Shown: positions 1 through 64,000 of the stretch, in pieces
How the letters are laid out: each line of letters starts with the position of its first letter
Position numbering within the stretch: position 1 is the stretch's first letter
Source of the DNA: Paenibacillus xylanexedens
GTDB taxonomy: Bacteria > Bacillota > Bacilli > Paenibacillales > Paenibacillaceae
Direction of reading: 5' to 3'
NCBI RefSeq assembly: GCF_001908275.1
Contig: NZ_CP018620.1
Coordinates: 1,178,001 to 1,242,000 of the forward strand
Length of the DNA: 64,000 nt
The notes under the pieces: model-generated
Databases searched by the model: none
What the model was told of the DNA's origin: nothing
What the model saw: the letters and a program-made list of their open reading frames with translations, nothing else
Translations under genes and position numbers: made by a program

Positions 1-326
1 AGATCGTGCCGGTGTGGGATTTCCGCGCACCTGCGGAGCATCAGGTGGCGTGGGACTCGTCCGCTGCGGCGATTGCCGCGAGCGGGTTGCTAGAGCTGGC
101 GAAGCTGTCGCCGCGCGGGGAAACCTATGCTGCCGCGGGAGAGCGTATCGTCCGCGGCTTGCATGAGCAATATAGCTCCGGCGACTCGGCAGCGGAAGAA
201 GGTCTGATCATGCAGGGAACGGTGCATTACCCGGAAGGGCGAGGGTTGAATGTGCCGATTATATACGGCGATTATTTCTATATGGAAGCGCTGGCGAAGC
301 TGCGTGGACATGCGGGGTTATTTTAA
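1..326 (+). CDS. Glycoside hydrolase family 88 protein, C-terminal fragment
   Basis: Only the last ~108 codons are present; the reading frame is open from base 3, so the gene starts left of the window. The fragment carries the C-terminal (alpha/alpha)6-barrel signature of unsaturated glucuronyl/chondroitin disaccharide hydrolases: WDF.AP near the start, DSSAAAIAASGLLELAKL, and the closing VPIIYGDYFYMEAL. GH88 enzymes remove the 4,5-unsaturated uronic acid left by polysaccharide lyases, usually in the cytoplasm after oligosaccharide uptake. A GH28 pectinase gene lies far away at 55.2 kb, so uronic-acid polysaccharide use fits this organism, but the two loci are not linked. Substrate cannot be fixed from this piece. 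Confidence 0.85.
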   Translation, partial: IVPVWDFRAPAEHQVAWDSSAAAIAASGLLELAKLSPRGETYAAAGERIVRGLHEQYSSGDSAAEEGLIMQGTVHYPEGRGLNVPIIYGDYFYMEALAKLRGHAGLF

Positions 327-443
327 AAGAAGAATTGAGAACTACGGGCTGGAAGAACTGAAGGGGAGAACGGATTAGTAAGATCGTGGTGTTATGAGCC
401 TTCGAGTTGTTAGCAAACCATCATCACCTGTTCGCATAAGGCT

Positions 444-482
444 GTCTCCAGTATTAGGAACGCTATTCCCTCTACTGGAGAC
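444..482. repeat. Inverted repeat / hairpin after the GH88 gene
   Basis: Perfect 10-bp arms, GTCTCCAGTA and TACTGGAGAC, flank a 19-nt loop that itself has a short GGAA/TTCC stem. No T-run follows, so it is not a classical terminator; it could be an RNA processing or stability element at the 3' end of the GH88 transcript. The rest of the gene-free stretch 327-651 shows nothing else I can support. Confidence 0.5.
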
Positions 483-651
483 GGAGTATACCTAAGCTTG
501 AGCTTTGAATAGACAAATCAAGGTGAGCGGACAGGCGGATGGTGTACATAATCGAAGGAAGACAAAAGAAGTATCTGGCCTATAAATATCTCATTCTTAC
601 GGATCCAGTTGGGGTGCAGACTTAGTTATGCTCTACTGAAAAAATCGCTTT

Positions 652-1257
652 TCACTTCGAAGGTGTACGTCTCAGGATGACAAAGTCGGCAGAAGATTGA
701 TCTGGATAGCGCTGCGGAATAATCTCATGAACTTTGAAATCAGGGTAGTCGAAGAGATATTCGAACAGATTACGGTCCTGGATTGTATCAATCCCCGGGT
801 TGCCGTTTTCTTTCAAACGGGTGTAAAGCACCACCCATGCTGTTGAGGAGTGCAGAATATCATAGAGGGTATTACGAAAATCTGTTTCATCCGTGATGTG
901 ATATAACACATCCAGACAGACCGTCAGATCGGCTTGCAGGAAACCTCGGTTAATCCATAGTCCTGGTGTATACAGCATGAAACTCTTGGACGAATCCTTG
1001 GCAAATTGGGAAGCACAACGCTTTACTGAAGAAGCCGCTACATCCACGCCCAGGTAGTCCTCATAATTCATGTATTGCAACTGGTTGCCATCCCCACATC
1101 CAAACTCAATGACACGATGAATCCCTTCACGTTGAATCAGTCCGTTCACGACCTCGGCCTTGAATTCAGCCAAAACCCCGTATGAACCCCTCCCGGAAGT
1201 TTCACCCGAACGATATGTTTCCTCCCAATACCCGATGTAATCAAAAGGCTGATGCAT
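652..1257 (-). CDS. Class I SAM-dependent methyltransferase
   Basis: A 201-residue cytoplasmic protein with the SAM-binding motif I, VIEFGCGDG (residues 49-57), followed by the acidic motif II YLGVDVA and a motif IV-like region LTVCLDVLYH (about 105-115). This is the compact Rossmann fold of small-molecule or sugar/natural-product methyltransferases. The ATG at 1257 has a good ribosome site (TTGGAGGAAACATA). It stands alone, transcribed divergently from the Big2-repeat protein, so context does not name a substrate. The fold is certain; the acceptor is unknown. Confidence 0.85.
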   Translation of the reverse strand: MHQPFDYIGYWEETYRSGETSGRGSYGVLAEFKAEVVNGLIQREGIHRVIEFGCGDGNQLQYMNYEDYLGVDVAASSVKRCASQFAKDSSKSFMLYTPGLWINRGFLQADLTVCLDVLYHITDETDFRNTLYDILHSSTAWVVLYTRLKENGNPGIDTIQDRNLFEYLFDYPDFKVHEIIPQRYPDQSSADFVILRRTPSK

Positions 1258-1465
1258 TATGTTTCCTCCAATCCTGTTAAAAGAAGTTCAAGACTGCCAA
1301 TATACATAGGTATGCGCAATATTCGCAGGTATGATCGGTTGAAACAGGAATAGAAGATAAATTAATTTCCATAGAATTCCCTGAAAATTTCCTGAAAGTC
1401 TAAACATCTGGAAAGAACTTGCCGACATAAAACATAAGGAAAAAAATGATGATAATCGGGGGGAA

Positions 1466-3841
1466 ATGATGTTAAAGCCAAGATTGACCAAGTACATGGT
1501 GATGATGCTGGTGTTGATGCTGAGTATTTCCAACGTAGGCTTGGCCGCTGCGGCAGATAAAGAACTGTCCAAAATTGTGGTTTCCAAGAATGAGATGTCG
1601 CTCGAAGTTGGTGATTCTGGGTCTGTTACGGTGACAGGGGTATATTCAGACAATACCTCGGCTAATGTAACGATTAGTACAACCTGGAGTAGCGAAGATA
1701 CTTCGATAGCAACTGTATATAATGGTGCAATCACGGCCAAAAAAGAAGGTAAAGCGACGATTACGGCAGCTTACCAGGGTCAGAGTCAGACTGTTCAAGT
1801 GAAAGTAACGAAGAAGGTCAAAGCCCTTTCGAAAAACGTGCAAAGTCTGGATTTGCGCACGGGAGATACAAAAGAAATTATTTTGACAGCAACGTATAGT
1901 GACAATGAAACAAATAATGCAGCAGCAAATACTGCAGAATGGTCTACCAGTGATGAGAAGGTTGCTACCGTTGTGAATGGTAAAGTAACTGGACAAAGCG
2001 CGGGTACGGCCGTTATCACAGCCAAAGTTGGCAGCCAAAGCGTGACGGTGGATGTTAACGTTGAAGTGGTTAAACGTGTAGATGTAGATAAACAGCAAGT
2101 TAACCTGTTGTTGAACAAAAGTGAAAGTGTGAAAGTGACGGCTACGTATCCAGATGGCACAACCAAAGATGTAACGGATCTGGCGGAGTGGACATCCAGC
2201 AACGAGAAGGTCGCAGACGTTCTTAAAGGCGAAATTACAGGATACTCGGCAGGTTCTGCCAAGATCACAGCCAAATACGGTACGAAATCAGTATCCGTTG
2301 ACGTGGATGTGGATCTGACGAGCAAACTGAGTGTGGTGAAACAAAGTATTTTCTTCCGTTTGAGTGATACAACCAAAACGGCTAATGTCGTTGTAACGGC
2401 TTCTTATCCAAACAGCAGCGATGTGAATGTAACGGATCAGGCAACATGGACATCTAGCAACGAGAAGGTTGCAACGGTGTTTAAGGGACAGATCACAGCC
2501 ATTAGCGCAGGTTCAACAACGATCAAAGCAACCTATAGTGGAAAAACTGTAGAAATTGCTGTAGATGTAGATACGGCAAGATATCTGGATATCAAAGATG
2601 TAAATGACAAACTCGCCATGAGTGTTACTGGTGATAACAAGTCTAAAACATTGGTAGCCAATGCCGAATATATTGATGCCAGTACAGAAAATGTAACTTC
2701 CAAAGCAACATGGACTTCAAGCAATGCAGATGTTGTATATGTATCGAACGGCGATCTGATTGCATACAAATCCGGTACGGCTACGATCACTGTAGCTTAT
2801 GGCGGTAAAACGGTTAAATTCACAGTGAATGTAGACGTAGCAGACAAGTATGAAATGGATAAGAAAAAAGCATCAGTAGCTGTTGGTGGAACGACTTCTG
2901 CCAAAGTACTGGCGTTGTATGGTGAAACATCCAAAGATGTATCCGAAGATGCAACCTGGAGCAGCAGCAGCGACAAAATCGCTGAGGTAGATAGCAAAGG
3001 GGTTATCACAGGTGTTGCTACAGGTAAAGTAACCATTACCGCGAAGATTGAAGGCAAAACACTGACTCTGCCTGTTGAAGTAGGTATGGCTAGTGGACTG
3101 GAAGCAGATGTGAACTTCGTTGTTCTGTCTGCCAAAGAAACTCAGACGATCCTTCTAACAGGTACGGATGAGGACGGCAACACATTGGATGTTACATCCG
3201 AAGCAACCTGGAAATCCAGCAATGCACGTGTAGCGGATGTGAAAAAAGGCGTGATCACAGGTAACAGCAGTGGTAAAGCCAACATCACAGCAGAATACGG
3301 CTCCAAAAAAGTGACGATCCAAGTTGAAGTGGATGTCATCACACGTATTGAAGCTTCCGAGCCGGTTCTTTCCCTGAAATCAGGCGATACAGCTGATCTG
3401 ACGGTAACTGCCTTCTTGAGCGACGGTAGCGAGCGTGATGTTTCTGACAAGGCTGAATGGAAAACGAACAGCTACAAAGTAGCTCAAGTGACCAAAGGTA
3501 AAGTCAAAGCTACAGGTTCAGGTAAAGCCAAAATTACTGCAAAATACGGTAGCAAGTCTGTAACGATTGCTGTAGATGTGGATACACTGAAATATTTGCA
3601 GACGGATAAAGTAACGTTGACCATGAAACCAGGTGAAAAGGTAACCGTGGCTGCAACTGCAACGTATGCCGATGGCAGTGAAGCTAATGTATCCAAACCG
3701 GCTCTCTGGAAATCTTCCCGTATTGCAACAGCATCGGTGAAAGATGGAATCATTCAGGCGAACGGCAAAGGTAAAGCAACGATTACGGTGACATTTGCAG
3801 GTGTGAAAACCAAAGTAACGGTAGTGGTTGAAGCGAAGTAA
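1466..3841 (+). CDS. Secreted protein of nine tandem Big2 (Ig-like) domains
   Basis: A 791-residue exported protein: Lys/Arg-containing start, hydrophobic core MVMMLVLMLSI and a cleavage-like region near residues 27-31 (GLAAAAD), then nine ~83-residue bacterial Ig-like repeats to the end. Each repeat has the Big2 pattern: a strand near G-D/S-x-x..V, a central W-S/T/K-S-S-N/D-E/A, VA-V, then GxATITA and a V-VDV closing strand. No LPXTG, SLH domain or membrane anchor is visible, so it is probably released or held by its repeats on the wall. Big2 domains serve adhesion or spacing roles, but no catalytic domain is attached here. The start ATGATG follows a GGGGGG ribosome site. It ends 35 bp before a strong terminator. 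Confidence 0.88.
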   Translation: MMLKPRLTKYMVMMLVLMLSISNVGLAAAADKELSKIVVSKNEMSLEVGDSGSVTVTGVYSDNTSANVTISTTWSSEDTSIATVYNGAITAKKEGKATITAAYQGQSQTVQVKVTKKVKALSKNVQSLDLRTGDTKEIILTATYSDNETNNAAANTAEWSTSDEKVATVVNGKVTGQSAGTAVITAKVGSQSVTVDVNVEVVKRVDVDKQQVNLLLNKSESVKVTATYPDGTTKDVTDLAEWTSSNEKVADVLKGEITGYSAGSAKITAKYGTKSVSVDVDVDLTSKLSVVKQSIFFRLSDTTKTANVVVTASYPNSSDVNVTDQATWTSSNEKVATVFKGQITAISAGSTTIKATYSGKTVEIAVDVDTARYLDIKDVNDKLAMSVTGDNKSKTLVANAEYIDASTENVTSKATWTSSNADVVYVSNGDLIAYKSGTATITVAYGGKTVKFTVNVDVADKYEMDKKKASVAVGGTTSAKVLALYGETSKDVSEDATWSSSSDKIAEVDSKGVITGVATGKVTITAKIEGKTLTLPVEVGMASGLEADVNFVVLSAKETQTILLTGTDEDGNTLDVTSEATWKSSNARVADVKKGVITGNSSGKANITAEYGSKKVTIQVEVDVITRIEASEPVLSLKSGDTADLTVTAFLSDGSERDVSDKAEWKTNSYKVAQVTKGKVKATGSGKAKITAKYGSKSVTIAVDVDTLKYLQTDKVTLTMKPGEKVTVAATATYADGSEANVSKPALWKSSRIATASVKDGIIQANGKGKATITVTFAGVKTKVTVVVEAK

Positions 3842-3876
3842 TTGCTTTTCCAAATGTGAGCGTGAAACGCGCAAAT

Positions 3877-3917
3877 AAAAACGGTGATGCCAGCTAATAG
3901 CTGGTATCACCGTTTTT
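3877..3917 (+). terminator. Rho-independent terminator after the Big2-repeat gene
   Basis: AAAAACGGTGAT pairs perfectly with ATCACCGTTTTT, with a further CCAGCT/AGCTGG inner stem. It ends in five T and can also terminate the convergent chromate operon because the outer arm begins with A5. Confidence 0.9.
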
Positions 3918-3999
3918 GGTCTATAAACTAGAACGTGTCTTCAAGCGCTAACGAATCTGAAACGTCTTATTCAGGGATCGTTCCCTGTATGTTCTATAA

Positions 4000-4545
4000 C
4001 TACATCGTGTGAGACAGTACCAGCGCACCATAGGCAAAAGCGATCACGATCAGAATGGCCGGATGCAGCTTGGTCTTGGTCATGACCCAGAGCGAGATGC
4101 CTGCAATGATCAATGTCTGCCAGATGCCGATGGAATCAGTGGATAGCTGCCCGAATTCCCATGTGAGCAGAATCATGAGTACAGCGATAACCGGCTGCAC
4201 GAGTAGGGTCATACCTTTGACTTTTGGTGACGTGCGATGTTTGTTCAACAGACGAAGTAATAAAATTAATGCGGTTGCGGAAGGTACGATCGTGGCAAAA
4301 CTTGCGATAAATGCCCCAAACCAGTCTGCCACGTGATACCCGACAAATGCAGCGATTTTGGTTGCAATTGGGCCGGGAAGAGCATTACCAATCGCCAGTA
4401 CATCCCCGAATTGCTCCGTGGTCATCCATTGATAATGGTTCACAATCTCTTCCTGCATGAGCGGAATGGATGCCGGGCCGCCCCCATATCCCAAGATGTT
4501 TGCTACGAAAAATCCCCAAAATAATTCCCACCATGTCTGGAGCAT
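4000..4545 (-). CDS. ywrA: Chromate transporter, short-chain CHR subunit (second half)
   Basis: A 181-residue, mostly hydrophobic protein with one CHR domain. It shows the family motifs GYGGGPASIP (residues 19-28) and NALPGPIATKIA (about 54-65), then several membrane segments. Short-chain CHR proteins work as a pair of homologous halves that together extrude chromate. It starts 2 bp after the other half-gene, and the whole operon (Lrp-type regulator, first half, second half) matches Bacillus subtilis ywrC-ywrB-ywrA (chr3N/chr3C). Which half corresponds to YwrA is assigned by order only. Sulfate or another oxyanion could also be a ligand. Confidence 0.9.
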   Translation of the reverse strand: MLQTWWELFWGFFVANILGYGGGPASIPLMQEEIVNHYQWMTTEQFGDVLAIGNALPGPIATKIAAFVGYHVADWFGAFIASFATIVPSATALILLLRLLNKHRTSPKVKGMTLLVQPVIAVLMILLTWEFGQLSTDSIGIWQTLIIAGISLWVMTKTKLHPAILIVIAFAYGALVLSHTM

Positions 4546-4547
4546 CC

Positions 4548-5135
4548 TTAGGACACCCCCTTATCGGACTTGCCTTTGGATTTGAAGCGCTGGACTAGCT
4601 CCAGATGGAAGACACCATATCCAAGGAAAACCGCGATCACAATCCCCGGATGGATATCCAGCAGCTGCAATAGTACAAAGGCAATTACGCCGAATAGGGC
4701 GGCAAAAACTTTACCGAGTCCCTTCCAGGCTTTCATGGCAAATTCATAAGCCATCATGCCCAGCATGACAAAAATGACCGGCCTTACGGCGGCTACCATG
4801 CCTGCGACCACTTTCGACTCGCGTAGCGCGTACATGGAACCGAGCAGAGCAATAATGGCGATACTTGTCGGCAGAATATGAGCGAGTACGGACACTATCG
4901 CGCCGAGCACGCCTTTGGTTTTATAACCAAGATATGCGGCCATCTTGGTCGCGATGGGACCCGGCAAGGCGTTGGCGATAGCCAAAATCTCGCCGAACTC
5001 CTCATCACTGACCCATTTGTAACGCGTGACGGCTTCGTAACGGATTAACGGGATCACCGAAGGGCCACCGCCATATCCGAGAATTCCGGTCCGTACCATT
5101 CCGATCACGAGACCGTTGTAATCTTTCCAACCCAT
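4548..5135 (-). CDS. ywrB: Chromate transporter, short-chain CHR subunit (first half)
   Basis: A 195-residue CHR-family membrane protein, paralogous to its downstream neighbour. It carries LGYGGGPSVIPLIRYEAV near residues 19-36 and NALPGPIATKMAAYLGY, and about six hydrophobic helices. The two halves are known to be required together for chromate resistance in B. subtilis. The ATG at 5135 has an AGGAGGAAATCAGC ribosome site and lies 12 bp after the stop of the Lrp-type regulator, so the three genes are one transcription unit. Confidence 0.9.
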   Translation of the reverse strand: MGWKDYNGLVIGMVRTGILGYGGGPSVIPLIRYEAVTRYKWVSDEEFGEILAIANALPGPIATKMAAYLGYKTKGVLGAIVSVLAHILPTSIAIIALLGSMYALRESKVVAGMVAAVRPVIFVMLGMMAYEFAMKAWKGLGKVFAALFGVIAFVLLQLLDIHPGIVIAVFLGYGVFHLELVQRFKSKGKSDKGVS

Positions 5136-5147
5136 GCTGATTTCCTC

Positions 5148-5642
5148 CTAGAGTCTCATGCCCATCCGGCTTTTATAACGTTTCAACAATAGCTGTGATT
5201 CCACTTTGACGATACCCGGCATCTTATAGAGCTTCTCCAGCAAGAACTGCTCCATCTCTTCCATATCCGCAAAAATACCGTGCATGTGCAGGGTACTCGG
5301 GCCTGTCATATGATAAAGGCTGGTGACGGCTGGCTCTTCATCCAGTTTCTCAGCGACTTCATCCAGGAAAGGCGGTTCGACATCGACATTGAAAAAAGCC
5401 GAGACTTGAAGCCCAACCTTGCCAGGGTTGATCACCACGGTGAAACGTTCGATGATTCCTTTTTCGGATAACGCATTAATGCGCGCCTGAACAGCTACAC
5501 GCGACAACCCAATCTGTGTACCCAGGTCCGTGTAGGATATCCGGCTGTTCTTGTGAAGCGCGGCGATGATTTTGCGATCCATCTCGTCCAGATTGTACAT
5601 TTGAGGAATTTCCCCACCCTTGGAGGAGCGTTTCTCTGACAT
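5148..5642 (-). CDS. ywrC: Lrp/AsnC-family regulator of the chromate operon
   Basis: A 164-residue regulator. The N-terminal winged HTH reads [18 protein letters not shown] then [21 protein letters not shown] (about residues 17-60); a C-terminal RAM ligand-sensing/oligomerisation domain follows ([13 protein letters not shown]). I chose the ATG at 5642 because AAAGGG sits 9 bp upstream of it and directly abuts the in-frame ATG at 5651. First gene of the chromate operon, as is YwrC (ChrS), a chromate-responsive repressor, in B. subtilis. A perfect palindrome at 5695-5711 is a likely autoregulatory operator. Confidence 0.88.
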
Positions 5643-5694
5643 GTTGACCATCCCTTTCTCTCGCTATATGAAATGAACAATGAAATTTTACTAA

Positions 5695-5711
5695 ACATAC
5701 AATGTGTATGT
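5695..5711. promoter_or_regulatory. Palindromic operator candidate for the Lrp-type regulator
   Basis: ACATACA-ATG-TGTATGT is a perfect 7-3-7 inverted repeat 53 bp upstream of the regulator start. Lrp/AsnC dimers bind such dyads. The assignment rests on position and symmetry only. Confidence 0.5.
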
Positions 5712-5820
5712 GGCATTCATAGTTTAATGACGAATCGTAACTGGAGTCAATCTATTTATCTTGATTATTGAATTTAACCGATTTTGAGCCTTCATTTTGT
5801 CATTTTGACCAATCGGAAAT

Positions 5821-5857
5821 AAAAAAGACCACTCGCACAGTCCAATAGCGAGCAGCC
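5821..5857 (-). terminator. Terminator of the kinase/response-regulator operon
   Basis: Read on the minus strand, GGCTGCTCGC pairs (with G-U wobbles) with GCGAGTGGTC and is followed by TTTTTT, 53 bp after the kinase stop codon. Confidence 0.75.
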
Positions 5858-5909
5858 GGTTAATAGGTAGCTGAAGTGAAGCGAAGAGCACGATACGAAG
5901 CATGTCCGG

Positions 5910-7025
5910 TTATACTTGGGCTGTCTTGGGCAGTAAAAGGGTAACTGTCGTGCCTTCGCCAGGCTCGGAAGAAACTCTCAACGTTCCTCCTGCACCACGG
6001 GCACGCTCTTCCATACTGAACAATCCAACGCCATTGCCAGCAGTTGCTTCGCTGAATCCGGCACCCTGGTCTTCAATAATAACCATCGTCATGTCCTCAG
6101 CGTCTTCTATAGTAACACGTGCCTCGGCAACATCGGCATACTTCGCGACATTCGTTAAGGCTTCCTGAATAATTCGGTAGATGGCTATCTCCCGGTTCAT
6201 CTCCAGTCGTTTGCGCAAATTACATTCCAGATCAACTTCGATCCCGTAGTGACGGGTGTAATTCTCGATATACGTACGAATCGCCGGAACAACACCCAGG
6301 TCATCCAGAACGGACGGTCTCAGCTCCCATGCCATACCACGTACATCTTCCATAATACCCGTGACCTGCTTACGAAGTGCTTCAACCCCGGGTTGAGGCT
6401 GGTCTGCCAGCAGTCGGTCCATCTGAATCACCAGAGAGAAGAGACTCTGTCCAATCCCGTCATGCAGTTCACGCGAGATCCGGCGTCGTTCCTCTTCCTG
6501 AATGTTCATCACTTGGGACATCATCTTTTGCAATTCGGCTTCGACGGATTTCAGCTTGGTGACCTCGCTGCGTACAGCCAGGTATTGATATGGCTCCCCG
6601 TCGTTATCAAGGAAAGGCACGATAGTGGTGTTGACCCAATAATGACTGCCATCTCTGGCACGATTGAGAATTTCCCCGTTCCATACCTTACCTGAGGATA
6701 TCGTGTCCCACAGGTTTTTCATAAAGCTTTTGCCATGGTATCCGGAATTAATGATTCGATGATCCTTACCGATCAGTTCCTCGCGCTCATACTGCGAGAT
6801 TTCACAGAATTTATCATTCACATACTGGATCTTACCCTTGCGGTCTGTCAGGGCTACAATAGAGGATTCATCCAAGGCAAATTTCAGATTACTCAGTTGA
6901 TGCAGGGAACCCTTCAACCTGCTGCGAAATTCATTATCCGTAATGTGATTATCGATTTCGTTCAGCAGGAGGCGTACGGGCTGGTCTGCGAGTCCACTTA
7001 ATCTGTTCTTGCGTGCACTACTCAA
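5910..7025 (-). CDS. PAS-domain sensor histidine kinase (NarL/DegS-type)
   Basis: A 371-residue soluble kinase without membrane segments. Order: a helical N-terminus, a PAS domain (about residues 48-160, with the PAC signature WGEI-like VWNGEILNRARDG and HYWVNTTIVP), a HisKA_3 dimerisation helix with the phosphorylated His at 188 (RRISRELHDGIGQ), and an HATPase_c domain (EALTNVAKYA, DQGAGF, GVGLFSMEERA). It starts with TTG at 7025, overlapping the response-regulator stop by 8 bp, with AAAAAGGGG upstream, so translation is probably coupled. It resembles NreB in layout but lacks the four-Cys cluster of NreB; the only PAS Cys is in KFCEIS. Signal unknown, presumably cytoplasmic. Confidence 0.85.
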   Translation of the reverse strand: MSSARKNRLSGLADQPVRLLLNEIDNHITDNEFRSRLKGSLHQLSNLKFALDESSIVALTDRKGKIQYVNDKFCEISQYEREELIGKDHRIINSGYHGKSFMKNLWDTISSGKVWNGEILNRARDGSHYWVNTTIVPFLDNDGEPYQYLAVRSEVTKLKSVEAELQKMMSQVMNIQEEERRRISRELHDGIGQSLFSLVIQMDRLLADQPQPGVEALRKQVTGIMEDVRGMAWELRPSVLDDLGVVPAIRTYIENYTRHYGIEVDLECNLRKRLEMNREIAIYRIIQEALTNVAKYADVAEARVTIEDAEDMTMVIIEDQGAGFSEATAGNGVGLFSMEERARGAGGTLRVSSEPGEGTTVTLLLPKTAQV

Positions 7026-7668
7026 AGTTCAGCAACCCCTTTTTCATGGCGAACTTCACCAGTTCCGGTCGTGTACGCAGGCCAAGTTTCTCCATCAGAT
7101 TGCTTTTGTGGGATTCGACCGTTTTGACACTGATGATTAGATGTTCGGCGATTTCCTTGTTGGCATAACCCTTGGCAATCCAGGACAAAATCTCTTTCTC
7201 CCGCTCGGATAACGTGTCATACGGTCCGGCGTTTTCCTGTTTGGCTTTGTCCAGGTATTCACTCATCAGCCGCTTGGTCGCACTGGGGTACAGATAGGCG
7301 CTACCCTCTGCTACGGAACGAATCGCAGCAAGCAATTCTTCATGCGGCGCACTTTTGAGTATATATCCGGATGCTCCCGCGTGGATGGCGCGGAACAGAT
7401 ATTCTTCATCGTCATGCATAGTTAGTATCAAAATGGAGACATCTGGCATCAATTTCTTCAATTCAGCGGTAGCGGTCAGACCGTCTTTGCCTGGCGGCAT
7501 GCTGAAATCCATCAAGACCACATCTGGCTTCAACTCTTGAGCCTTGGCAATGGCTTCATCGCCATCTGCGGCATCTCCAACGATATGTATATCATTCTTT
7601 CCTTCAAGTAAGGCGATCAGCCCGGAACGCACGACAACATGGTCGTCTACAACTAATAGTTGAATCAC
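7018..7668 (-). CDS. LuxR/NarL-family response regulator
   Basis: A 216-residue regulator with a receiver domain (acidic pocket D8-D9, phospho-acceptor D54 in VVLMDFS, conserved T83 and K105) and a C-terminal LuxR-type HTH (LSEREKEILSWIAKG, residues 153-167, then ANKEIAEHLIISVKTVESH). It begins with GTG (GGGGGAAATCAT upstream) and is the first gene of the operon with the PAS kinase, its evident partner. Target promoters cannot be read here; NarL/NreC-type proteins often control respiration genes. Confidence 0.88.
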   Translation of the reverse strand: MIQLLVVDDHVVVRSGLIALLEGKNDIHIVGDAADGDEAIAKAQELKPDVVLMDFSMPPGKDGLTATAELKKLMPDVSILILTMHDDEEYLFRAIHAGASGYILKSAPHEELLAAIRSVAEGSAYLYPSATKRLMSEYLDKAKQENAGPYDTLSEREKEILSWIAKGYANKEIAEHLIISVKTVESHKSNLMEKLGLRTRPELVKFAMKKGLLNFE

Positions 7669-7711
7669 ATGATTTCCCCCTGTCCGCTTCCTTAGTTCTA
7701 TCTATATCATA

Positions 7712-7756
7712 ACAAAAAAAGAAGCCATTCAGAGCTTTAATCTCCGAATAGCTTCT
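7712..7756 (-). terminator. Terminator after the siderophore-binding protein gene
   Basis: On the minus strand GAAGCTATTCGGAG pairs with CTCTGAATGGCTTC and is followed by TTTTTTT. Confidence 0.88.
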
Positions 7757-7789
7757 CTTACTCAACGTGTGGGATAGAAACATTGAACC

Positions 7790-8788
7790 TTAATGTTCTG
7801 TTTGGCCGAAACGTTCCTGAATCATATTGGCAATTTCCTGGACCTGTGCCTCCACGGCAAGAGGATCATATGGCCAGAACCGTTCCCCATCCAGCTTGAA
7901 CACTCGATTGTTCTTCACGGCGTCCAACGATGACCAGACGGGTGATGTTTCATCCAGCGAACCACCATTGGATAAATCCAGGAAAAGATAATCACCTGCA
8001 TAATCTGCCAGTTTCTCCTCGGATACAGTTACAGTATCTTTATCCTGATCAATCAGTTCCTTTTGCACAATGTCTGGTGCTTTCAGTCCGAGCTGTTGGT
8101 AGATGGCTTGTCCACCGCGGTTGACACCATCTCCGTTGATGTACCAATCCTTACCAAAGAGACTGAAGTTGGAGAAGGTCGTACCTTCCTTGACCAGCCC
8201 TTGAATGGAGTCCTTGGCTGACTTCACTTTTACTTCGAATTGGGACAACCAGTCTTCGGCTTCCTTTTGTTTGTTTAGGATATTTCCAAAAGCAGTGATT
8301 TCCTCATGTACATTGTCGTATGTACCATAAGGGATGATGAGGGTTGGTGCGATTTTGCGATATTGCTCATTCAGCTTCTCATCTCCACCTACAGTGACGA
8401 TCAGGTCGGGCTCAAGTGAAAGAATTTTTTCCACTGAACCGCCGTCGATACGACCAATGTCTGCTACGCCTTCAACCAGATCAAGCACATAAGGGCTTTC
8501 CAGCTCATAATCCGGTGCGCCTACTGGTTTGATACCAAGTGCGAGAAAATCAGCGAGGTAGCCCTGTGTCACAATCCGCTGTGGGTTCACGGGTATTTCA
8601 ACGTCTCCATTAACGGTGGATATGACCTGCGTTTTTGCGGCGCTGTCTGCCGGTTGTTCTTCTGTAGCAACAGGTGAGGAAGGTTTATTTTTTGTGGTTT
8701 CTTCCACTTGGCTTGAGCAGCCAATAATTCCAATCACCAGTACCAGGAACATAAGCCCAGTCCACCATTTTGATTTAACCCCTGTCAT
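7790..8788 (-). CDS. Iron(III)-siderophore ABC transporter substrate-binding lipoprotein
   Basis: A 332-residue lipoprotein: N-terminal signal ending in a lipobox (LVIGIIGC), a short Ser/Pro/Glu linker, then a PeriplasmicBP_2 / FecB-like domain (NPQRIVTQGYLADFLALGIKPVGA, EKILSLEPDLIVTVGG). It captures a ferric siderophore outside the membrane for a FecCD-type permease, which is not encoded here. I start it at the ATG at 8788, because GGGGAG lies 7 bp upstream; the longer TTG start at 8803 would absorb that ribosome site. A Fur-box-like sequence lies just upstream. It follows the Btr-like regulator gene on the same strand. Confidence 0.88.
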   Translation of the reverse strand: MTGVKSKWWTGLMFLVLVIGIIGCSSQVEETTKNKPSSPVATEEQPADSAAKTQVISTVNGDVEIPVNPQRIVTQGYLADFLALGIKPVGAPDYELESPYVLDLVEGVADIGRIDGGSVEKILSLEPDLIVTVGGDEKLNEQYRKIAPTLIIPYGTYDNVHEEITAFGNILNKQKEAEDWLSQFEVKVKSAKDSIQGLVKEGTTFSNFSLFGKDWYINGDGVNRGGQAIYQQLGLKAPDIVQKELIDQDKDTVTVSEEKLADYAGDYLFLDLSNGGSLDETSPVWSSLDAVKNNRVFKLDGERFWPYDPLAVEAQVQEIANMIQERFGQTEH

Positions 8789-8804
8789 TCTGCTTCTCCC
8801 CAAT

Positions 8805-8819
8805 CAATAATGATTATCT
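8805..8819 (-). promoter_or_regulatory. Fur box upstream of the siderophore-binding protein
   Basis: Read on the minus strand, AGATAATCATTATTG matches 11 of the 14 defined positions of the 7-1-7 Fur consensus TGATAATNATTATCA. It sits just upstream of the ribosome site and would put the gene under iron repression. Confidence 0.7.
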
Positions 8820-8905
8820 TTCTCAATAAAACCTCCTTAATATCGTAGCTTTTGGATACAAGTATCGTCCATCTCAAAATGTGACCTCTTGAGCATGGAC
8901 AATGG

Positions 8906-10516
8906 TTACCTGTTCTTTTCGCCATTCTCCCGAATCAGGATATCTACCATAAGCTGAAGTTGCTTTTCCAGAGCCAGCGCATCATTACACCAGAATTGTT
9001 CCAACTTGAGAGGATATATCCGGCTATTTCCGTTATTCATAATCTTGTCCCAGTGTGGTCGTTCCCTGAGTTTAACTTCTGCATCATGATAGAGACCGCC
9101 TTCATGTGAGGAAAGCACGAGAAACATATGGTTTGCTGCATATTCCGTCAATTGATCTTCCTGAATGAACTGATGATTATTAGGTTCCAGAATGTCACGC
9201 AGAATACTGGGAGGAGGTGTAAGATTGAGTCCATAATAGACGTTGTATGCCGCTCTGGCGGTTACATTCCAGATACAGATCGTGCCATCTTCCCAGAGTT
9301 CATATAACCCAACGGTTTCATCAGGCTGGATTGCTGCCCCAAGCCGTTCAGCTTCACTGCTGACCAGTGCGGTGTAATGCCTTATCCAGTCTTCGGCAGC
9401 CTGCTCTCGACCTATGATTCGTCCGATAAGTTGAACGGTCTCCAATCGATTTAACTTGTCCCATGGCAGGACCATAACCGGAGCAATCTGTTCCAGTTGT
9501 TCGAGCTTATGGGGCAAATAGTATAGATAATCTGGCGCGATGATCAGATCAGGTGGTTCAGTTCGGAGGATTTCTTCCACACCATATTGATCCAAATCTA
9601 GTACATCATGCAACTCGTCTTGGATCAGCGGTGACATAGCCCAGGGTAGGAATGAGGCGGCAATGGGTTGAACGCCTAAGGCTAAAAGATCTCCTGTGTA
9701 CTGTACGGTAGCAATTCGTCTTGCGCTGGGCTGTAGTCGGTATTCACTTGGACTAATCCCAGTAAACTGCTTAAATTTTCGACTTAAGTATAAACCGTCG
9801 GAGTATCCCACAAGCAGCGCAATTTCATTTAAGGTGGCCTGCGTGGACAACAGGTATTGCTTTGTCTTGTCCATACGAACTCGGGTCAAGTGAGCCTGGA
9901 AGCTGCGTCCAACCTGTTTTTGAAAGAACCTGGAGAAGTAGCTCGCATTAAACCCAGTTAATCTGGCGAGTTCTTCACGGGTGAGATGACTGTCATAGTG
10001 ATGATTCATGTAGCGAAGTGCTTCACGAATTATACTGTCTACCATTTCTGTAGAAGGTTTAATCGCCAGCTTGAATAATTCAAGCAATTCACTCAGCAGA
10101 TAATGGGACCTGGCTTCTTCGGTCTGGACACTTCCTGTCCTTTTTTCGGAAAGATCCTGGATGATTGCCAGCATTCGCAGAACCTGTGGACTTGCTCCGG
10201 TCTTCGAACCATGTGAGGGCAAGTTCACTGTTGTTAGCTCATAAACACGTTTGTCAGGACTCTCTTCCGTTAATGCATAATCCTGAAAACCGATATGATA
10301 CAGGGTGAAGGCAGAAGGTGGGATATGTATCAGCTCCAGGGAGCATTGGGGATGTAGAAAAAGTAACTGTCCTTTATGTAAAACACCGTGCTCATTACCA
10401 TATCTATAGTCCACCGTCGCTGTGCAGGTAACCAATGAAGGCGTTTTCATGGAAATGGTACTGTTGTGCTGTGTGGATTCCCATGGAATAACACTGGCAG
10501 TTGTCAGTACAAACAT
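8906..10516 (-). CDS. btr: AraC-family regulator with siderophore-binding domain (Btr-like)
   Basis: A 536-residue fusion: an N-terminal AraC cupin-like region (about 1-160), a double AraC HTH (about 165-262: TREELARLTGFNASYFSRFF and LNEIALLVGYSDGLYLSRKF), then a C-terminal FecB-like binding domain (about 268-530: RRIATVQYTGDLLALGVQPI, LRTEPPDLIIAP). This is the architecture and length of B. subtilis Btr (YbbB), which binds ferri-bacillibactin in the cytoplasm and activates its uptake genes. The binding-protein gene next door is the probable target. The gene name is by architecture; the siderophore may differ. ATG with a TAAGGAGG ribosome site. Confidence 0.85.
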   Translation of the reverse strand: MFVLTTASVIPWESTQHNSTISMKTPSLVTCTATVDYRYGNEHGVLHKGQLLFLHPQCSLELIHIPPSAFTLYHIGFQDYALTEESPDKRVYELTTVNLPSHGSKTGASPQVLRMLAIIQDLSEKRTGSVQTEEARSHYLLSELLELFKLAIKPSTEMVDSIIREALRYMNHHYDSHLTREELARLTGFNASYFSRFFQKQVGRSFQAHLTRVRMDKTKQYLLSTQATLNEIALLVGYSDGLYLSRKFKQFTGISPSEYRLQPSARRIATVQYTGDLLALGVQPIAASFLPWAMSPLIQDELHDVLDLDQYGVEEILRTEPPDLIIAPDYLYYLPHKLEQLEQIAPVMVLPWDKLNRLETVQLIGRIIGREQAAEDWIRHYTALVSSEAERLGAAIQPDETVGLYELWEDGTICIWNVTARAAYNVYYGLNLTPPPSILRDILEPNNHQFIQEDQLTEYAANHMFLVLSSHEGGLYHDAEVKLRERPHWDKIMNNGNSRIYPLKLEQFWCNDALALEKQLQLMVDILIRENGEKNR

Positions 10517-10664
10517 ATCTGTAGCCTCCTTAGCTGTATATACTATCTATGAATATACGAATGTATGGACTCGATTATATCAATCTGTGTGAGTGACGTC
10601 GATGTATACAGATGAGCGAAGACAGGTGAACAGACTAAGGCTTGCTCCGCTGTAAATAACTATA

Positions 10665-10706
10665 ATAAAAAAAGCCTTGATACTCCCCTAAGGAAATAAC
10701 AAGACT
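10665..10706 (-). terminator. Terminator after the GAF-domain gene
   Basis: On the minus strand AGTCTTG pairs with CAAGGCT (one G-U), followed by seven T. Confidence 0.65.
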
Positions 10707-10731
10707 TCTTCCATATTAAAGACAGATGTTG

Positions 10732-11163
10732 TTATCCAAACACCTTTGGCTGAAGATGTAGAGCGACTTGCTCCGTCTGCCGGATCATGTCCGGTGAGAA
10801 GGTGCAAGGCAATCTGCTGCCAACAAGTAGCACGGCACCAGGCACGCTTCCTTCCTGGAACACAGGTACTGCTATGGCACTTACCAGGCGCTCAGCAAGC
10901 ATTAACGGGCAACGACCGGGTGTATGCTCCCCGGTGGATTGTGCATCAGATCGAGCTGTGCGTCCAGTCCGAAGGGCTGTGCCTACCAGATCTTGTCCGG
11001 GGCGCATTTCCATGCGTTTCACCCGTTCATTACTAGCCCCAGAGGTATACTTCCAGCGTAGCATCGTCCCGTTCAGACAGGCAAGTCCACAGAAGTCGCT
11101 GGATGTGTTCAGGCGCAGGCCATCGATCATCTCCTGAATGCCAGATGGCAGTTCATCATGCAT
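10732..11163 (-). CDS. Small GAF-domain protein (NreA-like)
   Basis: A 143-residue protein consisting of a single GAF domain (DFCGLACLNGTMLRWKY, GQDLVGTALRTGR, VSAIAVPVFQEGSVPGAVLLVG) with no output domain. Stand-alone GAF proteins of this size include NreA, the nitrate receptor that modulates the NreBC oxygen/nitrate system in staphylococci. It is divergent from the Fnr-type regulator, with an FNR box in the shared intergenic region, which supports a role in anaerobic or nitrate sensing. A PAS kinase and NarL-type regulator lie 3 kb away. The NreA role is an inference; a free Met-sulfoxide reductase-like GAF protein is the alternative. Confidence 0.7.
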   Translation of the reverse strand: MHDELPSGIQEMIDGLRLNTSSDFCGLACLNGTMLRWKYTSGASNERVKRMEMRPGQDLVGTALRTGRTARSDAQSTGEHTPGRCPLMLAERLVSAIAVPVFQEGSVPGAVLLVGSRLPCTFSPDMIRQTEQVALHLQPKVFG

Positions 11164-11203
11164 GAGAGGACACTTCCTTTTTCGAAATTATAACGTACGT
11201 AAC

Positions 11204-11218
11204 CTGTAATTATTATCA
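11204..11218 (-). promoter_or_regulatory. Weak Fur-box-like sequence upstream of the GAF gene
   Basis: TGATAATAATTACAG (minus strand) matches 11 of 14 defined positions of TGATAATNATTATCA, 41 bp upstream of the GAF start. One arm is perfect and the other poor, so this may be chance. Confidence 0.35.
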
Positions 11219-11412
11219 TTAACCTTTTAGGATCATCTTAAAGTAAGGGTATTACAATATTAATTCTATTGTAGACCCTTTCTCTTACGATGTAATTCAG
11301 GGAAAACCCCTATTTCCGTTCTATAATCTACTGAACTTGGGCAGTCGAGGACTCCTGAGTCAGGTGCACCAAGGGATTGAAGAAATGCGAAGGATGAGGC
11401 ATATCGGTGAAA

Positions 11413-11428
11413 TGTGACTTTTCTCACA
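11413..11428. promoter_or_regulatory. FNR/CRP-type binding site
   Basis: TGTGACTTTTCTCACA is a perfect TGTGA-N6-TCACA dyad between the divergent GAF and Fnr-type genes. With a TTAATGA -10-like element at 11450-11456, the site would centre near -41.5 for the Fnr gene, the class II activation position, suggesting oxygen-dependent autoregulation. It could serve the GAF gene as well. The rest of the 370-bp gap has no other feature I can support beyond the weak Fur-like site. Confidence 0.75.
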
Positions 11429-11602
11429 GCAAACTCAGGGAGTTTCTCGTTAATGATCAGGTAATCCCCCGATAACCCTCGCGCTACTTTCGCGGTATGA
11501 TGGATACATAAGGAATCACCGAGGGGGACGAAGGTTATGGGTACAGTATTTGTAGAAAGAACAACCCAAAGAGCAGAGCAGAAACAAACGGAGGCGGACA
11601 AA

Positions 11603-12313
11603 ATGACACGAGAAACAGGCGGAATCCTTTCGTTCGTTACATCTGAGCAATGGGGCCTGATTGAAGCAAAAATGCAGCCCAAACGGGTGAAGTCGGGGTA
11701 TAGTCTCTTTCTCGAAGGCGATGAAGCCGGATATCTGTACTACATTCGTTCGGGACGAGTGAAAATGACCAAGTCGACGGAGGATGGCAAGGAAATTATT
11801 TTATCCATTCAGCAAAGCGGCGATCTCATCGGTGAATTCGGCGGCATCGGAGGATTGAATCATAGCTACAGTGCAGAGATGGCGGAAAAAGGGGAACTGG
11901 CCATTATCTCGCTTAGCGATCTGGAAAGTATACTCAGCAAACATGGCGACCTTGCCTTGAAATTCTTGCAATGGATGGCACTGTCGCAGCGGATCACCCA
12001 GTCGAGATTCCGTGATTTGCTGCTCTATGGCAAGGCGGGTGCGCTCGCTTCGACACTGATCCGTGCCAGCAATTCGTATGGCAGGGTTACACCGGATGGT
12101 ATTGTGCTGGACATGAAGCTGAACCATACCGATCTTGCCGAGATGATTGGAGCTACCCGGGAGAGCGTAACGCGGATGCTGGGGGCATGGAAGGAACAAG
12201 GTACGCTGGATATGATGGACGGCAAACTGATGATTCGTGACCTGGCAGCCCTGCGCTGTATGTGTGGATGTCCGACATTCCCAAGCTGCCCGGTAGAGCT
12301 GTGCCGGTTGTAA
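11603..12313 (+). CDS. fnr: Fnr-type Crp/Fnr transcriptional regulator with C-terminal Fe-S cluster motif
   Basis: A 236-residue protein: cNMP-binding-like beta-roll (about 30-120, FLEGDEAGYLYYIRSGRVKM), dimer helix, and a Crp-type HTH (NHTDLAEMIGATRESVTRML, about 175-194). The C-terminus ends in a Cys cluster CMCGCPTFPSCPVELC, as in Bacillus Fnr, whose oxygen-labile 4Fe-4S cluster is held by C-terminal rather than N-terminal cysteines. I prefer the ATG at 11603 (GGAGG, 8-bp spacing, length close to B. subtilis Fnr); the ATG at 11537 also has a ribosome site and would add 22 residues. A perfect FNR box upstream suggests autoregulation. Confidence 0.85.
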   Translation: MTRETGGILSFVTSEQWGLIEAKMQPKRVKSGYSLFLEGDEAGYLYYIRSGRVKMTKSTEDGKEIILSIQQSGDLIGEFGGIGGLNHSYSAEMAEKGELAIISLSDLESILSKHGDLALKFLQWMALSQRITQSRFRDLLLYGKAGALASTLIRASNSYGRVTPDGIVLDMKLNHTDLAEMIGATRESVTRMLGAWKEQGTLDMMDGKLMIRDLAALRCMCGCPTFPSCPVELCRL

Positions 12314-12447
12314 CATAGCTTGTTCCGGTGTTCCTAATTGAGGGAAGCACAACGGTTGCATTCCCGAGGAACAAATTCGATTTGGATTCCAAATGAGGCT
12401 TCAAGGCTTCACCTCCATTGGCGATTGGGGTCGTTACGGAGTAAAAG

Positions 12448-12486
12448 AAAAAAAGCTGGCGTCCCATATATGGGAGTCAGCTTTTT
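12448..12486. terminator. Bidirectional terminator between fnr and the acetyltransferase
   Basis: AAAAAAGCTG and CAGCTTTTT surround TCCCATATATGGGA. A and T runs on both sides suit both convergent genes; the acetyltransferase stop codon lies inside the hairpin. Confidence 0.85.
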
Positions 12487-13034
12487 GTGTTTCTTTGAAA
12501 TTGTTCACCTGCATATTCCGTTGCAAGAATCGAATAGATCACAGAGTCATGAAAGGAACCTTTGTAGAACCAGTGCTCACGTAATAGCCCTTCTCGCTGC
12601 ATGCCAATCTTCTTCATGACATTCTCCGAAGCTGTGTTGTGCGGACGACATTTGGCGTAAATTCGGTGAATTCCGAGTTCGTTGAAACCGAAACCCAGTA
12701 AAGCGCGGGCTGCTTCGGCGGCATAACCTTTCCCTTGGTAAGCGGGGTTAAGGACATAACCGATCTCTGCATTGGTTTTCTCCATCACGTGAATACCTAC
12801 TCCGCCAAGGAGAGTTCCATCACTTTTCAAGCATATCGCCAGTTCAAAGCTCTCTCGTGGTTGTGTCTGCTGCATGTCCAACACAAACTGCACGTATGCT
12901 CGTGTATCTTCTTCGGTATTCGGCCCCCACGCTGTATGCTGTGTAACTTCCGGCACTGAAGTATAGGCATGAATCCTCTCCCAATCGGTCTCCCGAATCT
13001 CCCGGATGATCAGTCTGTCAGTCTCCAGTTGCAT
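12477..13034 (-). CDS. GNAT-family N-acetyltransferase (RimJ/RimL type)
   Basis: A 185-residue Acetyltransf_3 protein. It begins with the typical LETDRLIIREI, then IGYVLNPAYQGKGYAAEAARALLGFGF, which holds the acetyl-CoA pyrophosphate loop (QGKGYA, about residues 99-104), and closes with HRIYAKCRPHNTASENVMKKIGMQREGLLREH. Such enzymes acetylate N-terminal amines of ribosomal proteins or small molecules; the acceptor cannot be predicted. GAAGGAG ribosome site before the ATG at 13034. Single gene, convergent with fnr. Confidence 0.88.
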   Translation of the reverse strand: MQLETDRLIIREIRETDWERIHAYTSVPEVTQHTAWGPNTEEDTRAYVQFVLDMQQTQPRESFELAICLKSDGTLLGGVGIHVMEKTNAEIGYVLNPAYQGKGYAAEAARALLGFGFNELGIHRIYAKCRPHNTASENVMKKIGMQREGLLREHWFYKGSFHDSVIYSILATEYAGEQFQRNTKS

Positions 13035-13158
13035 CGTTGTTCACTCCTTCACGTTTGAGTAACTTTACTGTACATTGTACAACAAAAATAGCCCATAACA
13101 GATTCAACGAATGAATCGATCATGAGCCATAATGTAGATCTATGATGTATGTGGAATG

Positions 13159-13314
13159 CTATTGTGGTTGTTTACATTGAACTGCGGGATAAGTATAAGC
13201 CAGCTTACGGATAATTTCCTTTTGCCATCTCGTATCACCTAGATTGGTCGCCAGGTTCAGAAGATCCAAATAATCGTCAAGCTGCAGATCAGCCTTTTGC
13301 AGAGTTGTATTCAT
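13159..13314 (-). CDS. Small 51-residue protein of unknown function, probably Fur-regulated
   Basis: An open frame of 51 codons starting with ATG at 13314 and preceded by AAAGGGG. The product begins MNTTLQKADLQLDDYLDLLN, is acidic and probably helical in its first half and basic later (WQKEIIRKLAYTYP), with no signal peptide or membrane segment and a single Cys. A perfect Fur box lies 78 bp upstream. I do not recognise the family; its size and regulation recall the small Fur-controlled Fbp proteins of B. subtilis, but no sequence relation is claimed. Coding status is supported by the ribosome site and promoter-region Fur box. Confidence 0.6.
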   Translation of the reverse strand: MNTTLQKADLQLDDYLDLLNLATNLGDTRWQKEIIRKLAYTYPAVQCKQPQ

Positions 13315-13391
13315 TCGATGTTCGTTCCCCTTTATCTATAAAATCGTAAAATCATATGCAGTAGAAAGTTACAAAGAGACAAGTTCAAGAA

Positions 13392-13406
13392 TGATAATCA
13401 TTATCA
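13392..13406. promoter_or_regulatory. Perfect Fur box
   Basis: TGATAATCATTATCA equals the 7-1-7 Fur consensus TGATAATNATTATCA at every defined base. It lies upstream of the 51-residue gene and just beyond the end of the 97-residue membrane protein gene, so it most simply controls the small gene. Confidence 0.82.
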
Positions 13407-13467
13407 CATTTATATATTCATTATGCAATGAACGCTGGCAAAATGCAATCCCAAGTCCGCATCGAAT

Positions 13468-13761
13468 TTAACTTTTTTCTGAAAATAGGCTCATCCACAG
13501 CACATAGGGAATGTATACACCGAGATATGCAGACGGATACAGGAACCATCCATTCAGCAGGAAATGGTGAATCTCGGTAGTGAATGTGGTCATATGAGCA
13601 TTCGTCGCATACACATCACCAGCGATGACGGTTGCCGCACTGTAGAAACAGAGTAGCGCAAGAATATGGAACACTCGGGTAACCATTCGGGAACGAAGAG
13701 CAACATAAGCCATAATCAGCGGAACAATCAACAAGAGTATCAAAAATACCAATTTCATCAT
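13468..13761 (-). CDS. Small membrane protein of unknown function
   Basis: A 97-residue hydrophobic protein with three likely membrane segments: residues 3-20, 30-48 and about 70-92. Between them lies a His-containing loop (ATNAHMTTFTTEIHHF). The ATGATG start has AAGGAG 8 bp upstream. A Fur-box-like sequence at 13793-13807 (11 of 14 positions) is 32 bp upstream, so iron control is possible. I do not recognise a family. Confidence 0.65.
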   Translation of the reverse strand: MMKLVFLILLLIVPLIMAYVALRSRMVTRVFHILALLCFYSAATVIAGDVYATNAHMTTFTTEIHHFLLNGWFLYPSAYLGVYIPYVLWMSLFSEKS

Positions 13762-13934
13762 CGTTTTACTCCTTCGGTAAATGGAATTCTAATGATAATC
13801 AGTATGGGCCAATAGACTCAACTTCTAAACTTTTTCATAAACTTTACAAAAAGAAAGAGGAATTCAGCATATGAACAATTAAATTAAAGGAGGATAACCC
13901 ATTATCAGGTAATTATGAGGAGGAGAAAGGGAAT

Positions 13935-15500
13935 ATGAAAAAGGCGTTATGGCAGCACTGGATCGGGGCATTCCTGGTCTTTATCATGATGGCAACCGCA
14001 CTGCTGGGGCCGGGTTCGCAAAGTCCGGTACAAGCTGCAGCACCACTTACGGTATCTCAGGCCATCGCTGCCCAGAGCGGTGGAGGAACAGCGACGGTTG
14101 AAGGAATCATTGTTGGACATGCTACCGGGTCACTTACAGCCAAGTTTACATCTCCGTATGCCAATGATTTTAATGTTCTGATTGCCGATTCAGCGTCAGA
14201 GCGGACCAACGCCAGATTATTGGATGTGCAGATTCCCTCATCTTTCCGATCGCAATATGGATTGGCGTCCAACCCCAGTCTTGTAGGCAAAAAGATCATC
14301 GTAACCGGAACCCTTGGTGCTTACAACAGCTATGCAGGAGTCAAAAACCCAACGTCCATCGCGCTTTCCTCCGGAACAACCAATCCTGATCCAGAACCGA
14401 ACCCGGGCACAACACTGCCGGATGGTACCGGCAAGAAAGTATTGTTCGATAATACCCACGCCCAGACAGCAGGTGCTGCCGACTGGATTATTGACGGGGC
14501 ATTTTCAGATTTTGCCAATGGTTTGCGAAACGCAGGCTTTGCCGTGGATCAGCTGGAACGCAGCATCCCGTATACATTCGGTGAGCAAGCCATCACCTAT
14601 AATAAATTGAAAGATTACGACGTCTTTGTCATCGGCGAAGCCAACGTGCCGTTCAAGGCGACTGAGCAGGCTGCGCTGGTGCAGTACGTGCAGAACGGAG
14701 GAAGTGTTTTCTTCATCTCCGACCACTATAACGCGGACCGCAACAAAAACCGCTGGGATTCTTCCGAAGTATTCAACGGTTATCGCCGCGGTGCCTTCCT
14801 GAATCCGGCCAAAGGCATGTCTTCGGCTGAAGCCGAATCACCAGCGATGCAGAGTGTGACGAGTTCAGATTGGCTCGCGACGAACTTTGGTGTCCGTTTC
14901 CGCTACAATGCCCTTGGAGATGTAAATGCATCGGATATCGTTGCACCTGCACAATCCTTTGGCATTACGGCTGGTGTTAATTCTGTAGCCATGCATGCGG
15001 GATCGACCATTGCGATTATAGACCCGAACAAAGCCAAAGGCTTGGTGTATGTACCAAGTGGTGTATCCAAGTGGGGCAATGCCGTGGACCAGGGCGTATA
15101 CAATGGTGGTGGACGAGCTGAAGGAGCCTATGCTGCCATTGCAAAGGTTGGTGCGGGCAAAGCCGCATTTATCGGTGACTCTTCACCTGTGGAAGACGCG
15201 ACTCCGAAATATTTGCGTGAAGAGACCGGTGCCACCAAGAAGACCTATGATGGATTCAAAGAAGTGGATGATGCCACTTTCCTTGTGAATACCGTGAAAT
15301 GGCTTGCGGTCAAAGAGAGCTATACCAGTCTGGCACAAGTGCCAGGACTGACATTGGATACGGCAACAAGCCTGCTTCCTATCGAAGCTCCGGCTGCATC
15401 AACCGAGCCGCAACTTGAGCCATGGGCTGCACCCGCGGCAGGGTACAAATGGTATGACCCAACTACATTTAAAGCAGGTTCATACGGAAAAGCACAATAA
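13935..15500 (+). CDS. Secreted protein with OB-type (DUF6359/YhcR-like) and DUF4350-like domains
   Basis: A 521-residue exported protein. A signal peptide (about 1-34, ending VQAAAP) is followed by an OB-fold-like domain (about 36-145: TVSQAIAAQSGGGTATVEGIIVG, GKKIIVTGTLGAY) like that found before secreted nucleases such as YhcR. A Pro-rich linker (NPDPEPNPG) leads to a GATase/DUF4350-like domain (KVLFDNTHAQTAGAADW, YDVFVIGEANVPF, VFFISDHYNAD, AAFIGDSSPVED). No nuclease catalytic motif is obvious. DHYNAD and GDSS could bind metal or DNA-derived ligands, which is speculation. ATG with AGGAGGAGAAAGGG upstream; solitary gene with its own terminator. Confidence 0.7.
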   Translation: MKKALWQHWIGAFLVFIMMATALLGPGSQSPVQAAAPLTVSQAIAAQSGGGTATVEGIIVGHATGSLTAKFTSPYANDFNVLIADSASERTNARLLDVQIPSSFRSQYGLASNPSLVGKKIIVTGTLGAYNSYAGVKNPTSIALSSGTTNPDPEPNPGTTLPDGTGKKVLFDNTHAQTAGAADWIIDGAFSDFANGLRNAGFAVDQLERSIPYTFGEQAITYNKLKDYDVFVIGEANVPFKATEQAALVQYVQNGGSVFFISDHYNADRNKNRWDSSEVFNGYRRGAFLNPAKGMSSAEAESPAMQSVTSSDWLATNFGVRFRYNALGDVNASDIVAPAQSFGITAGVNSVAMHAGSTIAIIDPNKAKGLVYVPSGVSKWGNAVDQGVYNGGGRAEGAYAAIAKVGAGKAAFIGDSSPVEDATPKYLREETGATKKTYDGFKEVDDATFLVNTVKWLAVKESYTSLAQVPGLTLDTATSLLPIEAPAASTEPQLEPWAAPAAGYKWYDPTTFKAGSYGKAQ

Positions 15501-15535
15501 GGGAAGTAGACAAACATCAAATTATTATGCGAATA

Positions 15536-15573
15536 GGGTCTGACCGTGGAGTTTTGCGGACAGGCTCTTTTTT
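15536..15573 (+). terminator. Terminator after the OB/DUF4350-like gene
   Basis: GGGTCTGACCG pairs with CGGACAGGCTC (one mismatch, two wobbles) and ends in TTTTTT. Confidence 0.8.
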
Positions 15574-15708
15574 GCTTGTTATATCAGTTACAATGAAGCC
15601 CATGATTAGCTCCTACAGCCCCGCCATTGCATAAATATGTGCTCCAGAGGGGAAGGTATGGGTACTAATGATGCGGCGTGAAGCCCAACCCAACCAAGGA
15701 GGCGGCGA

Positions 15709-16338
15709 ATGATGACTCAGCAAGCAGACTGTGACAGTTCCTCGATGAGGCAGAAGCTCAAGGCAGACCTCCATCGTGTAGCAGAACGTATGAATCTGAC
15801 GTTATCCCGATTTGACAATGACAGTGCCTGTCTGCTGGGGCAATTTGCAGAGATTCGAGCGGAGATCAAGCAGATCGAGGTGCTCGCCTCTTCGTTTTAT
15901 CTGGATTGTTATCTGTCACCTTTTACCGAGAAGTTTGCCGAATTAACATCGAGCGTACAGCATCTATCGGACCGGAGATATGGGGCGTTGATTGTGATAG
16001 AACGGGAGATTCCGTTGGAGTCGATCATTCACTCAGGCGTGACTGTGGATGCACGAGTGACACATGCGTTGCTGGAATCCCTGTTTATTCCCGGTGCACC
16101 TCTGCATGATGGGGCTGTTCTGATTCGTGGTAATCAGATTGTATCCGCTGGTAATGTGCTGCCGTTGTCGCAAGCGGAAGTGCATGAACGAAAAATAGGC
16201 ACTCGTCATCGGGCAGCACTGGGACTCAGTGAATTGACGGATGCGGTTGTGTTGGTTGTCTCCGAGGAGACGGGGCAGGCTTCATTTGCTGTGGATGGCG
16301 ATTTGCATCCAATCAATGTGGTTGAAACGCTCCCTTAA
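15709..16338 (+). CDS. cdaS: Diadenylate cyclase, sporulation type (CdaS)
   Basis: A 209-residue cytoplasmic enzyme making c-di-AMP from two ATP. The N-terminal ~85 residues form the helical YojJ-like autoinhibitory region. The DAC domain follows, from RYGALIVIERE (90-100), with the catalytic DGA (134-136, in LHDGAVLI) and the ATP-binding GTRHRAALG (164-172). Length and domain order match CdaS rather than CdaA (membrane) or DisA (DNA-binding). In Bacillus this paralogue acts in the forespore. The ATGATG start is preceded by GGAGGCGGCGA. No sporulation promoter was assigned. Confidence 0.92.
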   Translation: MMTQQADCDSSSMRQKLKADLHRVAERMNLTLSRFDNDSACLLGQFAEIRAEIKQIEVLASSFYLDCYLSPFTEKFAELTSSVQHLSDRRYGALIVIEREIPLESIIHSGVTVDARVTHALLESLFIPGAPLHDGAVLIRGNQIVSAGNVLPLSQAEVHERKIGTRHRAALGLSELTDAVVLVVSEETGQASFAVDGDLHPINVVETLP

Positions 16339-16625
16339 ATGTGAACGATCAAGTGGCCTACTTGGAGCGATTAAGTTGATGCTGTTGAGAGAATTGTACC
16401 TTTCTCCTGTAAGGGAGAGAGGTTTTTCTATGGATAGACGATAAAATTATAATCTGAAATTCGACAGCTTTGCTCCCGCCATATGAGAAACATCGATCGA
16501 TGCTTCTCTGACATTGCGATGTGATTTTGCACAAACTGGGTATTCATGGGTACAATAGAGGATGGTCAATGAATAGAGAACAATGCGATTGGATCGCAAA
16601 AATGGTTGGAGGAGACGGTTAGCAC

Positions 16626-17732
16626 ATGAGTTGGTTTGAAGCAATGGAGCATCACGATTATGAGGAACTGGTTCTGTGCCAGGATCGAAATTCAGGGTTA
16701 AAAGCAATTATCGCCATACACGACACAACACTCGGCCCTGCGCTGGGAGGCACGCGGATGTGGACTTACGCTTCAGAAGAAGCCGCCATTGAAGATGCCC
16801 TGCGCCTTGCCCGTGGTATGACATATAAGAATGCGGTATCCGGCCTGAATCTGGGCGGTGGCAAAACCGTTATCATCGGAGATCCGCGGCGCGACAAAAA
16901 CGAAGCGATGTTTCGGGCGTTTGGACGATATATTCAAGGGTTGAACGGACGCTATATCACGGCCGAAGATGTGGGAACAACGGAAGAGGACATGAACCTG
17001 ATCTATCAGGAAACCGATTATGTGACAGGCATCTCGGCGAGCTATGGTTCATCCGGTAATCCGTCACCTGCAACGGCTTGGGGTGTATATCGGGGGATCA
17101 AGGCAGCAGCCAAAGAAGCATTTGGTACCGATCTGCTGGAGGGTAAAACGATAGCGGTCCAAGGTGTCGGCAATGTGGCGATGCATCTGTGCAAATATCT
17201 GTATGAGGAAGGTGCACATCTGATCGTTACGGATATCCATAAGGACTCGGTGAAACAGGCTGTGGACCGCTTCGGCGCGACAGCAGTTGATCCCGCAGAC
17301 ATCACTAGTGTGGAGTGCGATATCTATGCACCATGTGCACTGGGCGGCACGATTAATGACGATACGCTTAAGACACTTAAAGCGAAGGTTGTAGCGGGCT
17401 GTGCCAATAATCAGTTGCTGGAGACCCGTCATGGGGATCAGCTGTATGATATGGGCATCGTATATGCGCCTGACTATGTTATCAATGCAGGTGGCGTCAT
17501 TAACATTGCGGATGAGTTGAACGGTTATAATGCGGATCGGGCGTGGAGCAAGATCGGAGAGATCTATTCCAATCTGGAGAAAATATTTGAAAGCTCACGT
17601 ACCGAGGGCATCGCTACCTATGTTGCCGCAGATCGTCTGGCTGAGCGACGGATCGAACAGATGAAGAATACGCGCAGTACATTCCTGCAGAATGGTCACC
17701 ATGCACTGAGTTCCCGTAGATTGCGCAAGTAA
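16626..17732 (+). CDS. bcd: Leucine dehydrogenase (branched-chain amino acid dehydrogenase)
   Basis: A 368-residue NAD-dependent enzyme that reversibly deaminates leucine, valine and isoleucine to 2-oxo acids, feeding branched-chain fatty acid synthesis and degradation. Substrate-binding signatures are ALGGTRMW (39-46) and [15 protein letters not shown], with the two lysines K68 and K80 of the active site. The Rossmann domain begins at [16 protein letters not shown] (about 175). Length matches Bacillus Bcd/YqiT. It is not in the usual bkd operon here but alone, with a strong terminator. GGAGGAGACGGTTAGCAC precedes the ATG. Confidence 0.93.
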
Positions 17733-17762
17733 ACGTAATTGAATCATTACCAAATCTGTAAT

Positions 17763-17830
17763 TGGTCTGTTAGATAACGGCAACATCCATTCCAAAGATG
17801 GATAGTGTCGATCTAACAGGCCATTTTTTT
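17763..17830 (+). terminator. Terminator after leucine dehydrogenase
   Basis: TGGTCTGTTAGAT pairs with ATCTAACAGGCCA around an inner CATCCAT/ATGGATAGTG stem, followed by TTTTTTT. Confidence 0.88.
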
Positions 17831-17961
17831 ATGTTGCTATCAGAAAAAAAGAAAACAGTGGCAATATCTCCCTAAATGATCAATTCTACTATAGATTTTT
17901 CCGATAATGTATGTACATCGTTCAGATGCATATGGTTCAGGGAAGTGGGGAGAAGTGGGAA

Positions 17962-20028
17962 ATGGGGAAAAGAAAAGGGTTAGGGCATAGGATCAAAAAT
18001 ATGTCGCTTAAAATCAAATTGCCTTTCATGATCAGTGTATTGGTTGTTTTGGTTCTGTTAGGTGCAACGACCACAAGTTATATGATTTCATCTGATGTTG
18101 TGGTCAAGAAAAGCAAGGATGAAATGAATGTGATGGCTGACCGCCTTGGGGAAGGGCTTTGGACAGCTATGCAGCTTCAACAACAATTGAGTCATGCCAT
18201 ATCGGTGCATAATACCTTCAAGGAACTCTTGGAGTTGCGTGATACCAATGAAATGCCAGATGAGACCTTTTTTACACATGAGAATCCATATTTCAACAGA
18301 GCAAATACGATTCTCACTGACAGTATATCCGATACGGAAGGCTCCAAGCCGGACCTGTTCGTATTTGACAAGGAAGGAACCATGGTGGCGGGGACCATGC
18401 CAGAAGTCATTGGTCAGTCACGGGGAGATCGGGAATATTTTAAGGAATCCATACTGGGGAAATCCTTCATCAGTGACGCGGTCGTCTCTAAGACTAGCAA
18501 GAAGCTCATTATTGTATTCTCGGAGCCTATCACCGATGAACAGGGGAATATACTAGGTGTGTTCGCCATGTCGGTGGACAGCAGCTTTTTCCTGGGGCAA
18601 CTGGGAGACATTAAAATCAATGCCGAAGGCAGAGTTGAAGTGCTGAGCCGGAGCGGCATCATCATGTATGATTCACTGGACCCTTCCATTGTGGGACAAA
18701 CGCTGGAAGCGGACAAGGAAGCGATGGGAATCATCGAGGCCAGAGCCACTGACAAAGTGAAAATCACTTCGATGGATCGAGATAACATCTATTATCGCGT
18801 TAATCAGATTCCCGGGGCAGATCTATCTGTGGTCATCATTGACGATTATGACGATATCAAGCGCCCAATAGAGGATATCCAACGTCAGATGGTTATCGTG
18901 ACCTTGATCGGAGTTGCTCTGGCTATTGGTGTGGGACTGCTGATTTCTCGTAGTATTACAAGACCTATCATTCGTCTGATCGGACTGTTCCAACAGCTTG
19001 CTCAAGGCAATCTGACCGTTAAGGCCAATGGCAGATATAACAGTGAATTCAAAGATCTGGCGGAGAGCTTTAATGGTATGGTGGAGCAGAACAGGAATCT
19101 CATTACCGATATGAATAATTCAATCCATGTCCTTCAAGCCAGCACTCAGGAATTGGAGGAGACATCCAGACAGACGGCAAGATCCATTGATGAGACATCG
19201 GCGACGTCCATGGGGATTGCAAAAGCCATGGAGGCCCAATCGGAAGATACCGAGCAGATTGCAGGCAAATTCAACAGCTTTGGCGATAAAGTAGCTGCCA
19301 TGAACAGCAGTGCACAGGATGTGAAGGCAAGAGCGGATGAGATCGAATCTGTATTCCACAACGGGAATGAAGTCGTGAATGAACTGATGCGTATCAACGA
19401 GGTGAACGAACGGGAAGTGGAGAAGATCTCGGAGATTACCGTCAAACTTCAAACGAGTTCGGGCAGTATTAGTCAGATCACGGAAGCCATCAGCCAGATT
19501 GCGAAGCAGACCAATCTGCTTGCATTGAATGCTTCAATTGAAGCATCACGGGCTGGGGAGCATGGCAGAGGATTTGCAGTTGTAGCCGAGGAGATCCGCA
19601 ATCTGGCAGAGCAGAGTTCCCGCCAATCCAAGGAAATCTCCAGCATTACCGAGCAGAATCTGGCCGATGTCGCCGAGAACAACCAAAGTGTTGCCGAAAT
19701 TCATACCATCTCGTCCAGACAGGATGAGCTTGTCTTGCAGACTCGTCAGGCATTTGATGTGATTCTGGAGAAGGTAACGGTCATTAATCAACAGATCGCT
19801 ACGATGGCAGGACAGATGCAGGAGATGTTACAGAATAAGGATGATGTACTGGAGTCAGCCCATAGTTTGTCGGCTTCAGGAGAGCAGGTATCTGCTTCGG
19901 TTGAAGAGGTAACAGCAACCATGATGGAGCAATCTTCAACAGTACAGCAGTTGGCCAACATGGTGGATACGATCGATCAATTGACGCAAAAGCTGGCCGA
20001 ATCGGCTGCGCGATTCAAGGTGGAGTAA
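17962..20028 (+). CDS. Methyl-accepting chemotaxis protein with extracellular Cache domain
   Basis: A 688-residue chemoreceptor. TM1 lies near residues 18-40, an extracellular double-Cache sensor spans about 45-290 ([26 protein letters not shown]), TM2 is [19 protein letters not shown], then HAMP, and a long cytoplasmic MCP coiled coil. The signalling tip is [20 protein letters not shown]. dCache sensors commonly bind amino or organic acids; the ligand here is unknown. I prefer the ATG at 17962, just before the basic juxtamembrane stretch; an upstream ATG at 17911 would add 17 residues. Monocistronic. Confidence 0.9.
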
Positions 20029-20058
20029 GGTGTTAATTGAATAGGTATAAAGAGAAGA

Positions 20059-20097
20059 CAAAAGGCACTCTGTATGAGTGCCTTTTGCTTTGTTTTT
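20059..20097 (+). terminator. Terminator after the chemoreceptor gene
   Basis: CAAAAGGCACTC and GAGTGCCTTTTG form a perfect 12-bp stem with a 5-nt loop, followed by a T-rich tail. Confidence 0.92.
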
Positions 20098-20178
20098 TAT
20101 GGTCTCGATTAATGTGCTCTAGTCCATTTAGTAATCAAGAAGATCAGCGGTTGAAAGAGGGGTACTGAGTTACCTATA

Positions 20179-21042
20179 TCAAAACGTGATGCACTTCTGG
20201 TTCAGCAGCTTCATGAATTGATCCAACGTACTACTGACATACCGATCCTCACCGCGGACAAAGGTTGTCGTGGTATGAGTATAGCGATCTGCGAGATCAA
20301 ATACGGAGAAATCATCCGGTTTCTTGTGAATAACGCTGCACGGCATAATGGTAAATGCGATTCCTGACTCCACACAGCTGAGCAGGTTTTCCATCGTACT
20401 CACTTCGATGATATTACGTGCGGACAACCCTTCTTCCTGCAAAAATTCTTCGGTCATTTCACGATAAGGACAGCCCTCGGGGAAAACAACCCATGATACT
20501 TGGCACAGACTTTCGGGTGGTGTATCCATCCGCTTGGAGATGATATGAACAGTGTCCTGCATCTCATATTCCACCTTCAAACCTTCTTTCACACAAGCCC
20601 CGCTGATAAAAGCACCATCAATCTCATCGTCCTGTATTTTCTTACGCAGTACTTTGGGTGAAGTGGCGTTGACGAGTGAGATGGACACCTTCGGGTAGGT
20701 TATCTGATATTCATTCAGGATCTCCATAAAACGGCTGGATGCCGCCGTTTCTACAATGCCGATTTTCAGCGTGCCGGAAGGCTCACCGGGATCGGTCATA
20801 TCCTGCTTCAGATCGTACAAAAGGTTGTGAATCTGTGTGGCGTACTGGACGAACTGTTCTCCTTTGGAGGTCAGTACAACACCTTTGGGAAATCGGTTGA
20901 ACAACTGGATTTGATATTCCTGCTCCAGTTTTTTGATACGTGTAGTGACATTGGATTGTGCGTAATTCAGTTCTTTGGCAGCCTGTGAGATTTTGCCTGA
21001 ACGTGCCACCGCGAGAACAATATCGATATCGGAAAGTTCCAT
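20179..21042 (-). CDS. LysR-family transcriptional regulator
   Basis: A 287-residue regulator with an N-terminal winged HTH (LSDIDIVLAVARSGKISQAAKELNYAQSNVTTRI in pieces, about 3-40) and a LysR substrate-binding domain (GTLKIGIVETAASSRFMEIL, about 90 onward). I use the ATG at 21042 because GGAGGGG lies 5 bp upstream and the length is then typical; upstream in-frame starts lack a ribosome site. It is divergent from the old yellow enzyme gene with a 156-bp shared intergenic region, the classical arrangement for a LysR regulator and its target. Confidence 0.88.
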   Translation of the reverse strand: MELSDIDIVLAVARSGKISQAAKELNYAQSNVTTRIKKLEQEYQIQLFNRFPKGVVLTSKGEQFVQYATQIHNLLYDLKQDMTDPGEPSGTLKIGIVETAASSRFMEILNEYQITYPKVSISLVNATSPKVLRKKIQDDEIDGAFISGACVKEGLKVEYEMQDTVHIISKRMDTPPESLCQVSWVVFPEGCPYREMTEEFLQEEGLSARNIIEVSTMENLLSCVESGIAFTIMPCSVIHKKPDDFSVFDLADRYTHTTTTFVRGEDRYVSSTLDQFMKLLNQKCITF

Positions 21043-21198
21043 GCTGTCCCCTCCTGAACGTTGATTAACTTCAATTAATTCGGCAAATGGTGATGTTAGG
21101 TATCTCTCTGAGAGATACAACTATATATTTCAATCATTTTACGATATATCGGAGCCGCCGTACAATATCCTTAATGACAAAGAGAGTAGGGATATGAC

Positions 21199-22260
21199 AT
21201 GGATAACATGAATACACATTCAACACTATTAAGCCCGGTAACGATTCATCAGTGGCAATTAAGGAACCGAATTGTGATGGCACCGTTGACCCGGGGATTT
21301 GCTGATGATCGGGAGGGGACCGTGACGGATGAGATGGTGGCGTATTATGAGCAGCGTGCGCGTGATGGCGTGGGACTGATCATTACCGAGGGCATTAACC
21401 CGAATCTGGCAGGCAAAGGCACCTACGGCATCCCCGGTTTATATACAGATGAACAGACGACTTCTTGGAAAAGGGTAACGGATGCTGTTCACAGACATGG
21501 CGGCACCATTATTGCTCAACTGTGGCATGTCGGCAGGTTGTCCCACTCCGATCTGATCGGAACCACTCCAGTGGCACCTTCCAGCCTTGCGGCAGAGGGA
21601 AGAGTGCATAAGCTGCATAAGCCGTATCAGGTTCCCCAAGCGATGAGTACACAGGATATAGCGGATACGATTCAGCATTTTCAGACTGCTGCCCGCAATG
21701 CGGTTCTTGCGGGGTTCGACGGGATCGAGCTGCATGCTGCGCATGGGTATCTAATCGACCAGTTTATCAATGAGAAGACCAACCACAGAACAGATGAATA
21801 CGGAGGAGACACTGCGGGCAGATTGCGGTTCTTGCGAGATATTATTGTGGCTGTGAAAAAAGAGATCAGTGTAGATCGCATATCGGTACGATTTTCCGAG
21901 AAAAAGGATGATGATGCATCCTATGCATGGGCAGACAAAGCTGGAATGATCGATGCATACCTGAACTTGTTCCGCGAGACGGGAATTACGATCTTGCATC
22001 CCTCAACAGATCATTATGCGAAAGCATGGGAAGGGGAGCAGTCTTTTCACGAGCGGATTCGTAGTCGGTGGGATGGAATCATCATTGGTGTGGGGGATTT
22101 GGATGTTCAAACCGCGGAGCACGCGATTGGTGAGGGAAGCATAGATCTGGCAGCGTTCGGCAGACCGTTTATCGCCAATCCAGATCTGGTACAGAGACTG
22201 CATGCGGGTCAGCAATTGGTCGAGTATGATGCTGCTACGCATCAGCCCGTGTTGGTGTGA
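21199..22260 (+). CDS. Old yellow enzyme-family NADH:flavin oxidoreductase
   Basis: A 353-residue FMN-dependent TIM-barrel enzyme that reduces activated C=C bonds of enones or nitro compounds. Signatures: RNRIVMAPLTRGF near residues 22-34, IAQLWHVGR, GFDGIELHAAHGYLIDQF with the catalytic His region, and NHRTDEYGGDTAGRLRF. C-terminal phosphate-binding AAFGRPFIANPDLV. It is probably controlled by the divergent LysR regulator. It lies next to the BacA-like/ATP-grasp locus but is on the opposite strand and separated from that locus's exporter by a terminator, so a joint pathway is not shown. Confidence 0.9.
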   Translation: MDNMNTHSTLLSPVTIHQWQLRNRIVMAPLTRGFADDREGTVTDEMVAYYEQRARDGVGLIITEGINPNLAGKGTYGIPGLYTDEQTTSWKRVTDAVHRHGGTIIAQLWHVGRLSHSDLIGTTPVAPSSLAAEGRVHKLHKPYQVPQAMSTQDIADTIQHFQTAARNAVLAGFDGIELHAAHGYLIDQFINEKTNHRTDEYGGDTAGRLRFLRDIIVAVKKEISVDRISVRFSEKKDDDASYAWADKAGMIDAYLNLFRETGITILHPSTDHYAKAWEGEQSFHERIRSRWDGIIIGVGDLDVQTAEHAIGEGSIDLAAFGRPFIANPDLVQRLHAGQQLVEYDAATHQPVLV

Positions 22261-22270
22261 AAATAAAGTG

Positions 22271-22296
22271 AAAAAAAGGGCAGAATAGGCTGCCCT
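22271..22296 (-). terminator. Terminator of the ATP-grasp/MFS operon
   Basis: On the minus strand AGGGCAG-CCTATT-CTGCCCT followed by seven T, 6 bp after the MFS stop codon. Confidence 0.9.
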
Positions 22297-22301
22297 GAGG
22301 T

Positions 22302-23585
22302 TCAGATACTTTTGGAGTGATCCAGCGGTTTCATTTCGTTTTTTCTTGTTGAGCTTTTTTCGATATACCAGAGAATAATCATAGACAACGCATAGAACAG
22401 ACTGACAGCCAGAATAATGATCCATACACTTTCCATGTCCATGCTTTTGATGAAAATGCCTGTCAAATATGGGCTAAGTGTATAACCCAGGCAACCTACG
22501 AATAACAGCAAGCCATTAAACCGGCCCTGATGTGTATCGGGTACACGCGAAGCAATATACAGATTGATGTTGGTCTGCACGAGAATCTCTCCAATGGTCC
22601 ACAGCACCGTGGATAAGGCGACGATGGAAAAATGGGGGAAGGTTCCCAGCAGGTTCAAGGCTCCAAATCCGATTCCATAGAAGAGTGCGCCTGTGGCTAT
22701 GGAGTTTAGGGCAGTTAATTTGCGTGTAGCGGACAGGATCACGGTGGTAAGAATAATGACGCTAATGGCATTGATGGTCATGACAGAGCCGTAATATGCT
22801 GCTCCGTTCTCGCCAAATGAGTGATTCATCTGGAGTGGGAGGCTGAATGAGTATTGCATATAGATAAAATAGTTAAGAAATGACACAACGATGAAAAAGG
22901 CAACAAGTGGATTTTTCAGCAGTAGTCTGAATAACGGCGAAGGTGGTTGGCTCGATCGTTGTTGTTCTTGTTGTCCAGCATGTTCGCTGTTTGTTGATGC
23001 CAATTCCTTGCGTGTGCCGATCTTAACTTGGTTGATGATGATAAAGGTAGATATCAGAAACACGGTACCGATACTTATAAAGACAATGTTGACGTGATCC
23101 TTGATAAAAAAACCGGCGACCAGTGGTCCGATGGCTATACCCAGATTGGCCCCCAGATACATGAGGGAAAAGGCGGACTTTCGCTCTTTCTCCTCCGTAC
23201 ACAGTTGAATAATCAGTGCATTATAAGCAGGCCGGGTAATGCTGATGAAAAACATGACTGCAATCAGAAGGTAACCAACGGTAAGGGTGCCTGACCAAAA
23301 AGAGCAGCTTATAATCATGATGGCAGACAACAGTTGTCCGATGACAATAATTGTTTTTTTGCCCATAAGATCGCTTAAATAGCCGCCAAGAAGTACACCG
23401 GGTCCGCTAATCAGGGCTGCCATGGACACAAAGATCCCTGCACTGACCACATTCATGCCCATCTGTAACGTAAGCACCAAGGTAATCAGGGAGAATACAA
23501 AATCTCCCGTGCTGTTAATCGTTCTGGCTAAACAGAGATAATAGATATCGCGGCTCAGACCCGCGTACGTTTTGAATAACGACAA
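22302..23585 (-). CDS. MFS transporter, probable exporter of the adjacent ligase product
   Basis: A 427-residue major facilitator with twelve predicted helices. The inter-helix 2-3 motif reads GGYLSDLMGKKTIIVIGQ, and a hydrophilic, Gln/Ser-rich central loop (about 190-215) separates the two halves. It starts with TTG at 23585 supported by GGGGAGGG. It is 66 bp downstream of the ATP-grasp ligase gene in the same operon. In bacilysin clusters an MFS protein (BacE) exports the dipeptide and gives self-protection, so a similar role is inferred. Confidence 0.85.
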   Translation of the reverse strand: MSLFKTYAGLSRDIYYLCLARTINSTGDFVFSLITLVLTLQMGMNVVSAGIFVSMAALISGPGVLLGGYLSDLMGKKTIIVIGQLLSAIMIISCSFWSGTLTVGYLLIAVMFFISITRPAYNALIIQLCTEEKERKSAFSLMYLGANLGIAIGPLVAGFFIKDHVNIVFISIGTVFLISTFIIINQVKIGTRKELASTNSEHAGQQEQQRSSQPPSPLFRLLLKNPLVAFFIVVSFLNYFIYMQYSFSLPLQMNHSFGENGAAYYGSVMTINAISVIILTTVILSATRKLTALNSIATGALFYGIGFGALNLLGTFPHFSIVALSTVLWTIGEILVQTNINLYIASRVPDTHQGRFNGLLLFVGCLGYTLSPYLTGIFIKSMDMESVWIIILAVSLFYALSMIILWYIEKSSTRKNEMKPLDHSKSI

Positions 23586-23651
23586 TAATTCCAGCCCTCC
23601 CCAAGATAACCGTCACTCCAGACCAAAAACAGTGAGGATGATCCGTACATC

Positions 23652-24893
23652 TTACACAGTTTCAGCAACCGTCACTTCAATCTTGAAACGATCGTACATA
23701 TCCAGCAGGGTTTGACGCAATTCCTCGAACGAATCACCCTCCACGATAGCATAGCCTGATCGGGTCATGGTATCGTTGACGTCCCCCGCCCGCTGCCCCA
23801 CTTGATAGGATACATTAAACTCAACGATGCCAGGGATATCGGCATAATCCTCTATCCCGGATATGTGTTGAATTACCCCTGCGCGTGAAGGGAAGCAGAT
23901 CATGCCTGTGAATTTATGGCGCGTCTCCTGTTGCTTAAATTCATATATTCCAACTTCCAGATCAGTGACGGCTTCGAAGAAATCAACGCCATGGGTGTTC
24001 TTGATACAAGGAGGCATGACATGCGATCCCCCGATTCTTGCACCAATTTCTCCAAACACCACTTCTCCTTCCGGAGTCAGAAAAAGTTCGGCATGTGTTA
24101 CGGATTGATTGATACCCAGGGCAGCAATGACCCGTTCATTAAGTTCTTTGATGTGATGGATAAAATCAGCTTCCGTGCCTTCAGGGAACGTAATACTGGC
24201 TGGAGGTTTCTGCTTCGTCGCAATATCCAGGCAGTTATACAGGTATTGGGATACGGATGCAAATACAACCTTGCCCTTGGACACAATGGAATCACAATGA
24301 AACTCCGTACCGTGAATGAATTCCTCCAGCAAATCCCTTTGCTGTGCTTGTCTTGTATGGTGCAGATAATGTACCAGTTCATCCATGCTGGACAATTTGA
24401 ACGTATTGATACTTCCATATCCGCTGAGTGGCTTCACAATAATCGGGAAGCCGTGTACAGCAGTGAAACGAATATAGTCCTGTTCATGTAGAGCAATGGC
24501 AATTTCGGATGTCCGAATTCCGCGTTGATGCAGCATTTGTTTCATGATCCATTTGTTGCGAACAGCCTCAGCCTGATTGCGCTGCATACCGGGGATCCCG
24601 AACTCGGAACGGAGCTGACCACCGATCTCAATCGCATTCTCACCCGGCGTTAACAGAGCAGAGATGGAATGGGATTCTCGGATCTGCATCATATGCTCCC
24701 GGATGGCATCTACGGACTCCAGATGATCGACATATCTAATTTCATCAAAGAAGTCCCTGAGGACCTCATCATGATGCAAATTATGCCGTTCAATAATCAG
24801 AATTTTCTTGTGATCCGCCAATTTCTGCAAAGGTTTAATGAAGTTTAATCCAGTTGGAAGCCTGAAATCAGATATGTATACAATGGTTTTCAT
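23652..24893 (-). CDS. ATP-grasp carboxylate-amine ligase (L-amino acid ligase type)
   Basis: A 413-residue cytoplasmic ligase. N-terminal Rossmann-like domain (KTIVYISDFRLPTGLNFI), central ATP-grasp fold with the ATP-binding FPIIVKPLSGYGSINTFKL (about 145-163), LLEEFIHGTEFHCDSIVSKG, and the metal-binding VVFGEIGARIGGSHVMP (about 280-296), followed by a LAL_C2-like C-terminal domain. Such enzymes join two amino acids through an acyl-phosphate; BacD of bacilysin synthesis is the model. The ATG at 24893 is chosen because the product then starts at the Rossmann strand; AAAGGGG is somewhat far upstream. Divergent from the BacA-like gene. Confidence 0.85.
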   Translation of the reverse strand: MKTIVYISDFRLPTGLNFIKPLQKLADHKKILIIERHNLHHDEVLRDFFDEIRYVDHLESVDAIREHMMQIRESHSISALLTPGENAIEIGGQLRSEFGIPGMQRNQAEAVRNKWIMKQMLHQRGIRTSEIAIALHEQDYIRFTAVHGFPIIVKPLSGYGSINTFKLSSMDELVHYLHHTRQAQQRDLLEEFIHGTEFHCDSIVSKGKVVFASVSQYLYNCLDIATKQKPPASITFPEGTEADFIHHIKELNERVIAALGINQSVTHAELFLTPEGEVVFGEIGARIGGSHVMPPCIKNTHGVDFFEAVTDLEVGIYEFKQQETRHKFTGMICFPSRAGVIQHISGIEDYADIPGIVEFNVSYQVGQRAGDVNDTMTRSGYAIVEGDSFEELRQTLLDMYDRFKIEVTVAETV

Positions 24894-25041
24894 ACGTTCT
24901 CGTAAATCCCCTTTCAACAAAATACTAAAAATAGTAAAAATTCATTTCATAACATTATAGCTCAATATTTTCCATTTTGAATACACCATTTAGTTAAAAA
25001 TATGAACTAAAATACATATTTATGTTGCGTTAAAGTGTTAA

Positions 25042-25070
25042 TTGACAATAGGAATTTTTTAGTATACGAT
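25042..25070 (+). promoter_or_regulatory. Promoter of the BacA-like/DUF2000 operon
   Basis: TTGACA, a 17-bp spacer and TACGAT lie 41 bp upstream of the BacA-like start, in an AT-rich region shared with the divergent ATP-grasp operon. Confidence 0.6.
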
Positions 25071-25110
25071 CTTTAGCGGATTAGAAATAAAAAGGAGGAA
25101 ATAGAAATAA

Positions 25111-25674
25111 ATGGAGATCGTTAAAGAGAAATATGCCATACTGGGAACGCTGGGAGACGATGAAGGATTCCTGACTTGCAGCATGCATATCGCGAAAAAA
25201 CTAGGCAACTCGGAACGTATCAAGCCATACCCTGAATTTGAAGCGGCTGCGGAAGACTTGAGATCAGGGATCATATCCTGCTTACTGGTCCCCGGGGCGT
25301 ATCCCAAGCTCAACAGCTTCATCATGGATTCTGAACTAGCGGTGTCTGAGAGCTTTGTGGAGAAAATTCCTGCGCTGGTTCTATCCGGCTTCCATGCGGT
25401 ATGTCCCGATCAGATCGATATTATCTATCATCATCCAGCAACCACATACTTGTTATCTGAACTTGATACAACCTATAGAGAGAACAGCACCGTATCGTCC
25501 AACCCTGAAGCTTGCAGGAAGGTCATGCACAACACGGAGAATTCCATTGCGCTCACGAATCAGCTATGCGCTGATCATTACGGGCTTGTGACCTACAAAG
25601 TATTGCGTGAGGGAATCAATATGCCATGGGTATGTTTTACACAAAATACACAGAGGGTGAATACAGTCATATGA
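25111..25674 (+). CDS. Prephenate dehydratase-like protein (BacA-like)
   Basis: A 187-residue single-domain protein of the prephenate dehydratase/BacA fold without a C-terminal ACT domain. Clearest similarity to BacA is the C-terminal IALTNQLCADHYGLVTYKVL, matching the BacA region IALTNELARQKYGL. The early part (AILGTLGDDEGFLTCSMHIA) replaces the GPEGT-type loop of true dehydratases. BacA decarboxylates prephenate without aromatisation at the start of anticapsin synthesis. Its key residues cannot be verified here, so the reaction is open. AAAGGAGG ribosome site. It overlaps the next gene by ATGA, so the two are translationally coupled. Confidence 0.72.
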   Translation: MEIVKEKYAILGTLGDDEGFLTCSMHIAKKLGNSERIKPYPEFEAAAEDLRSGIISCLLVPGAYPKLNSFIMDSELAVSESFVEKIPALVLSGFHAVCPDQIDIIYHHPATTYLLSELDTTYRENSTVSSNPEACRKVMHNTENSIALTNQLCADHYGLVTYKVLREGINMPWVCFTQNTQRVNTVI

Positions 25675-26081
25675 AAAGAATTGCTATTATACTGGATAAA
25701 AATCTGGAACCTGGCGCCGCCGCCAATGTGGCTGCCCTGTTAATGGGACAAGCAGCCCTGAATGAGCCGGGGTTATATTCTGATCAACCTGTGTTGGATC
25801 ATAGCGGCGTTCAGCATGCGGGCATCCGATATAGCACTGTCATTCTGAAGGCCGGGGAGAATCAACTGATCAATCTGGCCAGACTCTGCTCAGATGACAG
25901 CGGGGAACTGAGCCATGTTGTTTTTTCACAGACAGGCCAATCGCTCAACAATGCCTTTGAACAATATGCAGTTGAAATTGCTTCGATGGAATTGGAAGCT
26001 ACCAAAGTGGTAGGTGTCATTGTATGGGGCGAGGATGATCAAGTTAGGGTAGCAACCAAAAAATTCAGTGTCATGAAATAA
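25671..26081 (+). CDS. DUF2000-family protein
   Basis: A 136-residue soluble protein starting at the ATG that overlaps the BacA-like stop codon (ATGA). It shows the DUF2000 pattern: RIAIILDKNLEPGAAANVAALLMGQ at the start, then YSTVILKAGENQLINLAR and a C-terminal VVGVIVWGEDDQVRVATKKF. DUF2000 is of unknown function, sometimes associated with peptidyl-tRNA hydrolase-like folds. Coupling to the BacA-like gene suggests it takes part in the same pathway, but no reaction can be named. Confidence 0.78.
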   Translation: MKRIAIILDKNLEPGAAANVAALLMGQAALNEPGLYSDQPVLDHSGVQHAGIRYSTVILKAGENQLINLARLCSDDSGELSHVVFSQTGQSLNNAFEQYAVEIASMELEATKVVGVIVWGEDDQVRVATKKFSVMK

Positions 26082-26084
26082 GGG

Positions 26085-26130
26085 AAAAGGGCAGAAGCGG
26101 ATCTTAGGGATCACTCTGCCCTTCTTTATA
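26085..26130. terminator. Terminator between the DUF2000 gene and the MFS pump
   Basis: AAGGGCAGA pairs with TCTGCCCTT around an inner GGATC/GATC stem. It lies between convergent genes and probably serves both. Confidence 0.85.
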
Positions 26131-26192
26131 TATGAAAGAATTGTTATAGAGGTTGTTCTCGGTACTGAAAACCGACCTTTTTGAACACGCAC

Positions 26193-27413
26193 TTATAGAT
26201 GATTGCTGACAACGGCAGCTTTCTTTTCCGTAAAGTAATACACCAAAGCGAGCAGCGGCATGATCATGCCAATCAGCGTTGTGAGATTCCAGCCTCCGTT
26301 AGCATAAGACCAGCTTCCAAGGGATGAACCGATCGCACCGCCAACAAAAAAGATCGACATGAATATACCATTCACGCGCCCTCTCGCTTCATTTCCTAGC
26401 GAATAGATGATGCGTTGACCCAGCACCAGATTTCCCGAGACAGCCATATCCAATGTGATCGCCACGATCACAAGCAGGATCAATGCAAACGTGGAGTGGC
26501 TATGGAACACATAAGCAAGACCGAACGAAGCAACAGCGATCACCATGGCAGCACCCGTCAGAATACGTGTTAGTCCGCGATCAGCCAATCTTCCGGCAAT
26601 AGGAGCGGCAATAGCACCTCCGACACCAGCCAGTGCGAACCAGGCAATACCTTGCTGTGACATGTCAAAATCGTTAGCGAGCCTGAGCGGAACCGTAGTC
26701 CAGAACAAGCTGAAAGCACCAAACAGACTGGCCTGATAGAACGCCCGGCGGCGCAGCAGCGGCATCGTTCTGAACAGTGTGCCCAAGGAAACGATTAATT
26801 GCCCGTATTTCAAGGTGGGTTCAGGCTGGCGAGCAGGAAGAGCACGTGATAGGAGCAGCATTAGAAGTGTTATGACAATGGCGGAGAATACAAAGACCGT
26901 CTGCCATCCGAAGAGGCTGGTGATAAAGCTTGCGACAGGACGAGCCAGCATGATACCAAGCAACAGACCACTCATTACATTGCCAACAACCCGTCCGCGT
27001 TGTTCCTCGGAAGTAAGATATGTCGCATAGGGCACCAGAATCTGAGCGACGACAGAACCTATCCCAATGAACAGAGAGGCAGTCAGAAATACAACAGCAG
27101 TGGGCGAGAAAGCCGCAGCAATGAGGGCAACGACCAGTACGATGAGGAAAAGAACGACCAGGCGTCGATTCTCGGTAATGTCACTGAGCGGCACGATAAA
27201 CAGCAAACCAATGACATAACCAATCTGAGTCAATGTTACGATCAATCCGGCAGCGGCAGAAGACAGCCCCGTTGTCATGCTGATTGGACCGATAACGGTC
27301 TGAGCATAATACAGATTTGCCACGATCAATCCACAAGCTGATGCCAGCAAAAAAATAATCCAGGTGGGTACAGGTGCCTTCTTCACTTGTTGTCTCATAT
27401 CCATCATAATCAT
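26193..27413 (-). CDS. MFS drug-efflux-type transporter
   Basis: A 406-residue twelve-helix major facilitator (arabinose efflux/AraJ-like branch). Motif A appears as VPLSDITENRRLVVLFLIV in the first half and AGRLADRGLTRIL in the second. It starts MIMMDMRQQVKK with GGAGG just upstream; one of the next ATGs may be the true start. It is divergent from a TetR regulator, with promoters of both genes carrying an ATACGTT motif, the usual set-up for a drug- or metabolite-inducible pump. Confidence 0.88.
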   Translation of the reverse strand: MIMMDMRQQVKKAPVPTWIIFLLASACGLIVANLYYAQTVIGPISMTTGLSSAAAGLIVTLTQIGYVIGLLFIVPLSDITENRRLVVLFLIVLVVALIAAAFSPTAVVFLTASLFIGIGSVVAQILVPYATYLTSEEQRGRVVGNVMSGLLLGIMLARPVASFITSLFGWQTVFVFSAIVITLLMLLLSRALPARQPEPTLKYGQLIVSLGTLFRTMPLLRRRAFYQASLFGAFSLFWTTVPLRLANDFDMSQQGIAWFALAGVGGAIAAPIAGRLADRGLTRILTGAAMVIAVASFGLAYVFHSHSTFALILLVIVAITLDMAVSGNLVLGQRIIYSLGNEARGRVNGIFMSIFFVGGAIGSSLGSWSYANGGWNLTTLIGMIMPLLALVYYFTEKKAAVVSNHL

Positions 27414-27502
27414 CCTCCACAGTTCTAAATTGGTATTCCCAATACACAGGTGATATTTAAAAATGTTAATTACTAAACGGTGTGTACACTAATTACAAAT
27501 AT

Positions 27503-27531
27503 ATAATAAACTAAACGTATAGTATTGTAAA
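27503..27531 (-). promoter_or_regulatory. Promoter of the MFS pump with operator-like motif
   Basis: Minus strand: TTTACA, 17-bp spacer, TATTAT. The spacer contains TATACGTT, sharing ATACGTT with the dyad at the divergent TetR promoter. Confidence 0.6.
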
Positions 27532-27592
27532 TAGGCTCTACATATTTTAATGAGAAAGTTAATGAGGATGAAAAGGTGAGCGTAGGATGGAA

Positions 27593-27634
27593 TTGTGTGT
27601 ACTCATGGCAGTTTAGTATAATGAACGTATCGTT
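27593..27634 (+). promoter_or_regulatory. TetR gene promoter and operator candidate
   Basis: TTGTGT, an 18-bp spacer and TATAAT are followed at once by AACG-TAT-CGTT (27624-27634), a perfect 4-3-4 dyad at the expected transcription start, where a bound repressor would block its own gene. Confidence 0.6.
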
Positions 27635-27688
27635 TTTATGAAAAATACTGATGATTAAATATATTTTATACATCCAGGAGGGCTCAAG

Positions 27689-28267
27689 ATGACTGCCAAA
27701 AGAGGACGTCCGCGTAACATGGAAACCCAGAATGCCATTCTTACAGCATCGTATGCGTTGTTGTTGGAGCACGGATTCGGGGCGGTTACAATCGAGAAGA
27801 TTGCTGAACGTGCACAGGTGAGCAAAGCCACTATCTACAAATGGTGGCCGAATAAAGGCGCTGTCATCATGGACGGATATATGTCTGCTGCAACGGCAAG
27901 ATTGCCAGTGCCGGATACAGGCTCGGTATTGGAGGATATACGCATACATGCGAGTAATCTGGTTCGTTTTTTGACCAGTCGGGAAGGAAAAGTGATTACA
28001 CAGATTATAGGGGAAGGGCAGTCGGATGCAGGGCTTGCCGAAGAATATCGTACAAGGTACATCCAACCGCGTCGGCGTGAAGCTCGGGGGATTCTGGAGA
28101 AGGGTGTGGAGCGCGGCGAATTAAAGAGTGGGACGGACATTGGATTATACATTGATCTGATCTATGGGCCGGTGTTCTATCGTATGTTAGTGACGGGGGA
28201 AGCGATGGATGATGCGTTTGTAGATCTGATGCTCCGTTCATTGTTGGAAGGCATTCAGTCCAAGTAG
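27689..28267 (+). CDS. TetR/AcrR-family transcriptional regulator
   Basis: A 192-residue repressor-type protein. The N-terminal TetR HTH runs from RNMETQNAILTASYALLLEH through FGAVTIEKIAERAQVSKATIYKWWPNKGAVI (about 7-58). The C-terminal part is an AefR/TetR_C-type ligand domain with a basic patch (YIQPRRREARGILEKG). ATG at 27689 with CCAGGAGGGCTCAAG. It is divergent from the MFS pump, its likely target. Confidence 0.9.
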   Translation: MTAKRGRPRNMETQNAILTASYALLLEHGFGAVTIEKIAERAQVSKATIYKWWPNKGAVIMDGYMSAATARLPVPDTGSVLEDIRIHASNLVRFLTSREGKVITQIIGEGQSDAGLAEEYRTRYIQPRRREARGILEKGVERGELKSGTDIGLYIDLIYGPVFYRMLVTGEAMDDAFVDLMLRSLLEGIQSK

Positions 28268-28367
28268 ATATAGGGATAGTCACGATAGAAGTGGGAGGAA
28301 GAGGGAAGAGGGCGATTCGTAGGAATCACCCTGGAAGGAGCACATGTATATTGTACGAGGTAGATTG

Positions 28368-29492
28368 TTAGACCTGGAATATAGGTGAGATGGCTGTGGG
28401 CCATGAATCTGTAACATTAGAGGAAAGGAAGGATGAGTGCTGGGTTAACACCGGGGGTTCATTCCATACCGAACTGGGCAGTTCGCGGCGTAATACAGGG
28501 GCAACTTCCTTGGCAAAACGCTCCACTTGCTCCAGTTGCTCGCTATGCGTCAGTCCATCTACGCTGATACTCAGCACCTGATGTCCGTAAGCGGCATGAT
28601 AGTCCAGAATTTTCTCAATGACCTGCTCCGAACTGCCAATTAACGCAGGACCTCGTGCAATGTTATCCTCCAGATCGGTGAAGGGTGACTGGTTATGCTG
28701 TGCGGCCGCAGTGGCATGGAACGCTTCATAATATGGCTTATAACGACGGATGGCTTCTTCGCCCGTATCCGCAAGATAGAGACTGCCGGCACCAGAGCCA
28801 ATCACTGCTTGCTGCGGATCATGACCATAATAATCGAGGCGCTCCCGATAATGATCAATTAACGCTTTGTATTTGGCTTGCGGATGAAAAGAGTTCGACG
28901 TAAAGAGAGGCTCGCCATATTTGGCAGCGAGTTCGGTCGAGACCGTGCTGGACGCGCTACCATGCCAGATCGGGATGGACTGCTGAAGCGGCCTGGGCCA
29001 CGTGGTCACTCCCTCAAGCGGAGGGCGATACGTTCCCTGCCACGTTACATTCTCTTCAGACCACAGCCGTCTTAGCAGATGGTAGCGTTCATCGAGTGAG
29101 TCCCATTGTTCCTCTTCGCTTATGCCAAACAGCGGATAGTGCCGAGGGTCATTGCCTTTCCCGATGATCATCTCCAGCCGTCCGCCCGATAATTGATCCA
29201 ACGTGGCATAATCCTCGGCAACCCGGACTGGATCAAGTATACTAAGAACAGTGACGGTGGTTAGTAACCGAATGCGTGTGGTTGCTGCGGCTATTGCGGT
29301 TAATACGACAGGTGGCGAGGAAGATAGAAAAGGCGCACCGTGTCGTTCACCGATTCCATAGGCATCGAAACCCAGTCGTTCAGCCAGCTTTGCCTGCTCT
29401 ATTATATTGTGGAATTTCTGCTGAGTCGTCAGAGCTTCCCCGGTTACGGCATTAGGCAGATTCATCATGAGACTAAACAAGGCAAATTTCAT
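28368..29492 (-). CDS. LLM-class flavin-dependent monooxygenase (luciferase-like)
   Basis: A 374-residue TIM-barrel enzyme of the bacterial luciferase-like family, using reduced FMN/F420 supplied by a partner reductase. Evidence: KLAERLGFDAYGIGERHGAPF, RIRLLTTVTVLSILDPVRVAEDYATLDQLSGGRLEMIIGKG and a C-terminal GSSEQVIEKILDYHAAYGHQVLSI. The ATG at 29492 has GGAGAAGG upstream; upstream in-frame codons lack a ribosome site. Substrate unknown; related proteins oxidise alkanes, alkanesulfonates or aminoacetaldehydes. It ends 100 bp from the TetR gene, convergent. Confidence 0.88.
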   Translation of the reverse strand: MKFALFSLMMNLPNAVTGEALTTQQKFHNIIEQAKLAERLGFDAYGIGERHGAPFLSSSPPVVLTAIAAATTRIRLLTTVTVLSILDPVRVAEDYATLDQLSGGRLEMIIGKGNDPRHYPLFGISEEEQWDSLDERYHLLRRLWSEENVTWQGTYRPPLEGVTTWPRPLQQSIPIWHGSASSTVSTELAAKYGEPLFTSNSFHPQAKYKALIDHYRERLDYYGHDPQQAVIGSGAGSLYLADTGEEAIRRYKPYYEAFHATAAAQHNQSPFTDLEDNIARGPALIGSSEQVIEKILDYHAAYGHQVLSISVDGLTHSEQLEQVERFAKEVAPVLRRELPSSVWNEPPVLTQHSSFLSSNVTDSWPTAISPIFQV

Positions 29493-29673
29493 CTGACCTT
29501 CTCCTCGAACTGAATTGATAATTCCTGTGTCGTATAATCCTATTGAAATAGTAGGATATGTAAGTTGGATTAAATGTATCACGTTCTCACGGATTCTTCT
29601 AATGGATTTTTTCTATAAGCAGGAACAGCGAGGCCTCCTTGCATAAATGTGAAGGGAATTGCCACGATTTTTA

Positions 29674-29702
29674 TTGACCGCTGTAAAATTTAGGATTAAA
29701 AT
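29674..29702 (+). promoter_or_regulatory. Sigma-A promoter of regulator paralogue 1
   Basis: TTGACC, a 17-bp spacer and TAAAAT. The element is nearly identical to that at 31319-31347 before paralogue 2, including spacer positions GTAAAAT..AGGAT, which suggests a shared operator inside the promoter. Confidence 0.75.
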
Positions 29703-29756
29703 TGTGCTTATCATATAAATTCAAAATTATGGATTTTCATTGTGGAGGTGGGATAC

Positions 29757-31151
29757 ATGGAACCTACAACTACGATACGCTCATATATTGAGGACTACAT
29801 CAGGAAACAGGGGTACACCCTGCAGTATTTTGCCGATATATCGGGAGTTAACGCTGGAACGCTTAGCGCAATTATTAAGGGGACTCGGCCCATCGCTATG
29901 GCGCAACTGGATCTGATTACCCAAGGCATGAAGCTGGAAGAGGGGTATTTCTACGAGATTTATGGGGCTGAATGTTTCGTGGAATCGGCACCTCATTGGA
30001 GGAGACTGGAACCATTCCTGCAACGTTGTGCTGAATTGGACAAGCTGGAATGTATTCATAAGGTTATCCAGGAAGTGACGGATGATCGCTCGTATATCTC
30101 GGAGTTGTTTGAGATGGCGGAAGGCATGCTTGAACGTGGACAGACGAAGGCTGCACGGATGTTGTACGAATGTGTGGCGGAGTGTGAGAAATATCAACAC
30201 TCGGAACGTCTGGCTCTGTGCCAGTATCGCATCTTCACGTTATCTCTCGGTCAGAATCAACATGATAACCTGCGGGCCGCTGTGCATTTTGAGCCATATA
30301 TTAATCGGCTGGATGAGGAACGGCAACTGGATGCGATTAAGGATTTGGCGAATACGTACTCCGCACTTCGCTATTGGGACAAGTTGTTCGCGCTTGCAGA
30401 TGAATTGGGACATAAAGCGGAAATTATTCAATCGTATACTAAGAAAAAAGTTATTAAAGAAAATAGGATTACAGCGTACCCTTTATTTGTATACAGAGCT
30501 TATTCGAATTTGCTTAAAAGCAGTGCATGTGAGTGGAGAGAGATGTATAACGATGCACTGGAATATACAAATAATTATGCTTCTTTGGTTAAGATACCCA
30601 ATCCTGATGATGAAGAAATGATATATATCAATATGTTCAACAGATGGGCAGAGGTTAATACTCAATTGTATAAACTGATGATGGGAAAGACAGAGGTTCT
30701 CCCGGAATATATAGCTTGGATTGAGCAGAATGAAGAGGAGACACTTACTGGTCTTGTTAAAATTATAGAAGCAGCAAATAAGTACGACTTGGATATAGAT
30801 TATGTTATTTCTAAATTTGATATTTCCATTAATTCTATGTTGAATGATAGAACTTTATCAGAAGGATACAATGAACAAATGAAAAACAATCTGTACTCAA
30901 AACTCTTATTTGAGTTGGCAATGTATTATTTTAAAAGAGAACGATACATGGAAGGAATACACAAGCTTGTCACCTGTTTGAGTTCAGCCATCAAGATTAA
31001 TAATTCTAATGACATAATACAATGTGTTGCTCTCTTTGAAAGGTATAGGTCTTTTGCATCTAAAGAAATAGAAGGTATCTATTATAATCTAATGGAGGAG
31101 GCTTATAGTTATTATGAAATCAAAAAAAATCATAGCTATACTTTTGTTTAG
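29757..31151 (+). CDS. HTH/TPR regulator 1, RRNPP quorum-sensing type (AloR-like)
   Basis: A 464-residue cytoplasmic regulator. Residues 1-70 form an XRE-like HTH (YTLQYFADISGVNAGTLSAI, then KGTRPIAMAQLDLI); the rest is a helical repeat domain with TPR-like pairs (SAPHWRRLEPFLQRCAELDK, ARMLYECVAECEKYQHSER). This plan matches RRNPP receptors (Rap, NprR, PlcR, AimR) and the AloR family described in Paenibacillus, which bind a re-imported peptide. GAGGTGGGATAC precedes the ATG at 29757. A 41-codon propeptide gene overlaps its 3' end. The first ~675 bp look GC-balanced while the rest is AT-rich, suggesting a mosaic origin. Confidence 0.82.
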   Translation: MEPTTTIRSYIEDYIRKQGYTLQYFADISGVNAGTLSAIIKGTRPIAMAQLDLITQGMKLEEGYFYEIYGAECFVESAPHWRRLEPFLQRCAELDKLECIHKVIQEVTDDRSYISELFEMAEGMLERGQTKAARMLYECVAECEKYQHSERLALCQYRIFTLSLGQNQHDNLRAAVHFEPYINRLDEERQLDAIKDLANTYSALRYWDKLFALADELGHKAEIIQSYTKKKVIKENRITAYPLFVYRAYSNLLKSSACEWREMYNDALEYTNNYASLVKIPNPDDEEMIYINMFNRWAEVNTQLYKLMMGKTEVLPEYIAWIEQNEEETLTGLVKIIEAANKYDLDIDYVISKFDISINSMLNDRTLSEGYNEQMKNNLYSKLLFELAMYYFKRERYMEGIHKLVTCLSSAIKINNSNDIIQCVALFERYRSFASKEIEGIYYNLMEEAYSYYEIKKNHSYTFV

Positions 31152-31239
31152 TGCTATTATTGTTAGTTTTCCCACTATACTAATTAATGTACAAGATCAA
31201 ATCTATAGTCTGCTAGCACATGGTGATGGAATGTTGTAA
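31114..31239 (+). CDS. Candidate signalling propeptide (Phr/AloP-like)
   Basis: A 41-codon frame overlapping the last 38 bp of regulator 1 in another frame, preceded by GGAGGAGG (12-bp spacing). The product has the layout of Phr/PapR/AimP/AloP precursors: Lys-rich start MKSKKI, hydrophobic export core IAILLFSAIIVSFPTILI, then a short hydrophilic tail whose end is LLAHGDGML. The mature peptide would come from this C-terminal part after secretion and proteolysis, be imported by an oligopeptide permease and bind regulator 1. The 3' overlap with the receptor gene and a terminator right after it are typical of such pairs. Maturation site unknown. Confidence 0.72.
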   Translation: MKSKKIIAILLFSAIIVSFPTILINVQDQIYSLLAHGDGML

Positions 31240-31272
31240 GATATAAAAACTTAAACTACACTAATTAATAGC

Positions 31273-31305
31273 GGTTTATTTCCGAATGCGGAAGTAAGCC
31301 TTTTT
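31273..31305 (+). terminator. Terminator of the regulator 1/propeptide unit
   Basis: GGTTTATTTCCG-AATG-CGGAAGTAAGCC forms a 12-bp stem (two G-U) followed by TTTTT. Confidence 0.88.
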
Positions 31306-31318
31306 GTGTTTTTATAGA

Positions 31319-31347
31319 TTGACCGATGTAAAATACAGGATTAAAAT
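31319..31347 (+). promoter_or_regulatory. Sigma-A promoter of regulator paralogues 2-4
   Basis: TTGACC, 17-bp spacer, TAAAAT, matching the paralogue 1 promoter in both hexamers and 14 of 17 spacer bases. No such element precedes paralogues 3 or 4, so 2-3-4 are probably one transcript. Confidence 0.75.
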
Positions 31348-31402
31348 AACATTTATTATATGTAATTGAATTATAAGTGATTTATGTGACGGAGGTGAGA
31401 TC

Positions 31403-32773
31403 GTGGAATCGGTACCTACAATAAGAGTACATATTGAGAAATTCATGAGAGAACAAAATCTCAAGTTGCAGCATTTTTCCGACATTACAGGAATTAATGT
31501 TGGGACTTTAAGTGCCATTCTTAAAGGTAGCAGACCGATGTCTATGAACCAACTGAATCAGATCACTTCTGTTATGGGATTAGAGAAAGGGTATTTTTAT
31601 GAGAGTTATGGGGTTGAATCCTTCATAGAATCTTCGCCCCACTGGAGACGTTTGGAGCCATATCTATATGAGTGTGCTGAGCTTTGTAAGCTGGATTGTA
31701 TACAACAAGTCATCACTCATGTAACGGACGATCGATCATATATAGAAGAATTATTTGATGTAGCTGAAAGCTTTTTTGCTAGAGGATTAAAAGAAGTAGC
31801 TCTTATTTTGTATGAATGTGTGGCAGACAGTGAAAAATATCAACACTCCGAGCGGTTGGCCTTATGCCAGTACCGTATTTTTCTGCTTCATAAAACACTG
31901 AATAAATTCAATAACTTAAATGCCGCAGTAAAATTTGAACCTTTTATCGAAAAATTGAATGAGGAAGTACAACTGGATGCGATTAAAGATTTAGCTAATT
32001 TGTATGGCGCGATAAATCTATGGGATAAGGTTTTTGAACTGGCTAATGAATTGATTCAAAGAACTGAATTCCAAGTTCAACTTCAATCTATGAGACGGAA
32101 CAGAAAACCAAGAATAGCCTCTTATCCTCTATTTACTTATAAAGCTTATGCTAATCTGCTCATGGCAAATGTATCTGAAGAACGTAAGCAATATATGAAA
32201 GCTTTGGAGTACACAGATGTTTATGAGGATATTATGGATGGGATTAAAAATCCAACAGAGGAAGAGCAAGAATTGATAGATCGATTCAAGGGCTGGGCTG
32301 AGGGCAATCGATATTTGTACAAAATACTATCAGGTGACTTCGAAGGCTTAAACCGTTATTTGAATTACCTAGATGTTAATCTTGCCGAAATTTTAACAGC
32401 ACTCGCCTATATTATACAGGCGGCAAATCAGTACTCTTTTAATATTGACCATGCATTAAATAGATTCCAAAATCACATTGATCAAATTAAAGCGGAAAGA
32501 CATGTAAAAGGAATATATAACGAACAGGCATCAAATTTTAGATATATACGCTTATTCTACGAACTAGCAAAATACAGATTGAAACAGAATCAAATTGAAC
32601 AGGGAATAGAACATCTAATTACTAGCTTGGAACGTTCATCTTCATGTAATGAAGATCTAATGTGTATCAAATGCATTGATTTGTACGGAAAATACAGAAA
32701 TTCCGCTAGTAAGATCCAGGAAGAACAGTATACAAAACTAATAGATAAGTTAAGTGTACCAACTTTTCGATAG
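31403..32773 (+). CDS. HTH/TPR regulator 2 (AloR-like paralogue)
   Basis: A 456-residue paralogue of regulator 1 with the same HTH (LKLQHFSDITGINVGTLSAI, KGSRPMSMNQLNQI) and helical repeat domain (SSPHWRRLEPYLYECAELCK, SEKYQHSERLALCQYRIF). It begins with GTG at 31403, 7 bp after GGAGG. It is AT-rich throughout. Unlike regulator 1, no propeptide gene follows; only 20 bp separate it from the next paralogue. It may respond to the paralogue 1 peptide, to a peptide encoded elsewhere, or to none. Confidence 0.82.
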   Translation: MESVPTIRVHIEKFMREQNLKLQHFSDITGINVGTLSAILKGSRPMSMNQLNQITSVMGLEKGYFYESYGVESFIESSPHWRRLEPYLYECAELCKLDCIQQVITHVTDDRSYIEELFDVAESFFARGLKEVALILYECVADSEKYQHSERLALCQYRIFLLHKTLNKFNNLNAAVKFEPFIEKLNEEVQLDAIKDLANLYGAINLWDKVFELANELIQRTEFQVQLQSMRRNRKPRIASYPLFTYKAYANLLMANVSEERKQYMKALEYTDVYEDIMDGIKNPTEEEQELIDRFKGWAEGNRYLYKILSGDFEGLNRYLNYLDVNLAEILTALAYIIQAANQYSFNIDHALNRFQNHIDQIKAERHVKGIYNEQASNFRYIRLFYELAKYRLKQNQIEQGIEHLITSLERSSSCNEDLMCIKCIDLYGKYRNSASKIQEEQYTKLIDKLSVPTFR

Positions 32774-32793
32774 TAAAACATCTGGGGAGGACG

Positions 32794-34157
32794 ATGAAGA
32801 CAATGTCCGATATACGTTCCTATATTGAAAGTCACTTGAAGAATAAGGGATATAAACTACAGCAAGTTTCAGAAATGGCTGACATTAATGTGGGTACGTT
32901 AAGTGCTATCATCAGAGGAACCAGACTTATGTCAATGAATCAACTAGACCAAATCACATCAGCAATGGGTTTGGAACAGGGGTACTTTTATGAAATGTAT
33001 GGAGTTGAATGTTTTATTGAATCTGCGCCCCATTGGAGGCGATTAGAACCGTATTTATTTCGTTGTGCTGAACTTGGTAAGCTAGATATTATACAACAAG
33101 TCATTACTCATGTAACAGATGATCAATCCTATATTGATGAGTTATTTAATGTGGCAGAGAGTCTCTATAATAAAAGCACCAATGAATCTGCACTCATTAT
33201 ATATGAATGTGTGGCCGGTAGTGAGAAGTATCAACACTCGGAGCGGTTGGCCCTTTGCCAGTACCGCATTTTCTTGCTTCATAAAACACTGAGTAAATTT
33301 GACAATCTCAATGCAGCAGTAAAGTTCGAACCTTATATTGATAAATTAAATGAAGAAGTGCAATTGGATGCAATTAAAGACTTGGCTAACGTGTATATGA
33401 CGATACATTTGTGGGACAAGGTCGACACATGGGCACGGGAACTGGAACGGAAAGCAGAATTCCAATTAAAAATTCAATCTCGTAGGCGAAAAAATAAAAG
33501 AAGGCTAACAGCCTATCCTCTTTTTACATATGTAGCCTATGCACACTTATTAATAGCAAGCGTTTATGATGCCCGTAAGGAATATGAAAATGTCCTAAAG
33601 TATACAGAAAAATACTTGGAAATAGTTGAGCTTGGGAATCCTACACAAGAGGATCAACAAATAATAGATTTGTTCCGAGTATGGGGGAAGGGAATCAATA
33701 TGCCTCCCAATTAATGCTTGGTCAAGAAAATGTAATCGATTCTTATTTGGATTATATCGAAAACAACCCGTCAGAAATATTAGCTGGATTCGTTAATATT
33801 TTGCAAGCAGCTAATCAGTATTCTTTTAACATTGACTTTGCTTTAGATAGATTTAAGAACCAGATCAAATTGTTTAATACAGACATGCACTTTAAAGGTG
33901 GTTATAACGATCAAATGTTAAACCACGGGTATCAAGATTTTTACTATGAATTGGGATATTATCAAATAAAACAACGTAATTACTTACTTGGGATTGATGC
34001 CTTACTCATGTGTTTAGAACTCTCTTCTTCAAGTAAAGATGACCTGATGTGTATTAAATGTTTAGATTTGTACGGGGAGTATAGGAGCGAAGCCAATGAA
34101 AAACAGATCAGAAATTACAAAAATGTAGTAGAAAAGTTAAGTTTGCCGACTTTTTGA
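32794..34157 (+). pseudogene. HTH/TPR regulator 3 (AloR-like), broken by a frameshift
   Basis: Two overlapping frames together make one paralogue of regulators 1, 2 and 4. Frame one (32794-33714) gives the HTH and most repeats, then runs off as VWGKGINMPPN and stops. The second frame, open from 33681, continues as EGNQYASQLMLGQENVIDSY and aligns with the paralogues to the end (VEKLSLPTF). One extra G in the G5 run at 33683-33687 restores a continuous VWGEGNQYASQ. The break is either a real loss or phase-variable one-base deletion, or a homopolymer sequencing error. The 306-residue truncated product would keep its DNA-binding domain but lose part of the peptide-binding repeats. Confidence 0.8.
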
Positions 34158-34181
34158 TAATGAAATATCTGGGAAGGGACG

Positions 34182-35522
34182 ATGAAGAAGATGCACAATA
34201 TACGTTCCTATTTTGATAGATACTTGAAAGACAATGGGTATAAACTACAGCAGTTTTCAGAAATTGTTGACATTAACGTGGGTACATTAAGTGCTATCAT
34301 CAGAGGAACCAGACTTATTTCAATGAACCAACTAGACCGGATTACCTCTGCAATGGGTTTGGAACAGGGGTGCTTTTATGATATGTATGGTATGGAATAT
34401 TTTATTGAATCTGCACCCCATTGGAGACGCTTAGAACCGTTTATATATCGTTGTGCTGAGCTTGGCAAGCTGGATGTTATTCAACAAGTCATTACTCATG
34501 TGACAGATGATCATTCATACATTGATGAGTTGTTTGAAATAGCTGAAGAATTGTATAACAAAGGAATGAAGCAGGCAGCACTTATTCTGTATGAATGTGT
34601 GTCTGAATGCGAAAAATATCAGCACTCTGAACGGTTGGCTATGTGCCAATATCGTATATTTCTTATTAGTATAAATTTAAAAAAGTTTGATAACCTTAAT
34701 GCAGCAATTCGTTTAGAGGTTTATGTAGAGAAGCTCAATGAAGAATTACAATTGGATGCGATTAAGGAACTGGCTAATGTATATAGTACAATGGATTTAT
34801 GGGAAAAGGTTTATTCATTGGCAGAAAAATTAGAAAGAAAATCGGATGCATTATTAAGATTTAAGTCTCGAGCAGAGGCTAAACGTATTACGGCTTATCC
34901 TTTAATTACTTACAAAGCTTATGCGAATCTGTTAAAGGCAAGTGTGTTTAAAGCACGTAAAGAATATGCAGTGGCTTTAAAATATACAGATATTTATGAG
35001 AGAGTAGTTGATATTTCTGGTCCATCAGAAGAAGAAGGGGTTATGATAGCCAAATTTAAGAGATGGGCTCAAGGAAATCGTATAACTATTAATTTAATGT
35101 CTGGAAATCAAGAATTTATACATGAGTATCTTAATTACCTGGAAGCTTACTCTGAGGAAACGTTAACTGCCTTTATTAATATTATTGAAGTTGCTAATGA
35201 ACAATCTCTTAAAATTGAGTTTGATTTAGAAGAATATGAAGACAAAATCAAGCGATTTTATTTAGATAGAGGGTGCAATTCACGAATTATAACTCATAGA
35301 TATATGTTGTTTAATTATGAACTTGCAAAGTATAAATGCAATCGACAAGATTACCAAAACGGTATAGATATAATACTTTATATTTTATCTCTTTCAACTT
35401 TGAACCAAGACGATCACATGACAGTAAAATGCGTTGATTTATACGGAACTTACAGACAGCAAGCTAGTTTGTCCCAGCAAGAGACGTATTCACAATTATT
35501 TAAGACGATAAATATTAAATAA
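34182..35522 (+). CDS. HTH/TPR regulator 4 (AloR-like paralogue)
   Basis: A 446-residue paralogue with HTH YKLQQFSEIVDINVGTLSAI and RGTRLISMNQLDRI, and repeat motifs SAPHWRRLEPFIYRCAELGK and CEKYQHSERLAMCQYRIF. Two Mets in the first four codons are possible starts; GGAAGGGACG is upstream. It lies 24 bp after paralogue 3 and is the last gene of the array, closed by a terminator. No propeptide gene follows. C-terminal repeats diverge more from the others than the N-terminal half, as expected for different peptide specificity. Confidence 0.82.
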   Translation: MKKMHNIRSYFDRYLKDNGYKLQQFSEIVDINVGTLSAIIRGTRLISMNQLDRITSAMGLEQGCFYDMYGMEYFIESAPHWRRLEPFIYRCAELGKLDVIQQVITHVTDDHSYIDELFEIAEELYNKGMKQAALILYECVSECEKYQHSERLAMCQYRIFLISINLKKFDNLNAAIRLEVYVEKLNEELQLDAIKELANVYSTMDLWEKVYSLAEKLERKSDALLRFKSRAEAKRITAYPLITYKAYANLLKASVFKARKEYAVALKYTDIYERVVDISGPSEEEGVMIAKFKRWAQGNRITINLMSGNQEFIHEYLNYLEAYSEETLTAFINIIEVANEQSLKIEFDLEEYEDKIKRFYLDRGCNSRIITHRYMLFNYELAKYKCNRQDYQNGIDIILYILSLSTLNQDDHMTVKCVDLYGTYRQQASLSQQETYSQLFKTINIK

Positions 35523-35525
35523 AAC

Positions 35526-35562
35526 AAACAGCCTATCTGCTTTTGAGGTAGGCTGTTTTGTA
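35526..35562 (+). terminator. Terminator of the regulator 2-4 operon
   Basis: AAACAGCCTA pairs with TAGGCTGTTT around a 13-nt loop, right after the regulator 4 stop. Confidence 0.88.
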
Positions 35563-35725
35563 TTTTGATAAAGGATTAAGCAGAGCACAATGCCTTTTCT
35601 AAAGATTTGTTTTTACAATATTATGCAAAACATATTATGTTCTAAAAAGCACCTGTAGTCATTAGCGAAACTAATAGCTTACTCATATTGAATATTTTCC
35701 AGAATGTCCTAGAGGGGTACATGCT

Positions 35726-35899
35726 ATGAGAGAACGGAGTATCTTGAAAGACCAAATCGAGCAAGGTCGGCAAGAGTTGAGTCGCTTGGTAGATCAATAT
35801 GGAATCCCGAATGTGAAAGTGCTTGAGCAGTCTATGGCGTTGGACGAGCTAATTAATGAATATAATCGATTTACTCTAGGTGTAAATATGAGGAAATGA
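35726..35899 (+). CDS. Spo0E-like aspartyl-phosphate phosphatase, copy 1
   Basis: A 57-residue two-helix protein of the Spo0E family. Helix 1 is LKDQIEQGRQELSRLVDQYG; helix 2 carries the signature SMALDELINEYNRF, equivalent to SQELD-LI--Y of Spo0E, whose Asp is needed to dephosphorylate Spo0A~P and so delay sporulation. ATG at 35726 after AGAGGGG. A second member at 42375-42563 shares the upstream sequence (GAGGGG.....CATGCT) and the protein sequence. The two copies bracket the RiPP cluster. Confidence 0.85.
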   Translation: MRERSILKDQIEQGRQELSRLVDQYGIPNVKVLEQSMALDELINEYNRFTLGVNMRK

Positions 35900-36081
35900 A
35901 CGATATGATATTTAAGTTTTTACTAAATAATTACACATGCTAATTTGTATAATTATTCAAATAATTTAAATATAATATTCTTTTGCAAAATATTATATTT
36001 TAAAAAAGGGATCAAAATACTAGTTCAATTTTTGAAAAGGTTAAATGTATTTTTATCTATATTAAACAAGGAGGTGAGCAT

Positions 36082-36297
36082 ATGGGAGCAAGTAAACCTG
36101 GTAAAGGCAGTACAAAATATCCCGAGTTGACTAGCGGGGATTTCGGTGTTGGAGCAATCAGATTTCAAAACCCCCCAAATACAGGCGGGGGAACAGGGAA
36201 CACCGGTAGCTGTGGTGTTAATGTAAGTTGTGTACTTTGCTGTTGTTGTGGCAAAGGTGGTGGAGCGGATAATGTACAAAAACAAATTGAACTATAG
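36082..36297 (+). CDS. RiPP precursor peptide with Cys-rich core
   Basis: A 71-residue peptide with a strong ribosome site (AAGGAGGTGAGCAT). Leader about 1-33 (MGASKPGKGSTKYPELTSGD, ending RFQNPPN); a Gly-rich spacer TGGGTGNTG; a core SCGVNVSCVLCCCCG (residues 43-57) with six Cys, two of them after Ser; then GKGGG and a follower ADNVQKQIEL. Cys and Ser/Thr clusters are the substrates of azoline-forming YcaO enzymes, two of which are encoded downstream. I do not recognise a named family. The core is bordered by glycines on both sides, as in microcin B17-type substrates. Cleavage sites are unknown. Confidence 0.82.
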   Translation: MGASKPGKGSTKYPELTSGDFGVGAIRFQNPPNTGGGTGNTGSCGVNVSCVLCCCCGKGGGADNVQKQIEL

Positions 36298-36400
36298 GAC
36301 TTTTTTTGATTCCCAATAATTATATTGATTCGAGTGCGGCAATATGCGTATTTAGGATATTAGCCGCACTTGAAGTTTAAAGCGGAGGTGTCATATCATT

Positions 36401-37294
36401 TTGATTACAGAAGAGTACACTACGTACACATTGAATAACTTTGTTATCTATGAAATAAACTCAAATGAACTAGTTTTAATGCATAACTATGGGATAGTGA
36501 AAATAAAAGAAGCAAGATTAATAGAAGAAATAAAGAAATGGGATAACAATAATATTAAATCAGTCCATGAGAAAGAACTTATGGATGTTTTTCAAGAAGA
36601 CTATTCAAATGCTATATCCTTTTTAGAGAATAATTACATCTTCATTACTAAAGAAGAGGTGAACTTCTCAATAGAAAAATGCGTTTTCTTAAGTAATAAT
36701 GATGAAATACTTAAAGTGTCCCGAGAGTTTCTTTTTGAGAACCAAAATATGAAAAATTCAATTATAAATCTTAATGAAGAATCAAATAGCACACTACTAT
36801 CAGAGAAGAATAGTAATACTTTATATGTAGTGTTTATGAATCCTTACAGTAAAGAAATAGCCAGTAAGATTACTTCACTTGTAAGAAGGAGTGAGAACTC
36901 AATTTTATTGATGAGCTACACATACAACAACAACTTTTATATTGATTCTCTTTATAGCCCTCAAGCATCTAATCCATGTCATTTTTGCCACATAGGTCAC
37001 ATTGAATCACAATTGCGTGTAGATTCTACTGGGAATATCTCTTATCAGCAAATTATCGATTCGATTTATAAAGATGAACCCAAATTCAAGGTTCATACTC
37101 CTCTAAACAAAAATAATATTTTGAATATACTCTCGTTATTAAGTAATAAAATAAGTAAATATTTCACCTTAGAAAATGGTAGAATAATCCATAATGAAGA
37201 GTTACATGAATGTTCCGTATTTGATCTTCAAACAAATAATTACTATACAGATTATTCATTACATTGGGAGCTATGTGACTGCTATGAAAAATAA
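36401..37294 (+). CDS. McbB-like (E1/Ocin-ThiF-like) azoline-synthesis partner protein
   Basis: A 297-residue protein starting with TTG at 36401 after GCGGAGGTG. The N-terminal ~85 residues resemble the winged-helix peptide-binding (RRE) region of E1-like RiPP proteins, and the C-terminal part has four cysteines suited to structural zinc: C193 and C196 in NPCHFCHIGH, and C292 and C294 in LCDCYEK. McbB-type proteins bind the precursor leader and deliver it to the YcaO cyclodehydratase. No ATP-binding E1 loop is visible, as in McbB. Identification rests on the zinc pattern, size and cluster context. It overlaps the dehydrogenase gene by 11 bp. Confidence 0.7.
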   Translation: MITEEYTTYTLNNFVIYEINSNELVLMHNYGIVKIKEARLIEEIKKWDNNNIKSVHEKELMDVFQEDYSNAISFLENNYIFITKEEVNFSIEKCVFLSNNDEILKVSREFLFENQNMKNSIINLNEESNSTLLSEKNSNTLYVVFMNPYSKEIASKITSLVRRSENSILLMSYTYNNNFYIDSLYSPQASNPCHFCHIGHIESQLRVDSTGNISYQQIIDSIYKDEPKFKVHTPLNKNNILNILSLLSNKISKYFTLENGRIIHNEELHECSVFDLQTNNYYTDYSLHWELCDCYEK

Positions 37295-38114
37295 GTATGT
37301 TGGAAGTCTAGAACATAACACAGTGGAAAGGTCATTCACTGATTACATTTACGCTTCTTATATACCAAAGAAAGTTGAGAACTATATTCTTAAATTTCAT
37401 CAAAGCAGTACTTTGCTAAAGTTGCCTGATTCCAAGCACCAATCCATCGATGATAACGTAATTCCATGGCTTGAATATGCGCAGTACACAGATATCACTC
37501 CTGATTATTACGAACAGAAAATTAATCTTAATACAAGCACAGAAGTGAATGTAATCGGAAGTTACAGATCATTTAACAAAGAGAGACTGTTCAATTTTGC
37601 AGAGTTATCCCAATTATTAAATGATGCTTTTATAAGAGATAAACAAACGGGGTCTAAAAAATATGGTTCTGCTGGTGCTCTCTATCCCATAGTTCCGTTG
37701 GTACTCGTGTTCCAAGATCATGATACTTTGACAAGAGGAGTTTACGTATATGATGGGATAGAACAATCATTGTTAAAAATAACGTCTTGGGCCAAAGACG
37801 AAGCACTTCATATTAAGAAGTATGTCTGTCATGATGCAATAGATCTACCGGAAATTTGTATCGCATATGCAGCAGACTTACGCAGATCAATAATCAAATA
37901 TCATATCAGAGGGTACAGACATGCTCTAATAGAGGTAGGAGCCATGAGCCAAGTGTTTAAAAATTCTCTCCATAAAATGAGTAAAGGTGTCGGAGAGGTA
38001 AGTTGGTCTGGATTCAATGATAACGAACTGACTAAGCGATGTGGTCTTAATGTGAGATTGTGTCCAATAGTAATGCTTCAATGGTTTGGATACACGGATT
38101 CAACAGGAAAATGA
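37284..38114 (+). CDS. SagB-type FMN-dependent azoline dehydrogenase
   Basis: A 276-residue nitroreductase-fold protein. The FMN/phosphate signature of the SagB/ThcOx/McbC group is present as KKYGSAGALYPIVPLVLVF, followed by RGVYVYDGIEQSLLKI and GYRHALIEVGAMSQ. These enzymes oxidise thiazolines/oxazolines to aromatic thiazoles/oxazoles. I start it at the ATG at 37284; the open frame begins earlier, inside the previous gene. Catalytic Lys/Tyr pair not assigned with confidence. It lies between the McbB-like gene and the first YcaO gene, the B-C-D set of a linear azol(in)e peptide cluster. Confidence 0.85.
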   Translation: MKNKYVGSLEHNTVERSFTDYIYASYIPKKVENYILKFHQSSTLLKLPDSKHQSIDDNVIPWLEYAQYTDITPDYYEQKINLNTSTEVNVIGSYRSFNKERLFNFAELSQLLNDAFIRDKQTGSKKYGSAGALYPIVPLVLVFQDHDTLTRGVYVYDGIEQSLLKITSWAKDEALHIKKYVCHDAIDLPEICIAYAADLRRSIIKYHIRGYRHALIEVGAMSQVFKNSLHKMSKGVGEVSWSGFNDNELTKRCGLNVRLCPIVMLQWFGYTDSTGK

Positions 38115-38124
38115 GGTCGATATC

Positions 38125-39165
38125 ATGTTGTATTTATCAAATCCTCTTCACTTTAATATACCGGAGCAAAAATTTATTACTGACGACACATACACATCCT
38201 TCTCAAGAATTGGGAACTTTCTTAAAAATGGTTATATAGGGCCGGATAGTTCCACTGCAATAGATTTTAATAAGCAACAGTCTCTAATCAAAGCTTTTTC
38301 AGAAATGATCGAGAGAAGGGCAATATCTGCCGGGGGCATCCCTTTTGATGAGAAGAGTGTATATGCTATTAATATGGTTAATTCAAGTAGTGTACTTATT
38401 GATAAGAAATACTCAACGTATTCATTATCAGAAGAATTCCCAATTGATACTACCGGAACCTCTAGTCATATTTCGTCACAAAAAGCAATTGTTAGTTCTC
38501 TCCGAGAAATTATTGAAAAAAATGCCTTGTATCTATTTTGGTATGGTAAACAAGGCTCTAAAATTAAACTAGATGTATCTCTGATAAACAAACATAAAAT
38601 TTTATCTGGATTAATGTATCAAAAAAATAAAGAAGTTCTTTTTTTTATCAATGAATATTTCTATCCCTTAAAGGTAGTATTTTGTTTTATTCTTCACAAA
38701 AATTTCGTGTGCTCTTCTGGGGTGGGTAGCTCTTTTTCCATTGAAGAGGCTATCCTTAAATCCACACAAGAAGCCGTTTTATTACAGTGGAAAGAAGAAA
38801 GTAATGAACTCGTTGCTATGTCACGCCAAGTGTTCAAGAAAAAATATGAAAATCAATCTGGGATTATTGATTACTTATCTGTAGGGTACGGAAGTATCTC
38901 AACTAGTGATTATGAAAAAACGATGAAAGAATTAACAATTTCCAATTTGTTGAATATACTTCCTGCTTGGGTGGCTGAGGTATATATGATTCCGCTAAAA
39001 CAAACGGTAACTACAAAAATTAAATGTATAAAAATATACTCTCCTTATCTTTTTAATCATATTCCTTTAAAAGAGTACATTAACCTAAGAAACCCTATGA
39101 ATGTAAATACGATAAATCTTAACGAGCAAAGCATGCTGAAAATACCTAACTGTATTGTAGTGTGA
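38125..39165 (+). CDS. YcaO-domain cyclodehydratase 1
   Basis: A 346-residue YcaO protein. ATP/Mg-binding motifs: SLIKAFSEMIERRAIS (S53, E60, E63, R64), SSHISSQKAIVSSLREIIEKNA (E128, E131) and SSFSIEEAILKSTQEAVLLQW (E216). YcaO enzymes activate backbone amides with ATP to form azolines (or thioamides, amidines). In the second motif the common ER is EK (E131-K132). It lacks the Pro-rich PxPxP tail of many azoline-forming YcaOs, ending IPNCIVV. ATG at 38125 after GAGGTCGATATC, 10 bp behind the dehydrogenase stop. No TfuA partner is encoded, so azoline formation is more likely than thioamidation. Confidence 0.88.
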   Translation: MLYLSNPLHFNIPEQKFITDDTYTSFSRIGNFLKNGYIGPDSSTAIDFNKQQSLIKAFSEMIERRAISAGGIPFDEKSVYAINMVNSSSVLIDKKYSTYSLSEEFPIDTTGTSSHISSQKAIVSSLREIIEKNALYLFWYGKQGSKIKLDVSLINKHKILSGLMYQKNKEVLFFINEYFYPLKVVFCFILHKNFVCSSGVGSSFSIEEAILKSTQEAVLLQWKEESNELVAMSRQVFKKKYENQSGIIDYLSVGYGSISTSDYEKTMKELTISNLLNILPAWVAEVYMIPLKQTVTTKIKCIKIYSPYLFNHIPLKEYINLRNPMNVNTINLNEQSMLKIPNCIVV

Positions 39166-39183
39166 TAGAGAGGAGAATACGCT

Positions 39184-40284
39184 TTGATAAATAATCCAGT
39201 TAACGGCACACCTTTTATGATTGAAAGGTTTCATATCAAACAAAATTCATTTCTCCTTGACTATTTTCAGAGTGATGTTATTACGTATTCTGAGAATGGC
39301 CCGCCTGCAAGCGCAATTGATTTTGATAAAAGAAAATCAATTAAAGCAGCAATAGGAGAGCATATAGAGAGGGTATCTGTTTTTAACAATTATCATAGAT
39401 TCAGGGATCAATCAGTAGAGGGAGTCAACATGCTGAATGGTACAATAGAACAATTCCCTCTACATCGTATTTTGTTGAATTGGAATGATCCTATACTAAA
39501 AAAAGTAAATCTTGATAATATATATAGCGATACCTGCGGAATGGCCTCTCATGTTAGTTCCCATCAGTCTATAAATTCTGCATTTTTAGAATTCTTTGAA
39601 AGACAAAGCTTGCTCTTTAGTTGGTTCACTAAATCTCCTGCTAAAAAGATTCATCTTGAAGATATAAAATTTATAAATCTTCAATCCATTATCCAGATGT
39701 CTCGGATACATGTAGATGAGATTTTTATGTACGATATATCGTTGTGTGATGAGGTCAAGGTAGTAATTACAATCGCCTTTGGAGCAAAAACTAAAGGTGT
39801 TGGGATAAGTGCTGATTGGGACTACCAAGGTGCAATAACAGGCAGTTTAAAAGAGCTATTCCAATATGTAACTGTGGAGCAGCCTATAAAAAAATCAAAT
39901 TATCAAAATACGGAATACTCAGTTGATCCATTACTTTACTCTCATTATTTTATGGAGAGACTTGGTGTAGATGAATTAAAAAGCGAGTTTCAATACCTGG
40001 AGAAATCAGATCAAGTGCGTGGTGAACTAATAGATGGAGACAAAGCTGATCCTAATGAATTTTATAATACAGTTAAGAAAATCTCTTTAAAATTGGCAAT
40101 GGATTTTAATCTTTGTTATATACCAGCTCTTGATGGAGAGTTAAATACAAAAATTGTTAAAATTATAACAAATAAAGGCTTCCATCACATGTATGCTGCA
40201 AAAATAGACCCAACTCAAGTCGAAATCTTGAAGCCTTATAAGAATCGATTACACAATATTGGGAAAATGCTCCCGTTTGGATAA
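39184..40284 (+). CDS. YcaO-domain cyclodehydratase 2
   Basis: A second, clearly different YcaO of 366 residues, TTG start at 39184 after AGAGGAGAATACGCT. Motifs: SIKAAIGEHIERVSVF (S52, E59, E62, R63), SSHQSINSAFLEFFERQSLLF (E136, E139, R140) and the third region GAITGSLKELFQYVTVEQ. The C-terminus HNIGKMLPFG resembles the H-x-x-P-x-PF end of canonical YcaO cyclodehydratases more than YcaO 1 does. Two non-identical YcaO genes with one E1-like partner suggest a heteromeric enzyme or two successive modifications (for example Cys and Ser/Thr cyclisation). Confidence 0.88.
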   Translation: MINNPVNGTPFMIERFHIKQNSFLLDYFQSDVITYSENGPPASAIDFDKRKSIKAAIGEHIERVSVFNNYHRFRDQSVEGVNMLNGTIEQFPLHRILLNWNDPILKKVNLDNIYSDTCGMASHVSSHQSINSAFLEFFERQSLLFSWFTKSPAKKIHLEDIKFINLQSIIQMSRIHVDEIFMYDISLCDEVKVVITIAFGAKTKGVGISADWDYQGAITGSLKELFQYVTVEQPIKKSNYQNTEYSVDPLLYSHYFMERLGVDELKSEFQYLEKSDQVRGELIDGDKADPNEFYNTVKKISLKLAMDFNLCYIPALDGELNTKIVKIITNKGFHHMYAAKIDPTQVEILKPYKNRLHNIGKMLPFG

Positions 40285-40299
40285 ATTGGAGGTTGTTTT

Positions 40300-41061
40300 T
40301 TGAAAATAACTCGTGAATACTTCCGTCTGTTTACTAAAATGATGTTAAGCAACAAAGTAGCTTTCGTATGGTATCTGTTATTTCCCCTCATTGCTTTTTT
40401 TATCTTTAATTATCAATGGTTTACTCAGGGGCCTGAGATCAATGAATTTTACATCCAAACCAGTGTATTTGTTTCATATATTATCTTCGTGATGTCCATC
40501 GATGTGACGACCAATCTGATCTCTTTAAGAGAGAGCGGTTTTTTCAAGATGTTTAAATTTATCTCGGGTAGTAAATACCCTATTATCTGGGGAAAGGCTC
40601 TGAACCAGATTGGTTTTCTGTTTTTGACCATTCTTCTGTTCTCGCTAGTATCGGGAGTGATATTCCTGGATAGCTTTGGACAGGTTGCTTTGTTTCTCGT
40701 CGTGTCTTTAACAAGCTGTATATTGGGGTCTGTAATGGTCATTTTTTTAACGCTTATCCTCATGCTTCTTCCAGTAAGGCAGGAGTCGCTGAATGCGGTG
40801 GTCAGTATGAGTTTACTGGTCATGTTTTTTCTATCTGCAAAGGGACTGGCGTATTCAACAGAGTATGGTCTACTTCTGGTGTTCATCAACCCTATGGAGT
40901 ACGTTAGGAATCTAACTTTTTTATTAGCAGAATGGTTTATGAATAGCCCTTTCCCACATTTGAGTCTGATCAACATGAGCCTCATCACACTTTGTTATGT
41001 TACCTGCGGACTTATCGCACTCAAATTTGTGAAAGTCATATCCAGAACACATCGGACATAG
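40300..41061 (+). CDS. ABC-2-type permease of the RiPP exporter
   Basis: A 253-residue membrane protein with six predicted helices: residues about 20-38 (VAFVWYLLFPLIAFFIFNY), 53-70, 100-125, 130-160, 165-185 and 222-242. TTG start at 40300 with GGAGG 7 bp upstream. Next to the ABC ATPase gene, with which it forms a two-component exporter, the usual route and often the self-protection device for azol(in)e peptides. These two transport genes look less AT-rich than the modification genes before them. Confidence 0.82.
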   Translation: MKITREYFRLFTKMMLSNKVAFVWYLLFPLIAFFIFNYQWFTQGPEINEFYIQTSVFVSYIIFVMSIDVTTNLISLRESGFFKMFKFISGSKYPIIWGKALNQIGFLFLTILLFSLVSGVIFLDSFGQVALFLVVSLTSCILGSVMVIFLTLILMLLPVRQESLNAVVSMSLLVMFFLSAKGLAYSTEYGLLLVFINPMEYVRNLTFLLAEWFMNSPFPHLSLINMSLITLCYVTCGLIALKFVKVISRTHRT

Positions 41062-41072
41062 CAGGAGGATCT

Positions 41073-41780
41073 ATGATTAAAATTGAAAATTTGAGCTTTT
41101 CTTATCCCAAAGCCTCTCGTCAAAATCTGGATCATTTACATGTGGAGTTTCCCGAACAGACCGTGAATATGATTATTGGCAAAAATGGTTCTGGCAAAAC
41201 GACTTTATTTGATCTGATCGCGAATGTGATTAAACGTCCACCAGAAATACAAGGTATTCCGGATGAGAAGGAGATCATCTACCAGCTGCAGGGTTTGTTA
41301 TTTCCTCTAACTTTGAAGGCCAAAGATCTCTTTCGCTTTTTCCTGTATTCCGATCACTCTAACCGCATTGAAGTGAACAACGAACCTTATGTAGATGAAG
41401 ATATGAGTCTTGCAGAGGTTGAATTGGTACAGCGGGTATGGCATATGGAGTTTGGGCAATTATCTGTTGGGGAGAGGCGTTATCTGTGTATTCTGGCAAT
41501 CACATTAATGAAGAGGAAATTATACATCTTTGACGAGCCATTAGCGGGTATCGATCCGGAAATGCGTTATCATATTTTGAAAAGGATTGAGAAGCTGGCA
41601 CTCCATAATGAGTGCACTGTACTGGTCTCGAACCATCACTTGCAGGATATTGCAAATATCCAGTGTGTTCTGCATTTTATTCATCAAGGTAAAATAACCT
41701 TTAGCGGATCATATGAGACGTTTATTAAAATGGGAGATGGAGTGAATCCGGACTTGGCGTTTCTGAAGCAGGTGAAGTGA
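41073..41780 (+). CDS. ABC transporter ATP-binding protein of the RiPP exporter
   Basis: A 235-residue ATPase: Walker A GKNGSGKTT (about 34-42), Q-loop YQLQGLLFPL, signature LSVGERRYL, Walker B KLYIFDEPLAGIDPE and H-loop VSNHH. The signature has V in place of the usual G (LSGG). ATG at 41073 with GCAGGAGGATCT. It pairs with the permease and is the last gene of the RiPP operon. A small GGAGA/TCTCC hairpin with a T-rich tail just after the stop (about 41781-41804) may be a weak terminator. Confidence 0.88.
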   Translation: MIKIENLSFSYPKASRQNLDHLHVEFPEQTVNMIIGKNGSGKTTLFDLIANVIKRPPEIQGIPDEKEIIYQLQGLLFPLTLKAKDLFRFFLYSDHSNRIEVNNEPYVDEDMSLAEVELVQRVWHMEFGQLSVGERRYLCILAITLMKRKLYIFDEPLAGIDPEMRYHILKRIEKLALHNECTVLVSNHHLQDIANIQCVLHFIHQGKITFSGSYETFIKMGDGVNPDLAFLKQVK

Positions 41781-41879
41781 GGAGAGGTGTTTCTCCATTT
41801 TTGCCACGTCCCTTCTACTCCAAAACTGAGCGACAATAATTACCAGTAAAGAGCTAACTTATGCAACAAACTGTGCTAA

Positions 41880-42011
41880 ACTGGAGATGATAACAAAGAG
41901 CAAGGATGCGCGAACATCCTGCTCTTTACAACAGCCGCTTCTAAGGGTGGTGGCTGTGCATAGGTAGCTGAAATAGACCATTACCTTAGCTGGGGCGGTC
42001 TATTTCTTTTT
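41880..42011 (+). ncRNA. Putative type I antitoxin RNA
   Basis: A structured, apparently non-coding stretch convergent with the holin-like toxin gene and overlapping its 3' end. Three stem-loops: AAAGAGCA-a-GGATG with CATCC-TGCTCTTT (41895-41927); ACAGCC/GGCTGT (41931-41957); and AAATAGACC/GGTCTATTT followed by CTTTTT (41971-42011), a good terminator. A -10-like GCTAAACT lies just upstream. This matches the antisense RNAs that pair with TxpA/BsrG-type toxin mRNAs. Exact ends are estimates. Confidence 0.65.
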
Positions 42012-42116
42012 GTTTTGATTATTTAAGGCAATGACAATAGTTACAATCAGTCCAATTAAGGTTACAATGAACCCCGCAAAACTGATCATCAATGTCAATA
42101 CCGTTTCAATCGCCAC
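42000..42116 (-). CDS. Holin-like type I toxin peptide
   Basis: A 38-residue peptide too short for routine gene callers: VAIETVLTLMISFAGFIVTL, a second hydrophobic half of the same helix, and a basic tail NNQNKKK. This is the putative holin-like toxin family (TxpA/BsrG-type), a single membrane helix ending in lysines. GTG start at 42116 with GGAGG 8 bp upstream; the ATG at 42122 is too close to the ribosome site. The stop lies in the terminator stem of the convergent antitoxin RNA, the standard layout for overlap-type type I toxin-antitoxin pairs. Confidence 0.75.
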   Translation of the reverse strand: MAIETVLTLMISFAGFIVTLIGLIVTIVIALNNQNKKK

Positions 42117-42374
42117 AGGCATCACCTCCTTTGCAGGAGACTAGCCGACCACCCATATTAGCCATTCTGTTGATATGAGGCTGTTTCTTCAAAGGGGAAA
42201 TGGCACCAATCCTGAATTAGCTTTTTTTTGAAGCAGGTAAAATAGGGAGATATAAATTAATATAAGATTTATGAAAACTGATTTTGCAAACAATCATTTT
42301 ATTCTGCAAAGGAATATAATATGAATTTTTTGGCAATGTATCCTAAAATGTTATACAAAGAGGGGGTGCATGCT

Positions 42375-42563
42375 GTGAGTGAACCGATACAGATCACAGA
42401 TAAAATCGAACGGAACAGGCAAGAGTTGAGTCGTTTGGCGGAGAATCATGGCATGCAGGACAACCAAGTCCTCCGACAGTCCATGGTACTGGACGAGCTT
42501 ATTAATGAATATAATCGATTCAAATATAAAAGCCATCTCAGGAACAGACAACCGATTGCATAA
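42375..42563 (+). CDS. Spo0E-like aspartyl-phosphate phosphatase, copy 2
   Basis: A 62-residue Spo0E-family protein with helix 1 IERNRQELSRLAENHGMQ and helix 2 SMVLDELINEYNRFKYK, the Asp-containing signature shared with copy 1 at 35726. I choose the GTG at 42375 because AGAGGGGGTGCATGCT before it matches the leader of copy 1; an upstream ATG at 42321 would add 18 residues. Such phosphatases drain the sporulation phosphorelay. Its stop lies inside a terminator hairpin. Confidence 0.85.
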   Translation: MSEPIQITDKIERNRQELSRLAENHGMQDNQVLRQSMVLDELINEYNRFKYKSHLRNRQPIA

Positions 42564-42579
42564 TGCAGTCGGTTTTTTT
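42550..42579 (+). terminator. Terminator overlapping the Spo0E-like copy 2 stop
   Basis: ACCGATTGCA-TAAT-GCAGTCGGT (one bulge) followed by TTTTTTT. Confidence 0.8.
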
Positions 42580-42611
42580 GTCTAAATAGTGTTCTATAGA
42601 AATAGCGTAGT

Positions 42612-42640
42612 CGACTGTAGCGATACAGTCGGCTTTTTGG
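42612..42640 (+). terminator. Second terminator hairpin upstream of the YesM-like kinase
   Basis: CGACTGT-AGCGAT-ACAGTCG then GCTTTTT. It backs up the previous terminator and insulates the kinase operon. The rest of the gap to 42805 is unremarkable. Confidence 0.75.
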
Positions 42641-42805
42641 CGTTCACCCTGAAACCTATGCGGATAACTTGAAATTCCGTACCAATTCCAGGATTGGCAG
42701 GATAGCGGATGATCATTAAAACTGGATATGATGACCCCAGTTATATCCAGATTGATCTGTGAAGGGGGCTCATACAATGATCGGGAGAGGGAGGGATGAA
42801 CGGAA

Positions 42806-44629
42806 ATGATGGACAAGGTACGCATTTTTTTCGGAAAAAATGTAAACCTGCGCACCAAGTTGCTCCTGTTGTTCCTGGCGCTGACGTTGCTGCCGCTAAG
42901 TTTACAGGGATTGATGAACTACAAGCATTTCTCGCAGACGATGGATCGCAAGACCGAGCAATTCACCATTGATATGGTTCGCCAGATTAACGCCAATCTG
43001 AATCGGCTGCTGAAGGACTTTGAGCGGTTGTCGCTCTTGCCGCTTTACGATCAGATGGTGCTTGGCATTCTGGGCAAATACAACGCTTCAATGGGGTCGG
43101 GTACATGGGCGAGATCGGAGGATTATCTGAAAATGAAGCTTTACACATCGGGTCAAGCTTATGACCGGCCCGAGATTCGGGGAATTCATCTGATCAGCAA
43201 CAGCGGTATTTTGTTCTCCAATCTCGATTCGCTGGCGGTCAAGCCGGTATGGGACAGCAGGCAGGATGAATGGTTTGCAGAGCTTGAAGACTCGGAAGGG
43301 ACATGGCGCCTGCTTCCTCCGCATGACCCCGGCTATTACACGGGTGGTCAGCAAGAATTGTATATATCGGTGGGCAGAGTGCTTCGAGATCCGGGTACGC
43401 TCCAGCGATTGGGGTACATTCTGATTGACATCCGTCTGGAGGCCTTTGGTCAACTGTTATCCAATCTGAATTATGAGCAAGATGCAAGCCTGATGATTGT
43501 AGACAGCAAACAGCGTCTTCTGTTCGAACGGACCTCAATCGGAGGAATGTCTGCGTACGACCAGTTGCTAATGCAGGGACAGCTTCAAAGCTATGCAGGA
43601 AACCAAAAAGTTGTTCTGGATGGGCAGCCCTATCTCTATGTACAACATCATTCCAGCTATTCTGGGCTTTCGGTGATCAGTCTTACACCTATTGCTGTGA
43701 TTCAAAAGGAGTCGGGTGAGATGCTCACCTTTACAATATGGTTCGCAGTGTTATGTATGGCGGGTATAGCAATTCTGGCGGTTCTGTTATCTTATCGTAT
43801 CACCCGGCCACTGATTCGACTGAAGCACCACATGATTCGGGTGGAGCAGGGAGATTTTAGCCAGCGTGTAGCACACTTCAGCAGTGATGAATTCGGACAG
43901 ATTAGCCGGGGCTTTAACCGAATGATGGAAGAGATTCATCGGCTGTTCAATGAGGTGTTTCTGCTGGGCATTCAAGAGCGGGAGGCAGAGTTGTCAGCGT
44001 TGCAAAGCCAGATGAATCCCCATTTTATATATAACACGCTGGAGTCCATTAACATGATGGCCATTCGCCAGAAGCATGCTGAGGTATCGGACATGGTGAC
44101 GGCGCTTGGCAAGCTGCTGCGCTATACGATTGATAAGGTGGACCGGATGGTTCCACTTGGAGAAGAACTTGCTTTTGTACAATCCTATGTACGCATTCAG
44201 CAGGTACGTTACAACGGCAAGTTAGAGATTATCTATGATATCGAAGAAGGGATAGCCGAGTATTTGATTCCCAAGCTGGTATTGCAACCGCTGGTGGAAA
44301 ATGCAGTCTACCATGGCATTGAAGGGCAGGAAAATGGAGGAGCAATCTGGGTATCTGCCTTGAAATTCGACCATGAGCTGCTGATTAGCGTGCGAGACAA
44401 CGGTAAGGGTATGACTCAGGCAAAGATTGACGAGTTAAATGAATCCATATCAAAACAGCCTTCCAATGAGGCATTACGTTGCCATGCCGGGGACAGTCTG
44501 GGGCTTAACAATATCGCTCAGAGGCTTCGCCTCATGTATGGAGAAGGCGGCAGCCTAAGCATTGATGGGAGTCCCGGGCAGGGCCTGGTGGTCACGATAT
44601 CCATTCAACTTCTACCGAAAGGGGATTGA
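42806..44629 (+). CDS. Sensor histidine kinase, YesM type
   Basis: A 607-residue membrane kinase: TM1 (about 19-38, LLLLFLALTLLPLSLQGL), an extracellular Cache-like domain (about 40-300), TM2 (about 306-328), HAMP (RITRPLIRLKHHMIRVEQGD), the His_kinase domain with the phospho-His in SQMNPHFIYNTLESINMMA, and HATPase_c (LVENAVYHGI, DNGKGM, GLNNIAQRL). YesM-type kinases sense extracellular sugars or glycans and act with an AraC-type regulator, here the overlapping next gene. The sugar ABC transporter operon follows directly, so its ligand is probably the inducer. ATGATG start after a weak GGAAATG. Confidence 0.9.
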   Translation: MMDKVRIFFGKNVNLRTKLLLLFLALTLLPLSLQGLMNYKHFSQTMDRKTEQFTIDMVRQINANLNRLLKDFERLSLLPLYDQMVLGILGKYNASMGSGTWARSEDYLKMKLYTSGQAYDRPEIRGIHLISNSGILFSNLDSLAVKPVWDSRQDEWFAELEDSEGTWRLLPPHDPGYYTGGQQELYISVGRVLRDPGTLQRLGYILIDIRLEAFGQLLSNLNYEQDASLMIVDSKQRLLFERTSIGGMSAYDQLLMQGQLQSYAGNQKVVLDGQPYLYVQHHSSYSGLSVISLTPIAVIQKESGEMLTFTIWFAVLCMAGIAILAVLLSYRITRPLIRLKHHMIRVEQGDFSQRVAHFSSDEFGQISRGFNRMMEEIHRLFNEVFLLGIQEREAELSALQSQMNPHFIYNTLESINMMAIRQKHAEVSDMVTALGKLLRYTIDKVDRMVPLGEELAFVQSYVRIQQVRYNGKLEIIYDIEEGIAEYLIPKLVLQPLVENAVYHGIEGQENGGAIWVSALKFDHELLISVRDNGKGMTQAKIDELNESISKQPSNEALRCHAGDSLGLNNIAQRLRLMYGEGGSLSIDGSPGQGLVVTISIQLLPKGD

Positions 44630-44634
44630 AGCGC

Positions 44635-45402
44635 ATGTATAAAGTATTGCTTGTAGAGGATGAGACGGTCATCCGTCAGGGACTGAGGGAACTGATCGTA
44701 CAAGTGTCTTCTCAGTTTCAGGTAACGGGCGAAGCATCGAGCGGTACCGAGGCGCTGGATTTTCTGAGATGTGAGGTGCCGGACGTGTTAATCACGGATA
44801 TCCGCATGCGTGAAATGGACGGACTAACTTTGGTAAGCAAAGCAAGAGACATGTACCCTGAATTGCTAATGCTCATCATTAGCGGCTACGGCGAGTTTGA
44901 ATATGCACGCAGAGCGATGGAGTTCGGGGTGTTGAACTACCTGTTGAAGCCCATCGATCGTTATGAACTGGCATTATGCATACAAAAGATTCAATTGCTG
45001 CTGGATCGCAGATACGGTATTACAACTCTTTCTATCCCTGAGCCATCTGGCAAAACAGAACACGCTGGTGGAGATACACGGAAGATTATCCGAGATGTGA
45101 AGGAGCACATCAAGCAACATCCCGATGGAGATCTGCGACTTCAGACGATAGCCGATCTTGTTAACTTGAACCCTACTTATTTAAGCCAATTGTTCAAGAA
45201 CGAAATAGGCATCAATTATTCCGAATACATCACTGAGGCACGTATGGAGCGGGCCAAGTGGTTGCTGATCAACACGGGTCTCAAAATCTATGATGTGGCA
45301 CGGTTATCCGGGCATCAGAGCCCCAAACACTTCATGCTGGTGTTCAAGCAGCAGGTGGGATGGACCGCAGGAGAATATCGAGACCGATTCAGTATCTCTT
45401 GA
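44635..45402 (+). CDS. Response regulator with AraC-type output, YesN type
   Basis: A 255-residue regulator: receiver domain (E10-D11 acidic pocket in LVEDET, phospho-acceptor in DVLITDIRM at about D54, SGYGEFEYA, K in YLLKPID) and a C-terminal AraC HTH pair (LRLQTIADLVNLNPTYLSQLF and LKIYDVARLSGHQSPKHFMLVF). The ATG at 44635 lies just past the kinase stop; AAAGGGG sits inside the kinase gene end. It is the partner of the preceding kinase and likely activates the downstream sugar operon. Confidence 0.9.
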   Translation: MYKVLLVEDETVIRQGLRELIVQVSSQFQVTGEASSGTEALDFLRCEVPDVLITDIRMREMDGLTLVSKARDMYPELLMLIISGYGEFEYARRAMEFGVLNYLLKPIDRYELALCIQKIQLLLDRRYGITTLSIPEPSGKTEHAGGDTRKIIRDVKEHIKQHPDGDLRLQTIADLVNLNPTYLSQLFKNEIGINYSEYITEARMERAKWLLINTGLKIYDVARLSGHQSPKHFMLVFKQQVGWTAGEYRDRFSIS

Positions 45403-45505
45403 AAAACCATACCATTTCTGTAGTTGACGTGATTTAAGGGGGAACGATGCTTTCGTTATACTTTGGTTGCACATGTATACCACGACGTCCATAAGGGGGA
45501 TTTCC

Positions 45506-46801
45506 ATGAAAAAAGCAGGACTGATACTGGTGTTTGTACTCATGATGATGGCTTCAATCGCGTGCGCAAGCTCCAATTCTAACAGTGAATCTGGCAGTGC
45601 AAGCGGAGAGAATGGAGAGGTCGAGCTGAAGTTCATGATGTGGGGCAATCAGGCGCATATGGATGTGTACAACAAGTTGATTGATGACTTCACGCAGGAA
45701 AATCCAGGCATCAAAGTAACGATGGAATCCGTACCTTTCGCAGAATACCAGCAAAAAATCTCGGTGCTTGCCGCCGGAGGCTCCCTTCCCGATCTCGCCT
45801 GGGTATCGGAGCGAATGGTGCCACAATTCAAGTCCAACCACATTCTGGCCGATGTATCTGAGTTTAAAGATGATGCACAGTTTAAGCTGGATGATTATAT
45901 TCCAAGTACATTGGATTTGTTCCGTGATGGCGATCAATTGCTAGGGCTACCTTTCTCTACACCTCCGGTGGTCATGTTTTACAATAAAACGCTGTTTGAC
46001 CAAGCCGGTCTGACTGATCCAAACAGACTTGCCACCCAAGGAAAATGGACATGGGAACAGTTCGAAGAGTCCGCCAAAGCCATTACCAGTAAGGATGCGA
46101 CCAACCGAATCTATGGTGCCAACTTTTTTCGCGACTGGAAGACCTGGGCGGTGCTTTCCTCCTACTCCTGGTCCAATGGAAGCGGTCCATTCGACGAAGG
46201 CATGACAACGTTCACCTGGAACGATGCCTATGGCGTACAGACCTTTGAATTGCTGGAACGCATGATGTTCACCGATGAATCACACCCAAAGGCGGGCGAA
46301 CAGGTCAGCTTTGATGCGGGTAATGTGGGCATGTTCTTTGATAATTACAGCTATGTTTCCAAAGCAAGGGAAATTACGGATTTTGAATGGAGCATCGCTC
46401 CTATGCCTTCCGGCTCTCAAGGCAGTGTGCCGATGCTGGGGCAGGCCGGATATGCCATGTTCAACGACAGCAAACATCCAGAGGAAACGAAGAAACTGTT
46501 GAAGTATTTTGCCAGTGAGCAGGGGATTCAGGCGACAGCCACCTACTTTGTGCCTCCGCGTACCTCTGTTCTGAACTCAGATGCATTCATTATTCAGCCG
46601 AATAACCCGAGCAAAGAGCATATCGTGCAGGCCGTCATTGATGAAATGCCAAAAGCGCGCTTAATTCCCGGTCATATCCGTTGGCAGGATATCGACAATG
46701 CGGTATTGCAGGGATTTGACCGACTGTTTGCAAAGACAGCGACAGCTGAGGATAACCTGAAACAAATGCAGGAAGAGATCCAAAGTGTGTTGCAACCCTA
46801 A
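45506..46801 (+). CDS. Sugar ABC transporter substrate-binding lipoprotein
   Basis: A 431-residue extracellular lipoprotein: signal with lipobox (MMMASIACASSN), Ser/Gly/Glu-rich linker, then a SBP_bac_1 (CUT1) fold: ELKFMMWGNQAHMDVYNKLI, FTQENPGIKVTMESVPFAEYQQKI, LPDLAWVSERMVPQF, and the Trp-rich GKWTWEQFEESAKAI. It binds an oligosaccharide or sugar for the two permeases 1-2 kb downstream. No ATPase gene is present; CUT1 systems usually share a common MsmX-type ATPase. ATG at 45506 with AAGGGGGATTTCC. Confidence 0.9.
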   Translation: MKKAGLILVFVLMMMASIACASSNSNSESGSASGENGEVELKFMMWGNQAHMDVYNKLIDDFTQENPGIKVTMESVPFAEYQQKISVLAAGGSLPDLAWVSERMVPQFKSNHILADVSEFKDDAQFKLDDYIPSTLDLFRDGDQLLGLPFSTPPVVMFYNKTLFDQAGLTDPNRLATQGKWTWEQFEESAKAITSKDATNRIYGANFFRDWKTWAVLSSYSWSNGSGPFDEGMTTFTWNDAYGVQTFELLERMMFTDESHPKAGEQVSFDAGNVGMFFDNYSYVSKAREITDFEWSIAPMPSGSQGSVPMLGQAGYAMFNDSKHPEETKKLLKYFASEQGIQATATYFVPPRTSVLNSDAFIIQPNNPSKEHIVQAVIDEMPKARLIPGHIRWQDIDNAVLQGFDRLFAKTATAEDNLKQMQEEIQSVLQP

Positions 46802-46831
46802 ATCATTCAATCGAAACCGGAGGTGAGAACG

Positions 46832-47542
46832 ATGGGCAAATTCAAAGAGTTACTTGAGCGGAAACCGCTGTCGCTGGTGGTCAGCCTGCCTGAGAATGAT
46901 ATTGCTTTGGCTCGGGCAGCCATGGAAGAGGGCGCTGATGCACTGAAGGTGCATTATAATGTCGGTCATCGCGCCAGCGGGAATCATTTTGGTCCATTGG
47001 TCATGTACGCCGAGGTGTTTCGGGCGATCCGCAGTGAGTTTGGTGGTCCGCTAGGGGTCGTACCTTCTGGCAGTATTGATGGAGCAAGGCGAGAGGATGT
47101 GGAAAGGCTTTCTGGACTGGGTTTTGACTTCTATTCCATCTATGCACATCACTTGCCATCCTTCATGTTGAATGACTTGGGGCTGGACCCAACGTTTGCG
47201 ATCAATGAAGAATATGATGCTTCCCTCGTAACATCGGCAGCGCACTTCGGCTTCACCGCTCTGGAGGCATCCATTGTACCTGGAAAAGAATATGGTACAC
47301 CGCTAAGCTTCGCGGATGTACTCAAGTATCGCCGTCTGGTCTTGCAAGCCCAGGTACCGGTATTGGTTCCTTCCCAGCGAAAGCTGGTGCCGGAGGATGT
47401 TCGGGTGCTGCGCGATACCGGGGTAAAGGCGATCATGCTTGGAGCGGTCGTGACAGGCAACATGGAGGAACAGTTGCGAAGGGCTGTGAACGGGTTCCGC
47501 AATGCGGTGGACAGTCTGAACCGTTCGGACTATATAAGTTGA
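46832..47542 (+). CDS. TIM-barrel-like protein of unknown function in a sugar operon
   Basis: A 236-residue cytoplasmic protein with the alternating strand/helix pattern of a small TIM barrel: LSLVVSLPENDIALARAAMEEGADALKVHY, then GVVPSGSID, GFDFYSIYAHHLP, ALEASIVPG, VPVLVPSQRKLVPEDV and the last-strand VKAIMLGAVVTG. It recalls phosphate-binding barrels such as NanE or HisA/F-like proteins but I cannot assign a family. It sits 30 bp after the sugar-binding protein gene, with a GGAGGTGAGAACG ribosome site, so it probably acts on the imported sugar (epimerase, aldolase or isomerase). Confidence 0.7.
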   Translation: MGKFKELLERKPLSLVVSLPENDIALARAAMEEGADALKVHYNVGHRASGNHFGPLVMYAEVFRAIRSEFGGPLGVVPSGSIDGARREDVERLSGLGFDFYSIYAHHLPSFMLNDLGLDPTFAINEEYDASLVTSAAHFGFTALEASIVPGKEYGTPLSFADVLKYRRLVLQAQVPVLVPSQRKLVPEDVRVLRDTGVKAIMLGAVVTGNMEEQLRRAVNGFRNAVDSLNRSDYIS

Positions 47543-47597
47543 ACTAAAGAATATTTACACTTGCCACTCCGATGCCAGAACAACCTTCCGATCGCTG

Positions 47598-47650
47598 TTA
47601 TCCCCAGATTTTTTTTGAATCCCATATATAAAGGGGAAATCCGGGGATAA
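47598..47650. repeat. Long inverted repeat between operon genes
   Basis: TTATCCCCAGATTT pairs with AAATCCGGGGATAA (one mismatch) around a loop containing a further TCCC/GGGG pairing. It lies in the 240-bp gap between the TIM-barrel and permease genes. It could be an RNA processing/attenuation element that lowers permease expression relative to the binding protein. There is no clean terminator T-run. Confidence 0.6.
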
Positions 47651-47782
47651 AGGCGACCACTTCGCTTCTTCAGGTTTTTTCTGTCCTCTACGTTCTTGTG
47701 TAAATGTATAGTTCACCTTATATAGAATCGTCGCAGAGTTCAGCTTCGGAGGAAATTTGTTTAAAAGGGGGAGGCCTGATTT

Positions 47783-48697
47783 GTGAACCATTCACACAAG
47801 CGCAAAAGAGGGGGGCCGCTCGCCAGAGAGGCCCAGATCGCAGGTTGGTTGTTTGTATCGCCGATGGTGCTTGGGTTTACCCTGCTGCTGTTATTTCCCA
47901 TGGGTCTCGCGTTATACATGAGCCTGACCGATTGGCCGCTGCTGGGGGATCATCATTTTATTGGATTGGATAATTACCGGAATATTATGACAGACGCCAT
48001 GTTCTGGAAAGTGCTCGCCAATACGGTTTATTTCACAGCGGGGCTGGTGCCGCTTAATATTGTGCTCGCCCTGCTGCTCGCGTTGCTGCTGTCCAGAAAT
48101 CTGCGGGGCATCGGAATTTTCCGAACAGCGATCTTTGTTCCGGTCATGACCTCGTTGATCGTATGGGCCATCGTGTGGAAGCTGATGTATGCGACAGAGT
48201 CTGGATTGATTAATCAGCTTCTGTTGATGCTGGGCATCAAAGGTCCGGCCTGGCTTTACAATCCGGATTTGGCAATGCCAGCGATTATCGTGACAAGTGT
48301 GCTGAAAAATGTCGGTCTGAATATGGTGCTGTTCATTGCAGCTATTCAGCAGGTACCGCGTTCACTGTACGAAGCAGCAACATTAGACGGGGCGGGCAAA
48401 AGGGGAACCTTCTTTCACGTAACGCTGCCCATGATCACGCCAACCGTGTTTTTGACCGTAGTCATGACCGTGATTGGTTCACTCAAAGTATTTGGGCAGA
48501 TCTACGTGATGACACAGGGCGGGCCGAGCAACAGTACAAAAGTATTGGTTTATTATATCTGGGAAAAAGCATTCAAATTATTTCAGTTTGGCTACGCTTC
48601 TGCTCTCGCATATGTGCTGTTCTTTATCGTGCTAATTCTGACGCTGCTGCAATGGCAGCTCCGAAAGAGGTGGGTATTCAATGAAGGCGATGCCTAG
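47783..48697 (+). CDS. Sugar ABC transporter permease (MalF/UgpA type)
   Basis: A 304-residue membrane protein with six helices; GTG start at 47783 after GGGGGAGGCCTGATTT. The BPD_transp_1 EAA loop reads YEAATLDGAGKRGTFFHVTLP, the site that contacts the ATPase. N-terminal HKRKRGG tail, then LFVSPMVLGFTLLLLFPMGL. It overlaps the second permease gene by 17 bp, so they are co-translated. Works with the binding protein at 45.5 kb; the ATPase is elsewhere. Confidence 0.9.
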   Translation: MNHSHKRKRGGPLAREAQIAGWLFVSPMVLGFTLLLLFPMGLALYMSLTDWPLLGDHHFIGLDNYRNIMTDAMFWKVLANTVYFTAGLVPLNIVLALLLALLLSRNLRGIGIFRTAIFVPVMTSLIVWAIVWKLMYATESGLINQLLLMLGIKGPAWLYNPDLAMPAIIVTSVLKNVGLNMVLFIAAIQQVPRSLYEAATLDGAGKRGTFFHVTLPMITPTVFLTVVMTVIGSLKVFGQIYVMTQGGPSNSTKVLVYYIWEKAFKLFQFGYASALAYVLFFIVLILTLLQWQLRKRWVFNEGDA

Positions 48698-49535
48698 TCC
48701 TTCGGGGCGGAAGATAGGAAGTACTCTGGGGACGTATTTGTTGCTGACTCTGATTTCGCTCATTATGATTGTGCCATTTATCTGGATGATATCGACATCA
48801 TTCAAGGAACCCCAGAGCATATTCACCTATCCACCGCAGTGGATACCGGAAACATTCCGATTTCAGAACTATATCGATGTCTTTCAATTGATTCCGTTTC
48901 ACCGTTTTTATTGGAACAGTATCTACATTTCTGCTTTGGTTGTGCTAGGAACTGTATTCTTTGCCTCCCTCGCAGGGTATGCATTTGCCAAAATTCCGTT
49001 CAAGGGACGCAATGTGGTATTTCTCATCCTGCTGAGTGCGATGATGATTCCCCATGAGGTGACGGCGATACCGATGTTTCTGTTCATGCGACAACTGGGG
49101 TGGATTGATACCCATCTTCCGTTGATTTTACTGCCGATCTTTGGGGCGGGTGGTGTGTTTGGCATCTTTGTGATGCGGCAGTTCTTCATTACGGTGCCAA
49201 CGGAGCTGGAGGAAGCGGCGATGATGGACGGCTGCAACCGATTCCGGATATATGCGCGAATTATGCTGCCCATTGCCAAGCCGGGTATGGCTACGCTGAC
49301 AATCTTCACGTTTGTGACGATCTGGAATGAGTTTTTTGATCCGTTGATCTTCATTAACTCGCGTGATCTAATGACGCTTCCGCTTGGATTATCCCTGTTT
49401 ACAGATGAAGTGGGTACAGCCTGGCAATATCTGATGAGCGCCACCGTCATGGCAACCTTGCCACTGTTAATTGTTTTTTTCCTGGCACAACGGCGCTTCA
49501 TTGAGGGGGTTGCCATGACGGGACTGAAAGAATAA
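48681..49535 (+). CDS. Sugar ABC transporter permease (MalG/UgpE type)
   Basis: A 284-residue six-helix permease. It shows the characteristic PFIWMISTSFKEP near the start and the EAA loop EEAAMMDGCNRFRIYARIMLP, closing with an FIEGVAMTGLKE tail typical of CUT1 MalG-like proteins. It overlaps the previous permease gene. GAGGTGGGTATTCA precedes the ATG. Confidence 0.9.
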   Translation: MKAMPSPSGRKIGSTLGTYLLLTLISLIMIVPFIWMISTSFKEPQSIFTYPPQWIPETFRFQNYIDVFQLIPFHRFYWNSIYISALVVLGTVFFASLAGYAFAKIPFKGRNVVFLILLSAMMIPHEVTAIPMFLFMRQLGWIDTHLPLILLPIFGAGGVFGIFVMRQFFITVPTELEEAAMMDGCNRFRIYARIMLPIAKPGMATLTIFTFVTIWNEFFDPLIFINSRDLMTLPLGLSLFTDEVGTAWQYLMSATVMATLPLLIVFFLAQRRFIEGVAMTGLKE

Positions 49536-49576
49536 GCCGTGTAATACGTGCAATAGAACGGAAGGAGGGACAACAT

Positions 49577-50932
49577 TTGCGTGAACAGAAGAGTATGAAA
49601 AAGGAAGAAGCAGATGTCGTTATTGTGGGAGGGGGCCCTGCGGGTATAGCGGCAGCCATTGCGGCTGGACGGCAGGGTATACGAACAGTGCTGCTGGAAC
49701 GATATGGATTCGTGGGCGGGATGTCAACTGCCGCTATGGTTTATCCCTGGATGACTTTCCATACGGAGCGCGGTGAGCAGGTTATTAAAGGTATTGCGCA
49801 GGAGATCGTGGATCGTTTGCAGGCACGTGGCGGCTCTCCGGGGCATCTGCGCGATACAGTTGGATTTGTGCATACCGTCACGCCGTACCATCCAGCCATC
49901 TTTCAGGTGGTTGCAGCAGAGATGTTGCAGGAGGCTGGTGTCCGGCTTCTGTTGCACAGCTTTGTGGACGAGGTGGTCGTTGTAGATGATCGGGTGGAAG
50001 CGGTGCGAGTGACCAACAAGTCTGGAAGAAAGGAGTTCCGGGCGAACGTATTTGTGGATGCAAGCGGCGATGCGGATCTGGCTTATCTTGCGGGTGCTTC
50101 TGTGGCAAAGGGACGAGACGGCGACCATCAGTCACAGCCGATGACCATGAAATTCCGCATGCGTGGTGTCGATCTTGGACGAGTGAAACAATACATGCTG
50201 GAGCACCCGGAGGATTTCTATGTGAAAACCCCCTTTGCTGAACTGGACAGCATTCCGTTAACCGGGGTGAGTGGTTTCTATTCCCAGTGGAAAAAAGCAA
50301 GTGTGCCGATTAATCGCGACCAGGTGTTGTTTTTTACCGGACCGGCAGAGGATGAAGTGCTGATTAATTGTACCCGGGTGCAGGGACTTGATGCGACAGA
50401 TGCCGAGGATCTGACCTCTGCGGAACAGGAAGGCCGGAAGCAGGTGCTAATGATCGCTGAGTTTTTGCAGCGTGATGTGCCTGGCTTCGAACGAGCTTCG
50501 ATCTCGGCAGTAGCGCCGCAGATTGGCATTCGTGAATCGAGACGGATCATAGGTCATTACGCATTGACCCGGACGGATGTAGTTGCAGGACAAAAGTTTG
50601 ACGATGTGATTGCCAGAAGCGGTTATCCGATTGATATTCATGACCCTTCGGGTCAAGGCGTTGTGGCTGCCTTTATTGAGGGAGACGGGGCATATGATAT
50701 TCCGTATCGCTGTCTGATCTCTCGCAATATCCGCAATCTGCTGGCGGCAGGACGCTGCATCTCCACCACACATGAGGCGCATGCAACGACAAGGTTGACT
50801 CCAAGCTGTATGGCTACGGGTGAAGCTGCGGGAACAGCGGCTGCACTAACAGTGAAGATGAAGCTGGACCCGGTTGATCTGCCAATCGAGCTGTTACAGG
50901 TGGAATTACGTCACAACGGAGCAGCGATCTAG
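49577..50932 (+). CDS. FAD-dependent oxidoreductase in the sugar operon
   Basis: A 451-residue flavoprotein of the FAD_oxidored group. The dinucleotide-binding motif is DVVIVGGGPAGIAAAIAAGR (residues about 10-29), with VLLERYGFVGGMSTAAMVYP next, a mid-protein VDASGDADLAYLAG, and a C-terminal NLLAAGRCISTTHEAHATTR. TTG start at 49577 with GGAGGGACAACAT; the in-frame ATG at 49595 is an alternative. Such enzymes occur beside sugar ABC systems in Paenibacillus and probably oxidise a sugar-derived hydroxyl or an FAD-linked intermediate. The electron acceptor is unknown. Last gene of the operon. Confidence 0.85.
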   Translation: MREQKSMKKEEADVVIVGGGPAGIAAAIAAGRQGIRTVLLERYGFVGGMSTAAMVYPWMTFHTERGEQVIKGIAQEIVDRLQARGGSPGHLRDTVGFVHTVTPYHPAIFQVVAAEMLQEAGVRLLLHSFVDEVVVVDDRVEAVRVTNKSGRKEFRANVFVDASGDADLAYLAGASVAKGRDGDHQSQPMTMKFRMRGVDLGRVKQYMLEHPEDFYVKTPFAELDSIPLTGVSGFYSQWKKASVPINRDQVLFFTGPAEDEVLINCTRVQGLDATDAEDLTSAEQEGRKQVLMIAEFLQRDVPGFERASISAVAPQIGIRESRRIIGHYALTRTDVVAGQKFDDVIARSGYPIDIHDPSGQGVVAAFIEGDGAYDIPYRCLISRNIRNLLAAGRCISTTHEAHATTRLTPSCMATGEAAGTAAALTVKMKLDPVDLPIELLQVELRHNGAAI

Positions 50933-51023
50933 CAGATGAGCTGATTGTGGTCGAATGGGGCGAATCGGGTGAATCATTAATAGTGGGAGTGGGTGTTTAT
51001 TTAATTCGCGGTGGCGTACGTTT

Positions 51024-51215
51024 TAACGAACCTGAGACGTCTAATTCCGGGATATAAGCTGAAATGAAAAATGTAACGAATCTCAGTGAAGTTATTCTGC
51101 TCAAAACCCTGTAATAGGGGGTAAAAGCGGGGGAATCGGAAGATTAGAGCGTCTACGATTCGTTAGATTAGGAAATGTCCCGAAAAAGGCTAAATAAGCT
51201 TCCCTCAGTTCGTTA
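51024..51215. repeat. Four ~50-bp intergenic repeat units, two in each orientation
   Basis: TAACGAA occurs at 51024 and 51074 and its complement TTCGTTA at 51159 and 51209. Spacing is exactly 50 bp in each pair and the set is symmetric about 51119.5. Flanks are partly conserved (TAACGAACCTGAG and TAACGAATCTCAG against CTAACGAACTGAG and CTAACGAATCGTAG on the other strand). A separate AGCTTCCC/GGGAAGCT stem encloses the last unit (51197-51232). It sits in a 521-bp gene-free region (50933-51453), which has no other gene I can support. Probably a REP-like interspersed repeat. Confidence 0.6.
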
Positions 51216-51256
51216 GAAATTGGTGGGAAGCTCGTGCATTGATGAGTATAACTGTA

Positions 51257-51312
51257 GCCCCAAAGACTCCAAATCCACTGCATAGCATAGGTGAATTTAG
51301 AGTTTTTGGGGC
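51257..51312. terminator. Long hairpin between convergent operons
   Basis: GCCCCAA pairs with TTGGGGC and the stem continues imperfectly (ACTC, AAAT, CAC with GTG, ATTT, GAGT). It lies between the FAD oxidoreductase operon and glnP, so it probably ends one or both transcripts, though the T-run is poor. Confidence 0.6.
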
Positions 51313-51453
51313 GTTCTCATTCTTTTCATCTATTAGGTTCTTTCCTTCAAGTTCATTTCTTCATATCTGATCAATCACGGGGTCTCGGTTCCTTCATGTT
51401 CCTTGATGTTCCTTCATGTGTCGTATTCTTTCATGCGTTATTCTCTCTGATTA

Positions 51454-52104
51454 TCAATTCATCCGTGCCTCAAGTCGCCTTGCGACAATGGACAGCGCGT
51501 AGTTGATGGCAAAATACAATACGGCTGCGAGCAGCAGGGCCGGGATAATGTAATCGAAACTTTGACCGCCAAGGATCTGCACGTTGTGCATCAGTTCCGG
51601 CAGAGAGATGATGATCGCCAGTGAAGTATCCTTCAGGAGTGAGATGAACTGGCTGACCATCGGCGGGGACATGCGGCGTAGCGCCTGTGGCATGATGATG
51701 CCACCGAGAGTCTGCATGTAGCTCAGGCCCGAGGAGCGGGCAGCTTCCACCTGACCGCGCTCAACGGATTTCAGACCGCTACGGACGATCTCGGCGATCA
51801 TCGCGCCTTCAAACAGACTCAGTCCAACAACTGTGGACCAGAAGACGGACATTTTAATCCCGAGCTGTGGAAGCACCATGTGGATGAAGAAAATGATGAG
51901 CAGCAGCGGCAGATTCCGGATCGTATCCACGATCACCGCCACGATCTGTGACAGAACAGGGATACGGGTAAACCGGATCGTACCCAGCACAGTGCCGAAC
52001 ACAAAGCTGAATATAATGGATAGCCCTGCTACCTGCAGGGTAATCAGGAATCCTTGAAGCAGGAAACGAAGGTTGGGCCACGCATAGGCCCCGCTAAAGT
52101 CCAT
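51454..52104 (-). CDS. glnP: Glutamine ABC transporter permease
   Basis: A 216-residue HisM-type permease with about five helices. It has the EAA loop QVEAARSSGLSYMQTLGGIIMPQAL and the usual IVDTIRNLPLLLIIFF motif of polar amino-acid permeases. It is the last gene of an operon ordered ATPase, binding protein, permease, permease, the same order as glnQ-glnH-glnM-glnP of B. subtilis. It starts 223 bp after the other permease gene. Ligand assignment (glutamine, possibly glutamate) comes from operon order and the GlnR-type box upstream. Confidence 0.85.
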   Translation of the reverse strand: MDFSGAYAWPNLRFLLQGFLITLQVAGLSIIFSFVFGTVLGTIRFTRIPVLSQIVAVIVDTIRNLPLLLIIFFIHMVLPQLGIKMSVFWSTVVGLSLFEGAMIAEIVRSGLKSVERGQVEAARSSGLSYMQTLGGIIMPQALRRMSPPMVSQFISLLKDTSLAIIISLPELMHNVQILGGQSFDYIIPALLLAAVLYFAINYALSIVARRLEARMN

Positions 52105-52327
52105 ATTTTATTAGCCTCCTTCTGTATGCAGGAATGGAATATCGAAGATCAATAGATGGGGCATGGACTGTGTAGAAAGCAACTCAAGCACCGTAGCAGT
52201 GAATTACAATATGCACTGTGACATGATCACCAATGCCAGTAAAACACAGACGATCCAGTACTCATTTAAACCACATGGACAAGCCGATATTTCTCCCTAA
52301 AAATCTGCGGAGGTACAAGTCGATCTA

Positions 52328-53050
52328 TTACATGGTAACCTGACCTGCCGGTTTGTTCTTTTTCGGTTTGCCTTTGGTGCTGCGCGCCTCTGCATCCCTC
52401 TGTCCAAACCTGCGCTCCATATAATGCACCAGGAAGCTAAGTGGTAGCGTCAGCACCAGATAGAACAGCGCAACAATGGTGTACACACTTAGCGGCTGGA
52501 ACGTATCCGAGTTAACCAGGTCGGCAAAATACATAAGATCCATACCGGCGACAACGGCAAGAATGGATGAGTTTTTGACCAAATTGATAAACTGGTTGCC
52601 GATGGACGGCAACACAATCTTGATGGCCTGGGGCAGAATGATCAGGTTCATGGCCTGTACATAGGACAAGCCTGAGGATCTTGCAGCTTCCAGCTGTCCA
52701 CGCGGTACAGTCTGAATGCCCGCTCGAATCGCTTCGGCAATGAAAGCGGCCGTGTAGATGGTTAGGCCCAGAGTACCGGAGACAAACCCATCCAGCGAGA
52801 TGCCTAGTGCAGGCAGTCCAAGATAGAAGAAAAACACAACCAACAGCAATGGGATGTTTCGGATAAATTCCACAAAAGCCGTGCCGAGCCAGTTCAGGGG
52901 TTTCACAGGGGATATCCGAAAGATAGCCAGGATCGCGCCAAGGATAAAGCTGCCAATGAGAGCCATAATGCTCACTTGAATCGTATTCAGGAACCCTTCC
53001 AGAAAACGATCCGAGTGTCGCATTAGTACGCTGAAATCCAATGTGCCCAT
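52328..53050 (-). CDS. glnM: Glutamine ABC transporter permease
   Basis: A 240-residue HisM-type permease paralogous to the next gene, with FVEFIRNIPLLLVVFFFYLG, the EAA loop QLEAARSSGLSYVQAMNLIILPQAI and a basic C-terminal tail (RSTKGKPKKNKPAG). It probably forms a heterodimeric channel with the second permease. Confidence 0.85.
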   Translation of the reverse strand: MGTLDFSVLMRHSDRFLEGFLNTIQVSIMALIGSFILGAILAIFRISPVKPLNWLGTAFVEFIRNIPLLLVVFFFYLGLPALGISLDGFVSGTLGLTIYTAAFIAEAIRAGIQTVPRGQLEAARSSGLSYVQAMNLIILPQAIKIVLPSIGNQFINLVKNSSILAVVAGMDLMYFADLVNSDTFQPLSVYTIVALFYLVLTLPLSFLVHYMERRFGQRDAEARSTKGKPKKNKPAGQVTM

Positions 53051-53151
53051 ATAGGCGAAGCCTCCGTTCTCCAGATGTAGAAACGGCGATTACGTCTGCT
53101 CATGCATCGCATCCAGCAGACGAATTCGCCGCTTACCTATCTTAATTCGGG

Positions 53152-53982
53152 TTACTCGGGCTTCGCGCCCAGCCATTTCTCATGTAATGTGTCATATTCC
53201 CCGCTGTCTTTCATGCTTTTGAGCAGCGCGTTGACTTCCTCCACGAAGGCAGTGTCGCCTTTGCGAATGGCCATACCATAAGGTTCGCTTGTGAAATTGC
53301 CACCAACCAATTGGAAGCTGTTATCCGTCTGTTGCATACCGATGAGGATGATGTTATCTGTGGTCAGCGCTTCGCCTTTACCTGCTTTGAGAGCAGTGAA
53401 TGCATCCTGATAGTTATCGAATTCAAGCACCTCAGCATCCGGGGCTTTCTCGCGAATGTTCTGAGCGGATGTGGAGCCTTTCACCGCGAGTACTTTCACC
53501 CCGCTGAGGCTTTCTAGGCCGGTAATTGCACTGTCGTTTTTCACCAGCAGGGACTGCCCTGCTTCAAAATAAACATCACTGAAATCTACCTGTTCCTTAC
53601 GCTCATCCGTAATTGTCATTGTGGCGATGATGATGTCGATGTCTCCATTTTGCAGCATGGGAATACGTGTCTTGGAAGTGACCTCTTTCAGTTCAACCTT
53701 GGTCTCATCTCCAAGGATCTGTTTGGCGAGTGCCTTGGCGATATCAATATCGAACCCTTCAACGTTGCCACTTGCAGGATCTTTCAAGCCAAACAGCTTC
53801 GTATCGTATTTCACACCGGCAATGAGCTTGCCACGTTCCTTAATCCGCTCAATCGTGCCTTTCGCCTCGGCGTCACCACCACCGCTCGCTGAAGGTGTAT
53901 CTGTACCTGTACTACAACCGGACAATACAAGGGAGAGAATGAGGACAAGCATAAATGATGGCCATTTCAATAATTTTTTCAT
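53152..53982 (-). CDS. glnH: Glutamine ABC transporter substrate-binding lipoprotein
   Basis: A 276-residue extracellular lipoprotein: signal and lipobox (LVLSGCSTG), then an SBP_bac_3 domain (GKLIAGVKYDTKLFGLKDPA, GFDIDIAKALAKQILG, IIIATMTITDERKEQVDFSD). The IDI...A.LAK and TITDERK signatures are those of polar amino-acid binding proteins of the GlnH type. Second gene of the operon. Confidence 0.88.
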   Translation of the reverse strand: MKKLLKWPSFMLVLILSLVLSGCSTGTDTPSASGGGDAEAKGTIERIKERGKLIAGVKYDTKLFGLKDPASGNVEGFDIDIAKALAKQILGDETKVELKEVTSKTRIPMLQNGDIDIIIATMTITDERKEQVDFSDVYFEAGQSLLVKNDSAITGLESLSGVKVLAVKGSTSAQNIREKAPDAEVLEFDNYQDAFTALKAGKGEALTTDNIILIGMQQTDNSFQLVGGNFTSEPYGMAIRKGDTAFVEEVNALLKSMKDSGEYDTLHEKWLGAKPE

Positions 53983-54021
53983 GAATAAAGACCCCTTTCA
54001 AAATGGAATAGTGGATTATTC

Positions 54022-54750
54022 TCAATGATGAATCAGACGGCTCAGGAATTGCTGTGCTCGTTCTTCTCTGGGGTTGTCAAAAAATTCAGCAGCGTTGGCC
54101 TCTTCTACAATTCGGCCTTCGTCCATGAAGATGACCCGGTCCGCAACTTCGCGGGCGAATCCCATCTCATGGGTAACAACGACCATGGTCATGCCATTAT
54201 GGGCAAGGGAACGCATAACATCGAGGACTTCCCCAATCATCTCGGGATCGAGAGCAGAGGTAGGTTCGTCAAAAAGCATGATTTTGGGCTCCATGGCAAG
54301 TCCTCTGGCGATGGCTACCCGTTGTTGCTGTCCACCGGACAACTGGGAGGGATAACTGTCTGCTTTGTCGGCAATGCCCACCCGGGTCAGATACTTCATA
54401 GCTGTTGCGGCTGCCTGTTCTTTGGGTTGTTTACGCACCTTCATGGGTGCAAGGGTAATGTTATCGATGACTTTTTTGTGAGGATAAAGATTGAAGTGTT
54501 GAAATACCATGCCGATGTCACGGCGGAAGAGGTTAATGTCCACCTTTTTCTGATGTAGAGGAATCCCACTGACGACAAGTTCACCTTCGGTAATGGTCTC
54601 CAGGCGGTTAATACAGCGGAGTAACGTGCTTTTGCCGGAGCCGGAAGGTCCGATAATGACGACGACCTCTCCTTCTTCAATGTGAAGATGGATATCCTTG
54701 AGGACATGAAAATGACCGAAATGCTTCTGGACACCCCTAAATTCAATCAA
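54022..54750 (-). CDS. glnQ: Glutamine ABC transporter ATP-binding protein
   Basis: A 242-residue ATPase: Walker [15 protein letters not shown]-loop [14 protein letters not shown], signature [17 protein letters not shown], Walker [16 protein letters not shown]-loop [17 protein letters not shown] start it at TTG 54750 ([11 protein letters not shown]), as expected for GlnQ; the frame is open to a TTG at 54774 without a ribosome site. First gene of glnQHMP, with a GlnR/TnrA-type site upstream. Confidence 0.9.
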
Positions 54751-54824
54751 GAGTACACCCCATCCTTTCTGCAACGTCTGTGTGTAAAAGGAATAATAAG
54801 GAATAAATTGAAACTAGTTATTTA

Positions 54825-54876
54825 ATCATACATAGTCATCCTGCTTATGGCAATTGGTTTGTGATAAAACATGACA
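54825..54876 (-). promoter_or_regulatory. glnQHMP promoter with GlnR/TnrA-type box
   Basis: TGTGATAAAACATGACA at 54860-54876 fits the TnrA/GlnR consensus TGTNA-N7-TNACA at every fixed base. On the minus strand a -10-like TATGAT lies at 54825-54830. The box then centres near -50, the position used by TnrA for activation in Bacillus. This predicts nitrogen-dependent control of glutamine uptake. The remaining gene-free DNA to 55230 shows no further feature I can support. Confidence 0.65.
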
Positions 54877-55230
54877 TAAGTAATGGGTTCCGTGGGGCTA
54901 TAGCCGGAAAAAATGTTATATATCTGTCATGTTATTAAATACCTTGTGACGAATCCTGACAGAAAAATGAATCTATTCTCCTAGTTGTTTTCCAACCTTT
55001 GGAATAGTTGTATAGAGTATACTGAAAGTGATGTTTGATTTATGACTCTGATTAACAAAACAAATAGCATCAAGTTCCACGTGTACATGGCAAGAAAGCT
55101 CAACCCTACACGTCATGCCATTGATATGATGGAGCGAGAGAGCGTCCGTTTGAACGTAAGTAAGGAAAGTAAAAGCAATGTATTGATCCCATAACAATTC
55201 CATTACATGTAGAGAGGATGATTCTGCACG

Positions 55231-56844
55231 ATGAATACATATCACTCCCCAATGTCGACAGGAGCAAGTGCCCAGTCCGATGTTCGAGCTTATGAAGCCA
55301 ATTTGCCTGTCATTCCTGTACAGGATTTTCAGCTTACAGACTATGGAGCTGTTGGAGACGGCGTAACAGATAATACGGAGATGTTCCGACTTGCCATCGC
55401 TTCATGTGCTGAAGCAGGAGGTGGGAGAATCGTAATTCCTGCCGGGGTATGGCTCACAGGCCCGATTGTAATGCGCAGCCGTATCGAACTACATGTGGAA
55501 GCAGGGGCACTGGTTACATTTAGCCGAGATTTTGATCAATACCCATTAATTGCATCAAGCTTCGAAGGCTGGCAGGTGGTACGTTGCCAATCCCCGATCG
55601 ATGGTGATCAACTGGAGGATATTGCGATTACTGGTGAGGGGATATGGGATGGGGGCGGGGAGGCATGGCGTCCGGTGAAACGCTCCAAAATGACCACTTC
55701 ACAATGGAACCAATTGATCGCTTCCGGTGGTGTTGTAGAGCAATCCGGCGGAGATGAAGAAATCTGGTGGCCTACCACAGCTGCACTTGAGGGTGACACC
55801 ATCGCGAATCGATTGCATCAGGAGCAGGTACGTGATGTCGCTGCCTATGAAGAAGTCAGAGACTTTTTGCGCCCCAACATGGTCAGCTTGCGCAGATGCA
55901 AACGGGTATTGCTGGACGGTCCAACGTTCCAGAACTCGCCTGCGTGGAATCTTCATCCCTGGGCATCTGAGCATGTCACTATTCGTAACGTGAGTGTGCG
56001 GAATCCGTGGTTTTCTCAGAATGGAGATGGGCTGGACGTTGAATCCTGCCGTCATGTGGTGGTGGAGAAGAGTGTATTCGATGTCGGTGATGATGCGATC
56101 TGTCTGAAATCAGGCAAGGATGCCGAAGGCCGTGAACTGGGTCTTCCATCGGAGTACATCACCATTCGCGATTGCACGGTGTATCACGGTCATGGCGGAT
56201 TTGTGATTGGCAGTGAAATGTCCGGTGGTGTGCGGCATGTGCGTGTGTCGGATTGTACGTTTATCGGTACGGACATTGGACTTCGCTTCAAAAGCGCACG
56301 TGGGCGCGGCGGAGTGGTTGAGGACATTCAGATTGAGCGCATATATATGAAAGATATCATTATGGAAGCCATCTCGTTTTCCTTTTTCTATGCAAATCAG
56401 GAAGGGTCTGCCCGGGGCAGTGATCTGTCTCAGGAGATTAGCGAAGAGACGCCAGTGTTCCGGGATATTCGAATATCGGATGTGGTCTGTGCCGGTGCCG
56501 ACACTGCGCTGCTTGTGAGTGGATTGCCGGAACAGCCTTTGGATGGGGTGATCATCCAGCGTTACCACGTGCAAGCTCGCAGTGGTATCCAATGTGCTCA
56601 TGCGAAACATCTGCATATCGCTGAATTGCAGGCGCAGATCACCGAAGGTCCGTTGGTTCATTTGCACCAGTGTAAAGGGGCAGAATTAGAGAGCATTCAG
56701 GGCAATGGTGCAGATGGCCGGCTTCTGATGGTGACCGGACACGAGTCCGCAGGCATTGTATGTCGTGAAGGCGATGCTGACACAGATGGTCGTCAGATCT
56801 CTGTGGGTCCTGAAGTACGAAGTGGCGTGATCATTCGCAGGTAA
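55231..56844 (+). CDS. Glycoside hydrolase family 28 protein (polygalacturonase type)
   Basis: A 537-residue right-handed beta-helix enzyme cleaving alpha-1,4-galacturonan or related pectins. Catalytic motifs: NGDGLDVESC (for NTDG), DVGDDAICLKSGKD (the DD pair), YHGHGGFVIGSEMSGG (G-H-G) and LRFKSARGRGG (R-x-K). It starts DYGAVGDGVTDNTEMFRLAI, the pectate-lyase-like fold entry. No signal peptide is evident, so it may act in the cytoplasm on imported oligogalacturonides. It is convergent with an AraC regulator that may control it. Confidence 0.9.
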   Translation: MNTYHSPMSTGASAQSDVRAYEANLPVIPVQDFQLTDYGAVGDGVTDNTEMFRLAIASCAEAGGGRIVIPAGVWLTGPIVMRSRIELHVEAGALVTFSRDFDQYPLIASSFEGWQVVRCQSPIDGDQLEDIAITGEGIWDGGGEAWRPVKRSKMTTSQWNQLIASGGVVEQSGGDEEIWWPTTAALEGDTIANRLHQEQVRDVAAYEEVRDFLRPNMVSLRRCKRVLLDGPTFQNSPAWNLHPWASEHVTIRNVSVRNPWFSQNGDGLDVESCRHVVVEKSVFDVGDDAICLKSGKDAEGRELGLPSEYITIRDCTVYHGHGGFVIGSEMSGGVRHVRVSDCTFIGTDIGLRFKSARGRGGVVEDIQIERIYMKDIIMEAISFSFFYANQEGSARGSDLSQEISEETPVFRDIRISDVVCAGADTALLVSGLPEQPLDGVIIQRYHVQARSGIQCAHAKHLHIAELQAQITEGPLVHLHQCKGAELESIQGNGADGRLLMVTGHESAGIVCREGDADTDGRQISVGPEVRSGVIIRR

Positions 56845-56995
56845 AAGGTATGTAGTAGGGGGTATACAAGTTGGTCCAATTCAGCCGTAGTGGCGTAGCC
56901 ATAGATCCAGTAATCGTGATGCCTTTTAATTAAGGAGTACGTAATCTCTGGAGCGAGGCTACCCACTCGGCTTTTATATGAAGTTATCTGATGAT

Positions 56996-57847
56996 CTACC
57001 GGTGTTCCTTGCGATAGCGCAGCGGTGTTGTACCGGTGACCTGTTTGAATGTTTTGTTAAAATGAGCCGTATGCTCAAATCCTACCTTCTCTGCGATCAT
57101 CTGGACACGCTCTTGTGTGGACAGCAATCTTCGTTGTGCCTCCCGGACACGAACAACACGCAAATATTCGCTAAATCGAAACCCGGTAAACCGGCTGAAC
57201 ATTCGGCTCAGATAGGATGGACTGATATAAAAACGATTGGCTGCACCTTCCAGCGTAAGTGGTTCGGTATAGTTTTTATTCACATAAGTGACAATTTCAC
57301 TGATTTTGTCCTGCATCGGATGCAAGGGACCGGGGCATGACTGCCGGATGTCCTCCTCTACCCGATGAATACGGATCAAAAGTTGGGCAAGCAGACTTCT
57401 TACGGCGATCTCATAGTGAGGGCGTCGCTCTTTGCATTCTTGCAGCATCTGCCACAATATACGCTCCATCTCGGGCTGTTCCGCTTCAGGCAGGCGAAGC
57501 AGTCTTGAACAATTAAAAGGCAGCAGACCACATATGCCAAGTTCCATCCCCGTTGCAAAAGCAGGAGAAAAACCGATTAGAATTCGTTCGAAGCCGGGAA
57601 TGCTTCCTTTGGAGGTGGTATGTACATCGTGTGGATTAATCAGAATTAAATCACCCTTGCGGGCGGACAGAATCTGACCATTCATGGAATACACTCGTTC
57701 ACCTTCAAGTAAGTAATACAGTTCGTAGAATGGATGAGCGTGAGGTTGTGGCATACCATTCCCATCATGTCTGCGCATATGTTCAATGGTAAATGAATGT
57801 TCACCGATTCGGTATTTGGGTCCAATCCGATCCTCTATGAGACTCAT
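56996..57847 (-). CDS. AraC-family transcriptional regulator with cupin sensor domain
   Basis: A 283-residue regulator: N-terminal cupin (HAHPFYELYYLLEGERVYSM, LILINPHDVHT) and C-terminal double HTH (LTLEGAANRFYISPSYLSRMF and MIAEKVGFEHTAHFNKTFKQ). The ATG at 57847 has GGGGAG 8 bp upstream. Such proteins sense sugars. It is adjacent to the GH28 gene, on the opposite strand and convergent, so control of pectin use is plausible but not shown. Confidence 0.88.
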   Translation of the reverse strand: MSLIEDRIGPKYRIGEHSFTIEHMRRHDGNGMPQPHAHPFYELYYLLEGERVYSMNGQILSARKGDLILINPHDVHTTSKGSIPGFERILIGFSPAFATGMELGICGLLPFNCSRLLRLPEAEQPEMERILWQMLQECKERRPHYEIAVRSLLAQLLIRIHRVEEDIRQSCPGPLHPMQDKISEIVTYVNKNYTEPLTLEGAANRFYISPSYLSRMFSRFTGFRFSEYLRVVRVREAQRRLLSTQERVQMIAEKVGFEHTAHFNKTFKQVTGTTPLRYRKEHR

Positions 57848-58104
57848 GGTACAGCTCCCCTCTGCTTCACGGATTAACAACGATATCCATATCATAACGG
57901 AACATCCATCTTTTTGTAAACGCAATCATTGGAAATGAAATATTTCTTTAATCTTATCGTTAAATACCGAGAGAACGAATCTGGCATGGCACTTATGTGC
58001 TGTCAAGGTGACAAAACTTGAATGATGTTTTAGAGTAGGGGGAGAGAGGCGAAACTCTGGTTAAGGAGTGTCTCCAATATGATTTGGAAGGAAGGAAACA
58101 GGTT

Positions 58105-58566
58105 ATGACGACACATGAATTATCGCCATTGGTTGCTGCGCTCAATATGCAACCTCACGTTGAAGGCGGTTGGTATAAGGAAGAATGGAAGGCGTCTTAT
58201 CAGATTCCACAGTCCGTTCTGCCGGATACATACTCCGGCCCACGATTCTCGGCAAGTTCCACGTATTTCCTGCTACACGCACATGAAATCTCCGAGTGGC
58301 ATACGGTTCTGTCCGATGAACTTTGGTTGTGGCACAGCGGCAGTCCGGTTGAACTGAAGCTGGGCGGCAACGGGGAGAACCCGGAGAACGAGGAAGTTCT
58401 TGTTCTGGGGATGGATATTGCTGCGGGGCAATCACCACAGGTGCTCGTTCCTGCCGGCGTATGGCAGACAGCGCGTCCGCTGGGCGATGAGCCTGTACTG
58501 GTAACTTGCGTAGTAGCGCCAGGTTTCCACTTTGATGATTTCAAGCTTGTATCCAAAAGCGAATAG
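58105..58566 (+). CDS. DUF985 cupin-fold protein
   Basis: A 153-residue cytoplasmic protein of the DUF985 (cupin_5) family. Family hallmarks: HVEGGWYKEEW near the start, the STYFLLHAHEISEWHTVLSDELWLWHSG segment with several His and acidic residues for metal binding, VLVPAGVWQTARP, and the end CVVAPGFHFDDF. Function is unknown; related proteins are proposed to be sugar epimerase-like. ATG at 58105 after GGAAGGAAACAGG; the longer TTG start at 58084 is unlikely. Confidence 0.85.
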   Translation: MTTHELSPLVAALNMQPHVEGGWYKEEWKASYQIPQSVLPDTYSGPRFSASSTYFLLHAHEISEWHTVLSDELWLWHSGSPVELKLGGNGENPENEEVLVLGMDIAAGQSPQVLVPAGVWQTARPLGDEPVLVTCVVAPGFHFDDFKLVSKSE

Positions 58567-58580
58567 GTTTTGATATGTGA

Positions 58581-58625
58581 AAATCCCGATCCAGGTGCAT
58601 AGGCACCCGAATCGGGATTTTTTTG
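58581..58625 (+). terminator. Terminator after the DUF985 gene
   Basis: AAATCCCGAT pairs with ATCGGGATTT around a loop with GGTGC/GCACC, followed by TTTTT. Confidence 0.9.
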
Positions 58626-58715
58626 GATCGAGTGTATTAAATATGCTGAGGTCTATGCCCAGTTCAGGGATGTAGGATTCCCTTTTGAATCAGCATCACT
58701 TTTGGCAATGACTAA

Positions 58716-59567
58716 TCACTTCGGATTCTCGTTACTCATCCAGCTGTCCACATAAAACTCCTCATGATAATCCGGTTGCTGAGCGAGTTCTTTGAGCTTC
58801 TGTTCAGCTTCTTCAGCGGTAAGATATTCTCCAATAACTGCTGTAAACTCACCAGTGGACGTTTTGAGGAAAGAGATGTCCTCATCCGGATAAGATTCTT
58901 TAATTATACCCATCGATTCTCCAAAAGGCATTGATTCTGTGCGGAGAGAGTATACCTTCCGAGGTGTGACCGGTTTGCCGTCGGAAGTCAGTTTCACTTC
59001 CAGGTATCCAGGGTTCTTGAATTCCGTTACGGCATACTGTACCCCTTCTTTTAAAACAACTACGAATCCGACAGAAGAGTCGTCTAAAATCATGGAACCA
59101 TAAACATCTTTCACTAAAGGCTGGGTCATGAAGTCGGCTTTGACTTTCTCTATATCCATGTAACGTGCACCGCTAAAAGTAAAGAGGATACGATTCGGTG
59201 CTTCTCTGTGTACTACATTATAATGGGGTGCATCATTAGTCTGATCTTGCTCGTCGGTGCTAAAATTGATTTTAAGCGTATTTTCGGTTGCTTCCGATCC
59301 CACAGTTACTCCATCGGTAATCTTGCCTCCATCGCCAAATTGCAACACCTGAACAATAGAGCCGACCACAGGTATTTTGGACATGGCGTTTGCTACGGAA
59401 GGGATGTTCACCACGAAGAGAAAAGCAGCACATGCCGCTATGACTGAGGCATAACGAATCATTCGAGATGAATTCTTGCGAGCAGTGGCTCTTTTCTGTG
59501 CATGATGAATAACGTCAGTAAGTTGAGCAGGGATTTCAATATTTTCGTAACGATCTTTACCTGTCAT
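58716..59567 (-). CDS. Anti-sigma factor, membrane-anchored
   Basis: A 283-residue protein with a cytoplasmic N-terminus (about 1-38, basic), one membrane segment (about 39-58, YASVIAACAAFLFVVNIP) and a ~220-residue extracellular part with no domain I can name. It overlaps the sigma factor gene by ATGA (59564-59567), the hallmark of an ECF sigma/anti-sigma pair, so it most likely sequesters that sigma until an envelope signal releases it. It resembles the DUF4179-type anti-sigma layout. Trigger unknown. Confidence 0.75.
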   Translation of the reverse strand: MTGKDRYENIEIPAQLTDVIHHAQKRATARKNSSRMIRYASVIAACAAFLFVVNIPSVANAMSKIPVVGSIVQVLQFGDGGKITDGVTVGSEATENTLKINFSTDEQDQTNDAPHYNVVHREAPNRILFTFSGARYMDIEKVKADFMTQPLVKDVYGSMILDDSSVGFVVVLKEGVQYAVTEFKNPGYLEVKLTSDGKPVTPRKVYSLRTESMPFGESMGIIKESYPDEDISFLKTSTGEFTAVIGEYLTAEEAEQKLKELAQQPDYHEEFYVDSWMSNENPK

Positions 59568-60082
59568 AGATCTCCAACCTCTCCTTCAATTAAATCCATT
59601 TTTAATTTGTTGATAATCCGATAGAATTTTGACTTAACGGTATTTTCCGACAGGGAGAGCACTTCAGCGATCTCCCGGAAACGCATATTACCAAAGAACT
59701 TTAATATAATATAGGCTCTATCTTCGGGCACGAGTCGATCCAGTGCATCATACAGATCCATTTTCTCTTCCACGGATGCCCCTCGCTCTGGAGCTACAAA
59801 CTCCTGCACATGATCCTCCATATAGGTCACTCGCTGGTTGCGTCGAATATGATCTATCGCTGTGTTAATCACAATTCGTGACATCCAGGAATCAAAATAA
59901 GTCATGGACTCCATCTTTCCATAAGCGATGTACCCTTTATAGACCGCTTCGGATACGATATCCAGCGCTTCTTGTTCATTTTTAACATAGCAGTATGCCA
60001 GTCGATATAATTTATTTTGAATCTCTGTTATTTTTTCGCTGAACTGTTCTTCTTTTGTTTTTCTATGGTTCAGTCTAATCAC
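59564..60082 (-). CDS. ECF-type RNA polymerase sigma factor
   Basis: A 172-residue ECF sigma. Sigma2 region LYRLAYCYVKNEQEALDIVSEAVYKGYI with the WMSRIVINTAIDHIRR segment, then Sigma4 VPEDRAYIILKFFGNMRFREIAEVLSLSENTVKSKFYRIINKLK, here given in parts. It begins with GTG at 60082 (GGGGGGATCAGGA upstream). It is followed by its overlapping anti-sigma gene. I found no clear autoregulatory ECF promoter; a CCAGGCCTGG palindrome lies at 60129-60138 in the gap. Confidence 0.88.
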   Translation of the reverse strand: MIRLNHRKTKEEQFSEKITEIQNKLYRLAYCYVKNEQEALDIVSEAVYKGYIAYGKMESMTYFDSWMSRIVINTAIDHIRRNQRVTYMEDHVQEFVAPERGASVEEKMDLYDALDRLVPEDRAYIILKFFGNMRFREIAEVLSLSENTVKSKFYRIINKLKMDLIEGEVGDL

Positions 60083-60302
60083 TCCTGATCCCCCCTGATC
60101 AACCTAAATATTCAAGTCACCGCGCGTTCCAGGCCTGGATTCTATATAAGTGCTTGAGTTCGCTTGACACTCGTTAGACTGGTGAGGAGAAGAAATAGTT
60201 CTAAACGGTCAAAAAAAACTTTTATTCTTTCGTCCCTGAATAGGATAACGAGCCTCGCCTCCATTCTTAACAACGAATAGTTTGCCTATAACATCACATA
60301 CC

Positions 60303-60338
60303 AAAACACCCGCTCTTCTAAGATCGAAGGCGGGTGTT
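60303..60338 (-). terminator. Terminator after the aldo/keto reductase gene
   Basis: Minus strand AACACCCGC-CTTC and GAAG-GCGGGTGTT stems with a TTTT tail, 21 bp after the stop. Confidence 0.82.
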
Positions 60339-60358
60339 ATCGAATTCATCTGCTTATA

Positions 60359-61186
60359 TTAGAAGTTAAAGTTGTCGGGATCAGAACCAAAGCGTTTGTT
60401 CTCGTTCAGGCCGTTAATCTGCTCTACTTCTTCCGAAGTTAACTCAAAATCGTAGAGATCGGCGTTCGCACGAATTCGCTCAGGGGTGACAGATTTCGGT
60501 ATGGTCACGATGCCGTTCTGCAGATCCCAGCGCAGAATCACTTGTGCGGGGGACTTGCTGTATTTGGCGGCGATATCCTTCAGCAACGGATGATCCATCA
60601 GATGACCTTGTCCGAGCGGAGACCAGGCTTCGATCTGAATCTGATGTTTGTTGCAGTACTCACGAAGCTCTGACTGAATCAATAGTGGGTGAAGCTCCAC
60701 CTGATTAACTGCTGGTTTGATCGTGGCATCGATCATCAAGTCTTCCAGATGGTGAATCTGGAAGTTGCTCACACCGATCGCGCGGATGCGTCCTTCTTTA
60801 TGGAGTTTCTCCAGCGCTCGCCATGTATCTTTGTACTTGCCTTTGACTGGCCAGTGGATAAGATAAAGATCCAGGTACTCCAGTTCGAGTAGTTCCATGC
60901 TGGCTTCGAAGGCAGCTAGCGTGGATTCATATCCTTGATCGCTATTCCATACTTTAGTGGTAATGAACAGATCCTCACGAGCTACTCCAGATTCACGAAT
61001 ACCCTGAGCGACACCTGTTTCGTTGTTATACGCTTTGGCTGTGTCGATGCTGCGATAACCAGCTTGAATGGCTGTTTTGACAGCATGAACGACTTCGTCT
61101 CCGTCTTTAACTTTGAATACCCCAAAACCCAGCCATGGCATTTTGACTCCGTTGTAGAGCGTGGTTGTGTCCTGCACGTGTTTCAT
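60359..61186 (-). CDS. Aldo/keto reductase
   Basis: A 275-residue NADPH-dependent TIM-barrel reductase (AKR5-like). Signatures: [36 protein letters not shown] (catalytic D and Y), [14 protein letters not shown] (K), [12 protein letters not shown] (H), AIGVSNF and [19 protein letters not shown] for cofactor binding. Known relatives reduce methylglyoxal and other aldehydes. ATG at 61186 with GAGGAGG; upstream start at 61216 is in the same frame but less likely. Confidence 0.92.
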
Positions 61187-61519
61187 GGTCCGAAATTCCT
61201 CCTCGTATTGATTCATTGTTCCACTATGTAATTACCCTGCAGTTCAGTAGCCAATCGATATCGAAGGGCCGTCTTGAATGATTATACTAAAATCTTCCTG
61301 GTCTTGGAAAAGGGAGCGATCCATTTTACGAAGTAAACGCCGCTATTATCCTTTTTCTTCAACCAGAGGTTTGGTTTTGACGCTTGTGGGTGATAAGATG
61401 AAGTATACGAAATATGGAAGTCAAGACTTTGTGATTGGAGAGTTTACATAAGAACAGACGAAGTACGGAATCGGGTATAGACCAGACCGTACGATTAACG
61501 ATAAAGGAGCAAGAATATA

Positions 61520-62776
61520 ATGGCTAAACCTAAACAAACCAAAAAAGCAGCTGCCTGGTCTCTCGTAGTGATGGGAGCAGGATTTGCTGCATCCTTGCCG
61601 TTCCAGGGCGCTCCTGTGGGCAAGTTGCTGGTAGGATCATTTGAAGCGGGACTCGTGGGTGGACTTGCGGACTGGTTCGCCGTTACCGCATTATTCCGTC
61701 ACCCGCTCGGCATTCCCATTCCACACACGGCATTGCTGCCGAAAAATCGCGATAAAATGACGGAAGGTCTGGTCTCCGCAGTAGAGAATAACTTGCTCAA
61801 CAAAGACAGCATTACCGAGAAAATTGCAGATTTCAAAGCAGCAGAGACGGTGCTCGATACGTTGACACGTGAGCTTCACAGTGACGGGATCAAGATCATG
61901 ATTGATACGCTCTGCAAACGAATTCTGGCGGGTCTGCCGTTAGAGCAGATTGCTCCGCTCGTAGCACGTGAGATCAAGTCACAAGCGGGCGCCTTTGATC
62001 TGGGTCCGATTCTGGAACGGGCTGCCCACCAGATGACAGAGCGTGGTTACGACGCCAAAGCGCTGGACTACGGACTGAAGCAAGCCGAGGAGTGGCTGGT
62101 TAAACCCGAGACGATCATGTTTTTGGGTGAAAGCGGCATGAAAGCCATTAGTGGCATTCAGATGAACGGTTTGATGCAGTTTGCGATGAATGCGTTCCTG
62201 GGTTATATGAACGAGGAGCGTCTGGGTGGCATTTTACAAGGATATCTCTTCGATCGGGTAGAGGATATGAAACGTGAAGGCAGCGCTCTTAGATACAAGG
62301 TGCTTGATATGGTACGTACCCAGACGGTGCGTTTGGCAATGAGTGAGGCTATGCAAGATGGAATCAACAGCTGGAAGAACAATATGCTGGAGGGCTGGAA
62401 CGCAGAGGAAACGGTGCTGAACAAACTCACTGAACTGAGAGACAAGGCGCTCGCCGCGATGGAAGATGGACAGTATGTAGATACGTATGCACTGCCAGCC
62501 ATTGAGCGAGTATTGGTTGATCTGCGGGCAGATGACGAGTTGATGACAGGCATGAATGCCAAGATCGTAAATGGCGTCACAACACTGCTGGAGAAAAACC
62601 ATTCCAAAATCGGTAAACTGGTACGCGAAAATGTGGACAAAATGGACAATGCCACTTTGGTTTCGATGATTGAGGATAAGGTTGGACAGGATCTGCAATG
62701 GATTCGGATCAACGGAGCCGTTACCGGATTTGTTATCGGGATTGCGCTGACTGCGCTGCAGATGGCATTGGCATAA
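61520..62776 (+). CDS. DUF445-family membrane-associated protein
   Basis: A 418-residue protein of the DUF445 family (YheB/YjiN-like). The N-terminus has GAGFAASLPFQG and the family motif VGGLADWFAVTALFRHPLG followed by PIPHTALLPKNRDKM; a long, charged, helical middle; and a C-terminal hydrophobic helix (GAVTGFVIGIALTALQMALA). It is probably a membrane-tethered protein; function not known. ATG at 61520 with AAAGGAGC. The upstream gap 61187-61519 contains no gene I can support, only a 17-codon frame without good evidence. Confidence 0.88.
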   Translation: MAKPKQTKKAAAWSLVVMGAGFAASLPFQGAPVGKLLVGSFEAGLVGGLADWFAVTALFRHPLGIPIPHTALLPKNRDKMTEGLVSAVENNLLNKDSITEKIADFKAAETVLDTLTRELHSDGIKIMIDTLCKRILAGLPLEQIAPLVAREIKSQAGAFDLGPILERAAHQMTERGYDAKALDYGLKQAEEWLVKPETIMFLGESGMKAISGIQMNGLMQFAMNAFLGYMNEERLGGILQGYLFDRVEDMKREGSALRYKVLDMVRTQTVRLAMSEAMQDGINSWKNNMLEGWNAEETVLNKLTELRDKALAAMEDGQYVDTYALPAIERVLVDLRADDELMTGMNAKIVNGVTTLLEKNHSKIGKLVRENVDKMDNATLVSMIEDKVGQDLQWIRINGAVTGFVIGIALTALQMALA

Positions 62777-62779
62777 CCT

Positions 62780-62820
62780 AAAAGAGCCACCCTTGAAGTA
62801 ATGGGGCAAGGCTCTTTTTG
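62780..62820 (+). terminator. Terminator after the DUF445 gene
   Basis: AAAAGAGCC pairs with GGCTCTTTT around an inner CCTTG/CAAGG stem, ending in T5. Confidence 0.88.
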
Positions 62821-62861
62821 TTATGCAAATATCAATGGAGATATAGATACGCATCTTTTTT

Positions 62862-63215
62862 CTATTTAGAGGTTAACTGCTTGGCTTGCCCTGGCAGATC
62901 GTCCGCTGTGACCTCTTCCCAGTGTGTAACACCACGCAGCGTGGATACATATAGTTTCAGATAGGCTCCATTTTTGAGTAGCTTACTGGTGGAGAAGCTG
63001 AGTGTTTTGGATTTTCCTTCGTCTGTATAGCCGATCAGTTCATAAGCATATCTGCCATTGTCATCCTTGTTGACTGTAGTCTGATTCACAGTGGTATAGT
63101 AGGTTGTTTTGCCGGCAGGGTTATCGGGAGTCAATTTAGCAGGGTCCATGAAGAAGAGCCACAGGCAAGTCAGAATAACGAGTATCAATGCGAGAATAGT
63201 GAATGCTTTTTTCAT
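62862..63215 (-). CDS. YxeA-like small secreted/membrane-anchored protein
   Basis: A 117-residue YxeA-family protein: one N-terminal hydrophobic helix (FTILALILVILTCLWLFF, about 5-22), then a ~90-residue extracellular domain with the pattern YYTTVNQTTVNKD..GRYAYELIGYTDEGK and GAYLKLYVSTLRGVTHWEEV. YxeA-like genes often sit beside bacitracin/lantibiotic-resistance ABC transporters in Bacilli. GGAGGACAAGAAC precedes the ATG. It follows the permease gene by 29 bp, in one operon. Confidence 0.82.
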   Translation of the reverse strand: MKKAFTILALILVILTCLWLFFMDPAKLTPDNPAGKTTYYTTVNQTTVNKDDNGRYAYELIGYTDEGKSKTLSFSTSKLLKNGAYLKLYVSTLRGVTHWEEVTADDLPGQAKQLTSK

Positions 63216-63244
63216 GTTCTTGTCCTCCTTTGATCTCGGTAAAT

Positions 63245-63976
63245 TTAGGACGATACGATGTCTTTATATTTCAGGCGGCGGATCGACCAGGTAGCAAACA
63301 GAAGGATAAAGAGACTGTTCATGAAAAGAAAGACGATATTCTCCGAGGATGTCAGTCCCTTTTGACTCAGAACGCCCATGCCTATAGTTAACAAGGAGTA
63401 GGGGAATAACATGCCGATTTTCAGCACATACATGCCTAGTCCTAGAAAGACTGCACAAAGGCTGATGCCAATTGGCGTCGCAAAGCTTCTTATCCGGATC
63501 GACAACCCTAGTTGCAATGCAGCAATAGAGATAGCGGCAAACCATCCTCGCAGGCTCCATATGACGGTCTCCATCGGGAACGGACCCGGAATGACGAACA
63601 GTTTGCCTGCTGCCCAGTACATGAGCATGAAGAAGGCTTGAGCCGAGAAGATCAATATGCCAACAATGACCAACTTGGCAACAAATAGGCTGGTGACTGA
63701 CACTGGAGAAGCCAGAATCATATTCCAGTTGCGATTGCTGTGTTCCAGGCGGCATACAAAGGCACAACAGATAGCGATCAGGATGGGCAGGAAGAATTCT
63801 CCGTAAAACAAACTGACCTGTGTCCACAGGCTGTACCACCCGTTTTGTAAAGCCGCTTGATTAAAATAAAAGTTAAAGCATCCGATAAGCAGACTGATAA
63901 TAGGCAGAATGCCCAGTACCAGGCTGATCCGGGAATGCCGAAGTTTAAGCCATTCTGCGGAAATGCTCCTCAGCAT
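63245..63976 (-). CDS. ABC-2-type permease (lantibiotic-immunity MutG/SpaG type)
   Basis: A 243-residue membrane protein with six helices, beginning RSISAEWLKLRHSR, the usual cytosolic start of LanE/LanG-type immunity permeases, and ending in a cytosolic RRLKYKDIVSS. ATG at 63976 with GAGGAGGGG. Its ATPase and second permease should lie just right of the window edge. With YxeA behind it, a peptide-antibiotic resistance operon is the simplest reading. Confidence 0.78.
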   Translation of the reverse strand: MLRSISAEWLKLRHSRISLVLGILPIISLLIGCFNFYFNQAALQNGWYSLWTQVSLFYGEFFLPILIAICCAFVCRLEHSNRNWNMILASPVSVTSLFVAKLVIVGILIFSAQAFFMLMYWAAGKLFVIPGPFPMETVIWSLRGWFAAISIAALQLGLSIRIRSFATPIGISLCAVFLGLGMYVLKIGMLFPYSLLTIGMGVLSQKGLTSSENIVFLFMNSLFILLFATWSIRRLKYKDIVSS

Positions 63977-64000
63977 GTGTTCCCCTCCTCAAATCTCTTG

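Follow-up and report, generated by a model that had tools for sequence, protein, structure and literature searches.

Microcin B17 is encoded by an operon with the gene order A-B-C-D-E-F (locus L036 in our collection, with a Rahnella relative, L038). It comprises a precursor whose leader carries an FG motif ahead of a Gly-rich spacer, a TIGR04424 McbB protein, a SagB-type dehydrogenase, a single McbD-like YcaO protein, and a permease and ATPase (McbE and McbF), followed by a pentapeptide-repeat gene. McbE and McbF carry the peptide out of the cell and shield the producer from it, and McbE is annotated as an immunity protein in the record of the operon. Phazolicin-type linear azol(in)e peptides (L039) share the McbB family, the dehydrogenase, the McbD-type YcaO and the leader FG motif, and also have a single YcaO.

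In the parts of the sources available to us, known YcaO products are azolines, amidines, and thioamides (PMC7136475), and one YcaO is reported to cleave a peptide bond (PMC10885120). Systems with two YcaO proteins have also been described. In the sulfomycin thiopeptide pathway, two distinct YcaOs, SulC and SulD, act on one peptide with several further partner proteins (PMC10634744). Coryneazolisin clusters encode two D (YcaO) proteins, of which one is a fusion with a C protein, together with lanthipeptide-like dehydratases (Cox 2015, PMC4603692). The lactazolicins, predicted clusters of lactic acid bacteria, have two YcaOs, D1 (without a C-terminal PxP) and D2, and are defined by the genes X1 and X2 and by precursors 83-106 aa long that carry 8-12 Cxxx repeats (Travin 2020, PMC7136475). 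Within the accessible portions of open-licence PMC full text, the lactazolicins were the only McbB-type clusters that we found with a second YcaO, and no published role for this extra enzyme in McbB-type clusters came up.

An mcb-type operon with a doubled D gene

The window (the whole stretch analyzed, 64,000 nucleotides of a Paenibacillus-type chromosome) contains at 36082-41780 an apparently complete gene set whose members indicate a RiPP operon of the azol(in)e type with two distinct YcaO proteins. The features are as follows.

29742-35522, + strand: array of HTH regulator genes upstream of the operon (members 29742-31151, 31403-32773, 32794-33714 with 33681-34157, and 34182-35522, all +)
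35526-35558: terminator-like site ahead of the operon (consensus scan)
36082-36297, + strand: precursor (71 aa) with an FGVG-bearing leader, then a Gly-rich spacer, the core SCGVNVSCVLCCCCG and the tail GGGADNVQKQIEL
36329-36374, + strand: hairpin in the precursor/mcbB interval (z -2.96; 1/200 shuffles equally good)
36401-37294, + strand: McbB-type scaffold with four-Cys zinc pattern, TTG start (NCBIfam TIGR04424)
37284-38114, + strand: SagB/McbC-type dehydrogenase (KY motif, alignment with McbC)
38125-39165, + strand: YcaO-A, divergent, ExxEKN, C-terminus IPNCIVV (like lactazolicin D1)
39184-40284, + strand: YcaO-B, McbD-like, ExxERQ, C-terminus LPFG (like D2), TTG start (PF02624, McbD match, tree)
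40300-41061, + strand: ABC permease in the McbE position, TTG start (place conserved in relatives)
41073-41780, + strand: ABC ATPase in the McbF position (ABC_tran, E 6.5e-14)
41781-41796, + strand: terminator-like hairpin at the operon end (consensus scan only)

The series reads A-B-C-D1-D2-E-F, which is the mcbABCDEF order of the microcin B17 operon, except that D occurs twice. An earlier note on this DNA had claimed seven genes on one strand, joined by overlaps or gaps of 10-20 bp. All seven are present and open on the + strand, and the spacing holds from McbB onward (an 11-bp overlap with SagB, then gaps of 10, 18, 15, and 11 bp through the ATPase, assuming ATG starts at 37284, 38125, and 41073), but the precursor and McbB genes stand 103 bp apart, with the hairpin between them. 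Judged by folding energy alone, the corresponding interval reaches -17.9 kcal/mol or below in 14/15 loci and only -6.5 kcal/mol in locus L034. The hairpin probably allows surplus precursor synthesis, and a ribosome site, AGGAGGTG, precedes the precursor start. The consensus scan gave 9 terminator-like sites in the stretch (3.6 expected), and GC content is 33-39% at 30-42 kb compared with 44-51% in the rest of the window.

The upstream array could possibly control the operon, and similar HTH arrays lie upstream at L020 and L022. The two array members that were given a Pfam scan matched HTH_3 at 2e-4, slightly below cut-off, and the remaining genes were assigned by mutual similarity. A search of solved structures found no relative of the HTH protein (two rubrerythrin rows at E 0.8), which does match the PADLOC "control protein" model at 8.6e-4. 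PADLOC returned no match for McbB, SagB, or the two YcaOs at E 0.1, and a defence system was rejected on this ground; a phage origin was rejected because McbB had no match in a phage collection at 1e-5 and none was confirmed in viral contigs.

Some related loci are broken or incomplete (L033, in which YcaO-B is split into two ORFs, L037, and L054), as would be expected if operons of this kind were unexpressed or in decay, with a second YcaO that has no function here. We regard this as highly improbable for the window, where every gene is open and where McbB is 96% and 97% identical in two other Paenibacillus genomes with an identical gene set.

The precursor and the partner proteins

The window holds the sequence marks of an McbBCD-type system: a zinc-Cys McbB, a KY dehydrogenase, an ExxER YcaO, and an FG-leader Cys/Ser precursor. 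At the level of the product, microcin B17-type systems are marked by azoles and by gyrase as the target. The McbB protein matches TIGR04424 with E 2.4e-68 and 230.9 bits (cut-off 65) and the solved McbB chain with E 2.6e-7, and its Cys residues 193, 196, 292, and 294 are invariant in 20 aligned proteins out of 46 matches, in agreement with the four-Cys pattern noted earlier. The dehydrogenase scores below the cut-offs of the curated models (67.8 bits for TIGR03605, cut-off 78.4; 20 bits for Pfam Nitroreductase, cut-off 23.5); nonetheless, it contains KYHIRGYR, the KY...GYR stretch of McbC, which upholds the claimed SagB type. The KY motif is catalytic in SagB/McbC-type dehydrogenases. The exporter pair is likewise as claimed: the ATPase, whose ORF opens at 40992 and whose likely start is the ATG at 41073, is identified by ABC_tran, and the permease, which has no family match above cut-off in Pfam or NCBIfam, by its conserved place and by a permease profile that scores McbE at 42.5 bits.

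The precursor had been described as a Cys-rich substrate of no recognized kind. It is Cys-rich, but on its sequence features it is recognizable as a distant McbA-like peptide, because it combines a leader FG motif, a Gly-rich spacer, and a Cys core. Candidate precursors were present at 24/25 McbB loci, with none at L054. Conservation of the precursor without the enzymes, which the earlier note would have counted against its proposal, was not seen: of 75 genomes from the genus, 3 have the precursor, and each of these carries the McbB gene.

Relationship to described peptide classes

The window operon differs from that of microcin B17, with its one YcaO and its different core, in the added YcaO and in the Lys-bearing precursor tail, and a scan of ten window proteins gave no match to pentapeptide-repeat models. 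By their available description, the lactazolicins share the D1/D2 pair, the McbB-type and SagB-type partners, and an exporter. Full membership was rejected: the window precursor (71 aa, core SCGVNVSCVLCCCCG) has no Cxxx repeats, the dehydrogenase follows McbB directly, and X1 and X2 are absent, since the overlap of SagB with McbB and the small later gaps leave no room for them. The proposal of a modified-peptide type not yet described, or of a variant, therefore survives in its second half: the McbA-like precursor, the mcbABCDEF order, and the second YcaO already in print for lactazolicins (in the part of PMC7136475 available) indicate a variant rather than a wholly new type.

Two other classes were rejected. 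Ten window proteins were scanned for TfuA without a match; within that set this bears out the claim of a second YcaO without a TfuA partner, and it is the ground for rejecting a YcaO-TfuA thioamide RiPP. Heterocycloanthracins, in the available parts of PMC10634744 and PMC7136475, are defined by a fused E1-YcaO, an Ocin-ThiF protein, and Cxx repeats; the window YcaOs are separate proteins (346 and 366 aa) and the core has no Cxx repeat.

The two YcaO proteins form separate, co-inherited clades

Both YcaOs match PF02624 (E 6.5e-10 and 5.3e-11), and the first solved chain that either one retrieves is McbD (YcaO-A, E 0.0024; YcaO-B, E 5.4e-8). They belong to separate clades that are co-inherited (trees, Mantel test), so the earlier description of two unequal YcaOs is borne out. 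YcaO-B falls on the same side of the tree as McbD, keeps ExxER, and has a PF-type C-terminus (PFG in the window). YcaO-A retains the five conserved Glu residues and carries ExxEKN, an R to K change, in 24/24 sequences; it has no PFP end and usually ends with a C-terminal Cys. The PFP end does not reliably indicate function, as the phazolicin-type YcaO (L039, ORF as read) also lacks it.

The doubling is widespread among Bacillota McbB loci. In loci found through McbB alone, both YcaOs are present at 22/25 (one with a broken B gene), YcaO-B only at one, and YcaO-A only at two, one at a contig end and one beside an insertion element. Excluded before counting were L004 and L005 (records of L022 and L020), L012 (the L010 operon), and L037 (without McbB); the near-copies L020, L022, and L028 are in the counts (25 loci, 24 A, 22 B) but were omitted when the trees were built and the Mantel test was run.

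Co-inheritance, the R to K change, and the missing PFP end could also mean that YcaO-A is mainly structural, replacing one McbD subunit in a heteromeric complex and activating or positioning YcaO-B; the consulted part of PMC10634744 gives the McbB, McbC, and McbD complex as 4:2:2. We consider this distinctly unlikely, because the five Glu residues would be needless in a dead partner and because L034 has YcaO-B alone (within 19 kb read). L054 has YcaO-A without YcaO-B, though an IS66-like element adjoins it there.

Precursor cores and tails in relation to YcaO-A

Many precursor cores contain Cys plus Ser/Thr, which would suit a division of labor by residue, one YcaO converting Cys to thiazolines and the other Ser/Thr to oxazolines, with both products oxidized. 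The two sulfomycin YcaOs are reported to share azole work in this way (PMC10634744, citing Du 2020; available part). Two loci make such a split rather unlikely for the present pair. The L007 precursor (read from L032) has a stretch, CYCCCIVYACGG, without Ser/Thr, which are confined to MDSTRN just ahead of it and to the tail, yet both YcaOs are present. At L034, a mixed Cys/Ser core is served by YcaO-B alone.

L034, the sole locus of the 25 without YcaO-A, is also without a C-terminal precursor tail: its precursor stops at ..SLGGGK, and L009, whose YcaO-B is sister to that of L034, has YcaO-A and the tail. A pattern chosen after the fact ([GCS]G[ASV], 2-12 residues, then K, within the final 30 residues) occurs in 27/28 precursors taken from 23 loci with YcaO-A (shuffling gives an expectation of 0.25 per sequence; near-copies and the precursor of L025, truncated at a contig end, are counted) and in 1/4 precursors from single-YcaO loci (0.12 expected). 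YcaO-A might accordingly be a peptidase that uses ATP, or an enzyme that processes the C-terminus, acting at the Gly-Gly-Ala tail in the manner of MusD of muscoride, a YcaO that also uses ATP to remove a C-terminal piece, Gly-Val (PMC10885120, available part). This is improbable in our estimate. The post hoc pattern reflects one independent loss only, a phazolicin-type precursor fits it without any YcaO-A, and a simpler earlier test (G then A/S/V near the end) did not discriminate (23/23 YcaO-A-locus and 4/4 single-YcaO-locus precursors). MusD, a 784-residue chain of a cyanobactin pathway, has ExxER rather than ExxEK, and its profile match to YcaO-A is weak (E 7.4e-4).

Proposed function

The reading we favor, at a probability of about 0.5, is a Gram-positive form of the microcin B17-type operon with two D genes, in which a complex of the McbBCD type produces a linear azol(in)e peptide and YcaO-A performs a second reaction, also ATP-dependent, on the backbone of the same peptide. 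McbB would bind the leader at the FGxG motif, YcaO-B would cyclize core Cys (and Ser/Thr) with ATP, and SagB would oxidize the rings. YcaO-A would dock on the same McbB-type scaffold and make a second ATP-dependent backbone attack whose product is not oxidized, perhaps at the Gly-Gly-Ala...Lys tail. The leader would be removed by a protease encoded outside the operon; TldD/PmbA, which trims microcin B17 (PMC10885120, available part), had no match in the genome of the window. The permease and ATPase would have the roles of McbE and McbF, namely export of the peptide and self-protection of the producer. The product would be a small ring-modified peptide, probably antibacterial. A more far-reaching version, which we hold to be unlikely, is that YcaO-A constitutes a separate YcaO class (ExxEKN, no PFP end) in many Bacilli genera, with an undescribed McbB-complex backbone reaction such as ATP-driven cutting or capping at the Gly-Gly-Ala tail.

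The pairing of YcaO-A with an McbD-like YcaO in most Bacillota McbB loci, together with the fixed change in the second ExxER, offers a clean place to seek a further YcaO reaction. The L051 and L052 precursors are minimal, with one Cys each, and with the solved McbBCD structure they permit direct testing.

The Enterococcus locus L011 fits the lactazolicins. Its X1 (9755-10495) compared with SagB gave an HHalign probability of 7.6% (E 0.0046), and X2 compared with McbB gave 0.2%; the N-terminal likeness of X1 is the end of McbB in another frame, and the idea that X1 is a decayed SagB is a lead only. The second YcaO of L011 scored 202.4 as A and 196.9 as B with the first profiles, and motif and tree place it with B. 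The L011 precursor is 92 aa long with nine Cys at Cxxx spacing, and the locus carries two extra ORFs.

Organization of the Window Operon and Its Likeness to Microcin B17

Gene reading and family matches confirmed that the window carries a two-YcaO cluster with all its genes on one strand, as the earlier note had proposed:

36082-41780, + strand: seven-gene operon (Cys-rich precursor of 71 aa, McbB-family protein, SagB-type dehydrogenase, two YcaOs, permease, ABC ATPase)
36329-36374: hairpin between the precursor gene and mcbB (z -2.96)

Terminator-like sites flank the operon at both ends. The precursor-mcbB gap was also folded, without shuffles, in 15 loci: 14 gave -17.9 kcal/mol or lower, and L034 only -6.5 kcal/mol. 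The host genome is 7.1 Mb; GC content falls to 33-39% across 30-42 kb of the window, from 44-51% around it, which suggests that this stretch was acquired. The window McbB is 96% and 97% identical to McbB at two loci in Paenibacillus records.

The gene order A, B, C, D, D', E, F resembles the mcbABCDEFG order of the microcin B17 operon in E. coli. The McbB-family model TIGR04424 scored 288.6 bits with E. coli McbB and 230.9 with the window protein. McbD was the first solved chain for both YcaOs, weakly for the first, divergent one (YcaO-A; E 0.0024) and clearly for the second (YcaO-B; E 5.4e-8), and a profile search with YcaO-A reached McbD at 3.5e-13. An FG motif occurs in the leader of 26 of 28 precursors from YcaO-A loci, and also in McbA and the Rahnella, phazolicin-type and L034 precursors. 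Together, these likenesses make the window operon a relative, in a Gram-positive host, of the one for microcin B17, with its D gene doubled.

The YcaO Pair among McbB Loci

TIGR04424, the sole search key, matched 4/75 genomes of the genus, 3/99 relatives, and 7/295, 7/397, 8/398 and 2/398 genomes in the family, order, class and phylum samples, as well as 4/39 in the family of genome G683, 1/38 in that of G552 and 3/19 in the genus of G916. These samples overlap and hold 20 distinct matching genomes; six plasmid records also matched. We read 25 loci: one from each of the 20 genomes, and five distinct ones from plasmids. Because McbB was the key, the second YcaO was not built into the sample, and 22 of the 25 encode both YcaOs, counting L033, whose B gene is split over two ORFs. 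Of the other three, L034 has YcaO-B alone in a 19-kb stretch; L025, cut off by the end of its contig, shows YcaO-A alone; and L054, adjoined by an IS66-like element, also has YcaO-A alone. A single YcaO is encoded at each of the three McbB loci that we read from Proteobacteria. Searched against the plasmid collection, YcaO-A matched only the six records that McbB matches.

Lactazolicins, predicted by Travin and colleagues in Lactobacillus, Enterococcus and Streptococcus, have a second YcaO, D1, without the PxP end (PMC7136475). As described there, they share D1 and D2 with the window operon, which lacks their X1, X2 and Cxxx repeats; the Enterococcus locus L011 looks like a lactazolicin locus. 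The reading as an azol(in)e-type operon with two YcaOs thus stands, and a variant of an established type fits better than a wholly undescribed one, given the microcin B17-like order and a YcaO pair already predicted for lactazolicins. We found the pair more widely as well: in the family to which the window belongs, on plasmids of Geobacillus and Cytobacillus, and elsewhere in the class. The ExxEKN motif of D1 is fixed and its Glu are intact. The analysis adds this wider range, the fixed motif and the clues below, none of which we found in our searches of open-licence PMC full texts.

Clues to the Role of YcaO-A

Two gene sets occur in L024, one of them McbB-SagB-YcaO-B and the other McbB-SagB-YcaO-A; L054 carries a set of the latter kind. 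The dehydrogenase beside YcaO-A in both loci has VDG in place of the expected KY motif; that beside YcaO-B in L024 keeps KY. The motif is kept in 23 of 27 aligned rows, the others being the YcaO-A-side proteins of L024 and L054, L056 and the doubtful X1 of L011. The VDG replacement suggests that the YcaO-A product would stay unoxidised. In L056, a two-YcaO locus, the sole SagB-like gene found (8295-8966) lacks KY, and the precursor has nine consecutive Cys; its product may be left unoxidised.

Precursors from YcaO-A loci carry a short C-terminal tail of the form GGA...K. A pattern defined post hoc ([GCS]G[ASV], 2-12 residues, then K, within the last 30) fits 27/28 of them versus 1/4 from single-YcaO loci (expected per shuffled sequence, 0.25 and 0.12). 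The L034 precursor terminates in SLGGGK; its locus lacks YcaO-A, and the YcaO-B there is the sister of the L009 protein, from a locus with both YcaOs. A plain division of residues between the YcaOs, Cys for one and Ser/Thr for the other, seems rather improbable, as the L007 precursor has no Ser/Thr within its Cys stretch. Precursor genes are multiplied in L053 (four copies, 6768-8461) and L023 (two, 10011-10470).

Neighboring Genes and Other Loci

Pitrilysin-type protease genes are annotated in L007 and L009, L033 and L034 have genes recognizable as such from their HFIEHLL motif, and L008 has a different annotated putative zinc protease; no such gene is among those of the window operon. An operon remnant lies on an Enterococcus plasmid (L037, 7780-10334), where pieces resembling YcaO-B, a permease and an ATPase adjoin an IS6 transposase; McbB was looked for there and not found.

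Upstream of the window operon, four HTH regulator genes lie in tandem (29742-35522), the third split into two overlapping ORFs, and in L020 and L022, too, such an array precedes the operon. Judged by their size and HTH end, these genes may encode peptide-sensing regulators. A 41-aa secreted-looking ORF (31114-31239; C-terminal AHGDGML) overlaps the end of the first regulator and is a possible pheromone precursor; similar ORFs in L020 and L022 end in SAHGIGQI and ITHGEGKL. Small Spo0E-like ORFs flank the operon, at 35726-35899 (Pfam SpoOE-like, 8.5e-12) and, by appearance only, at 42321-42563.
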